DNA of 47,535 bases, from NCBI RefSeq assembly GCF_001590835.1, contig NZ_LTAQ01000015.1, positions 15,731 to 63,265 on the forward strand, read 5' to 3'. Position numbers and translations under genes: made by a program. Every line of letters starts with the position of its first letter. The first letter of the stretch is position 1. Below are positions 1 through 47,535 of the stretch, one piece after another. The DNA comes from Bacillus gaemokensis. GTDB taxonomy: Bacteria > Bacillota > Bacilli > Bacillales > Bacillaceae_G. The notes below the pieces were generated by a model. The model was not told where the DNA came from and ran no database searches. It worked only from the letters and a program-made list of their open reading frames with translations.

Positions 1-16
1 ACTGCTCCACCCCGCG
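1..16 (-). tRNA. tRNA-fMet (initiator), 5' end only, cut by window edge
   Basis: Read on the minus strand, the first 16 bases give CGCGGGGTGGAGCAGT, the known 5' start of Bacillus initiator tRNA-Met. The rest of the gene lies outside the window. Its place after tRNA-Val fits the Bacillus trnD-type order Asn-Ser-Glu-Val-fMet. The fragment is short, so the call rests on this exact match and on the order. Confidence 0.8.
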
Positions 17-40
17 ACGATACTATTTTAATATTATATA

Positions 41-116
41 TGGTGGAGGATGACGGGATCGAACCGCCGACCCCCTGCTTGTAAGGCAGGTGCTCTCCCA
101 GCTGAGCTAATCCTCC
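41..116 (-). tRNA. tRNA-Val (anticodon TAC)
   Basis: The minus strand folds as a 76-nt cloverleaf with encoded CCA (41-43). The acceptor arm is GGAGGAT/ATCCTCC, the anticodon stem is CCTGC/GCAGG around CTTACAA, and the T-loop is TTCGATC. The anticodon TAC reads GTA and related valine codons. It lies 4 bp downstream of tRNA-Glu in the same transcript. Confidence 0.96.
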
Positions 117-120
117 AAAG

Positions 121-195
121 TGGTGACCCGTACGGGATTCGAACCCGTGTTACCGCCGTGAAAGGGCGGTGTCTTAACCACTTGACCAACGGGCC
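121..195 (-). tRNA. tRNA-Glu (anticodon TTC)
   Basis: This is a 75-nt cloverleaf on the minus strand with encoded CCA. The acceptor is GGCCCGT/ACGGGTC with one G-U pair. The anticodon stem CCGCC/GGCGG frames CTTTCAC, giving anticodon TTC. The T-loop TTCGAAT is canonical. Confidence 0.96.
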
Positions 196-203
196 AATAT
201 GAA

Positions 204-294
204 TGGCAGAGAAGAAGGGATTCGAACCCTCGCACCGCGTCAGCGATCTACTCCCTTAGCAGGGGAGCCCCTTGAGCCACTTGGGTACTTCTCT
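204..294 (-). tRNA. tRNA-Ser (anticodon GCT)
   Basis: This is a 91-nt class II tRNA with a long variable arm, as expected for serine. The acceptor is AGAGAAG/CTTCTCT, the discriminator is G and CCA is encoded. The anticodon stem CTCCC/GGGAG encloses CTGCTAA, so the anticodon is GCT, reading AGC and AGT. Confidence 0.96.
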
Positions 295-297
295 GTA

Positions 298-372
298 TGG
301 CTCCGCAGGTAGGACTCGAACCTACGACCGATCGGTTAACAGCCGATAGCTCTACCACTGAGCTACTGCGGA
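298..372 (-). tRNA. tRNA-Asn (anticodon GTT)
   Basis: This is a 75-nt cloverleaf with encoded CCA. The acceptor is TCCGCAG/CTGCGGA and the anticodon loop is CTGTTAA, giving GTT. It is the first gene of the tRNA transcript, just downstream of the promoter at 391-419. Confidence 0.96.
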
Positions 373-390
373 ATAAGAAAGACAATTTCT

Positions 391-419
391 ATCTTATAAA
401 AATTCATATTACAAGTCAA
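391..419 (-). promoter_or_regulatory. sigma-A promoter of the tRNA operon
   Basis: On the minus strand TTGACT (414-419) and TAAGAT (391-396) are separated by exactly 17 bp. The expected start point falls about 10 bp before tRNA-Asn. Confidence 0.75.
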
Positions 420-477
420 GTCGTTTATATAATATCTTGTACAAACGTGACATGTTTATAATATACTGGATTGATTT

Positions 478-942
478 TTAACTGTCAAGGTGTTTTTTTA
501 TCTGCTTTAGTGTCCCTTTACACTTTCCGCACACATATCTCGATGTATTCATTTGACGCCTTCTTACATATTGAAGAGAACATCCTATACATTCATACGT
601 ATAAGTTTTAATCGTCTTCTTCGCTTCAATTATTCTTTTGCAAAACCTAGGCGCACCGACCTTCTTCAATAACTGCCGAAAATCTCGATCACGATGTCGG
701 TATCCTCTGCCTTCAATATGCAAATGGTAATGACAAAGTTCATGCTTAATGATACCTATTAGTTCTTCTTTTCCATACCTTTTATAATAATGATAGTTTA
801 ATTCTATATTGTGACTTCTTAATAAGTATCTTCCACCAGTTGTCCGGAGCCTCTTATTAAACATCGCTTTATGCAAAAAAAACTTTCCGAAGTACTGTAA
901 TGATATTGCTTCTACAAGTCTTTGAACTTCTTGCTCATTCAT
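478..942 (-). CDS. SprT-like zinc metalloprotease-fold protein
   Basis: The 154-residue product matches the SprT family (B. subtilis YdcK). It has a HELCH zinc-binding motif at about residues 67-71 followed by further histidines, and a C-terminal zinc ribbon made of two CxxC pairs about 17 residues apart. SprT-domain proteins resemble DNA-protein-crosslink proteases, but the bacterial member's substrate is unknown. I start at the ATG at 942: it sits 7 nt after GGAGG, whereas the upstream in-frame ATG at 948 abuts the Shine-Dalgarno. The gene lies between the tRNA operon and cmpA, a usual Bacillus arrangement. Family membership is firm; function is open. Confidence 0.88.
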
Positions 943-1038
943 TTTCATTCCTCCAAAACTAAAAAATAAACTTACACTTTTCTTCCTTCTTATACATATA
1001 TTAAATAGTACATATACCCACCCTCATTCAAAAAGCAA

Positions 1039-1082
1039 AACTTCTATGTAAAGGCACCTTCCTTGTACTATTCATAGAAGTT
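1039..1082. repeat. 10-bp inverted repeat upstream of cmpA
   Basis: AACTTCTATG (1039-1048) is matched by its exact reverse complement CATAGAAGTT (1073-1082) around a 24-nt loop. It lies in the 250-bp gap between divergent sprT and cmpA. On the minus strand it is followed by a T-rich stretch. It may be an operator or RNA hairpin. Confidence 0.5.
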
Positions 1083-1140
1083 CGCTAACTAAACTCTTAT
1101 AGGGAGTTCCTACGACTTAATTTTTCACTTCTTTCGAATC

Positions 1141-1169
1141 CTCGAATGCAAGGAGACTACTTATTCGAG
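1141..1169 (+). promoter_or_regulatory. Hairpin in the cmpA leader
   Basis: CTCGAAT (1141-1147) and ATTCGAG (1163-1169) form a 7-bp stem about 25 nt before the cmpA start. The loop itself contains AAGGAG, a decoy-like Shine-Dalgarno. The true ribosome site AAGGAGG at 1181-1187 is outside the stem. Confidence 0.35.
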
Positions 1170-1194
1170 TAGGATTAAACAAGGAGGGATCCTT

Positions 1195-1311
1195 ATGCCC
1201 ACGTGGCTCCGAAAACAAATGCAACGTGCATATTTCGAAAAAAACCGGTATCAAATCAAGTTACTGAATGAATGCTGGTTTTATTATAGCAGAACACATC
1301 AAAACTCCTAA
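1195..1311 (+). CDS. cmpA: Cortex morphogenetic protein CmpA
   Basis: This 38-codon gene encodes a peptide starting MPTWLRKQMQRAYFEKN, followed by YQIKLLNECWFYY. It matches B. subtilis CmpA nearly position for position. In B. subtilis, CmpA is a mother-cell sporulation factor that acts with ClpXP to remove defective SpoIVA and delays cortex assembly in faulty spores. AAGGAGG at 1181-1187 sits 7 nt before ATG. It is convergent with tex and shares the terminator at 1335-1368. Sporulation control is expected from the family; I did not identify a sigma-E promoter with confidence. Confidence 0.93.
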   Translation: MPTWLRKQMQRAYFEKNRYQIKLLNECWFYYSRTHQNS

Positions 1312-1334
1312 TCAATTGAAACATCCTATTCATA

Positions 1335-1368
1335 CAAAAAAAGAGCAGTTTCATACCTGCTCTCTTTT
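1335..1368. terminator. Bidirectional terminator between cmpA and tex
   Basis: A 7-bp stem AGAGCAG/CTGCTCT with an 8-nt loop is flanked by A7 on the left and TTTT on the right, so it can terminate both convergent genes. Confidence 0.8.
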
Positions 1369-1373
1369 CCTTA

Positions 1374-3548
1374 TTATTCAATTGGCAACATCGATAAGGC
1401 AACACGCCCTTTTTTCATATCGACATCATCAACCCATACCTTTACAATTTGTCCAACAGATACAATATCCAATGGATGCTTCACAAATTGTTTACTTATT
1501 TTAGAAATATGGACTAAACCATCTTGTTTCACACCAATATCGACAAACGCACCGAAATCAACAACATTTCGAACAGTTCCTTCTAATTCCATACCACGCT
1601 TTAAATCTTCTAATTTTAGAATTCCTTTTTTCAAAAGTGGTTTCGGCAATTCATCACGCATATCTCGCTCCGGACTAATTAAAGCATCTATAATATCAAC
1701 TAATGTCGGCTCCCCAATCCCCGTCTCTTGAGATAATTGAGAAAACTCCACCCCTTCTAAACATTTTTGCAAATGAGGTTGCCCAACATCACCAAGTGAT
1801 AGCCCTAAACTTTTTAATAATAATTCTACATTTTTATACTGCTCTGGATGAATGCTTGTTCGATCCAATGGATTTTCTCCTTCTAATATGCGCAAGAAAC
1901 CTATACACTGTTCGTACGTTTTTGCACCTAAACGTGGGATTTTCTTTAAATCTGTACGCTTTATAAATTTCCCATCTTCTTCACGTTTAGCTACAATGTT
2001 TTTCGCCACTGTTTTTGATAATCCTGAAACGTATTGTAATAATGGGACAGAAGCTGTATTTACATTAACTCCAACTTGGTTAACCGCGGTTTCTACTACA
2101 AACGTTAACGATTCATTCAATCTCTTTTGGGATACATCATGTTGGTATTGCCCTACCCCAACAGATTTAGGATCAATCTTCACAAGTTCCGCGAGTGGAT
2201 CTTGCAAGCGTCGCCCAATCGATACGGCACTTCTTTCCTCAACTTGAAAATCCGGAAATTCCTCACGCGCTAAATCGGAAGCTGAATATACACTAGCACC
2301 TGCTTCATTTACAATAATATAAAAGACATCTCTCTGTACTTTTTGTAAGACATCCACTATAAATTCTTCCGTTTCCCGAGAAGCCGTACCATTTCCAATC
2401 GCGATCATCTGCACTTGATATTTTTCTATAATAGAAAGAACTTTCATTTTTGCATCTTCATATTTCCGTACAGGTGGGTGAGGATAAATAACATCAATAT
2501 GAAGAACCTTCCCTGTATCATCCACCACCGCTAACTTACAACCTGTTCGATAAGCAGGGTCTACCGCTAATACTACTTTCCCTTTCATCGGCGGTTGCAA
2601 TAATAAGTTACGTAAATTCTCAGAGAAAATATGAATCGCTTGTTCTTCTGCAGTTTCAGTCAATTCTTTTCGAATCTCTCTTTCAATTGACGGCTGAATT
2701 AATCGCTTATATCCCTCTCCAATCGCCAATTGTACATATGCTGCACTTTTTGAAGATACATCACGAATTACTTTTTTATGTAGAAAACGAACAATTTCTT
2801 CCGTTGATGGAGTAACAGAAACCTTCAGAATATCTTCTTTTTCACCACGGTTCATAGCTAACACACGATGTGGTACAACCTTTTGCAACGGCTCTTCGTA
2901 GCTATAATACATTTCGTATATATTTTTTTCGTCTTTCTCTTCATCTTTTACAGATGAAGAAATCATCCCTTTTTTAAAAGTAACATTTCGAATCCAACTA
3001 CGATACGCCGCATCATCCGAAACAATCTCTGCGATAATATCTTGCGCCCCTTGCAGTGCCTCTTCCGTAGAATGCACTTCTTTCGCAGCATCAACGAAAT
3101 TGGTCGCCTTTTCGTGTGGATCTTCTTTTGTAAACAATAATAGCCACTCAGCTAAAGGTTCTAATCCTTTTTCCTTAGCAATTGTTGCTTTTGTTCTTCT
3201 TTTTTCTTTATAGGGACGGTATAAATCCTCTACTTCTTGTAGCTTTGTTGCAGAGACAATGTAACGGCGCAACTCTTCTGTTAATTTCCCCTTTTCATTA
3301 ATAAGACGAAGAACCTCTTCTTTTCGATCTTCAAGTTGCATCATATATTGCCATCTTTCTAAGATGGCACGAATTTGCACTTCATCTAAAGAGCCTGTCC
3401 ATTCTTTCCGGTAACGAGCAATAAATGGAACTGTGTTACCTTCTTCTGTTAATTGAATCACATGACGAACTTGCTTTTCTGTAAAGCCTAATTCTTTCAC
3501 TAACATTTTCATTAACACTTGTCGATTATCTACCATTTCCATATTCAA
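1374..3548 (-). CDS. tex: Tex-family RNA-binding transcription accessory protein
   Basis: The 724-residue product has the Tex layout: an N-terminal helical region, a YqgF/RNase H-like core (AVDPAYRTGCKLAVVD near residue 330), helix-hairpin-helix segments (near 500-560), and a C-terminal S1 domain beginning GMELEGTVRNVVDFGAFVD. Tex binds nucleic acid and is tied to transcription and toxin expression in other bacteria; its exact role is unsettled. I keep the TTG start at 3548 because AGGAGG lies 6 nt upstream. The ATG at 3542 is the alternative, with 12-nt spacing. It follows the ndoA terminator, so it either has its own promoter or depends on read-through. Confidence 0.93.
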   Translation of the reverse strand: MNMEMVDNRQVLMKMLVKELGFTEKQVRHVIQLTEEGNTVPFIARYRKEWTGSLDEVQIRAILERWQYMMQLEDRKEEVLRLINEKGKLTEELRRYIVSATKLQEVEDLYRPYKEKRRTKATIAKEKGLEPLAEWLLLFTKEDPHEKATNFVDAAKEVHSTEEALQGAQDIIAEIVSDDAAYRSWIRNVTFKKGMISSSVKDEEKDEKNIYEMYYSYEEPLQKVVPHRVLAMNRGEKEDILKVSVTPSTEEIVRFLHKKVIRDVSSKSAAYVQLAIGEGYKRLIQPSIEREIRKELTETAEEQAIHIFSENLRNLLLQPPMKGKVVLAVDPAYRTGCKLAVVDDTGKVLHIDVIYPHPPVRKYEDAKMKVLSIIEKYQVQMIAIGNGTASRETEEFIVDVLQKVQRDVFYIIVNEAGASVYSASDLAREEFPDFQVEERSAVSIGRRLQDPLAELVKIDPKSVGVGQYQHDVSQKRLNESLTFVVETAVNQVGVNVNTASVPLLQYVSGLSKTVAKNIVAKREEDGKFIKRTDLKKIPRLGAKTYEQCIGFLRILEGENPLDRTSIHPEQYKNVELLLKSLGLSLGDVGQPHLQKCLEGVEFSQLSQETGIGEPTLVDIIDALISPERDMRDELPKPLLKKGILKLEDLKRGMELEGTVRNVVDFGAFVDIGVKQDGLVHISKISKQFVKHPLDIVSVGQIVKVWVDDVDMKKGRVALSMLPIE

Positions 3549-3562
3549 CCGAAACCTCCTCT

Positions 3563-3597
3563 AATAAAAAAAGTTGCCCCTAAAAGAGAGCAACTTA
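3563..3597 (-). terminator. Terminator after ndoA
   Basis: On the minus strand AAGTTGC and GCAACTT form a stem around 12 nt, followed by seven T residues. It separates the toxin-antitoxin operon from tex. Confidence 0.8.
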
Positions 3598-3607
3598 AAC
3601 TGCCGAT

Positions 3608-3958
3608 TTAAAAATCTATTAGTCCTAAACTAATTTGTAAAGCTTCATCTACACGACTCATCATCATCTCATCCAAATGAGTGATTTTGTCCGTTAAGCG
3701 CTGCTTATCGATTGTTCGAATCTGCTCGAGCAAGATAACAGAATCTCTCTCAAATCCGTACTTTTTCGCATCAATTTCCACATGTGTGGGCAATTTCGCT
3801 TTTTGAATCTGCGCAGTAATAGCCGCTACAATCACAGTCGGACTAAAACGATTTCCGATGTCATTTTGAATGACAAGAACCGGACGAACGCCTCCTTGCT
3901 CAGAACCAACAACTGGGGAAAGATCTGCAAAATACACGTCGCCGCGTTTTACAATCAA
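3608..3958 (-). CDS. ndoA: Type II toxin EndoA (MazF-type mRNA interferase)
   Basis: The 116-residue protein is a standard-length MazF/PemK toxin. It begins [20 protein letters not shown], with the conserved RPVLVIQND strand and a [14 protein letters not shown] segment. B. subtilis EndoA cleaves single-stranded mRNA at U^ACAU; the near-invariant Bacillus sequence suggests the same here. It lies 4 nt downstream of the antitoxin gene, in the usual antitoxin-first operon, and ends at a strong terminator. Confidence 0.96.
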
Positions 3959-3962
3959 AATA

Positions 3963-4250
3963 TTACCCCCCGCTAACTAAGCGTTCTACTGTATGAGCTG
4001 CTTCATACTCTGCTAAGAAAGCTTCAGATGCAATACCAAGATTAATTTTTCCCATTTCAATATACCCACGTCGCATTGATTCATGTTGGTAGCGTTTCTT
4101 TGTCTTATGTTGACGCAATAACAGTTGTGTCGCCTGGCAAATTAGTTCATGGCGATTCTTATTCTCTTGCTTCCCAATTCCGTCCAATTCCGTTACCACT
4201 TGCTTCGGCAACCGAACCACGATTTCAGTAGTTACACTTGATTCGGACAC
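3963..4250 (-). CDS. ndoAI: Antitoxin EndoAI
   Basis: This 95-residue protein has an N-terminal ribbon-helix-helix segment ([19 protein letters not shown]) that would bind the operon promoter. The charged C-terminal tail would wrap EndoA. The start codon is GTG (4248-4250), preceded by GGTGGAGGTG with good spacing. Antitoxin and toxin together are likely to autorepress the promoter at 4306-4334, as is usual for this family. Confidence 0.93.
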
Positions 4251-4305
4251 AAAAATACACCTCCACCGTCAACTACACACCCAAATATATATGACACCTA
4301 TTGTA

Positions 4306-4334
4306 ATAATACCATTGTATGGAGCCTGTTGCAA
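4306..4334 (-). promoter_or_regulatory. Promoter of ndoAI-ndoA
   Basis: On the minus strand TTGCAA (4329-4334) and TATTAT (4306-4311) are 17 bp apart, about 55 bp before the antitoxin start. Confidence 0.6.
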
Positions 4335-4519
4335 AGACTTCCTTATTCCTTGCTTATGTTTTCCAATTCACAAACAAAACATTCATCTTCTTTTATTTTT
4401 TATCTCTTTCTAACAAGAAATAACATGAAACTTCTATCAATGGAGGACTGTAATATCCACTGACAACCAGCTCTCACAATTTGTGTTTTATAAGCGGTAA
4501 CCATCATAATGATTTTCAC

Positions 4520-5689
4520 TTATATATCATTTAAATAGTTTATAACTTCTACTACTTTCCCATGCCGTATAAATATACGAGGAACACGGAAACTAATTGT
4601 CGTGATAATTTCATAATTAATCGTATTTGAATACTCAGCAACTTCAGTTGCACTAATGTACTCATCCCCTTGCCTTCCAATAAGGGTAACCTTTGTTCCA
4701 AGTGGCACTTCACAAGGAAGATGCAGCATAAATTGATCCATCGTAATCCGGCCTACAATAGGAACTCTTTTTCCAGCCACAAGCACTTTAAATCCCTGTA
4801 ACCTCCTAAGCCATCCATCTGCATAGCCAATCGGTACCGTCGCAATCCACTCTTCCGTCTTCGTCCGATATGTGACGTTATAACTAATTCCATCACCCTT
4901 AATAACCTGTTTAATATGCGCAACTGTCGTATGAAGTGAAAGAGCAGGTTCTAATTTAATAGGTAAAAAAGGACGTATCTCTACAGAAGGTGATAATCCA
5001 TACATCGCAATCCCTAGCCGAACAGCATTAAATGTGATGCCATGAAATCGCATAGTAGCCGCACTATTTGCCGTATGAATAAACTTGGGATTCACTCCGA
5101 ATTCTTTCAACCAACTAATTTGCTCTAGAAAAGTGTTATATTGCTTATCAAAATAAGATGTCTCCACTTCATCTGCTGTTGAAAAATGTGTATATACCCC
5201 TTCCATCTCCAAAAACGGGGCATCTTCTAAACTACGTAAAAACTCTTTTAACTCTTTACGTTCACGAATCCCAATTCTCCCCATACCACTATCGAAGTTA
5301 ATATGAAACTTCATTTGGACTCGACTATCCCAGATTTTTATCGCCTCTTCAACCCATTCCTTTTGAAAAACAGTTAATGCCACATCATTTTCAGCCGCTA
5401 CATTCACAACACGCGGTGGTGATGGGCCTAATACTAAAATTGGTGCAGTAATACCTGCTCTGCGAAGTACTAACGCTTCATCCAAAAAAGCAACAGCTAG
5501 CCTTGTTGCCCCGGCCTCTAACGCAGTTATAGCCACCGGAACATAGTCATGTCCATATGCATTTCCTTTTACTACAGCAAAAATCTCTACATCTTCCGGT
5601 ATAATTTCTTTAATATGCGTTACATTGTTATAGATCGCATCCAAATCTACTTCTACCCACGTATCACGGTAAAACGATGAATCTCCCAT
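4520..5689 (-). CDS. alr: Alanine racemase
   Basis: This 389-residue fold-type III PLP enzyme makes D-alanine for peptidoglycan. The PLP lysine is K41 in AVVKGNAYGHD, and the partner tyrosine is probably Y270 in GDGISYNVTY. Family motifs MGRIGIR, HTANSAAT and GRITMDQ are present. Length is typical for Bacillus. It sits between the LolA-like lipoprotein gene and ndoAI, as in B. subtilis (ydcC-alr-ndoAI-ndoA). Cell-wall neighbours murF and ddl occur about 6 kb away on the same strand; ddl joins the D-alanine it makes. Confidence 0.96.
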   Translation of the reverse strand: MGDSSFYRDTWVEVDLDAIYNNVTHIKEIIPEDVEIFAVVKGNAYGHDYVPVAITALEAGATRLAVAFLDEALVLRRAGITAPILVLGPSPPRVVNVAAENDVALTVFQKEWVEEAIKIWDSRVQMKFHINFDSGMGRIGIRERKELKEFLRSLEDAPFLEMEGVYTHFSTADEVETSYFDKQYNTFLEQISWLKEFGVNPKFIHTANSAATMRFHGITFNAVRLGIAMYGLSPSVEIRPFLPIKLEPALSLHTTVAHIKQVIKGDGISYNVTYRTKTEEWIATVPIGYADGWLRRLQGFKVLVAGKRVPIVGRITMDQFMLHLPCEVPLGTKVTLIGRQGDEYISATEVAEYSNTINYEIITTISFRVPRIFIRHGKVVEVINYLNDI

Positions 5690-5763
5690 AAAAACACACT
5701 TCCTTATATACGATATGCGAAGCTTATTCTTTTATATTCGTCTTTTATGAAATCCATTCCTCA

Positions 5764-5799
5764 AAACAAAAAAAGACGCGGTGCATATACACCACGTCT
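5764..5799 (-). terminator. Terminator after the LolA-like lipoprotein gene
   Basis: On the minus strand AGACGTGGTG and CACCGCGTCT form a 10-bp stem with one G-U pair and a 6-nt loop, followed by seven T residues. It lies just upstream of alr. Confidence 0.75.
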
Positions 5800-5806
5800 A
5801 ACAAGT

Positions 5807-6823
5807 TCATTTCACCTGCTTCGCTGTAACAGAACGAGCTACCATTAACAACTCATCTGGTTTTAACCCTTTAGACACGAGCATATATTCCACTCCGTTA
5901 TGTGACCATGTTACCGAGTCTTTTGTTAATGCACCGATTGTAAAACCAAGATCAACTAATTCTCCACTTACACTTACCGACGCGGAAGCCTCTGCAACCT
6001 TTGCCTTTTCTTGTATTAACGTAAAGGATTTCTTATCTCCAGTGTATGTGAGTATCGCACGCTTTCCACTGTCTGTCTTTAACTCTTTTTCTTCTTTTAA
6101 AACGACACCTTGCGGGGTATCTCGTGGATATAAAATGGCAAATGGCTTATCTTCTTTTGCTGTTGTCTGCACATCAACTTGTGCTCTAGACATATTTTGT
6201 TTCGTATCAAATGCACCTTTATCAAACTTCGTATCAAATTTCACCTTTGTAAAATCTACTTTTACAAGAACATTTTGATCATTATCCATTAGTTTTACTG
6301 AAACCGGTGCTAAATCATTTTTATTAAATGTAATTTCTTGCTTCGGTAACATATTTTGATGATGATAATTTGTTTTCGTCTTAAACACATAATATTTATC
6401 TGTTTTCTTAAACGAAAGGTTCTTCTGATCCTTTAGGATATCCCTTACGAGTGACTCATACAAATAAGCCTGACTACTGTTTTGTGGCCAGTCGCTTTGG
6501 AAACGAAAACTTTTATTAAGAGACGGCGTTAATACAAACACCCCTTCATTATTCCTTAAAATAATTTGACTCTGATCCTTCTTCTGATTTTTTAAATTCA
6601 CACGATAATAAGAAGGTTCTTGATGCCAAATTTCTACGTTATACTCCTGCGGCTCATTTCCTGTTTTAATAGATAATTTCGCTTCAGCTTGATAACTCTT
6701 CATCCCCTTAACCTTTGCTTCTAAATCCCTCACGACGTCTTCTTGTTTCTTTTCCATACAACCTGCTAATACGAACACGGTCAATAAACCGACAATAACC
6801 AAAAATAGCCGCCTTTTCATCAT
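5807..6823 (-). CDS. LolA-like (YdcC family) lipoprotein
   Basis: The 338-residue protein begins MMKRRLFLVIVGLLTVFVLAG followed by Cys, a clear lipoprotein signal peptide and lipobox. The mature part resembles YdcC/LolA outer-membrane lipoprotein-carrier folds, although Firmicutes have no outer membrane. The start chosen is the ATG at 6823, 5 nt after GGGG. Longer in-frame extensions upstream lack a ribosome site and would hide the signal peptide. It is likely cotranscribed with acpS, as in other Bacillus. Its role is not known to me. Confidence 0.8.
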   Translation of the reverse strand: MMKRRLFLVIVGLLTVFVLAGCMEKKQEDVVRDLEAKVKGMKSYQAEAKLSIKTGNEPQEYNVEIWHQEPSYYRVNLKNQKKDQSQIILRNNEGVFVLTPSLNKSFRFQSDWPQNSSQAYLYESLVRDILKDQKNLSFKKTDKYYVFKTKTNYHHQNMLPKQEITFNKNDLAPVSVKLMDNDQNVLVKVDFTKVKFDTKFDKGAFDTKQNMSRAQVDVQTTAKEDKPFAILYPRDTPQGVVLKEEKELKTDSGKRAILTYTGDKKSFTLIQEKAKVAEASASVSVSGELVDLGFTIGALTKDSVTWSHNGVEYMLVSKGLKPDELLMVARSVTAKQVK

Positions 6824-6913
6824 TTCAGCCCCTTTGCCCCTATAAATGAATGGAAGATATTTCTTCCTTATCGCTAAATCAAATATATGAGACAAAGATG
6901 TAAAATATGCAGA

Positions 6914-7273
6914 CTAGCGTGACGAGCTTTCTAAAATAACTTGAGCCACAGCAAATTCCCTACTATGACTGATTGATAGATGAACAATATTTTCTGTATT
7001 TGCAACGAGAACCGGCTTACCTCTCTCGTCGTTTTTTATTTCAACATCTAAAAAACTCACTTCTTTTCCAATACCAGTTCCAACAGCTTTAGAGTACGCT
7101 TCTTTCGCAGCGAACCTTCCTGCTACAAATTCCACAAGGCGATTGCCTTTCAATTCAGCAGCAACACTACGTTCTTTCTCCGTCAAAATGCGCTCCATAA
7201 ATTTAAGCTTTCCATCTAACATTTTTTCAATTCGATTCAGCTCGATAATATCGATTCCAATCCCTACAATCAT
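6914..7273 (-). CDS. acpS: Holo-[acyl-carrier-protein] synthase
   Basis: This 119-residue 4'-phosphopantetheinyl transferase activates apo-ACP for fatty-acid synthesis. It starts [16 protein letters not shown], with the magnesium-binding Asp in GIDI, then [16 protein letters not shown] carrying the second acidic ligand, and ends [16 protein letters not shown]. Length is exactly typical. The start is the ATG at 7273 behind AAGGGG; the 13 extra upstream codons have no family counterpart. It is divergent from the rhomboid gene. Confidence 0.95.
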
Positions 7274-7364
7274 TTCAAAATCCCCTTCTTCTATTTGTCT
7301 TCCTTCATTCATATTGTAAGAATAACAGAGAATCTTACCGATGCAAAAGGAGTGAAACTATAAA

Positions 7365-7937
7365 ATGCTAACCTCATATATCCGAATTTCCTTACAACCT
7401 GTCGTTCTATCATTACTTTGTTTACAATTAATTATGATTATATTGGGAGGTTTTTTCTTTTCTACTACAGCAGCATACAATGAGTATATCGCTCAGGGAG
7501 AATGGTGGCGGTTTATCACTTCTCTATTTATACATGTGGACTTACAACATTTTCTTTCTAATAGCATTTGTTTATTCTTTCTCGGTCAATCTATCGAAAA
7601 ACAACTAGGAAGCATTCCTTTTACTATTGTCTTTTTCACCTCTGGTATTAGCGGTAATATTTTCTCTTATTTCATTATGCCACTTGGATATGTTCATGCA
7701 GGGTCATCTGGAGGGGTTTTCGGGCTACTGGGTGCACAACTTTTTCTTTTATACAGCCGCTATCGGTCTTCTCAATCACAAGACTTACTTCTCTTTTCTT
7801 CAATTATATTTTTATTGTTACTTTTTACTTTCTTTAATCAATCTGCCAATCCCATTAGCCATTTAACAGGATTATTAGTTGGCGGTATTTGCACCCCGCT
7901 TTTAATAAAAAAAATTGATGGTGCAGAGCTTATTTAA
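7365..7937 (+). CDS. Rhomboid-family intramembrane serine protease
   Basis: The 190-residue membrane protein has about six hydrophobic segments. The catalytic pair is visible: S115 in the GSSG motif (HAGSSGGVFG) and H166 in SHLTGLLVG, plus the WWRFITSLFIH region typical of loop 1. A good AAGGAGTG ribosome site precedes ATG. It overlaps the 3' end of convergent uvsE by 8 bp. Substrates cannot be predicted. It resembles B. subtilis YdcA. Confidence 0.88.
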   Translation: MLTSYIRISLQPVVLSLLCLQLIMIILGGFFFSTTAAYNEYIAQGEWWRFITSLFIHVDLQHFLSNSICLFFLGQSIEKQLGSIPFTIVFFTSGISGNIFSYFIMPLGYVHAGSSGGVFGLLGAQLFLLYSRYRSSQSQDLLLFSSIIFLLLLFTFFNQSANPISHLTGLLVGGICTPLLIKKIDGAELI

Positions 7938-8892
7938 CATAAAAACTTCCACCATCAATCATTTCTATCTCTTCCTTCGCACTCAGCTTTCTCATTAATT
8001 GAAATAACGCTTCATCCTTCTTCTTCGCCTCAATCATACAATCAATTTCTGGAACACTTCCTTTGATTTTCTGCAAAAAAGTTAGAAAAGTATCTGCATC
8101 TATACAATCCGCATGAGCTCTAGGATCATTTCCTTCCCTCGGACTAGAAATATGCATTTTGACTGGCAACAAAGATGTGTCCCACGTATTCACAACACGA
8201 TGCCAATCTTCATACCAATCTCCTCCATCGTTATTTATCATATGATGATGGAGGTCAAACACAACTGGAACTGCCAGTTTTTCACCCAAATATAGTGTTT
8301 CTTTTAGAGAAAAAGTCGTATCATCATTTTCTAACATAATCATTTCTTGAATACTTACTGGCACATTCGACCAATTTTCAATGAACCCTTCTAACGCAAG
8401 TTCTTTATCATCATATCCACCACCAACATGCAACACACATCGATGTCTTTGCTGTATCCCCATTCCTCTTAGTAGCTTTCGATGCATATGAAGGGTCTTT
8501 ATTGATTTCTTGAAAATATGGTCTTGCGGCGAATTTAATATAACAAAATGATCTGGATGAAAATCAATTCTCATGTTCATCCGATGCGCATACTCACCTA
8601 ACTCTTTTAATTTCTCTTTTAAAGGACGAATATAATTCCAATCTAACAATTCTTCATGATTCGCTAAAGGAATCAATTTTGAACTAAGTCGAAAAAAGGA
8701 TATCTCATATCCCTTATTATGCTTTAATAACCGCAAACAATTGTCTAAATTAGAATTAGCAATTCTCTCAAGCTTATGAATTGCTGCCTCTCGATCCGAA
8801 ATACGCTGAAATTGTGCATATGTCATCGTTTGCGAAGGAGATGCGTTTTTCAAGTGCACACTCATCGCTACATAACCGAGTCTTACAAGCAT
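7930..8892 (-). CDS. uvsE: UV damage endonuclease UvsE
   Basis: The 320-residue TIM-barrel enzyme of the UVDE family nicks DNA 5' of UV photoproducts. It begins MLVRLGYVAMSVHLKNASPS and contains metal-ligand segments MRIDFHPDHFVIL, VLHVGGGYDDK, MLENDD and VFDLHHH. Its length equals B. subtilis UvsE. The start at 8892 follows GAGGG; nine upstream codons are excluded because the family begins here. Confidence 0.9.
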   Translation of the reverse strand: MLVRLGYVAMSVHLKNASPSQTMTYAQFQRISDREAAIHKLERIANSNLDNCLRLLKHNKGYEISFFRLSSKLIPLANHEELLDWNYIRPLKEKLKELGEYAHRMNMRIDFHPDHFVILNSPQDHIFKKSIKTLHMHRKLLRGMGIQQRHRCVLHVGGGYDDKELALEGFIENWSNVPVSIQEMIMLENDDTTFSLKETLYLGEKLAVPVVFDLHHHMINNDGGDWYEDWHRVVNTWDTSLLPVKMHISSPREGNDPRAHADCIDADTFLTFLQKIKGSVPEIDCMIEAKKKDEALFQLMRKLSAKEEIEMIDGGSFYVK

Positions 8893-8941
8893 AAAATCCC
8901 TCTTTTCTATACACTCCATTATGTAGTATGTGCAATTAAAT

Positions 8942-8976
8942 AGAAAAAGGATGCCCCTTTGGACATCCTTTTTTAT
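8942..8976. terminator. Terminator after cshA
   Basis: AAGGATG (8947-8953) and CATCCTT (8964-8970) form a stem flanked by A-rich and T6 tracts, able to stop transcription on either strand. Confidence 0.8.
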
Positions 8977-10541
8977 TAAGCTTGTGGTTTACGGCTATGA
9001 TGTTTTCTTTCGCCGCGTCCATTTGAAGATCCTGGGCGACCTTGACCTTCACCTTTACGACCACGGTTGCGGTTACCATCACGGTTACCATCTCGATTAC
9101 GACCATCACGGTTGCGATCGCGATTACGGCCATCACCACCGCCGCGTCCATCACGATTACGGCTACGGTTACCATCACGGTATCCACTTCCGTTACCACC
9201 GCGCTTTTTAGAACCTCTTGAAACAACTGGTGGCTCTGATGTTAAGGCGATTGGTGTTGTGTCTGGCTCTTTTGTCATCATTTTTAAAGCAGCTGCTACA
9301 ACAGTTACAGAATCATTTTCTTCTAGCATTTCTTCGGCAATACGCTTGTAGTATGATAAGTTATCACTTTCAATTGTACTTTGAAGTTTTTCTGCGATTA
9401 AACGTTGTTGACCTTCTAATGCTTCGTCAAGTGTCGGTGCATCCATACGGTCTATTTTACGTTTTGTTGTACGCTCAATATTTTTTAATTGTCCTGATTC
9501 ACGTGGTGTTACAAATAACATTGCAATACCTTTTTTACCAGCACGACCAGTACGACCAATACGGTGAACGTATGATTCTGGATCTTGTGGAATATCGAAG
9601 TTGTATACGTGTGTTACACCTGAAATATCAAGACCACGTGCCGCAACGTCTGTTGCAACAAGAACTTCAATAGAACCTTCTTTAAATTTACGTAATACAG
9701 ACATACGCTTGGCTTGTGTTAAATCACCATGAATACCTTCTGCTGCATAGCCACGTAAGTTTAATGCTTCTGATAACTCATCAACACGACGCTTTGTACG
9801 ACCGAATACAATCGCAAGCTCTGGAGATTGAATATCTAGTAAGCGTGTTAACACGTCAAACTTTTTCTTTTCTTGCACTTCTAAATAGAATTGCTGAATG
9901 TTTGGCATTGTTACTTCTTTTGCTTTTACTTTAATATGTTGTGGCTCAGTCATGAAACGCTCAGCAATGCGACGGATTGGATCTGGCATTGTCGCTGAGA
10001 ATAATAATGTTTGATGTGTTTCTGGCACATCTGATAAGATTGCTTCAATATCTTCAATGAAGCCCATGTTTAACATTTCATCTGCTTCATCAAGAACAAC
10101 TGTTTCTACGTTTTGTAGACGAAGTGTTTTACGGTTGATGTGATCTAAAATACGTCCCGGCGTACCAACAATAATGTGTGGGTGTTTTTTTAGTGCACGA
10201 ATCTGACGGTTAATATCTTGCCCGCCATAAATTGGTAAAATACGAACACGTTTGTGCTTACCAATTTTGTAAAGCTCTTCCCCAACTTGAATCGCTAACT
10301 CGCGTGTTGGAGCGATAACAATACCTTGAACCGATTCTTTATTTGTATCCACTTTATCTAGTAGTGGTAAGCCGAATGCTGCTGTTTTCCCTGTACCTGT
10401 TTGCGCTTGTCCAATAATATCTTTCCCTTGCAATGCATGTGGAATTGTTTCAGCTTGAATTGGTGTAGCCTCTTCAAAGCCCATACTTTCAACAGATTGC
10501 AGTAAGGAATCACTTAATCCTAATTCTCGAAATGTTGTCAA
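8976..10541 (-). CDS. cshA: DEAD-box RNA helicase CshA
   Basis: The 521-residue ATP-dependent RNA helicase takes part in RNA decay and ribosome assembly. The Walker A AQTGTGKT is at 46-53, PTRELA at 78-83, DEAD at 151-154, SAT at 182-184, and [10 protein letters not shown] closes the core. After about residue 430 there is an Arg/Gly/Asp/Asn-rich low-complexity tail (repeats of NRDGNRD type) ending RKPQA, probably for RNA binding. The start codon is TTG at 10539-10541 with AGGAG 8 nt upstream. Its 140-nt leader contains a terminator-like hairpin (10571-10617). The tail repeats vary between strains in this family. Confidence 0.95.
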
Positions 10542-10570
10542 TGTTACTTCTCCTTTTCTATCCTATACTT

Positions 10571-10617
10571 ATCATTTAAAAAAAGGCGTTTTCCGAATTT
10601 GCGGAAAAGCCCTTTTC
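10571..10617 (-). promoter_or_regulatory. Terminator-like hairpin in the cshA leader (possible attenuator)
   Basis: On the minus strand TTTTCCG/CGGAAAA, extended through a bulged C by GGC/GCC and A-T pairs, is followed by seven T residues. It ends about 35 nt before the cshA start, leaving no room for a promoter between it and the gene. Every cshA transcript must therefore cross it. Confidence 0.65.
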
Positions 10618-10689
10618 CTGAATGCTCACGTATATAAACGGGCGTATATTCTTCGCGAAAATACTTCTAAACGTTATTACACTTTATCA

Positions 10690-10718
10690 ATTATAAGTTT
10701 TGTATGTGTAAAAAGCAA
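10690..10718 (-). promoter_or_regulatory. Candidate cshA promoter
   Basis: TTGCTT (10713-10718) and TATAAT (10690-10695) are 17 bp apart on the minus strand. The predicted start would give a leader of about 140 nt containing the hairpin at 10571-10617. Confidence 0.55.
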
Positions 10719-10783
10719 ACCCAACTGTTACCTTATTTCATATAAAGAGCTTTTTTCTTTACTTTTATTTTTTAATTATTTAC

Positions 10784-10796
10784 TGTAAGCGCTTAT
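10784..10796. promoter_or_regulatory. cre-like site upstream of cshA
   Basis: TGTAAGCGCTTAT matches the CcpA cre core TGNAANCGNWNNC except for its last C. It lies about 70 bp upstream of the cshA -35 and 50 bp after the murF stop, so its target is unclear. Confidence 0.3.
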
Positions 10797-10846
10797 TAGC
10801 AGTTTTCGCTATTTTTCTATCTGTCATCCCTATTTATATGCACCAA

Positions 10847-12223
10847 TTATTTCAACATCGTAATAATTTCTTCTAATTTCATTCCACGAGACGCCTTTAC
10901 TAATACAACATCTTTCATATCAACAACCTCTTGTAAATCTTTCACAAGATCTTCTTTGTTATCATATGCTTTTACACGTTCATTAGAAAAATTAATTTTT
11001 GCTCCTTCAGCAATTTGCGCTCCTAGTTTACCATACGTAAATACATGAGAAATACGTGCTGGATCAATCAATTTACCCACTTCATAATGAAATTGTACTT
11101 CTTGGTCTCCAAGCTCTAACATATCACCAAGAACAACAATCTTTTTAGAAAATCCATCTAAACCATTCATTAAATGAAATGCAGCTTCCATTGCTGTTGG
11201 GCTTGCATTATATGCATCATTTATAATTGTTAATCCGCTGTCTGTTTTTACAATTTCCATACGCATACCTGTCATTTTAAGCGTTAATAGCCCTTGTTTC
11301 ATCTCTTCCCATGTTACACCAAAATATTTCGCAATTGCCATCGATGCGAGTGTATTATATACATTATGTTTTCCAAGAACCGGAAGATAAAATGCCAGAT
11401 TCACTTCTTGATTCATCTTAAAATGAGTGCCGGTTGCCTGTAATGTTACAGAAGTTGGAAAATATTCATTCGCTCTTGCATCACCAAACGTAATCATCTC
11501 TGCAGCTAGGTTCATATTTGGAACACGATTTGTTAGAAGAGGTTCGTCTCCATTGTATACAAACACTCCACCTTCTTGTAACCCTGTAACAATTTCAAGT
11601 TTTGCCTCAGCAATTGCATCACGAGACCCTAAATCCATCAAATGCGCTTCACCAATATTCGTGATAATTGCAGCATTAGGACGAGCCAACTTAGATAAAA
11701 ATTCAATTTCACCTCGGCTAGACATTCCCATCTCTAATACAGCCATTTCCGTATTTTCTTCTAGGCTTAAAATAGTAAGCGGTAAACCAATATGATTATT
11801 AAAGTTACCCTCTGTTTTTTGAACCTTAAATTTAGTTGCAAGAAGACTTGTCACAATATCTTTTGTAGACGTTTTACCATTACTTCCTGTTACCCCTACA
11901 ACCTTTACATCTAATTGATCGCGATAACTCTTTGCTAATGTTTGCAGTGCTTCTAACGTATCTTCTACAAAAATAACAGGTATATTTACCGGCGGATTTT
12001 GCACATCGTTTTTCCATAGCGTAGCGACAGCACCGTTTTCAATTGCCTTATCTACGAAAGAATGGCCATCGAAGCGATCACCTTGAATTGGAATATACAA
12101 ATTTCCCTTTTCAATTTTTCTTGTATCAATTGATACACCTTGTACAGTAATATGAGAAAATTCTTCTCCTAATCCCGTACCAGCCACCATCTGTTCTATT
12201 TGTTTTACCGTTCGTTTCATCAT
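10847..12223 (-). CDS. murF: UDP-N-acetylmuramoyl-tripeptide--D-alanyl-D-alanine ligase
   Basis: The 458-residue Mur ligase adds D-Ala-D-Ala to the UDP-MurNAc tripeptide in the cytoplasm. The ATP loop VVGVTGSNGKTSTKD, the NFNNHIGLPLTIL segment, EMGMSSRGEI and the C-terminal DAYNASPTAM are all present. The chosen ATG (12223) is 8 nt after AGGAG; the GTG at 12232 lies inside the ribosome site. It follows ddl by about 60 bp, so the enzymes making and using D-Ala-D-Ala are adjacent. Confidence 0.96.
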   Translation of the reverse strand: MMKRTVKQIEQMVAGTGLGEEFSHITVQGVSIDTRKIEKGNLYIPIQGDRFDGHSFVDKAIENGAVATLWKNDVQNPPVNIPVIFVEDTLEALQTLAKSYRDQLDVKVVGVTGSNGKTSTKDIVTSLLATKFKVQKTEGNFNNHIGLPLTILSLEENTEMAVLEMGMSSRGEIEFLSKLARPNAAIITNIGEAHLMDLGSRDAIAEAKLEIVTGLQEGGVFVYNGDEPLLTNRVPNMNLAAEMITFGDARANEYFPTSVTLQATGTHFKMNQEVNLAFYLPVLGKHNVYNTLASMAIAKYFGVTWEEMKQGLLTLKMTGMRMEIVKTDSGLTIINDAYNASPTAMEAAFHLMNGLDGFSKKIVVLGDMLELGDQEVQFHYEVGKLIDPARISHVFTYGKLGAQIAEGAKINFSNERVKAYDNKEDLVKDLQEVVDMKDVVLVKASRGMKLEEIITMLK

Positions 12224-12249
12224 AAAAAACACTCCTTACATAGAAGAAA

Positions 12250-12269
12250 CACTATTCGCTTGAATAGTG
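12250..12269 (-). terminator. Intercistronic hairpin between ddl and murF
   Basis: CACTATTC and GAATAGTG form an 8-bp stem with a 4-nt loop. Only a weak T-rich stretch follows, so it is more likely a partial terminator or processing site than a full stop. Confidence 0.45.
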
Positions 12270-12284
12270 CTTCCTCCCTTTTTG

Positions 12285-13373
12285 TTAGATTGTATATTTA
12301 ATTTTTTGTTTTTCTTCGTGACGCTCAATTGCCAAACGAATTAATTCTTCGATTAATTCCGGATACGGTAAACTTGTATGTTGCCATAACAGTGGGAACA
12401 TACTAAACGGCGTAAACCCTGGCATTGTATTTACTTCATTAATATATACTTCTCCATCTTTTGTTAAGAAGAAATCCGCTCTTGTTAAGCCAGCGCTATC
12501 TAAAGATTGGAATGCACGAATTGCATCTCTTTGAATTGTTGCTGTTTCCTCTTCTGTAATTTCAGCCGGAATAATTAATGCTGTATCACCATCAATGTAT
12601 TTTGATTTATAATCGTAAAACTCTTTCTTAGGTACAATCTCGCCAACAACAGAACATTTTGGCTCATCATTACCTAAAACACCAACTTCCACTTCACGTC
12701 CCACAATATTTTCTTCTACAATAATCTTGCGGTCAAATTGGAATGCTTCTTCGAATGCTCGCTCTAATTCTGCACGATCTTTACATTTATTAATACCAAC
12801 ACTTGAACCAAGATTCGCTGGTTTTACAAAACATGGGTATCCTAGTGTTTCTTCTACTTTGTCATAAGCTACTTGACGGTCTTTCTCCCATACACTACGA
12901 ATGAAAGATGCATACTTCGCTTGTTTTAATCCCGCTTCAGCAAAGATGTTTTTCATAACAACTTTATCCATACCCGCTGCAGAAGCTAATACGCCGTTAC
13001 CAACGTATGGAATATTCATTAATTCTAATAATCCCTGCACCGTTCCATCTTCACCATTTGGTCCGTGTAACAATGGGAAAATAACATCAATTGCATTTTC
13101 TTGTTCAGAAGAAGCAACCGGAAGAATTTCTGTACTTAATGCTACTGGAGAAATTGCATTTTCTTCGCCAGTCATTTGTAATGCTTGCACACTTGCTACT
13201 TCACCTTCAATACGCTCACCGCGCATCCATTGGCCTTGCTCTGTAATATAAATTGGATGAATCTCGAATTTTTCTTGATTTAATGCTTTAATAGCAGCAA
13301 GAGCTGTTTGTAATGAAACTTGATGCTCCGCTGATTTTCCACCATATAATAAACCTAATTTAATTTTCGTCAA
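12285..13373 (-). CDS. ddl: D-alanine--D-alanine ligase
   Basis: The ATP-grasp enzyme of about 362 residues makes D-Ala-D-Ala. It contains [52 protein letters not shown] (the tyrosine fits D-Ala rather than D-lactate use) and [12 protein letters not shown]-like [13 protein letters not shown]. The start is taken as TTG at 13373 (giving [12 protein letters not shown]) with GGGTGA upstream. The six upstream codons have no family match. It lies upstream of murF on the same strand. Confidence 0.93.
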
Positions 13374-13625
13374 TGAAATCACCCTAACCAATTGTTTTCA
13401 TTTTTCTATTTTAGCACTTTTTATAAAAATAGGTAGTTCCTATTTGAAATAAAATGAAACTTCCACAAATAACAAAAAGGCACCACTTATTGGTTTTTTA
13501 TATTTTCCCATGTAATTTTCTTTACTGATCATCAAAAATGGATCTTGAAAGTAAGATTATACTATGTTCTAGTTATGTACCTAAAATATGAAAAAACTCC
13601 TCTGTTTGTGTATGTCACCTATGAA

Positions 13626-14900
13626 TCATGAAGATTGTTTCGCCATACTCCCCTTCTGTCTTTGTTCTACAAGACGATCCAAAGATATATATACAAGCCC
13701 TGCTACTACACACCCTACTCCTAAAATCGTAAATAATACATGCCCGAGCGCACGATCAAGTAACAACCCACCGAGGAGCGGCCCAAATGCATTTCCTGTA
13801 ATCCACTGCAAACTCGCTGCACCCATGTACGTTCCACGTAAATGTTCTGGTGCTAAATTCGCAACAAATGTCATTTGTACAGGAGACATAATCATCTCAC
13901 CAAATGTATATACCGCATACACAACAAGTAATGTTATTAAAATTATAGTAGCATTTATCCCCATTCCACCAAACCATTTCGGTAACCAACCAATGAAAAA
14001 CAATCCAATCCCAAATAACCATGCACCATATAACATTGTCTTTCCAACTCGTTTACCTGCTGCCCACTTAGAGATTTGAAATTGGAATAAGACAACTAAT
14101 AAACCATTTAAAGCCATTAAATATGGATACGGATTGTTTTTACCAAATATCTCTTTCATTTCATTATCAAAATGAAGAGGCAGCATACCCTCTGTTTGTG
14201 AGAAACCCATGGAAATAATAATCCCTGCCAACAAATAAATCATTAGGACCTTATCTCTCAAGACAACCTTCCAAACAGAACCTGATTCCTCCTCCTGGTT
14301 CTTCCGATCCTCTTTCATAACTTTTGGCATTGTTTCTTGAATAAGTAGTAACACAAGAAGTGCATAGAATAACATTGTAGATGAAGCAATAATAAACACA
14401 AGATTTTTTGAAAGTACAACTACCGAAGCCCCCATAATCGGTCCGATTGCCGCACCAATATTATGCCCCATTCGTAATAATCCGTAAGCCTCTGTCCTTT
14501 TTTCAGGAAGCGTTACATCTGCCACCATCGCTGATGCAGCTGGGTGAAACAACGAATTACTTAATCCTAAAAAAACAGACAAAATAGCATACGGAATAAA
14601 TCCTTCTATAAATAAAAAACCAAGCATTAATAACGCATTACTTGCCATCGAGAATATCATAATTGGCTTTCTTCCATATTTATCAGCGATTCTTCCCCCT
14701 ATCAAAGAACCAAAACTTGCTGCTATTGGGGAAAGCGCCATAATGATTCCTACTTGCAATAAAGAATCTACTTTATCTTTTAAATACAATGCAAAAAAAG
14801 GCATCAACATCATCATCGCAATTCCGTTCAATGTTTCTCCAATAAAACGAATCCATACATTACGATCCATTTCTTTTAGCTCACGCCATGTCTTTTTCAT
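13626..14900 (-). CDS. MFS transporter, probable multidrug exporter (DHA1 type)
   Basis: The 424-residue protein has about 12 hydrophobic helices. The MFS signature GGRIADKYGRKPIM lies between helices 2 and 3, and a proline-rich GPIMGA motif typical of drug/H+ antiporters lies in helix 5. A charged loop (residues ~185-205) divides the halves. The substrate is unknown. It is separated from the permease gene by a bidirectional terminator, so it is probably transcribed alone. Confidence 0.82.
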   Translation of the reverse strand: MKKTWRELKEMDRNVWIRFIGETLNGIAMMMLMPFFALYLKDKVDSLLQVGIIMALSPIAASFGSLIGGRIADKYGRKPIMIFSMASNALLMLGFLFIEGFIPYAILSVFLGLSNSLFHPAASAMVADVTLPEKRTEAYGLLRMGHNIGAAIGPIMGASVVVLSKNLVFIIASSTMLFYALLVLLLIQETMPKVMKEDRKNQEEESGSVWKVVLRDKVLMIYLLAGIIISMGFSQTEGMLPLHFDNEMKEIFGKNNPYPYLMALNGLLVVLFQFQISKWAAGKRVGKTMLYGAWLFGIGLFFIGWLPKWFGGMGINATIILITLLVVYAVYTFGEMIMSPVQMTFVANLAPEHLRGTYMGAASLQWITGNAFGPLLGGLLLDRALGHVLFTILGVGCVVAGLVYISLDRLVEQRQKGSMAKQSS

Positions 14901-14964
14901 TTCACCACCCCTTTAATCGACCACTCTCTATCTTATATTAATTTTTAAATAATGTAAATTTTCA

Positions 14965-15003
14965 AAATAAAAAATCCGTCCTATTTTAAGAACGGATTTT
15001 CTC
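14965..15003. terminator. Terminator after the amino-acid permease gene
   Basis: AAAATCCGT (14971-14979) pairs with ACGGATTTT (14992-15000) around 12 nt. A and T tracts flank both sides. Confidence 0.75.
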
Positions 15004-15004
15004 C

Positions 15005-16420
15005 TTATAAATTCGCTACATCTTCCTCATCTTTATGATTATTTAAAACACTATGCTTTCGGCTATATAGGAAGTAAACCGCTACACCTATCACCATCCA
15101 AATGCCAAAACTCATCCATGCTGTGCCTGATAATTGCAGCATCAAATATACACAAAAGATAACTGTTAATGCTGGTAAAAACGGTACAAGCGGTGCTTTA
15201 AATGCACGTGGTAAATCTGGATGTGTTTTTCTCATTACAATAACCGCAATGGCTACAAGCGCAAATGCCGATAATGTCCCCATATTTACAAGGTGTGCTA
15301 GCACATTTAAATCAATAAGGCCTGAAATAAGCGCTGCAATAATACCTGTTATCCATGTATTTAAAAATGGTGTTTTAAATCTCGGATGAACTTTCGCAAG
15401 ACGTTTCGGCAATAATCCATCACGACTCATTGCATATGAAACGCGAACTTGGCCATACATCATTACTAACATTACAGTTGTAATTCCTGTAATTGCTCCC
15501 ACTGAGATAATACCTGCTAAACTATCTTGTCCAATAAATTGAAGTGCGAAAGCTACTGGATCAGAGATGTTCAATTGTCCATATGGAACAATTCCTGTCA
15601 AAATAAGCGAAACGATAATATAAAGAACTGTACAAACGAGTAATGATGCAATGATACCGATTGGAAGATCACGTTGTGGACGCTTAACCTCTTCCGCAGC
15701 CGTTGATACAGCATCAAAGCCGATAAAAGCGAAGAACACCGTTGCCGCTCCTGCCATAACACCATCAAGACCAAATGGCATGAAAGGTGTCCAATTTTCT
15801 GGCTTTACGTAATTAAAACCAGCAAAGATAAATATAAGTACAACTGCCAATTTAATGAACACCATAATATTATTTACACGAGCGCTTTCACGCACACCTC
15901 TAGATAAAAGAACAGTCATAATTAAAATAATAATAACAGCTGGTAAATCAATAAGCCCACCCTTCCCTGTTCCAGGAGCAGAAGATAAAATGGTCGGAAT
16001 ATGAATACCAAATCCCTTTAATAACGATTGAAAATAAGCCGACCACCCATTAGCAACAGCAGATGTTGCTAACAAATATTCCAGCATTAAATCCCATCCA
16101 ATTAAAAAGGCAAACACTTCTCCCATCGTCGCATACGTATATGTGTAAACGCTTCCTGAAACTGGAACAGAAGATGCAAACTCCGCATAACAAAACGCAG
16201 CAAAGGCGCAAGCTAATGCAGCTATAGCAAATGATAAAATAATAGCTGGTCCAGAATGTTTTGCAGCGACAACACCAGTAAGGACAAAAATCCCTGTTCC
16301 AACAATAGCTCCAATCCCAAGCATTGTTAAATCAATTGCTCCTAATGTTCTCGCTAATGTCTTCTGTTTACTTTCTTGCATTAATTTTGCAAGTGGCTTC
16401 TTCTGAAAAATTTGCTTCAT
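15005..16420 (-). CDS. APC-family amino-acid permease (YfnA/CAT type)
   Basis: The 471-residue, roughly 12-helix transporter carries GIGAIVGTGIFVLTG in helix 1 and FFAFIGFDAVSTAAEE in helix 6, the substrate-binding hallmarks of cationic/branched amino-acid APC permeases such as B. subtilis YfnA. The start is the ATG at 16420, 8 nt after AGAGG; the GTG three codons earlier overlaps the ribosome site. A sigma-A promoter stands at 16472-16500. The precise amino acid cannot be read from sequence. It is adjacent to, but terminator-separated from, the tyrosine-degradation operon. Confidence 0.88.
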   Translation of the reverse strand: MKQIFQKKPLAKLMQESKQKTLARTLGAIDLTMLGIGAIVGTGIFVLTGVVAAKHSGPAIILSFAIAALACAFAAFCYAEFASSVPVSGSVYTYTYATMGEVFAFLIGWDLMLEYLLATSAVANGWSAYFQSLLKGFGIHIPTILSSAPGTGKGGLIDLPAVIIILIMTVLLSRGVRESARVNNIMVFIKLAVVLIFIFAGFNYVKPENWTPFMPFGLDGVMAGAATVFFAFIGFDAVSTAAEEVKRPQRDLPIGIIASLLVCTVLYIIVSLILTGIVPYGQLNISDPVAFALQFIGQDSLAGIISVGAITGITTVMLVMMYGQVRVSYAMSRDGLLPKRLAKVHPRFKTPFLNTWITGIIAALISGLIDLNVLAHLVNMGTLSAFALVAIAVIVMRKTHPDLPRAFKAPLVPFLPALTVIFCVYLMLQLSGTAWMSFGIWMVIGVAVYFLYSRKHSVLNNHKDEEDVANL

Positions 16421-16471
16421 AGCATGCACCTCTTAGTTTTAATATTCTGAAAATTTTTAATTTGTTTTTTC

Positions 16472-16500
16472 ATTTTACTTATACCGTGTTTTTTAGTCAA
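16472..16500 (-). promoter_or_regulatory. Promoter of the amino-acid permease gene
   Basis: TTGACT (16495-16500) and TAAAAT (16472-16477) with a 17-bp spacer on the minus strand, 50 bp before the start. The remaining AT-rich stretch to 16710 shows no gene or clear site. Confidence 0.7.
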
Positions 16501-16709
16501 TACTTTTGTCGAAATAAGAAGAAATATATTTCATATCCTTCGACCAAACAATCTAATTACTTTACAAAACTTGTCCTCTTCATATTTGTTCATCAATTAA
16601 ATAATTTGATAATTCGAAAAATAAGGCAACGAATATACAAATAATGCATATAATTATATCCCTATATCTTTTTATAATTATTTTTGATATTCTATACATT
16701 GTCGATTCC

Positions 16710-16757
16710 AATAAAAAGAAAGAGGCACACTCATTTTATGAGCATGCCTCTTTCTTT
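16710..16757 (-). terminator. Terminator after hmgA
   Basis: A 13-bp stem AAAGAAAGAGGCA/TGCCTCTTTCTTT, extended by CTCAT/ATGAG, ends in a T-rich run on the minus strand. It closes the tyrosine-degradation operon. Confidence 0.88.
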
Positions 16758-17935
16758 TATTTTACAGTATATGAACCTTCTTCAATCCAACTATACATAT
16801 ACTTCTCATCTTCTGCCGCATGTGCTTGTTTTACAATGCGAAGTGGACGGAACGTATCAATCATAACAGCTAATTCAATGGTTTCTTTTTTCCCTAGACT
16901 TGCTTCAGTTTTTCCAGGATGCGGTCCATGAGGAATGCCACTCGGATGAAGTGTAATCGACCCTTCTTCCACACCTTTCCGGCTCATGAAATTCCCTTCT
17001 ACATAATAAAGAACCTCATCACTATTTACGTTACTATGATAATACGGCGCTGGAATTGCTTCTGGATGGTAATCATATAAACGAGGTACAAAAGAACAAA
17101 TCACAAAGTTATGTCCTTCAAATGTTTGATGAACTGGCGGTGGCTGATGAATACGTCCTGTAATCGGTTCAAAGTCCTCTACATTAAAGACCCATGGATA
17201 TAAATACCCATCCCATCCAACAACATCTAACGGATGATGCCCCATAACATGCTTGTGCATATAGCCTCTCGACTTTGTCATAACGACAAAGTCGCCTTTT
17301 TCGTCATATGTTTCTAACTTCTCTGGTCCACGAATATCTCTTTCACAGAACGGACTATGCTCTAGCAATTGACCATACTCATTACGATAGCGACGAGGAG
17401 TTGTAATTTGGCTATTTGCTTCTACAACAAGAAACTTAGATTCACCCTCATCTGGAATAACGCGATAAATTGTTCCAATTGGAATTGTTACATAATCACC
17501 TTTTCGATAATGAATCGTTCCAAACATTGTCTCAATTTTCCCCGTTCCATAGTGAACAAATAACATTTCATCCCCATCACCATTGCGATAGAAATAATCC
17601 ATTTTTTCTGTCGGATTCACAACACCGATTAGTAAATCTTCATTCCCTAATATAAAATCCCTTCCACTTACCGCATCTCCAGTTTTTCTACTCCCTTTCG
17701 TGCGAAAGTGACGATGAGCAAGTGCTACATCTTCTTCATACTGCAACTGACAAGAATGCGATAACGCAGCATGCCCTACTTCAGTTGGCATATAATGATG
17801 ATACAAAATAGATTGTGTACCTGAGAAACCTTTTGTTCCCATCACCTGTTCACGATAAAGTGATCCATCTTCTTTACGAAATTGTACATGTCGTTTATGA
17901 GGAAGTTCCCCCATGTGACGATAATACATGCCCAT
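16757..17935 (-). CDS. hmgA: Homogentisate 1,2-dioxygenase
   Basis: The 392-residue cupin-type iron enzyme opens the ring of homogentisate to maleylacetoacetate. Family segments YYHSNVNSDEVLYY and LHPSGIPHGPHPG hold the metal-binding His/Glu set. Length matches the short bacterial form. The start is uncertain among GTG 17938, ATG 17935 and ATG 17929; I use 17935, 6 nt after GAAGG. It overlaps the end of fahA by about 40 nt, indicating translational coupling. It is the last gene of hppD-fahA-hmgA. Confidence 0.9.
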   Translation of the reverse strand: MGMYYRHMGELPHKRHVQFRKEDGSLYREQVMGTKGFSGTQSILYHHYMPTEVGHAALSHSCQLQYEEDVALAHRHFRTKGSRKTGDAVSGRDFILGNEDLLIGVVNPTEKMDYFYRNGDGDEMLFVHYGTGKIETMFGTIHYRKGDYVTIPIGTIYRVIPDEGESKFLVVEANSQITTPRRYRNEYGQLLEHSPFCERDIRGPEKLETYDEKGDFVVMTKSRGYMHKHVMGHHPLDVVGWDGYLYPWVFNVEDFEPITGRIHQPPPVHQTFEGHNFVICSFVPRLYDYHPEAIPAPYYHSNVNSDEVLYYVEGNFMSRKGVEEGSITLHPSGIPHGPHPGKTEASLGKKETIELAVMIDTFRPLRIVKQAHAAEDEKYMYSWIEEGSYTVK

Positions 17936-18851
17936 CACTCGCCTTCGTTTCTTTTTTCACTATATTACGTAATGTACCTAATCCCGTGATCGCAAGTTCT
18001 ACAACATCACCATCTTGTAACCACTTTTCTGTACCCAATTCTAAAATACAACCTGTACCTACAGTCCCGGAACCAATTACATCCCCTGGATATAACGTTA
18101 CATCCTCTGAAGCACGTTCGATCATTTCTGCAAACGTATAGTAAATATCTTGAAAATTCCCTTTTGATAAAAGTTCTCCGTTTACATGAGCTGTCATTTC
18201 CAAATCATAACGTTCACCTATGCGATAAACATTTAATTCCTCTTTCGTAACAAGACAAGCTCCTAATGAAGTAGCAAAGTCCTTACCCTTTGCTGGTCCA
18301 AGCCCTACCTTCATCTCTGTAGCCTGTAAGTCCCTTGCACTCCAGTCATTCATAATACAATAACCAAAAATATATTCTTCTGCCTGTTCACGCGAAATAT
18401 TTCTTCCTTCTCTCCCAATGACACAAGCAATCTCTAACTCATAGTCGAGCTTTTGAGATTGTTTCGGACAAGAAACAGTAGCCTCTGGCCCGATGACAGC
18501 ACGGTGATTCGTAAAATAAAAAACGGGAATATCATACCACTCTGGCACAACATCTAAACCACGGCGTCCACGAGCCGTTTTAACATGTTGCTCAAATGCG
18601 TAAAAATCCCGAATGCTACTTGGGTTAGGAACCGCAGCGCAAAGTTGCACATCTTCCAAAGGATATACACCATTTGTTGGACTTTGAATACTACGCGCTA
18701 TTTCTACATACTCATCCGCTTTCTCTAAAAAAGCGAGCATTGACGAAGGAAGCACTCCATTACTTGCTATATTCATATCGATTACTTTGTCACCTTCTAG
18801 CCACCCTGCTCGCATTTCTTGTGAAGGAAGACGAAATGTAATAAATTTCAT
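17895..18851 (-). CDS. fahA: Fumarylacetoacetate hydrolase family protein
   Basis: The 318-residue protein has a C-terminal FAH domain with ELEIACVIGREGRNI, NDWSARDLQ and GTVGTGCILELG, the acidic metal-binding set. With hppD and hmgA around it, the likely role is cleavage of fumarylacetoacetate to fumarate and acetoacetate. No maleylacetoacetate isomerase gene is present here, so a maleylacetoacetate-cleaving or isomerase-independent route is possible. The start ATG at 18851 is 7 nt after GGGAGG. Confidence 0.86.
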   Translation of the reverse strand: MKFITFRLPSQEMRAGWLEGDKVIDMNIASNGVLPSSMLAFLEKADEYVEIARSIQSPTNGVYPLEDVQLCAAVPNPSSIRDFYAFEQHVKTARGRRGLDVVPEWYDIPVFYFTNHRAVIGPEATVSCPKQSQKLDYELEIACVIGREGRNISREQAEEYIFGYCIMNDWSARDLQATEMKVGLGPAKGKDFATSLGACLVTKEELNVYRIGERYDLEMTAHVNGELLSKGNFQDIYYTFAEMIERASEDVTLYPGDVIGSGTVGTGCILELGTEKWLQDGDVVELAITGLGTLRNIVKKETKASDGHVLSSHGGTSS

Positions 18852-18887
18852 CAATATTCCTCCCTTCAGTCATAAAAATTGAAATTC

Positions 18888-18920
18888 CCGCTAGCAAGAA
18901 GACTCATTTCTTGCTAGCGG
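18888..18920 (-). terminator. Strong intercistronic hairpin between hppD and fahA
   Basis: CCGCTAGCAAGAA and its exact complement make a 13-bp stem with a 7-nt loop. The following minus-strand sequence is only moderately T-rich. It may partly terminate or stabilise the hppD part of the message. Confidence 0.6.
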
Positions 18921-18929
18921 ATACAAATT

Positions 18930-20048
18930 TTATAGGTTTCCGCGGCGCTCTTGTTCTCTTTCAATAGATTCAAATAGCGCTTTAAAGTTTCCTTCTCCAA
19001 ATCCACGAGAGCCTTTACGTTGAATGATTTCAATAAATAATGTTGGACGATCTACAATTGGTTTCGTGAAAATTTGTAGTAAATAACCTTCTTCATCACG
19101 ATCTACCAGAATCTTAAGCTCTTTTAATTTGTCAATCTCTTCATCAATTTCACCAACGCGTGCTGTTAATTCATCATAATATGTGTCTGGTGTATCTAAA
19201 AACTCAACCCCATTTGCACGAAGCGCTTTAATTGTTTTCACAATATCATTTGTCAATAATGCAAGATGCTGTACACCTGCGCCATTATAAAACTCTAAGT
19301 ACTCTTGGATTTGTGATTTACGCTTACCATCTGCTGGTTCATTAATCGGAAACTTAATACGACTTCCATTTGTCATAACTTTTGACATTAGCGCGGAATA
19401 TTCTGTACTAATATCATCATCATCAAAATGAATCATTTGTTTAAAGCCCATAACGTTTTCGTAATAGCTAACCCACTCTTCCATCTTTTCAACGTTACCA
19501 ACAACGTGATCCACAGCAATTAATCCTGATTCTTCACTTGGAATATTAAATTCAACTTCCTCATAACCAGGCATAAATTTCCCTTTATAATTTTTACGTT
19601 CTACAAGAGTATGAATTGTATCGCCGTACGTACCAATTACTGCTTTTTTTAATGTTCCGTGCTCATCCGTCAATTCTTCTGGCGGAGAAATCGCAACAGC
19701 ACCTCGTTTTACCCCTTCTGTGTATGCCTTCTCAACATCATCAACAAGTAAAGCTACATCCTTTACTCCATCACCGTGAGTCTTTACAAACTCCGCAATG
19801 CGACTATCACTATTTAAAGTTCCAGACACAACAAAACGCATGTTTTTTTGCACAAGAACATAAGATACCTTTTCACGGTTGCCTGTTTCTAATCCAGAAT
19901 AAGCTACAATTTTAAATCCAAATGCTCTCGCAAGATAATAACTTGATTGCTTTGCATTCCCTACATAAAATTCTAAATAATCGACATCACGTACCGGAAA
20001 GAAATCTTCCATCTGTGCAGCTAACGTATCCATAGATTTTTGTTTCAT
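18930..20048 (-). CDS. hppD: 4-hydroxyphenylpyruvate dioxygenase
   Basis: The 372-residue Fe(II) enzyme converts 4-hydroxyphenylpyruvate to homogentisate. It has two vicinal-oxygen-chelate halves. The iron ligands are H181 (IAVDHVVGNV), H261 (GVQHLALLT) and E340 (LFIEIIQR). It ends with the family tail GFGEGNFKALFESIE. The ATG at 20048 follows GATGAGGA. It is the first gene of the operon, whose promoter, palindrome and cre site lie at 20101-20186. Confidence 0.96.
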   Translation of the reverse strand: MKQKSMDTLAAQMEDFFPVRDVDYLEFYVGNAKQSSYYLARAFGFKIVAYSGLETGNREKVSYVLVQKNMRFVVSGTLNSDSRIAEFVKTHGDGVKDVALLVDDVEKAYTEGVKRGAVAISPPEELTDEHGTLKKAVIGTYGDTIHTLVERKNYKGKFMPGYEEVEFNIPSEESGLIAVDHVVGNVEKMEEWVSYYENVMGFKQMIHFDDDDISTEYSALMSKVMTNGSRIKFPINEPADGKRKSQIQEYLEFYNGAGVQHLALLTNDIVKTIKALRANGVEFLDTPDTYYDELTARVGEIDEEIDKLKELKILVDRDEEGYLLQIFTKPIVDRPTLFIEIIQRKGSRGFGEGNFKALFESIEREQERRGNL

Positions 20049-20100
20049 AAATTCCTCATCCCCCTGTAAATAAATTAAATGTTACATACTTAGAACCAAT

Positions 20101-20115
20101 CGAAAACGCTTCCAG
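20101..20115 (-). promoter_or_regulatory. cre (CcpA) site in the hppD leader
   Basis: On the minus strand TGGAAGCGTTTTC fits every fixed position of the cre core TGNAANCGNWNNC. It lies about 45-60 bp downstream of the -10, a roadblock position, which fits carbon-catabolite repression of tyrosine degradation. Confidence 0.6.
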
Positions 20116-20133
20116 CTACCACCAAAAAAATTA

Positions 20134-20147
20134 GTTAGCAAGCTAAC
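20134..20147. promoter_or_regulatory. Palindrome at the hppD transcription start (possible operator)
   Basis: GTTAGC-AA-GCTAAC is a perfect 6-bp inverted repeat. It begins about 10 bp after the -10 hexamer and so covers the expected start region. The regulator is unknown. Confidence 0.45.
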
Positions 20148-20157
20148 AAATTTCTGA

Positions 20158-20186
20158 CTCTTAAAATTTTCTATCTTTTCTGTCAA
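20158..20186 (-). promoter_or_regulatory. Promoter of hppD-fahA-hmgA
   Basis: TTGACA (20181-20186) and TAAGAG (20158-20163) are separated by 17 bp on the minus strand. The -35 is perfect and the -10 is weak. Confidence 0.6.
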
Positions 20187-20379
20187 ATTCCTCTTTTTTT
20201 CTTTCAGATAAAATTCGACTTTTTTCTATCTAAACTAACATACAGTGAATTTGAATTATTACGAGCTACAGAAAAATGAATTATTAGTTAAACCTATTGG
20301 AATTTCAATGCGTTTTATCGTCCCTAAATCGAAAAATTTAGCAACAATTATAGAGAGGTATACAGAGAAGGAATATAAA

Positions 20380-20423
20380 AAAGACCCTAACATATTAAAT
20401 ACCTATAATATGCTAGAGTCTTT
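20380..20423. terminator. Terminator of the four-peptide array
   Basis: AAAGAC, CTA and CATATT pair with AATATG, TAG and GTCTTT through two single mismatches. T-rich tracts lie on both sides, including TTTTTT on the minus strand. It is about 60 bp beyond the last peptide stop. The rest of 20187-20480 shows no convincing gene. Confidence 0.65.
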
Positions 20424-20480
20424 ATTTTTTTGAAATAATAGTGTAAATAACGTATAAGAAATTCTTTTTATCTATATTCA

Positions 20481-20591
20481 TCATACTAATACATTTGTAA
20501 GGAATACAATCAAGGCTGTTAATACTGCTGCTCCACTTGCTGATCCTAAAAAATCCATTTTTGTTACTTTTAATACTTCTTTGTTTTCCAT
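20481..20591 (-). CDS. Small hydrophobic peptide, array member 4 (B-type)
   Basis: This 36-codon gene encodes a peptide starting MENKEVLKVTKMDFLGSASG, followed by a hydrophobic stretch AAVLTALIVFLTNVLV. A charged N-terminal third is followed by one membrane-length segment with a GxxxG motif (G16, G20). It ends with TGA. The start chosen is the second ATG, about 10 nt after GGAG; the ATG three codons earlier is too close. The peptide resembles what I remember as DUF3948 of the B. cereus group, unverified. Function unknown. Confidence 0.75.
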   Translation of the reverse strand: MENKEVLKVTKMDFLGSASGAAVLTALIVFLTNVLV

Positions 20592-20613
20592 ATTCCTCAT
20601 TCTCCTTTCAATT

Positions 20614-20634
20614 TGTAACACTTGTTCTGTTACA
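20614..20634. promoter_or_regulatory. Inverted repeat between array members 3 and 4
   Basis: TGTAACA and TGTTACA are 7-bp arms 7 bp apart. The half-site is the same as in the upstream cluster (21216-21448), suggesting an internal operator. Confidence 0.4.
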
Positions 20635-20654
20635 TTTCTGGTACAAGTTTTCTA

Positions 20655-20765
20655 TTATACTAAAACACTTGAAAGAAATACGATTAATGCTGTTAATACT
20701 GCCGCTCCGCCTGCTGATCCTAATAAGTCCATTTTTGTTACTTGTAACACTTCTTTGTTTTCCAT
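20655..20765 (-). CDS. Small hydrophobic peptide, array member 3 (A-type)
   Basis: This 36-codon gene encodes a peptide starting MENKEVLQVTKMDLLGSAGG, then AAVLTALIVFLSSVLV. It differs from members 2 and 4 at the same set of positions (Q8, L14, G19, SS near the end) and matches member 1, so the array alternates two types. The ribosome site AAGGGAGA is at good spacing. The hydrophobic C-terminal half would span or insert in a membrane. Confidence 0.75.
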   Translation of the reverse strand: MENKEVLQVTKMDLLGSAGGAAVLTALIVFLSSVLV

Positions 20766-20842
20766 CGTTTTATTCTCCCTTCAGTTCTTTACTATTTTTA
20801 GTTTGTAATTTCGGTTCTACTTCTTATGCAATATTTTTTCTA

Positions 20843-20953
20843 CTATACTAAAGCGTTAGCTAAAAATACGATTAATGCTGTTAATACTGCTGCTCCGCTC
20901 GCTGATCCTAAGAAATCCATTTTTGTTACTTTTAATACTTCTTTGTTTTCCAT
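20843..20953 (-). CDS. Small hydrophobic peptide, array member 2 (B-type)
   Basis: This 36-codon gene begins MENKEVLKVTKMDFLGSASG and ends AAVLTALIVFLANALV. It is nearly identical to member 4. Translation likely starts at the ATG at 20953, about 10 nt after GGGAG; a nearer upstream ATG sits almost on the ribosome site. The spacers on both sides (76 and 77 bp) resemble each other, as expected after duplication of a two-gene unit. Confidence 0.75.
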   Translation of the reverse strand: MENKEVLKVTKMDFLGSASGAAVLTALIVFLANALV

Positions 20954-21029
20954 ATTATCCATTCTCCCTTCAATTCTTTACTATTTCTCGCACTGTAACA
21001 TCCGTTCTACTTCTTGTACAAAATGTCTA

Positions 21030-21140
21030 TTATACTAAAACACTTGAAAGAAATACGATTAATGCTGTTAATACTGCTGCTCCACCTGCTGATCCTAATA
21101 AGTCCATTTTCGTTACTTGTAATACTCGTTCGTTGTTCAT
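21030..21140 (-). CDS. Small hydrophobic peptide, array member 1 (A-type)
   Basis: The first gene of the array encodes 36 residues starting MNNERVLQVTKMDLLGSAGG and ending AAVLTALIVFLSSVLV. The hydrophobic part is identical to member 3, while the N-terminus has diverged. AAGGAGAG is 7 nt before ATG. Upstream is a 440-bp region rich in TGTAAC half-sites (21216-21448). The related peptide at 44119-44220 starts MNNITFNKLDLIGLASGAA, confirming that the family extends elsewhere in the window. Confidence 0.75.
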   Translation of the reverse strand: MNNERVLQVTKMDLLGSAGGAAVLTALIVFLSSVLV

Positions 21141-21215
21141 ATTTATTCTCTCCTTTTTAATAGACATTTATATGTAATTTCTAAGAAATGATTAATTCAT
21201 AGTTTTTATCTTAAC

Positions 21216-21448
21216 GTTACATTAAATTTGTTTATGTAACGTTTGTAACATTAATGTAACATAAATTATTTTATACTGCAATATAAACACGTAAAATTTA
21301 TTACACTTTTTTACGAAATTATTAATAAACCTCAAAAAACCCTTATGTATAGCGCTTTTCATTAAATATATGTTTGTAATATTAATGTAACATTACAGTT
21401 ACAAAGAGAAACAAATAATTGTAGAGCGTCCTTATTCCTTTTGTTACA
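21216..21448. promoter_or_regulatory. Cluster of TGTAAC/GTTACA half-sites
   Basis: Half-sites lie at 21216 (GTTACA), 21235, 21244, 21255 (TGTAAC), 21375 (TGTAAT), 21386 (TGTAAC), 21398 and 21443 (GTTACA). Several are 9-11 bp apart, i.e. on one DNA face. The region is the divergent gap between the peptide array and the HAD gene and holds no other gene that I see. Confidence 0.5.
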
Positions 21449-21578
21449 GCATAATACGCTTATATAAACAAATGATTTTCCGACTAATACACAATATTAA
21501 GAATCCTATAACCCCCAAGACAAGTTTATATGTTTCCTCTATATAACTATGTATAATAAAAACAAAGAGGTGGTCAGT

Positions 21579-22451
21579 TTGAAATTAATCGCACTAGATA
21601 TGGATGGTACACTACTATCATCTAATCTTGAAATCTCCAAAGAAAATTTACAAGCTATTCATAGTGCTCAAGCAGCCGGTCATGTCGTAATGATTTGTTC
21701 TGGTCGTGCAAAAGAAGATGCTTTGAAATTATTGGAAGAATATCAATTATCACTTCCAGTCGGAGCAAGCAATGGGGCAATTGTTTATGTTGATGGGAAA
21801 GTAATTAATGCACGTTGTTTACAAAATAATAAAGTATACGAACTTGCTAAATTACTAGAATCTGAAGAGTTTCCATATAAGCTGTATACGAATAAAGGTG
21901 TTTACGCTCCTTATAATTGGAAAGAACAAGTAGTGCACGCCTTTGAGAAAAATAAACATTCCCTTGATGTGACAATTGAAGAAATAGAACGTATCTCAGA
22001 AAAACAACAAAAATCAAATTTAATTACTACTTTCCAAAAAGTTGAAGACGTCGTAAGTGATCCTACTTTAGAAATCTCGAAATTCTTTATTTTAACGTTT
22101 GATGCAGTGCATCGCTCACAATTACTCCAATCTTTACAAGAAGATAAAGAAATTATGGTCACAGCATCCGCTCCAACGAATTTAGAAATTATGGACAAGC
22201 ATGGTCATAAAGGAAATGGATTACAAGAGATGGCATCTTATTTCAACATTCCAATTCAAGACACCGTCGCAATTGGAGATAACTTTAATGATGTACCAAT
22301 GCTAGAAGTAGCTGGCTTATCCGTTGCAATGGGAAATGCCGAAGAAGAAGTAAAGAAATTATGTGATGTTGTGACATTAACAAATGACGAATATGGTGTT
22401 GCTCATGCCATTGAGCAATATGTATTAAAACAAACATCATCAAGTAAATAA
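21579..22451 (+). CDS. Cof-type HAD-IIB family phosphatase
   Basis: The 290-residue sugar-phosphatase-like protein has motif I LIALDMDGTLL (nucleophile Asp then Asp), motif II MICSGR, a type IIB cap, a conserved Lys in KGNGLQEMA, and motif IV AIGDNFNDVPMLEVAG. The substrate is unknown; relatives act on sugar phosphates, flavins or pyridoxal phosphate. TTG at 21579 is preferred as start because GAGGTGG is 5 nt upstream and the family begins here; the ATG at 21549 has no ribosome site. It is monocistronic. Confidence 0.88.
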   Translation: MKLIALDMDGTLLSSNLEISKENLQAIHSAQAAGHVVMICSGRAKEDALKLLEEYQLSLPVGASNGAIVYVDGKVINARCLQNNKVYELAKLLESEEFPYKLYTNKGVYAPYNWKEQVVHAFEKNKHSLDVTIEEIERISEKQQKSNLITTFQKVEDVVSDPTLEISKFFILTFDAVHRSQLLQSLQEDKEIMVTASAPTNLEIMDKHGHKGNGLQEMASYFNIPIQDTVAIGDNFNDVPMLEVAGLSVAMGNAEEEVKKLCDVVTLTNDEYGVAHAIEQYVLKQTSSSK

Positions 22452-22454
22452 AAC

Positions 22455-22490
22455 AAGGACTCTTTCATCATTTGAAAGAGTCCTTTTCTT
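22455..22490. terminator. Bidirectional terminator between the HAD gene and oppF
   Basis: AAGGACTCTTTCA/TGAAAGAGTCCTT forms a 13-bp stem with a 5-nt loop and T tracts. It serves both convergent genes. Confidence 0.85.
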
Positions 22491-23456
22491 TTAAACGTGA
22501 TGACAAGCAACAAGATGCCCTTCTCCAAAATCACGAAATTCCGGTACAGTTTTCTTACAAACATCCGTTGCAAATGGGCAACGTGTGTGAAAACGACAAC
22601 CTAACGGTGGATTCGCTGGACTTGGAATATCCCCTTGTAGAATAATCCGTTCACGCTTAACTGTTGGATCCGGAATTGGTACAGCGGATAATAATGCCTT
22701 CGTATATGGATGAAGCGGATTCGCAAACAGCTCGTCACGGGGAGCTGTTTCTACAATCGTTCCTAAATACATAATCCCTATTTTCGTACATAAGTGCTCC
22801 ACAACACTTAAATCATGCGAGATAAATAAATAAGATAGACCTTTTTTCTCTTGTAACTCGCTAAATAAATTTATAATCTGTGCTTGAATAGATACATCTA
22901 ACGCTGCAACAGGCTCATCAGCAACAATAAACTCTGGATTTAATACCATCGCTCTTGCAATAACAATACGTTGACGTTGCCCTCCAGAAAACTCATGTGG
23001 GTAACGATCAATATGATAAGGTGCTAAACCACATAGCTCTAGTACTTCTAACACTTTTTCGCGAACATTCTCTTTCGTCGCTAAGCCATGTGCCAGCATC
23101 GGTTCACCAAGTGCTTCACCAATTCGCATCCGCGGATTTAATGAACTAAATGGATCTTGGAACACAAGTTGCATATTTGGGCGATGTTTTCGTAAATCTT
23201 CTTTCGATAACATGTGAACATCTTGACCTTTAAATTTCACTTCACCTTCTGTTTTTTGAACGAGACGGAGAATTGTTTTTCCAATTGTTGTTTTTCCACT
23301 TCCAGATTCACCAACAAGGCCAAACACTTCACCTTTATTAATTGTAAAACTTACTCCATCCACTGCTTTTACATGTCCAATCGTTCTACCAAATACGCCA
23401 CCCTTAATTGGAAAATGAGTTTTTAAATTCTTCACTTCTAATAACGGTTCACTCAT
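22491..23456 (-). CDS. oppF: Oligopeptide ABC transporter ATPase, OppF type
   Basis: The 321-residue ATPase has Walker A GLVGESGSGKTT, signature SGGQRQRI, Walker B FIVADEP and the C-terminal oligopeptide/dipeptide domain with Cys-rich PLGCRFHTRCPFA, often linked to an iron-sulfur cluster. It overlaps oppD by 4 bp (ATGA), so the two ATPases are translationally coupled. It is the last gene of the transport operon. Confidence 0.92.
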   Translation of the reverse strand: MSEPLLEVKNLKTHFPIKGGVFGRTIGHVKAVDGVSFTINKGEVFGLVGESGSGKTTIGKTILRLVQKTEGEVKFKGQDVHMLSKEDLRKHRPNMQLVFQDPFSSLNPRMRIGEALGEPMLAHGLATKENVREKVLEVLELCGLAPYHIDRYPHEFSGGQRQRIVIARAMVLNPEFIVADEPVAALDVSIQAQIINLFSELQEKKGLSYLFISHDLSVVEHLCTKIGIMYLGTIVETAPRDELFANPLHPYTKALLSAVPIPDPTVKRERIILQGDIPSPANPPLGCRFHTRCPFATDVCKKTVPEFRDFGEGHLVACHHV

Positions 23457-24433
23457 TGCTCAGCACACTCCTCATATAACCAGCAAGCTACTTTATGATT
23501 ATCTTCATGCACCTTAAGATCTGGTGTTATATTCTTACATATATCCATGCAATGTTCACATCGACCGCTAAAGTAGCAAAACTCTCCTAAGCCAACTAAG
23601 TTTGGAACCTGTCCTGGAATGGAGTACAATTTATCTGCTCGTTTTCCCATTACCGGTTTTGATCTTAATAAACCTTTTGTATATGGATGTTTTGGATTTT
23701 GGAATAGCTCTAGAACAGGCGCTTCTTCAATTACCTTACCACCGTACATCACGACAACATAATCTGCCATTTCCGCTACAACACCTAAATCATGCGTAAT
23801 TAATAGAATAGAAGTTTTGAATTCTTCTTTTACCTGCCTTAATAAATCCAATATTTGCGCTTGGATTGTAACATCTAGCGCTGTTGTTGGCTCGTCAGCA
23901 ATAAGCAACTTTGGATTACAACTCAGTGCAACAGCAATCATAATACGCTGTAACATCCCTCCGCTTAACTCATGCGGATAGGAATGAACAATTTCATCAG
24001 CACGTGCAATGCCAACTTTACGAATCAATTCAATTGCTTTTTTATAAGCTTCATTTTTACTAAGAAGTTCATGCTCCCTTAACGTCTCAACAATTTGTTC
24101 TCCAACAGTAAAAACCGGGTTAAGAGACGTCATCGGTTCCTGGAAAATCATCGCGATATCATTTCCTCTTAAACTTCGAAGTTCTTTCTCTTTCATCCCT
24201 AATAGACTTTGACCGTCATAAAGAATATCACCGCCAACGATCCCTCCAGATTCAGAGATGAGTCCCATAATGGATAAAGCCGTTACACTTTTTCCGCAAC
24301 CTGATTCTCCTACTACGCAAACCGTTTCACCTTCCCGTACAGAAAAGCTAACATGATTCACAGCTTTTACTGTGCCTTCTTCTGTCTGAAAGTGCGTCTG
24401 TAAATCCTTTAGTTCTACTACTGCTTTACTCAT
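23453..24433 (-). CDS. oppD: Oligopeptide ABC transporter ATPase, OppD type
   Basis: The 326-residue ATPase has Walker A CVVGESGCGKS, signature LSGGMLQRI, Walker B LLIADEPTTALD and a C-terminal Cys-containing tail (GEFCYFSGRCEHC). It pairs with OppF to energise uptake. It is 10 bp downstream of oppC. Confidence 0.92.
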   Translation of the reverse strand: MSKAVVELKDLQTHFQTEEGTVKAVNHVSFSVREGETVCVVGESGCGKSVTALSIMGLISESGGIVGGDILYDGQSLLGMKEKELRSLRGNDIAMIFQEPMTSLNPVFTVGEQIVETLREHELLSKNEAYKKAIELIRKVGIARADEIVHSYPHELSGGMLQRIMIAVALSCNPKLLIADEPTTALDVTIQAQILDLLRQVKEEFKTSILLITHDLGVVAEMADYVVVMYGGKVIEEAPVLELFQNPKHPYTKGLLRSKPVMGKRADKLYSIPGQVPNLVGLGEFCYFSGRCEHCMDICKNITPDLKVHEDNHKVACWLYEECAEQ

Positions 24434-24443
24434 GATTCCTCAC

Positions 24444-25367
24444 CTACCGCTTCATTTTTGGATCTAATGCATCACGAAGTGCATCACCAAGTAAATTAAT
24501 TGATACAACCGTTATAAAAATCGCAAAACCAGGCGGTATCCATAGCCATGGACGTTTTTGGAAATCAATCAATGAGTTTGCGGCACTAATCATATTCCCC
24601 CACGATGGTGTAGGTGGAACAACCCCAAGACCTAAGTAACTTAATGCTGATTCACTTAAAATCGATCCTGCCACACCTAATGTTGCCACAACAATTAATA
24701 GTGGTAACACGTTCGGGATTAAATGGCGAAGGATTTTGCGAGAATCTTTTAATCCTAATACTTCAGCAGCTTGCATAAATGCCTGCTCACGAAGGGTTAG
24801 AATTTGTCCTCTAACAAGACGGGCAAGTCCTGGCCAACCTACTAAACTTAAAATAATCATAATTACGTAAAGGCGATATTCAGATGGGAGTTTCCATTCA
24901 GACAAGATTGCTCCCATAATTATTAATAAAGGTAATCCTGGGATAGACATTAACACATCTGCAATACGCATAATAATATGATCGACAATACCACGATAGA
25001 AACCAGAAATAGCTCCTAGCAGTGCCCCAAGTATGACAGACAAAACCATAGAAGCTAAACCAATTGTTAATGAAATTCGGCCAGCTTGCATTAACCTCGT
25101 TAAAATATCTCTGCCTAGTTGGTCCGTACCGAGCCAATGTGAAAAGTTTGGTGCTTTATTAATTTGCGTTACTTGCACCGTCCCTTCAGCATACGGCGAA
25201 AAGAATGGTCCAATGAAACTAAATAAAAGCATAAAAATTAAAACATACAGACCAAACAATGCTAATTTATTTTTCTTTATTTTTTTATAGGCCTGACGCC
25301 ACGGTGATGCCTCATTCCCCTTTTTTTGTTTTTTCTTTTTCTTTGTTATTGCTGTAACAGTCTCCAT
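24444..25367 (-). CDS. oppC: Oligopeptide ABC transporter permease, OppC type
   Basis: The 307-residue permease has a basic N-terminus (KKKKKQKK), about six helices, and the EAA loop EQAFMQAAEVLGLKDSRKIL that docks on the ATPases. The ribosome region is a run of ten G residues followed by GAAGAG directly before ATG, so the length of the G tract may influence initiation. It partners OppB. Confidence 0.9.
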   Translation of the reverse strand: METVTAITKKKKKQKKGNEASPWRQAYKKIKKNKLALFGLYVLIFMLLFSFIGPFFSPYAEGTVQVTQINKAPNFSHWLGTDQLGRDILTRLMQAGRISLTIGLASMVLSVILGALLGAISGFYRGIVDHIIMRIADVLMSIPGLPLLIIMGAILSEWKLPSEYRLYVIMIILSLVGWPGLARLVRGQILTLREQAFMQAAEVLGLKDSRKILRHLIPNVLPLLIVVATLGVAGSILSESALSYLGLGVVPPTPSWGNMISAANSLIDFQKRPWLWIPPGFAIFITVVSINLLGDALRDALDPKMKR

Positions 25368-25372
25368 CTCTT

Positions 25373-25382
25373 CCCCCCCCCC
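25373..25382. repeat. Ten-base G/C homopolymer in the oppC ribosome-binding region
   Basis: Ten consecutive C on the plus strand (G on the minus) fill the gap between the oppB stop and the oppC start. Such tracts are prone to slippage and to sequencing error. Confidence 0.7.
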
Positions 25383-26339
25383 TTACTTCAGTCGAATTCG
25401 TGGATCAACAAGCGCATATACAATATCTGCAAAAAAGTTTGCCATAATCGTTAAACAAGAAAGAAACATCGTAAATGCCATTAATACTGTATAATCACGA
25501 AAATTTAATGCTTCTAATTGAATACTTCCAATTCCGGGCCAATTAAAGATTTGCTCAATAATGATTGCACCAGAAAATAATCCTGGTAATTCAAATGCAA
25601 GTAATGTAATCGCTGGTAAAATCGCATTTTTTAATGCATGTTTATAAATAACTGCTCTTTCTTTCAATCCTTTTGCACGTGCAGTACGGATATAATCTTG
25701 TCTTACAACCTCAAGCATGCCCGTTCTAAAATAACGCGTTAATGATCCAACACCTAGAAGCGTTAAAATAAATACCGGTAAAATCATATGTCGTAACACT
25801 TCTAATATGTATGTAATACCCGTCGAGTTACTCCCAATGTCAATCATGCCGCCAATTGGTAATAAATTCAGATCAACTGCCAATACTTTTATTAAAAATA
25901 ATCCAATAAAGAATGATGGAAATGACATTGCAGCAAAGACACCAATTGTTACGAGCCTATCAAACCATGAATGTTGTTTTGTGGCTGAAATAACACCAAT
26001 AATAAGTGCAATTATCCAAGTAAAAAACAAAGCCGCAACAGCAACAATAAATGTGTTCCAAATAAATTTATTAAGTAATGATGTCACAGGTTCTTGGTAT
26101 TGCAATGAGAAACCGAAATCACCATGCATTGCATTACCTAGCCAATGAAAATACCGCTCAATAATCGGTTTATTTAATCCATACAATTCTCTTAATTCTT
26201 GCGCTCGTTCTGGCGTTAACTTTGGATTAGAATCAACATAATCGCCCGGCAAGAGGGCAAATAAGAAAAAGATAATAATAGATGTACCAAACAATGTAGG
26301 TATCATTTGAAAAAACCTACGAATGATATATGTTTTCAC
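25383..26339 (-). CDS. oppB: Oligopeptide ABC transporter permease, OppB type
   Basis: The 318-residue protein starts MKTYIIRRFFQMIPTLFGTS, the typical first helix of OppB/AppB/DppB permeases, and carries the EAA loop RQDYIRTARAKGLKERAVIY and NWPGIGS. It lies between the binding-protein genes and oppC. A long hairpin (26370-26434) separates it from the binding-protein gene and probably lowers permease expression. Confidence 0.92.
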   Translation of the reverse strand: MKTYIIRRFFQMIPTLFGTSIIIFFLFALLPGDYVDSNPKLTPERAQELRELYGLNKPIIERYFHWLGNAMHGDFGFSLQYQEPVTSLLNKFIWNTFIVAVAALFFTWIIALIIGVISATKQHSWFDRLVTIGVFAAMSFPSFFIGLFLIKVLAVDLNLLPIGGMIDIGSNSTGITYILEVLRHMILPVFILTLLGVGSLTRYFRTGMLEVVRQDYIRTARAKGLKERAVIYKHALKNAILPAITLLAFELPGLFSGAIIIEQIFNWPGIGSIQLEALNFRDYTVLMAFTMFLSCLTIMANFFADIVYALVDPRIRLK

Positions 26340-26369
26340 CTTTTGTCTCTCCTATCATTATTTACTTAA

Positions 26370-26434
26370 AAATAGAAGAACATTTTTTCAGATCAGCTTT
26401 TACCACTTGCTGTATGAAAAAATGTCTTCTATTT
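26370..26434 (-). terminator. Long intercistronic hairpin before oppB
   Basis: AAATAGAAGA and ACATTTTTTCA pair with TGAAAAAATGT and CTTCTATTT, a stem of about 20 bp with a 24-nt loop and a short T run. Hairpins here commonly give excess binding protein over permease. Confidence 0.7.
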
Positions 26435-26448
26435 GTACTTAATTATCT

Positions 26449-28176
26449 TTATTCTTCAATTGACAATACTGATAAGTTTGAGCTAATACCATCGTATTTT
26501 TCTGGATTAATACCTTTTATACGAGCGTTATAACCATAAAGTAATTTACGGTAGTTTAATAAAATAACAGGTGGATCGTCATTTAACTCTTTATATAATT
26601 CTTTATAAATTTGCTTGCGCTTCTCAATATCAACTGTTTCTATACCTTTTACAATTAATTCATCTGCTTTTGAATTCTTATAACCTGTATCATTTTTTGG
26701 ATTTGTTGATAAGTAGTCACTTACAACATCACTTGGATCACTAATACCTGGCGTTGAAACAGATGCTAAATCATAGTCACCTTTTCCAAGTTTTGAAAGC
26801 ATTGTATTAAAGTCCATCAACTCTGGATTAAACTCGACTCCTATCGCTTTATAATTTTCCTTTGCAATTGGAATAAAGATATCATTTGTTTTCCCTGTAC
26901 TTGATGCATAATATGTTAATTTTAATTTTTGGCCATCTTTTTCACGAATTCCATCAGAACCTACTTTCCATCCTGCTTCATCCAATAATTTCTTCGCTTT
27001 TTCCACGTCGTATTGATATTTATTAATACCTTCTTCTGTATACGCCCAAGAAACTGGAGCAATTGGTACATTTGCAACCGATCCGTAACCTTGTAGAGCT
27101 GTATCTACATATTTTTTACGATCTAATCCATAAATCAGTGCCTGACGTACTTTTTTATCTTTTAAATACGGTTTCTTATTATTCATATAGATATAAGCAA
27201 TATCACTTGATGATTCAAGATGAATATTCGCAAACCCTAAACCTTTTAATTGATCAATATTTTCTGGATTCGCTCTAAATCCAGTATAGTCAAGTTCTCC
27301 TGTTTGGAATAATTGGAATCCTGTGTCACCTGATGTAATTTTATAAATGAAGTTTTTAATTTTTGGTTTTCCTGCATAATAGTTTTCGTTTGCAACGAAA
27401 CGGACTTCTTGTCCTGGAACATACTTATCAAACTTATAAGGACCAGCAGCAATTGGCTGACCATATAATGCTTTCAAATAATCTAAACTTGTATTTTGCT
27501 TATAATCTTTTCCATAATATGCTTTAGATAAGACCGGTCCTCCAAGACTCGTTAATGCTTGAGAGTTTACCTTCTCTGTTGTAATTTTAATTGTCTGTGG
27601 ATCAACTACTTTAATCCCCTCAATAGAATTTGCTTTTCCTTCTTTATAATCTTTTCCGCCCTTAATCGCATATTGGGAAATATCCATTCCACCTTCATAT
27701 GCTTTATCATGTAAGAGTGTTAATGTAAATGCCACATCATCTGCCGTTAACAGGGAACCGTCACTAAACTTTAAATCTTTACGTAAATGAAATGTATATG
27801 TTAACTGATCGGAAGAGACATCCCATTTTTCCGCAAGCTCTGGAATTGGTTTTCCTTGCTTATCTGTCGTGACAAGAGAAGCAAAAATAACAGATGTTAC
27901 ATTGCCATCCCATCCATTATCTTGGAAATAAGGTAAGAAAACACCACCTGGTTTAGAAATGGCAGTAATGAAAGTATCTTTCCGTTGGTTTGCTTTCTCC
28001 GGGCTTTTCTTCTTATCTGTAGCTGCAATTGTTTCTATTTTTACATCTTTCAAATCTTGCTGTTTTGCTGATTCTGTTGAAGCCTTATCCTCCTGTCCCC
28101 CACAAGCGGATAACACAAGCGAACTACTCAGTAATACTGAAAATACACCAGCCCATTTTTTTATTTTTTTCTTCAT
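26449..28176 (-). CDS. Peptide ABC transporter substrate-binding lipoprotein (first copy)
   Basis: The 575-residue SBP_bac_5 family lipoprotein begins MKKKIKKWAGVFSVLLSSSL with the lipobox LSACGG. The mature protein has WDVSSDQLTYTFHLRKDLKF and FSDGSLLTADDVAFTL, family signatures. It is closely similar to the next gene upstream throughout its length. The ATG at 28176 is preferred over GTG 28185, which lies in the ribosome site. It probably captures oligopeptides for OppBCDF; ligand unknown. Confidence 0.88.
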   Translation of the reverse strand: MKKKIKKWAGVFSVLLSSSLVLSACGGQEDKASTESAKQQDLKDVKIETIAATDKKKSPEKANQRKDTFITAISKPGGVFLPYFQDNGWDGNVTSVIFASLVTTDKQGKPIPELAEKWDVSSDQLTYTFHLRKDLKFSDGSLLTADDVAFTLTLLHDKAYEGGMDISQYAIKGGKDYKEGKANSIEGIKVVDPQTIKITTEKVNSQALTSLGGPVLSKAYYGKDYKQNTSLDYLKALYGQPIAAGPYKFDKYVPGQEVRFVANENYYAGKPKIKNFIYKITSGDTGFQLFQTGELDYTGFRANPENIDQLKGLGFANIHLESSSDIAYIYMNNKKPYLKDKKVRQALIYGLDRKKYVDTALQGYGSVANVPIAPVSWAYTEEGINKYQYDVEKAKKLLDEAGWKVGSDGIREKDGQKLKLTYYASSTGKTNDIFIPIAKENYKAIGVEFNPELMDFNTMLSKLGKGDYDLASVSTPGISDPSDVVSDYLSTNPKNDTGYKNSKADELIVKGIETVDIEKRKQIYKELYKELNDDPPVILLNYRKLLYGYNARIKGINPEKYDGISSNLSVLSIEE

Positions 28177-28418
28177 TGTCCCCACCCTAACTTTTTTAAT
28201 AATTACACTTTATGAACAGCTTGCCTTATGTATGCCTCCCACAGCAACATTTTATAATACATCGGAAAAGTAGGTTTTGAATACAAAAAAATAGATGTTT
28301 TATGAGGGGTAACAATCTTATTCCGACCTTTCCGGTAGACTTTATGGTTATTAGCTTATATCTTTCGTTATATTTTGTCAATTCTTTCTATATAAATATT
28401 TTAAGAATTTTCATAAAG

Positions 28419-30122
28419 TTATTGATCAATCTTTAATTTAGGCAAACTTAACAATATTCCATTATAATTATCTTCTTGTAATCCTTGTATTCTCGCATTA
28501 TGAGCAGAAACAGATTTACTATTATTTAAGAAAATAACTGGTGGATCTTCACTAAGTTCTTGATACAGCTTCTTATATATCTCTTTTCGCTTTTCAATGT
28601 CCAATGTTTGTAATGCTTGTGTTGCTAATTCATCTACTTTCGGATTACGATATCCATCATAGTTTCGCTTACTTGTTGAAACAAACTCTTCAATCGTCCC
28701 ACTTGGATCATCAATCATTGGCGTAGATACCATCGCTAAGTCATAATCTCCTTTGATTACCTTTGAAATCATCGTATTAAAGTCCATGTATTCGGGATTA
28801 AAATCTACACCAATTTTTTTATAGTCTTCTTTCATAATTGGTATCAAAACATCATTCATTTTACTGTCAGCAGAAGCAAAGTAACTTACTTTCAATTTTT
28901 GACCATCTTTTTCACGAATCCCATCAGATCCTTCTTTCCAACCTGCTTCATCAAGTAATTTCTTCGCCTTATCTAAGTTATACTCATACTTATTAATGCC
29001 ATCTTCTGTATACGCCCAAGAAACTGGAGTAATTGGTACGTTAACGAGTGAAGCATACCCTTGGAAATACGTATCGATAATCTTTTGACGCTCTAATCCA
29101 TAAATAAATGCCTGACGGACACGCTTGTCATTAAAGTACGGTTTCTTATAGTTCATTTTGATATAACCGTAAGAGCTTCCCGTATACACATTAATATTCG
29201 CAAACCCTAGTCCTTTTAATTGTTCTACTGTTTCCTCATTTGTTGCGAAACCATCATAATCTACTTCACCTGTTTGAAATTGCTGCAATTTTGTATCACC
29301 TTTTGTAATTTTATAAATAAAATGCTCAATCTTTGGTTTTCCTTCAAAATAATTTTCATTCGCAACGAAACGAACTTCCTGACCTGGAATATATTTATCT
29401 AATTTATAAGCTCCCGCTCCCATCGGCTTCCCATATAACTCTTTTAAATACTCTAAATGCCCTTGCTTATACTCTTTGCCGTAATAAGCTTTTGATATAA
29501 CCTCTCCGCCTATAAGAGATAATGTTTGTGCATTTACTTTTTCTGTCGTAATTGTAATTGTTTTTGGATCAACAATTCGGATCCCCTCAATTGTATTTGC
29601 TTTTCCTTCCTTATACGCTTGCCCACCTTTAATAGCAGTCTGACTTATATCTGTTGCCCCACTATAAGTTGGGTCATGTAAAAGAGTTAATGTAAATGCC
29701 ACATCATCTGCCGTTATTGGAGATCCATCACTAAACTTTAAATCATCTTTCAAATGGAACGTATATGTAAGTTGATCAGCAGAAATATCCCATTTTTTCG
29801 CAAGAATCGGGATTGGCTTTCCTTCTTTATCTAATCCGACGAGCGGCGCAAAAATGACCTGCGTTATATTACCATCCCAACCGTTTTCCATAAAATGCGG
29901 AAGGAATATCCCCCCTGGACTTGGCATCCCAATTACAAAGGTATCTTTCCTTTCTTTCGCCTTTGCTGGATTTTTCGCTTTATCACTTGCTTGAATAAAT
30001 TCATCTTTTACTTTTGGTACGTTCGCTTTTTCATTTGTACTTGCCTCTTCTTGACCACATCCCGCGAGCAGCACGGATGTACTAAAGACAGTAGCCAGTA
30101 AACTAGTTAATACTTTTTTCAT
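28419..30122 (-). CDS. Peptide ABC transporter substrate-binding lipoprotein (second copy)
   Basis: The 567-residue lipoprotein begins MKKVLTSLLATVFSTSVLLA with lipobox LLAGCG. It is a clear paralogue of the downstream gene, sharing blocks such as LTYTFHLKDDLKFSDGSPIT and LDEAGWKEGSDGIREKDGQK. The start ATG at 30122 follows AAGGGTGAGG. With a promoter at 30226-30254 and no strong terminator after it, it is the first gene of the operon. Two receptors may widen ligand range. Confidence 0.88.
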   Translation of the reverse strand: MKKVLTSLLATVFSTSVLLAGCGQEEASTNEKANVPKVKDEFIQASDKAKNPAKAKERKDTFVIGMPSPGGIFLPHFMENGWDGNITQVIFAPLVGLDKEGKPIPILAKKWDISADQLTYTFHLKDDLKFSDGSPITADDVAFTLTLLHDPTYSGATDISQTAIKGGQAYKEGKANTIEGIRIVDPKTITITTEKVNAQTLSLIGGEVISKAYYGKEYKQGHLEYLKELYGKPMGAGAYKLDKYIPGQEVRFVANENYFEGKPKIEHFIYKITKGDTKLQQFQTGEVDYDGFATNEETVEQLKGLGFANINVYTGSSYGYIKMNYKKPYFNDKRVRQAFIYGLERQKIIDTYFQGYASLVNVPITPVSWAYTEDGINKYEYNLDKAKKLLDEAGWKEGSDGIREKDGQKLKVSYFASADSKMNDVLIPIMKEDYKKIGVDFNPEYMDFNTMISKVIKGDYDLAMVSTPMIDDPSGTIEEFVSTSKRNYDGYRNPKVDELATQALQTLDIEKRKEIYKKLYQELSEDPPVIFLNNSKSVSAHNARIQGLQEDNYNGILLSLPKLKIDQ

Positions 30123-30225
30123 TTTCCTCACCCTTATTCAATATTTTCTACTTGTCTAACGAAATAACAGCTCCTTCCTGCAACTATCTTTACTTTGCCC
30201 ATAAAAATAGTATGAATTGATTTCA

Positions 30226-30254
30226 AGATTATTCCTTTCTCTCGATCATGTCAA
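30226..30254 (-). promoter_or_regulatory. Promoter of the oligopeptide transport operon
   Basis: Perfect TTGACA (30249-30254) and TAATCT (30226-30231) with a 17-bp spacer on the minus strand, about 100 bp before the first binding-protein gene. Confidence 0.6.
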
Positions 30255-30357
30255 TCATTCTTATTGTTTTACTCTTAAAGAAACGAGTTAAAACCTATTC
30301 TATTATTCAATAGACGAGCATAGACTACTAACAAACTACCAAAAAGGGGGCGAAAGT

Positions 30358-30555
30358 ATGGACAAACTATTCCAATATGTCTTGCACTATGTTGCATTAA
30401 CACTCATAATAGTCGGGGCATTGCTACTATTTCCCTTCTTCCCAAAGTTCGTCCTCTTTTTAGCATTCTTCTTTATACTCGGGCTTGCAATTACTATTTC
30501 TATAAGGGAAGACGATACACAAAAAGAAAGCAGAGTTCAGCGTGCGAAGCTGTAA
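30358..30555 (+). CDS. Small two-helix membrane protein of unknown function
   Basis: The 65-residue protein has two hydrophobic segments (about residues 10-27 and 31-47) and a short charged tail rich in E, D, K and R. AAAAAGGGGGCGAAAGT precedes ATG, a clear ribosome site. Its stop codon lies inside the terminator stem, a compact arrangement. I do not recognise a family. Confidence 0.65.
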   Translation: MDKLFQYVLHYVALTLIIVGALLLFPFFPKFVLFLAFFFILGLAITISIREDDTQKESRVQRAKL

Positions 30556-30569
30556 ACTCTGCTTTTTTT
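30527..30569. terminator. Bidirectional terminator overlapping the small membrane gene's 3' end
   Basis: AAAGCAGAGTT (30527-30537) pairs with AACTCTGCTTT (30555-30565), followed by T7 on the plus strand and A-rich sequence on the other side. It also serves the convergent permease gene. Confidence 0.8.
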
Positions 30570-31714
30570 CAATTATAACGTATTCTTGTTAAACCAATTA
30601 TGAAGAATACACCAGCAAATAAAGTGAGTACACCAACATCCCCTGCTATATCCATCAAATTCCCACCCCGGGCGATTAATTCTGTAAACCCGCGCATTGC
30701 CCAAGTTTGGGGAACAAAATTTGCTATCGTTTGCATCCATTCTGGCTCTATTTCAATTGGCCAGTACAGACCGCTAATCATACATGTTGAAACGACAACG
30801 ATATTACCTAATGCTGATTGCTGTTCCGTTGTCTTCACTATACTTGCTAATAATAAAGCTAAGCCAATGACCGCTAGTAATAATACTGAGACCAGTATGA
30901 TCGCCCCTAATAGATTTCCCCACTGTACATCGAACAAAATATTCGTTAGTAACATTAAAGCCCCAAATTGAAACCACCCAATTAAAAAGAAGGAAAGTAT
31001 ATACCCTCCAAGTATTTGAGCCTTTGAAACCGGCGTTCCTAATAAACGATACCAAACACCAAGTTGTCTTGATTTTAAAATTGTTCCTGTCGCACTTAGC
31101 ATCACAATCATTACAAAAAGAATAGAAAATCCTGCTGCTCGCCCTGTTACGTTATTCAGTTTTTTCTCCCCAGTTACAATAGATTCCTTTTGAAGTGAAA
31201 CTGGTTCTCCCTTTGTATGAATCGTTTCATACATCTTCTCCCAAGATACTCCCCCTTTTTTCTCTGAATCCCTTGCTCCCGCTACTTCTACTTCCATTTT
31301 TTTTATCGTACTTTGTAATACTTGTTCTATAGGAGCTCCTCCTGTAAAATCAGCACTTGATTGAAAATTAACCTTTTCTATCTTCCCGTCCGCCATACTC
31401 TTTTGAAATCCCTTTGGAATTGTCACAATTCCTGAGGACTTCTTATTTTCGATTTTCTGTTTCGCTTCTTCATACGTTACCTTTTCTATAAAAATCAAGT
31501 CACTTTTCTCTAGTTCTTTATAATAGGAGTTGGATAATTTCGACCCATCTTGGTCTACTACACTAATATTTACCTTCTCGTTTCCACTTCCACCTAAAAG
31601 TCCACCAAAAATGAGTGTGAAAATAATCGGCATTCCGAACATGAGTATATAACTTTGTGGCTTAATTAAAATTTGTTTTAGTTCTAACCAGCAAAGCGCC
31701 CAAACTTTCTTCAT
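30569..31714 (-). CDS. ABC-2 type permease, LnrN-like
   Basis: The 381-residue protein has one N-terminal helix, a large extracytoplasmic domain (about residues 40-185) and five C-terminal helices, the ABC2_membrane_3 layout. It is the third gene of an ATPase-permease-permease set matching B. subtilis lnrLMN in order. In B. subtilis that system exports or excludes linearmycins and related polyenes. Substrate here is inferred, not shown. Confidence 0.78.
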   Translation of the reverse strand: MKKVWALCWLELKQILIKPQSYILMFGMPIIFTLIFGGLLGGSGNEKVNISVVDQDGSKLSNSYYKELEKSDLIFIEKVTYEEAKQKIENKKSSGIVTIPKGFQKSMADGKIEKVNFQSSADFTGGAPIEQVLQSTIKKMEVEVAGARDSEKKGGVSWEKMYETIHTKGEPVSLQKESIVTGEKKLNNVTGRAAGFSILFVMIVMLSATGTILKSRQLGVWYRLLGTPVSKAQILGGYILSFFLIGWFQFGALMLLTNILFDVQWGNLLGAIILVSVLLLAVIGLALLLASIVKTTEQQSALGNIVVVSTCMISGLYWPIEIEPEWMQTIANFVPQTWAMRGFTELIARGGNLMDIAGDVGVLTLFAGVFFIIGLTRIRYN

Positions 31715-31725
31715 TGCTTCTCCCC

Positions 31726-32922
31726 CTATCTCATACGTAAACGGAATGTTCCGATGATAACGGAAACAATACCTGCACTAGATAAACTTAAAACAACTGG
31801 AAGTAATACCTCCCAAGATGTTCCCGACATAATATCTAAAAAACTTGTAAGTGCCCATTTATTTGGAGCAATGTTGGCAATTGTTTGAAGGGTATTCGGA
31901 AATACATAGATCGGTAACATCGATCCGCCTAATATTGCTAACAACTGAATTCCGATTCCTCCCATCAAATCAGCCGTTTTTTCTTCACGAATAAATGCGG
32001 CAATTAGCATAGATAAACCTGCAACACAAATTGCATAAGAAATTCCTACTACAATAACCTGGGAAATATCCTCACCCCAGTTCACATGAAAAGCATAATA
32101 CGTAGCAGCTACAAATATCCCAAATTGCATACAAGCAAATAGTAATGTGCCAAAAAATTTACCTACTAAAATAGCAAAAGAACTTGTCGGTGTACTGAAT
32201 AGCCTCGCTAATGTTTCGGTTCGTTGCTCCGTCACAATAGATTTCGCTCCAACTGTTATGTTAAATAATAAAAACATGACTAACATTGCTGCAGCATAAT
32301 ATTGCATCGCGGCCACTGTTTTTTTGCCGACTGTTCCCTTTTCAATTCCATCCGTATTTGAAGTCGCCACTGCTTGTAAATGGGCGCTTACCTCTTTTGC
32401 AACCTGTTCCATATTTCCTGGCTGTGACTTCATTAAATCTGTTACGACACTCTTAGTAGAAACAGCAATTGTTTGAGCACGTTCCGAAAAAGAGCGAATA
32501 AGTGATTCAGCGATTTTTGTTTGTATATCTTTTGATGGATCTGTAATTATTTTCGTTTCTTTTAATTTTCCATCCTGTATATGTTCGCTCCACTTATTTG
32601 GAATTATAATTCCAACATCAATTTTCTGTTTCTTTACCCTATCCTCTAGCTCTTTTTGTGAGGATACTACTTCTATTTTCACATCATCTTTTATTTCTTT
32701 TGACTGCAATATTTCTTTTTGAAACATATCTGCAAACTCATCTGTTCCTTCTTGATAATAGCCAATTACCGTTATAGGTAATCCACCGTTATCAAACATG
32801 TTACTTAGTGCCGATCCTAAAATAGCTGTTAATAGAAGCGGCATTAATAACATCATCATAAACCCGCGCCTATCTATTAAACGAATTTTTAAATCTTTCC
32901 ATGCGATAATAAAACTTTTCAT
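31726..32922 (-). CDS. ABC-2 type permease, LnrM-like
   Basis: The 398-residue permease has the same layout as its neighbour: helix 1 near residues 20-40, a charged external domain, then helices from about 215 onward. RTETLARLFSTPTSSFAI is the conserved cytoplasmic loop. It is 11 bp upstream of the LnrN-like gene and 15 bp downstream of the ATPase gene, so the three are cotranscribed. Confidence 0.78.
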   Translation of the reverse strand: MKSFIIAWKDLKIRLIDRRGFMMMLLMPLLLTAILGSALSNMFDNGGLPITVIGYYQEGTDEFADMFQKEILQSKEIKDDVKIEVVSSQKELEDRVKKQKIDVGIIIPNKWSEHIQDGKLKETKIITDPSKDIQTKIAESLIRSFSERAQTIAVSTKSVVTDLMKSQPGNMEQVAKEVSAHLQAVATSNTDGIEKGTVGKKTVAAMQYYAAAMLVMFLLFNITVGAKSIVTEQRTETLARLFSTPTSSFAILVGKFFGTLLFACMQFGIFVAATYYAFHVNWGEDISQVIVVGISYAICVAGLSMLIAAFIREEKTADLMGGIGIQLLAILGGSMLPIYVFPNTLQTIANIAPNKWALTSFLDIMSGTSWEVLLPVVLSLSSAGIVSVIIGTFRLRMR

Positions 32923-32937
32923 AAATTCCTAACCTCC

Positions 32938-33870
32938 TTAATCACGAAGTGAACGCCCTGTTAACTGTAAAAAGAGAGCTTCTAAATTTGGTTCTTGCAC
33001 TTCAAGCTTTAAAATTTGCATATGATTTTCTACAACTACTGAAACAACCGTACCGACAGCTTCTCCATTCTTCAATCCAATATCAAGTGTATTTGCATCC
33101 TCATCGACAATAATCCGTTCTACAGTTGGTATTTCTTTTACTTTCTGCAGTAACTCCTTGTTATAACGATTCAGCTGTAACTTCACCATAAAACCATCGG
33201 CAAGACGATTACATAACTCTGTTTTCGTTCCTGATGCAATTACCTTTCCATGATCAACGATGGCAATTCTTTCACATAAATACTCCACTTCTTCCATGTA
33301 ATGACTCGTATAAATGACCGTCATGCCTTTCTCATTTAATCCTTTTACTGTCTCTAAAATGTGATTCCGTGATTGTGGATCAATCCCAACTGTCGGCTCA
33401 TCCATAATTAACAACTCTGGTTCGTGCATGAGTGCTGCACCAATGTTAATTCGGCGTTTCATCCCGCCTGAAAATGTTTCAATTTTATCTTTTGCACGAT
33501 CTTGTAACCCAACATACATCAATACCTCATCTGCTCGTTTCTTTGCAGTCGTTCCGCTTAACCCATACATTTTTCCCCAGAAGATTAAATTTTCTTTCGC
33601 TGAAAGTGTAGGATATAAAGCAATATCTTGCGGGACAATACCAATCTTCTTTTTCGCATCTAATGGATATTCTTTTACAGACTTCCCTCCAACTTTTATA
33701 TCACCATCATCATATGGAATAAGTCCGCAAATCATTGATATTGTCGTCGACTTTCCTGCACCGTTTGGACCAAGTAAACCAAATGTTTCTCCTTTCTTCA
33801 CTTCAAAAGACACATTCTTTACAACTTCCTTCTTCCCAAATGACTTTGTAATATGATCTACGACCAACAT
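32938..33870 (-). CDS. ABC transporter ATPase, LnrL-like
   Basis: The 310-residue ATPase has Walker A GLLGPNGAGKSTT, signature FSGGMKRR, Walker B LLIMDEPTVG and the switch His in YTSHYMEEV, followed by a DrrA-like C-terminal region. It lies downstream of the two-component genes but after a strong terminator, so it has its own promoter in 33871-33960. The -35 region there is poor, as expected of an activator-dependent promoter, and CTC-AA-GAG lies upstream as a possible response-regulator site. Confidence 0.82.
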   Translation of the reverse strand: MLVVDHITKSFGKKEVVKNVSFEVKKGETFGLLGPNGAGKSTTISMICGLIPYDDGDIKVGGKSVKEYPLDAKKKIGIVPQDIALYPTLSAKENLIFWGKMYGLSGTTAKKRADEVLMYVGLQDRAKDKIETFSGGMKRRINIGAALMHEPELLIMDEPTVGIDPQSRNHILETVKGLNEKGMTVIYTSHYMEEVEYLCERIAIVDHGKVIASGTKTELCNRLADGFMVKLQLNRYNKELLQKVKEIPTVERIIVDEDANTLDIGLKNGEAVGTVVSVVVENHMQILKLEVQEPNLEALFLQLTGRSLRD

Positions 33871-33960
33871 GTCGATTCAGCCCCTTTGCATTAATCTATA
33901 ATTTCATTGTAAAAAAACATCCTCTTTCTTCCATCACTCTTGAGATAGAAATGCAAAATA

Positions 33961-33987
33961 AAAAAGCAGCACAATCTGCTGCTTTTT
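33961..33987. terminator. Terminator between the two-component genes and the ABC genes
   Basis: AAAAAGCAGCA and TGCTGCTTTTT make an 11-bp stem with a 5-nt loop. Confidence 0.88.
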
Positions 33988-34008
33988 CTCATTTCTCTAT
34001 GTCAAAAG

Positions 34009-34671
34009 TCATGTGTATGTCGTAATACCATATCTTACCGCGTATATAGCTGCTTGTGTCCGGTCCCTCAGCTCGAGCTTACTAATTAAGTTAGAAACAT
34101 GATTTTTCACAGTACCCTCTGTAATAAACAATTTCTCAGCAATTTCTTTGTTATTTAATCCAAGCCCTATTTCTCGTAATACATCTATTTCACGCTCTGT
34201 TAATTGCTCCATTTGCTTTGGCTGACTTTTCTCTGACATTTCTACTACTTTTGTTCTTTTTAGTTCCTTCACAATTTGTGCTGTTATATCTTGAGGAAGA
34301 ACGGCTCCTCCCCCGTGGACTGTCAATATTGCCTGAACAATTACATCCGTTTCCATATCTTTCAATAAATAACCACTCGCTCCTTGTTCTAATGCTTCAA
34401 AAATAAGTTCACTATCATTAAAAGTGGTCAACATAAGCACTTTTATATCTGGAAACCTTTCTCTTATTAAACGAGTTCCCTCAACACCATTTATACGCGG
34501 CATTCGAATATCCATCAAAATAATTTCAGGTTGTAATTGTTCTGCCTTTTGAACTACTTCATCTCCATCATTCGCTGTTCCCACCACTTCAAGTTCAGGA
34601 CATAAATTTAATAACATTGCTAAACCATCACGAATAAGTGATTGATCATCAACGATTATAATACGAATCAT
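34009..34671 (-). CDS. NarL/LuxR-type response regulator, LnrK-like
   Basis: The 220-residue regulator has a receiver domain with the acidic pocket VDDQ and phospho-acceptor D54 (LMDIRMP), and a LuxR-type helix-turn-helix (LTEREIDVLREIGLGLNNKEIAEKL, split here by domain). The ATG at 34671 follows TAGGAGG and overlaps the kinase stop as ATGA, so the pair is coupled. By order it should control the adjacent LnrLMN-like transporter. Confidence 0.85.
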   Translation of the reverse strand: MIRIIIVDDQSLIRDGLAMLLNLCPELEVVGTANDGDEVVQKAEQLQPEIILMDIRMPRINGVEGTRLIRERFPDIKVLMLTTFNDSELIFEALEQGASGYLLKDMETDVIVQAILTVHGGGAVLPQDITAQIVKELKRTKVVEMSEKSQPKQMEQLTEREIDVLREIGLGLNNKEIAEKLFITEGTVKNHVSNLISKLELRDRTQAAIYAVRYGITTYT

Positions 34672-35861
34672 ATCGTTCCTCCTATTACCCACGTCTTTTC
34701 CTTAAGTGGGAACTCAATCTTTAATCGGAATCCCTTCTCTTTTTCACTCTCAAATCGAATCATTCCACCATGTTCCTCTACACGTTCTTTCATATTCATT
34801 AATCCAAAACCAGGACTTATTTCATTTGTACCAATACCATCATCCGAAATTGATAATATAACTTTTTCATCCAAACATAATAATCTAACTTTACATAGAC
34901 TAGCTTTACCATGACGTTTTGCATTCGTTAATGACTCTTGCATAATACGCAATAAGGTAGGTTGTAATGACAGTGGAACAATAATTGGATCTCCTTGTAA
35001 ATGAAAGGTTATTTGTACTTTCGTTACCTTTGAAAATTCGCCTAGCATTCCCCTCATATCCTCTACTATATTTCCTAAACTTTGTTCCTCTTTCAATGTA
35101 CGAACCGATGCTCTTACCTCTTGAAGAGATTTTCTAGCTAGTTCATGACATGTATGTAAAACCTCTTCTGTGACTTCTGAGTTTTGCTTCCATAACGCTT
35201 CAGCAAGCTGTAATTGAACAAGTAAAGCCGTCATATTATGACCAACTGTGTCATGAATTTCTCGGGCAATATCATTTCTCTCCCGAATTGAAGTTAATTC
35301 TTCCACTTCTTTCGCATAAAGCTGTAACTGTTTATGTGCTTCTTTTAGGGCCGTATGTGATAATGTCAATTTTTCATATTGATCATCTACAGTCTGGCGA
35401 GCGACTGTAAGGTTTTTAATTAATTTTCCGGCTAGAGAACTAAAAACAACGAACATAAAATTAATCGCATTTTCCCAAATCCTTATCTCTCCAATGTACC
35501 AATACGTATATAGTAAAATAGCAAACCAGCATAAAAAGAAAAAACTCACAAAAAAATATACGACTATTTTCCGCTGTGCATGAATAAATAGTCCTATTGC
35601 ATCGATCCCAAATATAATTAAATATAAAGATGTCTCTGGAAATAAGAAACCTAATAGAGCTGTAATGACCCCATTTGAAAGTAATAAATATAAATTACGC
35701 CACTTCCCATGATGGGGTTGTATAAGTAGAATATGATTTACAATGTACATAAAAAATGAAAAACCAACAAAGATTTGTAACTCTACTGTTTCACGTGAAA
35801 CATAAGTCATATATATAACACAAATAATAACAATCGTCATGATACGTGCATATCCTAACAT
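34668..35861 (-). CDS. Membrane sensor histidine kinase, LnrJ-like
   Basis: The 397-residue kinase has about five to six N-terminal helices with very short loops, a coiled linker, a HisKA_3 domain with H203 in AREIHDTVGHNMTALL, and a HATPase domain with SDDGIG. Such intramembrane-sensing kinases detect membrane-active compounds. It is the first gene of the module. A GAGGG ribosome site precedes ATG. Confidence 0.83.
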   Translation of the reverse strand: MLGYARIMTIVIICVIYMTYVSRETVELQIFVGFSFFMYIVNHILLIQPHHGKWRNLYLLLSNGVITALLGFLFPETSLYLIIFGIDAIGLFIHAQRKIVVYFFVSFFFLCWFAILLYTYWYIGEIRIWENAINFMFVVFSSLAGKLIKNLTVARQTVDDQYEKLTLSHTALKEAHKQLQLYAKEVEELTSIRERNDIAREIHDTVGHNMTALLVQLQLAEALWKQNSEVTEEVLHTCHELARKSLQEVRASVRTLKEEQSLGNIVEDMRGMLGEFSKVTKVQITFHLQGDPIIVPLSLQPTLLRIMQESLTNAKRHGKASLCKVRLLCLDEKVILSISDDGIGTNEISPGFGLMNMKERVEEHGGMIRFESEKEKGFRLKIEFPLKEKTWVIGGTI

Positions 35862-35980
35862 AAATTTCCCTCACATTTTTAAAATATAGTTGTCAGTCAT
35901 ATCAACCTTTAAAACTTCGTTTTCACAATATAACAGCAAGAAAATTATACCATTTTTATCCCTAGTTAACGGGCATTAAT

Positions 35981-36027
35981 AAAAAACAAGTCACTCTCAC
36001 ATATTCTGAGAGGATGACTTGTTTTTT
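35981..36027. terminator. Bidirectional terminator after the ABC-F gene
   Basis: AAAAAACAAGTCA pairs with TGACTTGTTTTTT, with an inner CTCTCA/TGAGAG stem. A strong two-part hairpin. Confidence 0.85.
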
Positions 36028-36030
36028 CAT

Positions 36031-37911
36031 CTATTCCATCATACTATCTAACCGGTTATATAATTCCGCTCGTAATAGTTCTTTCTTTGCTTTTTCTTCA
36101 TATAATTTTTCCAGTTTTTCAACATCGATCGTGTCTCCCATTGTACACTCCAGCGTATATATATCTTCTTCTATATGCATAAGCTTATTCTCAATTTCTT
36201 CTACGCCACTAGACTCTGGTTTCTTTACATGCGTTACTTTCACACTTGTAACTTCTTGTTGCTTTTGTTTCTCTACTTGCTTTTCTATTCTTTCTTCCCA
36301 CTTTGTTCGAGCCCATGCATAATTTCCTGCAAACTCAAATAATTTATGTTCATCAATCCAATATGTCTTTTCAAACAACTTATTTAAAAAATAACGATCG
36401 TGTGAAACAGCAAGAATTGTCCCATTATATTGTTCGAGGGCTTCTTCCAGCACTTCCCTTGATTCAATATCAAGGTGGTTTGTAGGCTCATCTAACACAA
36501 GAAAGTTTACATCTTGATACATAAGCTGTGCCAAGCGTAACCTCATCCGCTCTCCCCCGCTAAGTTGATTCACTTTCTTAAAAACAGCTGGACCATAAAA
36601 TAAGAAGCGAGCTAATATGTGACGAGCTTCTCCTTCTGTTACAGCTACGTATTCTCTGAAAGCTTCCAATACATTGTATTTTACATTCCCATATGCATGC
36701 TGTGATAAATAACCAATTTTCACACTACTACCAATTCGAATTTCACCCGCGTCCGGTTTCATTTCCTGTAATAACAATTTTAATAATGTTGTTTTTCCAG
36801 TACCGTTACGGCCAACAATAGCTGTGCGCTCTTGAAAACGAACATGCAAATTTGCCCCCTGGAATAAAGAACGATTAGCAAATGTTTTGCCAACTTCTTT
36901 CATTACAACAACATCTTTTCCACTTCTCTCTTGCCCTTCAAACTGAAGTCCCATCTGTTTTCTTTCTAACATTGGCTTTTTTAACTTCTCCATCCGTTCT
37001 AACGCACGCTCCATATTTCTCGCCCGTTTATGCAGTCCTTCATTCGGCGGATTCGCTTGATTCGCCCATTCTCTTAGACGTTTAATCGCTTCTTTCATTT
37101 TCTTTATTTTCTTTTGTTGTTCTTGATAAGATTGAAACTCTTGGAGCAATCTTTCTTCTTTCTCTTTCACAAACTGCGAGTAGTTCGTATGATATATATG
37201 AAGTTCTCCGTCCTCTAAATCAAAAATTTTCGTCACAACTTCATCCAGAAAATAGCGGTCATGCGAAATAACAACAACTGTTCCTGCGTATTCTTTTAAA
37301 AATTGCTCAAGCCATTCTACTGCAAATAAATCTAAATGGTTTGTTGGTTCATCTAACAGCAATAAATCTGGTCTCTGCAACAGCATATAGGCGAGACTCA
37401 CCTTCGTCTGTTCTCCACCGCTCAACTCAGTAAAAATCCGAGAAAATAGCTCTGTTACTTGTAAACCGTTTGCTACCTTCATTATATTTGCCTCTATTTC
37501 ATAACCACCCAAAAACGCAAATTGCTCTTGTACTGCACCATACTTCTCCATTAACCGCTCTAAACCAGTCGGATCTTTTTCCTCTGCCATACTTTGTTCT
37601 AAATTACGCATTTGTTTTTCTAATTCTTTTTCTTTTATAAAGGCAGAACTCAATACACCATATACATTCGTTTCATCATCAAACTTTGGAATTTGTGCAA
37701 CATGACCAATGCGTGTACCTTTCTTCATATGAATAGCTCCACGATCTATACTCTCTATTCCTGTTAACAATTGAAAAATCGTTGTCTTCCCACTACCATT
37801 TCGGCCAACTAATCCAATACGTTCACCATTCTTTATTTCAATCGATATATTTTCAAATATGATGTTTCCACCAAAAGATTTCGTTACATTGTTTACACTA
37901 CAAATTGTCAT
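36031..37911 (-). CDS. ABC-F family ATPase, probable antibiotic-resistance or ribosome-protection type
   Basis: The 626-residue protein has two ABC domains and no membrane segment: Walker A GLVGRNGSGKTT and AIVGRNGTGKTT, signatures LSGGEQTKV and LSGGERMRL, DEPTNHLD twice, and a charged linker and C-terminal coiled region. ABC-F proteins act on the ribosome. The start ATG at 37911 is 8 nt after AAGGAG; 27 more in-frame codons upstream overlap a terminator hairpin and are excluded. Its leader carries a small ORF and two terminators, as is usual for drug-induced ABC-F genes. I cannot assign it to a named subfamily. Confidence 0.85.
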   Translation of the reverse strand: MTICSVNNVTKSFGGNIIFENISIEIKNGERIGLVGRNGSGKTTIFQLLTGIESIDRGAIHMKKGTRIGHVAQIPKFDDETNVYGVLSSAFIKEKELEKQMRNLEQSMAEEKDPTGLERLMEKYGAVQEQFAFLGGYEIEANIMKVANGLQVTELFSRIFTELSGGEQTKVSLAYMLLQRPDLLLLDEPTNHLDLFAVEWLEQFLKEYAGTVVVISHDRYFLDEVVTKIFDLEDGELHIYHTNYSQFVKEKEERLLQEFQSYQEQQKKIKKMKEAIKRLREWANQANPPNEGLHKRARNMERALERMEKLKKPMLERKQMGLQFEGQERSGKDVVVMKEVGKTFANRSLFQGANLHVRFQERTAIVGRNGTGKTTLLKLLLQEMKPDAGEIRIGSSVKIGYLSQHAYGNVKYNVLEAFREYVAVTEGEARHILARFLFYGPAVFKKVNQLSGGERMRLRLAQLMYQDVNFLVLDEPTNHLDIESREVLEEALEQYNGTILAVSHDRYFLNKLFEKTYWIDEHKLFEFAGNYAWARTKWEERIEKQVEKQKQQEVTSVKVTHVKKPESSGVEEIENKLMHIEEDIYTLECTMGDTIDVEKLEKLYEEKAKKELLRAELYNRLDSMME

Positions 37912-37932
37912 TTTCCGTACTCCTTTCAACGT

Positions 37933-37973
37933 AAAAAAACCATAGGGAAAGAAACTTTCCCCATGGTTTTTTG
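37933..37973 (-). terminator. Attenuator hairpin directly before the ABC-F gene
   Basis: On the minus strand AAAAAACCATGGGGAAAG pairs with CTTTCCCTATGGTTTTTTT around TTT, with one G-U pair. It is a textbook intrinsic terminator ending 22 nt before the start codon. Confidence 0.85.
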
Positions 37974-37980
37974 CATAGAA

Positions 37981-38005
37981 AAAGGAAGCCAAATAGCTCC
38001 CTTTT
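37981..38005 (-). terminator. Second terminator-like hairpin in the ABC-F leader
   Basis: On the minus strand AAAAGGGAGC and GCTTCCTTTTT pair around TATTTG, followed by T5. It lies between the leader ORF stop and the main attenuator. Confidence 0.7.
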
Positions 38006-38036
38006 CACACGTTTTATAAAATGGGTGAAGAGATTT

Positions 38037-38171
38037 CTATCGTTCATTAACTGCTATGTGATTGTTAAAAAAGGGCATACGTATCCCGTTAACAATCACA
38101 TCATGAAAAATCGCACGACAAAAATAGATAAAATCTAAAAATTTTGCGCGCGCAGCTAAAGAACATTTCAT
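38037..38171 (-). CDS. 44-residue leader peptide of the ABC-F gene
   Basis: The ORF begins MKCSLAARAKFLDFIYFCRA and ends HIAVNER. AAAGGAGTGAATGAG gives it a strong ribosome site. An 11-bp inverted repeat (GTGATTGTTAA/TTAACAATCAC) lies within its coding sequence, and two terminators follow its stop. The likely role is cis regulation: a drug-stalled ribosome on the ORF would change leader folding and allow read-through into the ABC-F gene. The peptide itself has no family I know. Confidence 0.65.
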   Translation of the reverse strand: MKCSLAARAKFLDFIYFCRAIFHDVIVNGIRMPFFNNHIAVNER

Positions 38172-38213
38172 CTCATTCACTCCTTTCGTACGAAATTTTA
38201 TACTTACTTCTTT

Positions 38214-38219
38214 ATTATA
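38214..38219 (-). promoter_or_regulatory. -10 element of the ABC-F leader transcript
   Basis: A perfect TATAAT lies 42 bp upstream of the leader ORF. The -35 region at 17 bp (TATTCA) is poor. A perfect 12-bp palindrome TTTCGTACGAAA (38184-38195) follows in the leader. Confidence 0.5.
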
Positions 38220-38299
38220 CTTCTCCATTCCATGTTTGAATAGTCATTTTTCTGAAAATAATGAAGATAGACTAAACATTTCAACAAATTACATCTAAT

Positions 38300-38364
38300 C
38301 TTACAAAACTGTTATGTTCTCGTAATGAAAAGCGATAGTACGAAATAACTCCTCCTTATACAAT
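38300..38364 (+). promoter_or_regulatory. 65-bp micropeptide-regulon promoter (copy 1)
   Basis: It holds CTTACAAAACTGTTAT (38300-38315), a 20-bp gap containing CGTAAT and GCGA, TAGTAC (38336-38341), 17 bp, and TACAAT (38359-38364). The spacing is identical to five other promoters in the window. The palindrome's right arm is the most degenerate of the set. It drives the three micropeptide genes from 38405. Confidence 0.75.
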
Positions 38365-38404
38365 AAAGATGTAAACAAGAGATAAATAAAAGGAGGAACT
38401 ACTC

Positions 38405-38485
38405 ATGATGAAAGAAATCGCAAAAGCAATCTTCGAGGTGTTAGTGAACGGACAAGCAGTTGTAAAAAAACTAAACCAATTATAA
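38405..38485 (+). CDS. 26-residue amphipathic micropeptide
   Basis: The ORF encodes MMKEIAKAIFEVLVNGQAVV then KKLNQL. GGAGG lies 8 nt before ATG. Hydrophobic residues recur every three to four positions, fitting an amphipathic helix. It shares the pattern [IL][FL]x[AV]L[IV][DN]x[KQ]xVxxxLN with the peptides at 38502 and 44049. It is the first gene of a three-gene operon. No known function. Confidence 0.7.
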   Translation: MMKEIAKAIFEVLVNGQAVVKKLNQL

Positions 38486-38501
38486 AAAGGAGTGATAAAA
38501 C

Positions 38502-38579
38502 ATGATGAATATGGTAAAAATGATTCTCCACGCCTTAATTGACGCAAAAGCAGTTAGCCAAGAGTTAAATCAACAATAA
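38502..38579 (+). CDS. 25-residue amphipathic micropeptide
   Basis: It encodes MMNMVKMILHALIDAKAVSQ then ELNQQ. AAAAGGAGTGATAAAAC gives a good ribosome site 16 bp after the previous stop. It aligns without gaps to the shared micropeptide pattern and also begins MM. It is predicted to be a short amphipathic helix without a signal peptide. Confidence 0.7.
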   Translation: MMNMVKMILHALIDAKAVSQELNQQ

Positions 38580-38595
38580 AAAGGGGAAATTGAAT

Positions 38596-38724
38596 ATGAA
38601 GAAAGCCATTATTGCAATTGTAAGTACATTATTTGCCTTACATGCATTGAAGAATAGAAAAAAGAAACAGAAAGAACAAGCGGATACTCTGTATTATCCA
38701 TACACATTATTAAAGAAAAAATAA
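38596..38724 (+). CDS. 42-residue membrane micropeptide with a basic tail
   Basis: One N-terminal hydrophobic segment (about residues 4-18, AIIAIVSTLFALHAL) is followed by a highly basic region KNRKKKQKEQ and a tyrosine-rich tail ending in KKK. AAGGGG precedes the ATG. It is the third gene of the operon and its stop overlaps the terminator. It likely sits in the membrane with the tail in the cytoplasm. Unknown family. Confidence 0.65.
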   Translation: MKKAIIAIVSTLFALHALKNRKKKQKEQADTLYYPYTLLKKK

Positions 38725-38772
38725 AAGACAAGATACCCTTCTACAATTAGGATATCTTGTCTTTTGTTTTTT
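38723..38772 (+). terminator. Terminator of the three-micropeptide operon
   Basis: AAAAGACAAGATA pairs with TATCTTGTCTTTT (13 bp), with an inner CC/GG pair, then a T-rich run. Confidence 0.88.
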
Positions 38773-38889
38773 GATTAGTAATTGCTATCTTATTTCTCCT
38801 CACCCACCTCACGATAGAGGATTTCCCTTTCCTTTTCACGAATATAGTAAACGGGAATTTCACACATATTTTCAAAGGGGCATATACAT

Positions 38890-39666
38890 ATGGATACACA
38901 ACAACTTTATTTTTTAAATGATATTAGCAAGCAAAAACCCGAAAGCATCCGTAATAAAAATACAGCTTGTCCTTTTTGTGATACGGAACACCTCACTGAT
39001 ATTTTAGAAACAGAAGACTCTATTATCTGGTTGAAAAATAAATTTCCAACATTAAAAGATACGTTCCAAACCGTTCTCATCGAAACAAATAATTGCGATG
39101 ATCATATTGCAACCTATACACCTGAACATATGAAGAAATTAATTCACTTCTCCGTTAAACATTGGCTAGCTTTAGAAAATAGTAATCAATTCGAATCCGT
39201 TATTTTATATAAAAATCACGGTCCATTTTCAGGCGGGAGTTTGCATCATGCGCATATGCAGATTATCGGGATGAAATATGTAGACTATCGAGAAAATGTA
39301 ACACCCGAACACTTCCGAGGCATAATTGTACAAAAAGACGAACAAATTGAACTTAATATTTCTACACATCCAATTATCGGCTTTACTGAATTTAATATTG
39401 TCATTGAAAATATAAAATCCATCGATATGATAGCAAATTATATTCAACAAACTGTGCGTTACATACTAACGGATTTTCATAAAGGATGTAGTAGCTATAA
39501 TTTATTCTTCTATCATCTCGATGGAAAGATCATTTGTAAAGTCGTCCCACGTTTTGTTGTTTCACCATTATATGTCGGATATAAAATCCCTCAAGTTTCT
39601 ACAAAGTTGGAAGATGTGAAACAGCAGCTCCAACAATATTTTACAAAGAAAGATGAATATAGATGA
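38890..39666 (+). CDS. DUF4931-like protein with HIT/GalT-type motif
   Basis: The 258-residue protein carries C27xxC30 near the N-terminus and an H119-H120-A-H122-M-Q124 motif resembling the HxHxQ active site of galactose-1-phosphate uridylyltransferase and HIT-fold enzymes. I recall such Bacillus proteins as DUF4931. A nucleotidyl transfer or hydrolysis role is inferred from the motif only. CAAAGGGG precedes ATG. It overlaps the following acetyltransferase gene by 4 bp, implying a shared task. Confidence 0.75.
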   Translation: MDTQQLYFLNDISKQKPESIRNKNTACPFCDTEHLTDILETEDSIIWLKNKFPTLKDTFQTVLIETNNCDDHIATYTPEHMKKLIHFSVKHWLALENSNQFESVILYKNHGPFSGGSLHHAHMQIIGMKYVDYRENVTPEHFRGIIVQKDEQIELNISTHPIIGFTEFNIVIENIKSIDMIANYIQQTVRYILTDFHKGCSSYNLFFYHLDGKIICKVVPRFVVSPLYVGYKIPQVSTKLEDVKQQLQQYFTKKDEYR

Positions 39667-40133
39667 ATTATATAATACGAAAAGCTACTCTAGACGACAT
39701 CCAAGCACTCATTCATTTGCGTGTTTCCTTACTAAAAGAAGTAGATGAATTGCATTCACAAGAAGAAGAAAGTGCTTTTAGACATGCGACAGAACAGTAT
39801 TTGCAAGTAGAAATGACAAAAGGAATATTTACAGCTTATATAGCCCTAATAAATGGTGAAGTTATTAGCATAAGCGGTGTTACTTTCTTCCATCGACCGT
39901 CTTATATTAATAATTTAGAAGGAAAAGAAGCGTATATTCTAAATATGTATACACTCCCAGAATACCGCGGAAATGGTTTAGCAAAAAAATTATTACAGCA
40001 CTGCATAAAAGAATGTAAGGAAAACGGAGTAAAACGAATATGGCTTCATTCTTCTAAAGATGGTGAATTACTATATAAAAAAATGGGATTTACTCATAAA
40101 ACAAATGAAATGGAACTTTTTATAGAAAAATAG
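39663..40133 (+). CDS. GNAT family N-acetyltransferase
   Basis: The 156-residue protein begins IIRKATLDDIQALIHLR and contains the acetyl-CoA loop LPEYRGNGLAKKLL and a C-terminal LYKKMGFTHKTNEMEL, all classic GNAT features. The substrate is unknown. Its ATG overlaps the stop of the upstream gene (ATGA), so translation is coupled. Confidence 0.88.
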   Translation: MNYIIRKATLDDIQALIHLRVSLLKEVDELHSQEEESAFRHATEQYLQVEMTKGIFTAYIALINGEVISISGVTFFHRPSYINNLEGKEAYILNMYTLPEYRGNGLAKKLLQHCIKECKENGVKRIWLHSSKDGELLYKKMGFTHKTNEMELFIEK

Positions 40134-40160
40134 AGTAGGTGCTCCTAGCACCTACTCTTT
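40132..40160. terminator. Bidirectional terminator between the GNAT and transglycosylase genes
   Basis: AGAGTAGGTGC and GCACCTACTCT form an 11-bp stem with a 5-nt loop, overlapping the ends of both convergent genes. Confidence 0.8.
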
Positions 40161-40685
40161 CACTATGCCTATATTTCTATAGAATACGTTCTCTAATCCA
40201 ACGTTATACTTCATATTATTATCCGTCCACTCAGGGCCTAGATTACCCGGCCATCCAGATGTATTTGCTATATATTTTAGTAATGCAAAATCAGTCAAAC
40301 CTTTTTGCATGCCTCTTTTATACCCTTTCAGTAAATGCGGCATAGCAATTTGAGCATTTGTACGTGGATCCTTTAATTGATCATCTGTTAAATGATCTGG
40401 AGCAAGTCCACCACCGCGATGTAATTGAAATAGTCCAAATGAAGTGCCATTATCTCCAATACTTCTTGGATTCAAACGACTTTCATGCTCGGCAATTGTA
40501 AGAGGTATCCATTCTGGAAGATTCACTTTCTTGGCTTCTTCTATAATAATTTGTTTCATCTGTTTCGCTTCTTCTGAATCAACATAGCCTGTCTGTTTTA
40601 CTGCTCTTTCCATTCCTTCAGACTCACCTTGGAAATATAAATACATTCCAAGAATAACTAAAAATCCTACAAAGAATTTTTTCAC
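40152..40685 (-). CDS. SLT-family lytic transglycosylase
   Basis: The 177-residue protein has an N-terminal hydrophobic segment (residues 4-18) that anchors or exports it, then a goose-lysozyme/SLT domain with the catalytic Glu in AEHESRLNP (E68) and the motif GTSFGLFQLH. It should cleave glycan strands of peptidoglycan outside the membrane. It is short and single-domain, with no LysM or SH3 wall-binding part. Monocistronic. Confidence 0.85.
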   Translation of the reverse strand: MKKFFVGFLVILGMYLYFQGESEGMERAVKQTGYVDSEEAKQMKQIIIEEAKKVNLPEWIPLTIAEHESRLNPRSIGDNGTSFGLFQLHRGGGLAPDHLTDDQLKDPRTNAQIAMPHLLKGYKRGMQKGLTDFALLKYIANTSGWPGNLGPEWTDNNMKYNVGLENVFYRNIGIVKE

Positions 40686-40873
40686 TACTTCTACCTCTTT
40701 CTCTGCTGAAATTTGTCCCCTTTCAGCCTTTCCTTACAACCACTCGCATTCTATCGTTTTCTATTACTCTTAAATCATATCAAACTAGTACACACCTTTG
40801 CATCATGCTTAAGACTGATTTTGTGAAAAACATGTATTAACACTTTATCAAAAATGTAATATTTCTTCTCCAA

Positions 40874-40937
40874 TTCACACATATGTAATTTTTACCAGAC
40901 ATCATTCCGCATAGATTCCATTCTCTTTGTATATAAT
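40874..40937 (+). promoter_or_regulatory. Degenerate relative of the 65-bp promoter, before the DUF2334 gene
   Basis: TTCACACATATGTAAT keeps TNACA-N4-TGTAA, and TATAAT stands at 40932-40937. The ATAG element is displaced by 2 bp and the GTAA half-site is missing. It may be a weak member or a coincidence. Confidence 0.3.
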
Positions 40938-40977
40938 TGTAGATTGAACCCTATATACAGAATAGGAGATTGCCTAC

Positions 40978-42627
40978 ATGAAAAGAAAGTTATTGTTCTT
41001 TCTCACCATTTTACTATTCATCCCTATCCATACCTCTGCTCAAACAACCAAAAAGCCAAAAGTACTGATTTTATGTAGCACAGAAAACGAACAAGTTACC
41101 AATGAAATTCAAATTTTAAATAATCTAATTGGACATTTTACAAATGATGTGACAATACAACATGCTAGGAACACAAAGGAGATTACTCCTTCATCATCTT
41201 TTACACATATTATTTACATAGGAGAGAAAAAAGAGAGCCTTTCTAACGAAACAAAACATTTTCTAGAAAACTATTCAGGGCCTTTACTCTTTCTTGGTCA
41301 AAATGTAGAACAGCTACCAAATCGTTTTTCTTTTATTACCCACCAAGGAGACCAAATACGAATTCATGCAATACAATATCCAAATCGCAAGCTAAAAAAC
41401 GATTTTAATGAAGATCGATTAATCCAAAAGATTGAGACAACCGGGGAATCCCTAGCATATGCGATGAGTTCCGATCATACGTATCCATTTATCGTAAAGC
41501 AAAATAACTCTTATTACGTAGCAACATCACAGCTTTTTGATTGGCCTTCCCATTATGTTGGTGAAATGCTCTTCTCCTTCTTTGAGCAGCAACCTGAAAC
41601 AAAAAAAAGCCGTGCTTATATACGCTTAGAGGATATTCATCCAGCTTCAAATTCAAAACAACTACAGGAAATTGCCGAATTATTAAAAAAGAGAAATATC
41701 CCCTATATGGTAGCTGTTATTCCTGTCTATACAGACCCGAGTACAAAAAAAACGATACACTTAGTAGATAAACCTGAGTTAGTAAATGTGCTACGATTTA
41801 TGCAAACGAATGGCGGTTCGATTGTGATGCATGGTTATACCCACCAATTTTATGATAGTGAAACGGGAGAAGGCTTTGAATTTTGGGATATAAAAACGGA
41901 TCAACCAATTCGTCAACCAAAACATGAGCAATCAAAAACAAAAGCGGATTTTAAATCTACCGAAGCTTATAACCAATACGTAAAAAACGGTAAAGATTTT
42001 GAAGAAACATATATAAAAGATCATATCGAAGACGGAATTAAGGAACTTGTGGATGCTAAATTATACCCACTCGCTTTTGAAGCACCTCATTATGCGATGT
42101 CCCAAAAAGGTTATGAAATACTATCCCATTACTTCTCAACCTATGTTGGGCAATTACAATTAAGCGATTCAACATGGAAAACAATGCACACAACTGCCTT
42201 TACTAGCAAACCTTCGTTTTTACATGGGATGAAAGTATTTCCTGAAACAGTTGGATTTATAGAAGCAAATCAACCTCATGCTGCTTCTGAAATAAAGGAA
42301 CGTTCATTATCATTTTCAAAGTTATCAGATGGCATAATCGGTGCCTTCTATCATCCATACTTAGGAGTGAAACCTTTCAAAGAATTATTAAATGAATTGG
42401 AAAGCGTTCCAAACATAGAATGGATTGATTTACAGAAAGAAAAAAATAACGTAAAAACGAACGATATCATCATTCATTCTAATAAAGATGGCATTCATAC
42501 TGAAGAGCCATTGTCTGTAAATAATACGATTAATTATCTTAAGAAGTACGGATTCTTCCTCATCTTTGGAATTATCCTAATCATTTTCTTGTTATTAATA
42601 CGACGTGCAAAACGACTTGAATCATGA
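40978..42627 (+). CDS. DUF2334 polysaccharide-deacetylase-like membrane-anchored protein
   Basis: The 549-residue protein has a signal peptide (residues 1-21), a first domain to about 210, then a deacetylase-like DUF2334 domain beginning SRAYIRLEDIHPAS, with MVAVIPVY, VMHGYTHQ and FEAPHYAMS supplying the usual Asp/His set. One C-terminal helix (about 522-541) is followed by basic residues, so the catalytic part would face outward. It may modify cell-surface polysaccharide. AATAGGAGATT is its ribosome site. Confidence 0.82.
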   Translation: MKRKLLFFLTILLFIPIHTSAQTTKKPKVLILCSTENEQVTNEIQILNNLIGHFTNDVTIQHARNTKEITPSSSFTHIIYIGEKKESLSNETKHFLENYSGPLLFLGQNVEQLPNRFSFITHQGDQIRIHAIQYPNRKLKNDFNEDRLIQKIETTGESLAYAMSSDHTYPFIVKQNNSYYVATSQLFDWPSHYVGEMLFSFFEQQPETKKSRAYIRLEDIHPASNSKQLQEIAELLKKRNIPYMVAVIPVYTDPSTKKTIHLVDKPELVNVLRFMQTNGGSIVMHGYTHQFYDSETGEGFEFWDIKTDQPIRQPKHEQSKTKADFKSTEAYNQYVKNGKDFEETYIKDHIEDGIKELVDAKLYPLAFEAPHYAMSQKGYEILSHYFSTYVGQLQLSDSTWKTMHTTAFTSKPSFLHGMKVFPETVGFIEANQPHAASEIKERSLSFSKLSDGIIGAFYHPYLGVKPFKELLNELESVPNIEWIDLQKEKNNVKTNDIIIHSNKDGIHTEEPLSVNNTINYLKKYGFFLIFGIILIIFLLLIRRAKRLES

Positions 42628-42664
42628 AAAAATGCCAAGCACAGATTTGCGCTTGGCATTTTTC
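42627..42664. terminator. Bidirectional terminator between the DUF2334 and TatD genes
   Basis: AAAAATGCCAAGC pairs with GCTTGGCATTTTT, a 13-bp stem with a 10-nt loop. Confidence 0.88.
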
Positions 42665-43463
42665 ACTTCAAGTCGAGGTATTTGCTCCTCTCTCTTTTCA
42701 AATAAAATTGAACCGTATTTTGATAAACAATTTCTGCAACTTTATCTATATGTACATCTTTAATACAACTAATTTCTTTTAATACGTCTTTAATCATATT
42801 CGGATGCGTCATGATACCCTTTTTGAATTCCCAGGGACCATCTGTTTCAACCATCATATATTCAAGCGGATAAAACGATACAATCTTTCTAATTTTTTCT
42901 TTCTGCATAATATCTGGTGTAATGGAAATATAGTAACCATTTCGAATCATGCGCTCCATCGTTTTCTTGCTTCCCTTAAACCAATGAAAATGTGCACGAG
43001 AAATCTCATGCTGCTCAAGTAAATCACATACAAGCTCAGCATCTTCATAGACTGCATGTAATACAATTGGTAAATCACACCTTTTCGCAAGAGATATGAA
43101 TTTTTTCAATACCTCCACATACGGCTCTAATGCGATATCTTTCTTTTCTTGCCGTAAATAGTATGGCAACCCAACCTCTCCAATAGCAACAAGCTGACTT
43201 GCATTTTCTTCAACTAGCTTATAAATTTGTTCACATTCTCTCTTGTTAATTGGCTGTTCTGGATGAAAACCAAGTGCTGGATGCACAAATGGATGCTGTT
43301 TTGCTAAAAATAATGTTTGTTGGCAAGAATGATAGTTCATTGATACTGCAATCATCCCTTCAATCCAAGTACTCCTTTTCACATCATCAAATAATTGCAT
43401 CTGTTCTTTATTCTTATATTGATCCAAATGTATGTGACTATCAATCCACTTCACATCTATCAT
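42663..43463 (-). CDS. TatD family metal-dependent hydrolase
   Basis: The 266-residue TIM-barrel protein has HIH near the N-terminus (IDSHIHLDQ), GEVGLPYY with the bridging Glu, VLHAV, HFHWFKG and VETDGPW, the full TatD metal set. Family members are DNases or related phosphoesterases; this branch is not well studied. The ATG at 43463 abuts GGGAG, so GTG at 43454 (9-nt spacing) may be the true start. Confidence 0.83.
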   Translation of the reverse strand: MIDVKWIDSHIHLDQYKNKEQMQLFDDVKRSTWIEGMIAVSMNYHSCQQTLFLAKQHPFVHPALGFHPEQPINKRECEQIYKLVEENASQLVAIGEVGLPYYLRQEKKDIALEPYVEVLKKFISLAKRCDLPIVLHAVYEDAELVCDLLEQHEISRAHFHWFKGSKKTMERMIRNGYYISITPDIMQKEKIRKIVSFYPLEYMMVETDGPWEFKKGIMTHPNMIKDVLKEISCIKDVHIDKVAEIVYQNTVQFYLKRERSKYLDLK

Positions 43464-43504
43464 CTCCCGTATCTATTTTAATACGACGTGCCAGACCAAG
43501 AACA

Positions 43505-43540
43505 ATAAAAAAACAAGAGGACAACTCCTTCTTGTTTTAT
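43505..43540 (-). terminator. Terminator of the 37-residue peptide gene
   Basis: On the minus strand AAAACAAGA and GGA pair with TCC and TCTTGTTTT through one bulged A, followed by T7. Confidence 0.75.
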
Positions 43541-43548
43541 CATCTATA

Positions 43549-43662
43549 TTATTTAACAATTAAGTTTGTAATTATATCAAACAATCCAATACATACCACG
43601 GCAACAGTAAAGTAGCTACAGAAATCTTTTATCGGAAACTTAACTACTTCTTCTTTTGGCAT
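43549..43662 (-). CDS. 37-residue single-helix membrane micropeptide with two cysteines
   Basis: The peptide begins MPKEEVVKFPIKDFCSYFTV and continues AVVCIGLFDIITNLIVK. A charged N-terminal third precedes one membrane segment (about residues 16-33). Cysteines at 15 and 22 flank its start. AAGGGAGAA is 7 nt before ATG, and promoter and terminator bracket it closely, giving a complete one-gene unit. No recognised family. Confidence 0.7.
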   Translation of the reverse strand: MPKEEVVKFPIKDFCSYFTVAVVCIGLFDIITNLIVK

Positions 43663-43710
43663 CCCATTCTTCTCCCTTCTCAATATCTCCCTAATATATT
43701 ATCTATTTTT

Positions 43711-43775
43711 ATTATGCAAAAAATATGAACAACGAGCTATCGAATTAGCTTACGTAAATCTTACAATATTGTAAG
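43711..43775 (-). promoter_or_regulatory. 65-bp micropeptide-regulon promoter (copy 2)
   Basis: On the minus strand: CTTACAATATTGTAAG (43760-43775, perfect palindrome), a 20-bp gap with CGTAAG and AATTCGA, TAGCTC (43734-43739), 17 bp, CATAAT (43711-43716). It drives the peptide at 43549-43662. Confidence 0.8.
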
Positions 43776-43779
43776 GTTT

Positions 43780-43885
43780 AAAAAAATAGCCTCATCTCAT
43801 ATAGAGATGAGGCCTATTGAATAGTTAGTTGGTTTTCAAACATTCATCATTATTTCAAACAGAAAGTTGTATGTTCAAACTTTCT
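43780..43885 (-). ncRNA. Candidate small RNA of about 105 nt
   Basis: A regulon-type promoter (43892-43956) predicts a start near 43885. A terminator GCCTCATCTC/GAGATGAGGC with T7 ends the transcript at about 43780. Near its 5' end AGAAAGTT/AACTTTCT forms an 8-bp hairpin. The only ATG start (ATGATGAATGTTTGA) codes for four residues, so the unit is probably non-coding or a decayed peptide gene. Existence of the RNA is inferred from its signals. Confidence 0.5.
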
Positions 43886-43891
43886 ACTTAT

Positions 43892-43956
43892 ATTGTAGTA
43901 GAATTCTTAAGTATCAACTATCGAATTACATTACACGTACCTTACAAAACTGTAAG
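43892..43956 (-). promoter_or_regulatory. 65-bp micropeptide-regulon promoter (copy 3, divergent)
   Basis: On the minus strand: palindrome CTTACAGTTTTGTAAG (43941-43956), 20-bp gap with TGTAAT and AATTCGA, TAGTTG (43915-43920), 17 bp, TACAAT (43892-43897). It shares its palindrome with copy 4 on the other strand. Confidence 0.75.
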
Positions 43957-44005
43957 CCTTCTGTAATATAATTCGATAGTTACTTTTACTTTTATTTCGT
44001 ACAAT
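43941..44005 (+). promoter_or_regulatory. 65-bp micropeptide-regulon promoter (copy 4, divergent)
   Basis: CTTACAAAACTGTAAG (43941-43956), 20-bp gap with TGTAAT and AATTCGA, TAGTTA (43977-43982), 17 bp, TACAAT (44000-44005), followed by TAAGTCAGAAAG as in copy 6. It drives the peptides at 44049 and 44119. Confidence 0.8.
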
Positions 44006-44048
44006 TAAGTCAGAAAGAGCAACAAACAAAATCGTAAACAGGGTGAAT

Positions 44049-44105
44049 ATGCTACTAGCTGCTCTAATCGATTTAAAAATGGTTGCTACTTCATTAAACG
44101 AGTAA
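44049..44105 (+). CDS. 18-residue amphipathic micropeptide
   Basis: It encodes MLLAALIDLKMVATSLNE. AGGG lies 5 nt before ATG. Despite its size, it matches the pattern LLxALIDxKxVxxxLN of the peptides at 38405 and 38502 without gaps, which argues that it is translated. It is followed after 13 bp by the next peptide gene. Confidence 0.6.
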   Translation: MLLAALIDLKMVATSLNE

Positions 44106-44118
44106 GGAGAGAGTAAAT

Positions 44119-44220
44119 ATGAACAACATCACTTTTAACAAATTAGACTTAATCGGACTTGCTAGCGGTGCCGCTCTTCTTACAGCTTTCATTTATGCTG
44201 CTGCGATGAGTCTCGTATAA
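44119..44220 (+). CDS. 33-residue hydrophobic peptide, paralogue of the four-gene array
   Basis: It begins MNNITFNKLDLIGLASGAAL and continues LTAFIYAAAMSLV. The K.DL.G.ASGAA.LTA core and the terminal LV match the array peptides at 20481-21140. AAGGAGAG is 7 nt upstream. Here it is cotranscribed with an amphipathic micropeptide under the regulon promoter, and a strong terminator follows. Confidence 0.72.
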   Translation: MNNITFNKLDLIGLASGAALLTAFIYAAAMSLV

Positions 44221-44252
44221 ACTTGTGTCCCCTTCCCCTTTATATAATAGAG

Positions 44253-44284
44253 AAAGCCCAACCTATGTAGGTTGGGCTTTCGTT
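44253..44284 (+). terminator. Terminator of the two-peptide operon
   Basis: AAAGCCCAACC and GGTTGGGCTTT form an 11-bp GC-rich stem with a 6-nt loop, then CGTTTT. Confidence 0.88.
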
Positions 44285-44323
44285 TTATGTAATTAAAATC
44301 CTACGAAATGTACATAGTAAACT

Positions 44324-44360
44324 AAAATCCGCTAACCTTTTAAAGATGCTAGCGGATTTT
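44324..44360 (-). terminator. Terminator after the YxeA-family gene
   Basis: AAAATCCGCTA and TAGCGGATTTT form an 11-bp stem with a 15-nt loop, about 30 bp beyond the stop. Confidence 0.75.
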
Positions 44361-44392
44361 ATAATTTATTATTATGCATGAATCAAGTAATT

Positions 44393-44764
44393 TTATCTCA
44401 TCGCCAAAAGCTTACTTCTCGCCTGCACAGGGATATTTTGAACCTCAATTTCTGCTAACGCCTCCCCGTAACGCCCTTTTGCAACGACTTTCAATGTCTC
44501 ATCTCTTTTTAACATATGCTTTACAGTTTTCTTTATGTTCTGTGCTCTACCTTTATCATCGTACGCAACAAATTCGTATTCATACCAATCATCGCCAACG
44601 TGCTGACCAATGCCATTCACGATTGTATAATATTCTTTCGTTTTATAAAACGGATTATATTTATCAATTACTGGGCCAAGCTTTGTTGGTAGCAGTAACA
44701 CAATGATAGCTACCAGCGCTACCCCAGTGAAAATTATTCTTTTTTTCACACTTCCCCACCTCAA
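44393..44764 (-). CDS. YxeA family (DUF1093) secreted or membrane-anchored protein
   Basis: The protein of about 123 residues has one N-terminal hydrophobic segment (KRIIFTGVALVAIIVLLL) and a small beta-rich domain with EYYTIVNG, DDWYEYEFVAYDDKGR, LKVVAKGRYG and a terminal VPVQARSKL-like QNIPVQARSKL, the usual YxeA layout. In B. subtilis yxeA follows yxdLM and is controlled by the YxdJK two-component system, which responds to peptide antibiotics such as LL-37. TTG at 44764 (after GGAGGAGG) or GTG at 44749 (after GGTGGGG) may be the start. Its promoter is regulon copy 5. Confidence 0.78.
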   Translation of the reverse strand: MRWGSVKKRIIFTGVALVAIIVLLLPTKLGPVIDKYNPFYKTKEYYTIVNGIGQHVGDDWYEYEFVAYDDKGRAQNIKKTVKHMLKRDETLKVVAKGRYGEALAEIEVQNIPVQARSKLLAMR

Positions 44765-44809
44765 GGCAGATTCCTCCTCCACACAATATGTGTAGTTTTC
44801 TATAGACTT

Positions 44810-44874
44810 ATTTTAACCAGTAAGGAGCAATTATTCTATTGAATTCTCTTACATTTCCCTTACATTTTTGTAAG
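44810..44874 (-). promoter_or_regulatory. 65-bp regulon promoter (copy 5), drives the YxeA-family gene
   Basis: On the minus strand: CTTACAAAAATGTAAG (44859-44874), 20-bp gap with TGTAAG and AATTCAA, TAGAAT (44833-44838), 17 bp, TAAAAT (44810-44815). Spacing is the same as in the micropeptide promoters. Confidence 0.8.
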
Positions 44875-44879
44875 AATAA

Positions 44880-44911
44880 AAAAAGATGAACGAATTCTCT
44901 CGTTCATCTTT
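44880..44911 (-). terminator. Terminator after the YitT-family gene
   Basis: AAAGATGAACGA and TCGTTCATCTTT form a 12-bp stem with a 6-nt loop, followed by a T run. It insulates regulon promoter copy 5. Confidence 0.85.
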
Positions 44912-45748
44912 CTAGCTTGCTTTAAAACCACCACCAAGTACATCACGTACATCGTGAATAACAACAAACGCATCTTCATCCACTTGACTAATGACTTGTT
45001 TTAATTTTACAAGCTCTTGTTTATTAATAACGACATACAATACTTCTTTATTTTTTCCAGTATATCCACCGCGCCCTTCTAATACAGTCACCCCGCGCGT
45101 CATATGTTTCGTAATCGTTTCACGAATTAAATCTGGTTGATTCGATATAATCGTAACCGCTGTTTTCGTATTAATTCCTTCCACAATGAAGTCAATTACT
45201 TTCGCTCCAATAAATACTGCCACAAGTGTATACATTGCCTTTTCCTGCCCGATTATAAACACAGAACCTGCAATTACAACAATATCAATAATAAGGACAC
45301 CTTTTCCAACACTCCAGCCTAAATATTGATTGGCTAATTGCGCTAAAATCGCTGATCCCCCTGATGTACCTCCCGCTCGGAACATACAACCTAATCCAAT
45401 ACCAACAAACACACCAGCAAACAGAGCTGCTAATAACGTATCGCTATTTACTCGATATCCAATATGCTCTGTAACATATAAAAACAAAGATGTTTCCACG
45501 ATTCCTAGGATTGTGTAAACGATCGTTTTTTTATCAAAAAATTTATAACCAATTGCTAATAAAACTGCATTAAAAGCAAAATTCAGAACCCCTGGTGACC
45601 ACCCAAACAAATAATAGGTAACAACCGTTAAACCAATTATTCCGCCTTCTGATAAGCGGTTTGGAATTGCAAAATAGTTAATACCAATTGCAAATAATAA
45701 TGAACCAATTGTAATTAATGTAATTTCTTTCATTCGTTGATTAACCAT
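44912..45748 (-). CDS. YitT family membrane protein (DUF161/DUF2179)
   Basis: The 278-residue protein has about five helices (residues 10-175), including GGTSGGSAILAQL, and a C-terminal DUF2179 cytoplasmic domain with TRGVTVLEGRGGYTGKNKEVLYVV. Bacilli carry several paralogues (YitT, YpjC, YqfU and others); function is unknown. A poorly placed GGGGGGAGG-type ribosome site precedes ATG. Confidence 0.87.
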   Translation of the reverse strand: MVNQRMKEITLITIGSLLFAIGINYFAIPNRLSEGGIIGLTVVTYYLFGWSPGVLNFAFNAVLLAIGYKFFDKKTIVYTILGIVETSLFLYVTEHIGYRVNSDTLLAALFAGVFVGIGLGCMFRAGGTSGGSAILAQLANQYLGWSVGKGVLIIDIVVIAGSVFIIGQEKAMYTLVAVFIGAKVIDFIVEGINTKTAVTIISNQPDLIRETITKHMTRGVTVLEGRGGYTGKNKEVLYVVINKQELVKLKQVISQVDEDAFVVIHDVRDVLGGGFKAS

Positions 45749-45865
45749 AGTTCATACCTCCCCCCATTTGACATTGTATCACTATCTCCTAGAGGTATAG
45801 AAGTGGTTTTTATTGCACTCTTTTTCTTTTAATAACCTTACTATTATGTTTAAACAAACGCTTGA

Positions 45866-46195
45866 TTAATTATTCATTTCTCTTTTAACAGCATAGACAA
45901 ACTGTTTTACATTTCCCCGCTCAATATACCTCCCTACCACGTTTTCTCCCCTATAAGTAAAACTCAAATGTGGAGATACACATACGTCTTCTATATACAA
46001 ATAAAAGTATTCTTCCCATTTCGCAGGGTAATACGGAAGTTTTCCATAGAACAGGATACGCCTATTCGTAGCAACAAATATACCATGTTGATATGACAAG
46101 AACATGTTATCCTTCTCAAATATTCCTATCACAAACGATAAAATTTGTTCATCAGGCTCTACATATTTTTTCACATTCCGTAATAGTTCATTCAT
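45866..46195 (-). CDS. Bacterial PH-domain-like protein
   Basis: The protein of about 109 residues reads as a beta-rich single domain: IFVATNRRILFYGKL resembles the core of bacterial PH (YdjM/YvbH-like) domains, and no membrane segment is visible. The ATG at 46195 is 7 nt after GGAGG; the ATG at 46201 is too close. A strong promoter with a LacI-type operator lies upstream, next to the ccpB-like gene. Function unknown. Confidence 0.65.
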   Translation of the reverse strand: MNELLRNVKKYVEPDEQILSFVIGIFEKDNMFLSYQHGIFVATNRRILFYGKLPYYPAKWEEYFYLYIEDVCVSPHLSFTYRGENVVGRYIERGNVKQFVYAVKREMNN

Positions 46196-46275
46196 GAACA
46201 TTCCTCCAAATTCTATTCATTGTCTTAGCACTTGAAAAGAATCCATGGATTATCACTTAACCGGTATAATTCATT

Positions 46276-46304
46276 TATAAAGTATGAAACGCGTTTCCTG
46301 TCAA
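46276..46304 (-). promoter_or_regulatory. Promoter with embedded LacI-type operator, before the PH-domain gene
   Basis: TTGACA (46299-46304) and TTTATA (46276-46281) are 17 bp apart. The spacer holds the perfect palindrome GAAACGCGTTTC (46286-46297) with the CG centre typical of LacI/GalR operators. A bound repressor would block RNA polymerase. Confidence 0.65.
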
Positions 46305-46313
46305 AAATATTTC

Positions 46314-46357
46314 AAAAAAAATAATCCGTTATGCGATATACACATAACGGATTATTT
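46314..46357 (-). terminator. Terminator after the ccpB-like gene
   Basis: ATAATCCGTTATG and CATAACGGATTAT form a 13-bp stem with a 9-nt loop, followed by T-rich sequence on the minus strand. Confidence 0.87.
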
Positions 46358-47335
46358 CTAAACAGTTGATCGTTCTACAAGTACATAAGGAATCTCGATT
46401 TTTTCTGGCTTCCAATTATCATTGTTTATTTGCTTGTAAAATAGTTTAAAAGCACTTTTACCAATTTCTTTTACATGTTGATCAATTGTTGTGATTTGTA
46501 ATACTTGTGAAATCGGCTGATTATCAAAACCAATAATCGCTAAATTCTCTGGAACATTTATACCTAATTTCTCAGCCTCTGTCATAATTCCAATAGCAAC
46601 TTCATCACCCGCTACTAGCAATGCCTCAGGAGGGTGCTCCATCTCTTTTAGCTTATGTGCAACTCTTACACCATCTTCTAATGTAAAACATTCCGTAAAA
46701 ATCCTATTTTCGACAATTTCTTCATCTATTAATTGTAAAGTCTGCTTATAGGCATCAAATCTCTTTTCACTACTGGCCCCACGCTTCCTTCCTGTGCAAT
46801 ACCCAATTTTCCTATACCCCTTCTCGATTAGGTAATTCATTCCTAATTGAAAAGCTTCAAAATGATTTATATATACGCTCGATATGTCCAAAGCAGTAGT
46901 CTCTTCACAAGCAATAATTGCCCCATACGAAGCATGATGCTTAATTACATCCCAATCATTTGAGCGTGAGCAAATAATGATCCCATCTAATTGCTTTGTT
47001 TTTAACATATGTAAACTTTCTATTTCTTCTCGCTTATTATAATTTGTCTGACAAAGAAGAACTCGATAATTATGAGCTAATGCACCTTCCATAATTCCTC
47101 CAACGATTGCATCGAAATGTGGGTGGTCAATATACGGCAAAATCACACCGACAATGTTCGTTTTTCCTTTGGATAAATGAACAGCATTCGCATTTTGCGA
47201 ATAATTCAATTTCTCAACAACCTCTAAAACTACTTGTCGTTTTTCTTCACTTACATATGGATGGTCATTTAAAACTCGTGAAACAGTTGTAACTGACACA
47301 CCGGCTAGCTTTGCAATATCTTTAATATTAGCCAT
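46358..47335 (-). CDS. ccpB: LacI family repressor, CcpB-like
   Basis: The 325-residue regulator starts MANIKDIAKLAGVSVTTVSR, a LacI helix-turn-helix with the hinge helix reaching about residue 57, followed by a periplasmic-binding-protein-like sensor core (VGVILPYIDHPHFDAIVGGI, SRSNDWD, GIIICSR, LLVAGDEVAIG). The HPYVSEEKR and NYNKREEIESL stretches resemble B. subtilis CcpB, which assists catabolite repression. It may act on the operator at 46286-46297 next door and, through a weaker TACACGCTTA-centred repeat near 47372, on itself. Confidence 0.8.
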   Translation of the reverse strand: MANIKDIAKLAGVSVTTVSRVLNDHPYVSEEKRQVVLEVVEKLNYSQNANAVHLSKGKTNIVGVILPYIDHPHFDAIVGGIMEGALAHNYRVLLCQTNYNKREEIESLHMLKTKQLDGIIICSRSNDWDVIKHHASYGAIIACEETTALDISSVYINHFEAFQLGMNYLIEKGYRKIGYCTGRKRGASSEKRFDAYKQTLQLIDEEIVENRIFTECFTLEDGVRVAHKLKEMEHPPEALLVAGDEVAIGIMTEAEKLGINVPENLAIIGFDNQPISQVLQITTIDQHVKEIGKSAFKLFYKQINNDNWKPEKIEIPYVLVERSTV

Positions 47336-47415
47336 ATGTTCACCTCTTCCCTTAACTTAATAAATTTCATAAGCGTGTATCAAATATTCTCATCATTACA
47401 TCTCCATATAGTTTC

Positions 47416-47480
47416 CTTACACAAGTGTAATTTTCCTGTAAGCTAATTCGATAGTGACTTCTCTCTACATTTCGTACAAT
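47416..47480 (+). promoter_or_regulatory. 65-bp micropeptide-regulon promoter (copy 6)
   Basis: CTTACACAAGTGTAAT (47416-47431), 20-bp gap with TGTAAG and AATTCGA, TAGTGA (47452-47457), 17 bp, TACAAT (47475-47480). From AATTCGATAG onward it is very close to copy 4. Confidence 0.8.
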
Positions 47481-47525
47481 TAAGTCAGAAAGTAACAACA
47501 ACCATTCGAAAAGGAGCGGATATAT

Positions 47526-47535
47526 ATGATGCACA
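47526..47535 (+). CDS. Micropeptide gene start (MMH...), cut by window edge
   Basis: ATGATGCACA follows AAAAGGAGCGGATATAT, a good ribosome site, and lies 45 bp after regulon promoter copy 6. It begins with MM like the peptides at 38405 and 38502. Only three codons are visible; the family is inferred from context. Confidence 0.55.

What the first reader, a model, noticed from the sequence alone, without database searches (positions are those of the whole stretch)
38300..47480. A six-promoter regulon with rigid 65-bp architecture controlling micropeptides and YxeA
Six promoters (38300-38364, 43711-43775, 43892-43956, 43941-44005, 44810-44874, 47416-47480) each span exactly 65 bp: CTTACA-N4-TGTAAG, 20 bp with a GTAA half-site and usually AATTCGA, TAGNNN, 17 bp, TANAAT-like. 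This is read directly, with exact spacing in all six, on both strands. The box agrees with TNACA-N4-TGTAA, which I recall as the binding site of BceR/YxdJ-type response regulators, and one target is a YxeA-family gene, a known YxdJ target in B. subtilis. The poor -35 fits activation. I infer an antimicrobial-peptide or envelope-stress regulon whose main products are micropeptides.
Basis: partly seen in the sequence, partly recalled or inferred. Interest (0 to 1): 0.88.

Follow-up and report, generated by a model that had tools for sequence, protein, structure and literature searches.

The report
Bce-type stress promoters driving micropeptides
Six matching switches in a Bacillus-type genome look like those bacteria use to answer antimicrobial peptides, but here most of them seem to control tiny, undescribed proteins, and perhaps a small RNA, rather than the usual defence pump.

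Summary
In detail: all six 65-bp sites lie at the stated coordinates, on five palindromes (43892- and 43941+ share one). A matrix built from 57 sites of other genomes scores them 36-50 bits; the next place in the window scores 2.5, the best of 30 random sequences 7.8 (those sites were selected with a window-derived pattern, the -10 was not). In 299 Bacillales genomes the pattern occurs at 44 places: 30 before BceA-type, 1 BceB-type, 4 YxeA genes and 1 whole Yxd-type operon. New: the peptides at 38405, 38502 and 44049 belong to a family without a Pfam or NCBIfam model. In Bacillus sp. J37 a member heads a micropeptide-regulator-kinase-transporter-YxeA operon behind the same box; genome G280 has three separate box-micropeptide units. 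The third half-site splits targets: GTAA before YxeA, GAAA before most BceA genes; the window sites are all GTAA. Promoter 43892(-) probably makes a ~100-nt RNA. The regulator is not in the window; binding, expression and peptide function are untested.

The parts
38300..38364 (+). promoter 1: palindrome (two mismatches), GTAA half-site, CGATAG, -10 TACAAT
   Evidence: 36.0 bits with external matrix
38405..38485 (+). micropeptide, 26 aa, RBS AAAAGGAGG; member of the new family
   Evidence: first of 2243 window frames against an HMM of external members, E 0.0017
38502..38579 (+). micropeptide, 25 aa, RBS AAAAAGGAG; member of the new family
   Evidence: second of 2243 frames, E 0.0018
38596..38724 (+). 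third small ORF of this unit, 42 aa, hydrophobic N-terminus, basic tail; no family found
43549..43662 (-). 37-aa peptide with one hydrophobic stretch, downstream of promoter 2; no family found
   Evidence: start chosen by eye from its RBS-like GGGAGAAG
43711..43775 (-). promoter 2 (for the 37-aa peptide)
   Evidence: 47.6 bits
43777..43885 (-). predicted ~100-nt non-coding RNA from promoter 3: 5' hairpin plus terminator-like hairpin at 43788-43814; its 8 closed ORFs have at most 9 codons and no RBS
   Evidence: -28.6 kcal/mol, z -4.78; terminator-like; ORFs; no Rfam family at its gathering score
43892..43956 (-). promoter 3, shares its palindrome with promoter 4
   Evidence: 47.0 bits
43941..44005 (+). 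promoter 4
   Evidence: 48.0 bits
44049..44105 (+). micropeptide, 18 aa, weak RBS (AGGGTG); third and weakest window member of the family
   Evidence: third of 2243 frames, E 0.039 (next 0.42, reversed control 0.54)
44119..44220 (+). 33-aa DUF3948 protein
   Evidence: PF13134, 49.1 bits, cut-off 25
44252..44281 (+). terminator-like hairpin after the DUF3948 gene
44393..44749 (-). YxeA-family protein, ~118 aa from GTG at 44749
   Evidence: TIGR01655 47.7 bits; PF06486 DUF1093 42.8 bits; start by eye from its RBS
44810..44874 (-). promoter 5 (for YxeA)
   Evidence: 50.3 bits, the best of the six
47416..47480 (+). promoter 6; leader closely resembles that of promoter 4 (shared TTTCGTACAATTAAGTCAGAA)
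   Evidence: 47.7 bits
47526..47535 (+). start of an ORF (Met-Met-His...) with RBS AAAAGGAG, cut off by the window end; possibly another micropeptide
   Evidence: read by eye

Best explanation
These are six sigma-A-type promoters with weak -35 regions, switched on by a phosphorylated OmpR-family response regulator of the Bce/Yxd kind encoded elsewhere in the genome. The regulator sits on the palindrome CTTACA-N4-TGTAAG and on a third half-site (GTAA) 11 bp further on; AATTCGATAG leads into the -35 region and the -10 follows at fixed spacing, so the bound regulator recruits RNA polymerase. One operator (43917-43980) serves both directions. The signal is most likely an envelope-active peptide sensed by a BceAB/YxdLM-type transporter and its kinase. 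The output here is YxeA, three members of a new micropeptide family, a DUF3948 peptide, two other small proteins and probably a ~100-nt RNA. The micropeptides are most likely small membrane-associated accessory proteins of the response. Shown by sequence: the sites, their match to Bce/Yxd-type promoters in other genomes, the YxeA identity, the micropeptide family, its place at the head of a Yxd-type operon in J37 and its repeated pairing with the box in G280. Inferred: the regulator, activation, the signal, translation of the ORFs, the RNA and the peptides' function.
For: Sites. The external matrix recovers the six and nothing else in the window. The 18-base pattern with at most 1 mismatch hits 37 of 299 Bacillales genomes, its reversed control 2 of 299; of 44 places 30 precede BceA-type, 1 BceB-type, 4 YxeA, 1 the J37 operon, 1 Lipoprotein_22, 1 PAP2, 6 unassigned, one of the six being a micropeptide. 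The -10 was not in the pattern, yet 51 of 57 external sites have it at the same offset or +1. J37: box, micropeptide, regulator, kinase, ATPase, permease, YxeA in a row; kinase closest to BceS, ATPase to PsdA/BceA, permease to PsdB/BceB among solved structures; YxeA by TIGR01655. A micropeptide found by protein profile (G447, E 3.6e-6) has the box and a TATAAT at this spacing; four more have boxes (21-23 of 27 positions). In G280 a site found only by its box drives a further member. Third half-site GTAA: 5 of 5 YxeA and 12 of 14 non-BceAB sites against 4 of 36 BceA sites (p 1.1e-6); 6 of 6 in the window. YxdJK is induced by LL-37 in B. subtilis (PMC5063857, passages).
Against: No OmpR-family regulator or Bce-type transporter was found in the window; the only response regulator there is LuxR/GerE type. 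No genome is held for the window, so regulon size and regulator are unseen. External sites were chosen with a window-derived pattern, so columns inside it are conserved by construction. Of 15 micropeptides judged by eye, 8 have no box within 350 bp (six of them one subfamily). The G447 box lacks the TAG, and G447 gave only a control match. In G120 a 90% identical regulator keeps its operon but box and peptide are lost. 38300 breaks the right arm. The 18-aa member is weak (E 0.039). The peptides are not more amphipathic than shuffles.
Confidence: 0.87

Rival explanations
1. The promoters belong to a BceR/PsdR-type paralogue rather than a YxdJ-type one, or several paralogues share them.
For: The core box is common to all external sites collected; cross-regulation of Bce-type promoters is published for L. 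paracasei (PMC10858260, passages). G280, G205 and G066 have micropeptides with a box but only 53-58% relatives of the J37 regulator.
Against: In four genomes holding both kinds of site (G001, G003, G055, G202) the BceA site reads GAAA and the YxeA or micropeptide site GTAA; all six window sites read GTAA.
Confidence: 0.3
2. The short ORFs are not functional proteins: the transcripts act as RNAs, or the ORFs are leader peptides.
For: The peptides are very short (18-42 aa); promoter 3 seems to have no usable ORF and a strong RNA fold; in J37 the micropeptide precedes an operon, as a leader would.
Against: The amino-acid motif recurs in many genomes; all 14 external members except G156 have an RBS-like sequence. 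In G447 the gene is alone, the next gene being on the other strand.
Confidence: 0.12
3. The sites are promoters of an ECF sigma factor.
For: Two conserved blocks, AATTCGATAG and the -10, at fixed spacing, with a poor sigma-A -35.
Against: The -10 is sigma-A-like (TACAAT, TAAAAT); the palindrome with third half-site upstream recurs before BceA-type genes, and direct control of bceAB genes by a response regulator is published (PMC9020739, passages).
Confidence: 0.02
4. The repetition only reflects recent copying of one promoter segment, without a regulon.
For: Promoters 4 and 6 share their leader almost letter for letter.
Against: The other four differ outside the conserved columns and drive unrelated genes; sites of the same architecture stand before Bce-type genes in other genomes.
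Confidence: 0.02

Closest known systems
BceR/YxdJ-type response-regulator promoters of Firmicutes (TNACA-N4-TGTAA box; PMC9020739 citing Dintner 2011)
   Same: Same palindrome, same third half-site position and same distance to the -10 as sites before Bce-type genes collected here; YxeA among the targets.
   Different: Here no BceAB operon is adjacent; targets are micropeptides, DUF3948 and probably an RNA; one operator is bidirectional; all third half-sites are GTAA, not the GAAA usual before BceA genes.
yxdJK-yxdLM-yxeA module of Bacillus subtilis (order from PMC3968067, passages)
   Same: YxeA is a target; the J37 operon has the same gene order plus the micropeptide, and its regulator is 67% identical to that of a yxd-like locus (G118).
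   Different: The yxd-like locus of G118 has its box before the transporter genes (2 mismatches) and no micropeptide was noticed there; in J37 box and micropeptide precede the regulator.
YsaDCB/TCS-G of Lactococcus lactis (PMC7438565, passages)
   Same: YxeA-family accessory protein (YsaD) tied to a Bce-like module; there too a predicted BceR box lies away from the transporter, before dlt.
   Different: No micropeptides mentioned in the passages seen.
DUF3948 (PF13134)
   Same: The 33-aa ORF at 44119 is a member.
   Different: Function unknown; in B. [quoted passage not shown] that looks like the separate array at 20481-21142, not the gene under this promoter.

Membership tests
Bce/Yxd-type response-regulator target promoter | TNACA-N4-TGTAA palindrome | tested here: met
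   5 of 6 sites; 38300 reads TTACA-N4-TGTTA
Bce/Yxd-type response-regulator target promoter | same spacing to the -10 as before Bce-type genes in other genomes | tested here: met
   51 of 57 external sites at the same offset or +1
Bce/Yxd-type response-regulator target promoter | drives a gene class known to belong to such modules | tested here: met
   44810 drives a YxeA-family gene; the other five drive products not known to belong
Bce/Yxd-type response-regulator target promoter | bound and activated by such a regulator | not testable with these tools
   regulator not in the window; no genome held
Bce-type detoxification module (RS-AB locus) | BceAB transporter and two-component genes at the locus | tested here: not met
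   none seen in the window; the two-component and ABC genes at 30569-35861 are GerE/HisKA_3 and ABC-2 type. The locus is a set of targets, not a module.
Bce-type module, for the J37 operon | kinase, ATPase and permease closest to BceS/BceA/BceB-type proteins | tested here: met
   best solved-structure matches PsdB and BceB, PsdA and BceA, BceS; no NCBIfam model over its cut-off for the ATPase in the 25 of 191 listed, none at all for the permease
YxeA family (TIGR01655) | score over the curated cut-off | tested here: met
   47.7 bits against 29.65
DUF3948 (PF13134) | score over the gathering cut-off | tested here: met
   49.1 bits against 25 for 44119-44220; NCBIfam has no match
any Pfam or NCBIfam family, for the micropeptides | match over cut-off | tested here: not met
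   none for the 26- and 25-aa window peptides, none in NCBIfam for four relatives apart from a sub-threshold CcmD match, E 0.046; the 18-aa peptide is below the tool's 20-residue minimum and was not submitted

The most novel reading that the evidence does not exclude
A conserved micropeptide family (about 18-38 aa, hydrophobic segment, then a motif like V-L-[VI]-[DE]-G-x-x-V-A-x-x-L-N/G) is an overlooked component of Bce/Yxd-type antimicrobial-peptide responses in Bacillales. It is expressed with YxeA from a distinct class of operators (third half-site GTAA, GTCA or GTTA, not GAAA) and acts at the membrane on the sensor transporter, its kinase or a cell-wall enzyme. In at least two lineages (this organism and G280) it has spread into a dispersed regulon, here together with DUF3948 and a small RNA.
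Probability: 0.45. Interest if true: 0.78.

Novelty: new variant of a known kind. Interest (0 to 1): 0.64.

Why it matters
Bce/Yxd-type systems are a main way Firmicutes sense and resist peptide antibiotics, and are usually described as a transporter with its own regulator. This locus suggests a second output: dispersed tiny proteins without family models, and possibly a regulatory RNA. The operator rule found here (third half-site GTAA or GAAA) gives a directly testable way to tell YxeA/micropeptide targets from transporter targets. It also suggests where to look for a role of two families of unknown function, YxeA and DUF3948.

Tried and rejected
Rejected: an ECF sigma factor and pure promoter copying (see rivals). 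The GerE-type two-component system at 34009-35861 as local regulator: wrong DNA-binding family for this box. The peptides as amphipathic helices: hydrophobic moments not better than shuffled at p 0.05 for 10 of 10 peptides (lowest 0.058). DUF3948 elsewhere: 10 of 397 Bacillales genomes at E 0.01, 1 over the cut-off; in those ten loci no box scores above 16 of 23, so DUF3948 is not tied to the box there. Plasmids: no DNA match to 43480-44400 (distant) or 36000-47535 (near), no DUF3948 match, only distant YxeA in 6 Enterococcus and Lactococcus records. Phages: no DUF3948. Rfam: 8 sub-threshold matches only. G120: regulator 90% identical, same operon, but micropeptide frame degraded and box absent, a result against strict linkage.

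One site filed as 'other' (L065) drives a micropeptide. Because these add a second genome with several box-micropeptide units, I raised the novel-case probability from 0.40 to 0.45 and interest from 0.62 to 0.64.

Literature: 10 searches; 'micropeptide' with 'BceAB' and 'histidine kinase' gave 0 papers. No paper naming these micropeptides was seen in these listings, but two key papers are not held. Seen as passages: PMC9020739, PMC10858260, PMC3968067, PMC7438565, PMC10196113, PMC5063857; all others only as search listings.
Full report
Observation. All six sites are present at the stated coordinates. Against CTTACA-N4-TGTAAG-N20-TAG-N20-TANAAT they have 0, 0, 0, 1, 1 and 2 mismatches; the next places in the window have 5. 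The palindrome alone, with up to 2 mismatches, occurs 10 times against 2.18 expected, and 0 of 100 shuffles reach 10. Promoters 43892(-) and 43941(+) share one palindrome and face apart; 48 of 64 positions of this operator equal its reverse complement.

What the architecture is. I scanned the genome collection once with a 22-base pattern from the window: 6 loci, by their titles none from the Bacillus cereus group. L001 has a micropeptide and a response-regulator gene downstream, L003 a YxeA gene and L005 a BceA-type gene; L002, L004 and L006 have other genes or were not assigned. In these six genomes an 18-base version with up to 2 mismatches has 13 places, its reversed control 0. With at most 1 mismatch it hits 37 of 299 Bacillales genomes, the control 2 of 299 (G001 and G003, already chosen, are among the 299). 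The 44 places were assigned by BLAST of the longest ORF starting within 300 bases: BceA-type 30, YxeA 4 (one matching itself as reference), BceB-type 1, the J37 regulator 1 (itself), PAP2 1 (itself), Lipoprotein_22 1, other 3, none 3; one of the 'other' drives a micropeptide (L065). A stricter window-like pattern with up to 3 mismatches hits 19 of 80 genomes of the family of J37, control 1 of 80.

A matrix from 57 non-redundant external sites scores the window sites 50.3, 48.0, 47.7, 47.6, 47.0 and 36.0; the seventh place scores 2.5 and the best of 30 Markov sequences 7.8. Columns inside the pattern are conserved by selection, but the -10 was not part of it: 51 of 57 sites have their best -10 at the window's offset or one base later, about 15% being expected.

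Two classes of operator. With the third half-site partly free (G..A), near-identical sites collapsed and the exact-scan sites dropped, 51 sites remain: BceA sites read GAAA 30, GTAA 4, GTCA 2; YxeA sites GTAA 5 of 5; non-BceAB sites together GTAA 12 of 14 (Fisher p 1.1e-6; YxeA against BceA p 1.7e-4; before removing redundancy 19 of 22 against 5 of 48). The genome searches used GTAA patterns, which favours GTAA in all classes alike. G001, G003, G055 and G202 each hold both kinds, so ancestry alone does not explain it. The six window sites are all GTAA. The seven external micropeptide boxes read GTAA 3 (J37, G447, G205), GTCA 3 (G066, two in G280), GTTA 1 (G280), GAAA 0.

The micropeptides. In Bacillus sp. 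J37 (L059) the box stands before a 30-aa ORF, followed by an OmpR-family regulator, kinase, ATPase, permease and YxeA. Among solved structures the kinase is closest to BceS (E 1.3e-32), the ATPase to PsdA and BceA, the permease to PsdB (3.9e-80) and BceB. The peptide resembles the 26-, 25- and 18-aa window ORFs. A profile of these four in 80 genomes of that family found, besides J37, one strong match, G447 (E 3.6e-6; the next 0.0047); only afterwards was the box seen in front of it, with TATAAT at this spacing, though without the TAG. A five-row profile in 397 genomes gave 29 matches in 28 genomes at E 0.05 or less; by eye 13 are family members. With G447 and L065, the latter found only through its box, there are 15 in 12 genomes besides J37. 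Boxes lie within 350 bp upstream of 7 of 15: J37 and L065 (found through their boxes), and 5 of the 13 found by protein: G447, two in G280, G205 and G066 (21-23 of 27 positions). In 1500 random stretches 38 scored 21 or more, but the pool contained real sites. No box: G360 and G156, each followed by a transglycosylase gene (PF00912), and six members of an NGKKVVYELN-like subfamily, four of them next to prfC (one confirmed, three by eye). In G205 a Lipoprotein_22 gene follows, in G066 another regulator (Trans_reg_C) with a kinase by eye and an FtsX permease.

G280 is the closest parallel to the window. A window-like pattern with up to 3 mismatches finds 6 places there and no control match. Three drive micropeptides at separate places (C1:287584, 2305610, 2313377); the other three showed no family member, and two of these overlap on opposite strands. 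Two of the three peptides were not in the profile and still match it (E 5.6e-9 and 3.7e-5 in a small set).

A profile of seven external members puts the three window peptides first of 2243 frames (E 0.0017, 0.0018, 0.039; next 0.42; reversed control 0.54). Those members, except J37, had been found with profiles that contained the window peptides, so this is not fully independent. Pfam and NCBIfam have no model for them.

Other products. The YxeA identity is firm. The 33-aa ORF at 44119 is DUF3948. Promoter 43711(-) precedes a 37-aa peptide with one hydrophobic stretch. Behind promoter 43892(-), before a terminator-like hairpin at 43788-43814, there are 8 closed ORFs of at most 9 codons, none with an RBS; the 109-nt stretch folds at -28.6 kcal/mol, z -4.78, from that hairpin and a 5' hairpin. 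I therefore predict a ~100-nt RNA, on one sequence only.

Mechanism. Shown by sequence: operator, promoter, targets. Inferred: a peptide-sensing Bce/Yxd-type transporter signals through its kinase to the regulator, which binds the palindrome and the third half-site 11 bp on and activates a promoter without a good -35. The order of the J37 operon matches yxdJK-yxdLM-yxeA (PMC3968067, passages), and a 67% identical regulator lies in a yxd-like locus (G118); this points to a YxdJ-type regulator. Against this, G280, G205 and G066 show only 53-58% matches. YsaD, a YxeA-family protein, affects signalling of a Bce-like module in L. lactis (PMC7438565, passages), which makes an accessory role for small partners plausible, not proven.

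Organism. The window looks like the Bacillus cereus group: recalled gene content, and a DUF3948 tandem array like the one described for B. cereus and B. anthracis genomes (PMC10196113, passage). No genome of it is held and 1 of 397 Bacillales genomes has DUF3948 over the cut-off, so close relatives seem absent from what I searched. Conservation within the group could not be tested.

Noticed in passing
window 20481-21142 (-): Tandem array of four DUF3948 micropeptide genes (about 36 aa each, repeat unit ~188 bp; three tested, all over the Pfam cut-off, the fourth read by eye), not under the Bce-type box; upstream (21150-21440) are other repeated TTACATTAATRTTAC palindromes of unknown meaning. 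PMC10196113 reports five adjacent DUF3948 genes as the top transcripts in a plasmid-cured B. cereus strain.
   Followed up: partly
L007:425-793 (-), box at 858-895 (-): A viral contig carries a YxeA-family gene (TIGR01655, 59.2 bits) behind an exact match to the 22-base pattern, near phage-like genes (by eye); YxeA-like genes also occur in 14 Listeria, Paenibacillus and Enterococcus phage records.
   Followed up: partly
window 30569-35861 (-): Kinase, LuxR-family regulator, ABC ATPase and two ABC-2 permeases, resembling linearmycin-type systems (name recalled); not the kind of regulator expected for these promoters.
   Followed up: partly
L190-L194, L196: A micropeptide subfamily (NGKKVVYELN-like) without the box, four of six next to prfC.
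   Followed up: partly
L186:5977-6769 and L195:5521-6357: Micropeptide shortly before a transglycosylase gene (PF00912) in two genomes, without the box; the G156 copy has an in-frame stop.
   Followed up: partly
L152:3700-4123: In G120 the J37-like operon is kept but the micropeptide frame is degraded and the box is gone.
   Followed up: partly
L197/L202 (G280:C1:2101935-2101985): Two box-like sites overlapping on opposite strands, reminiscent of the shared operator at 43917-43980, with no family micropeptide downstream.
   Followed up: no
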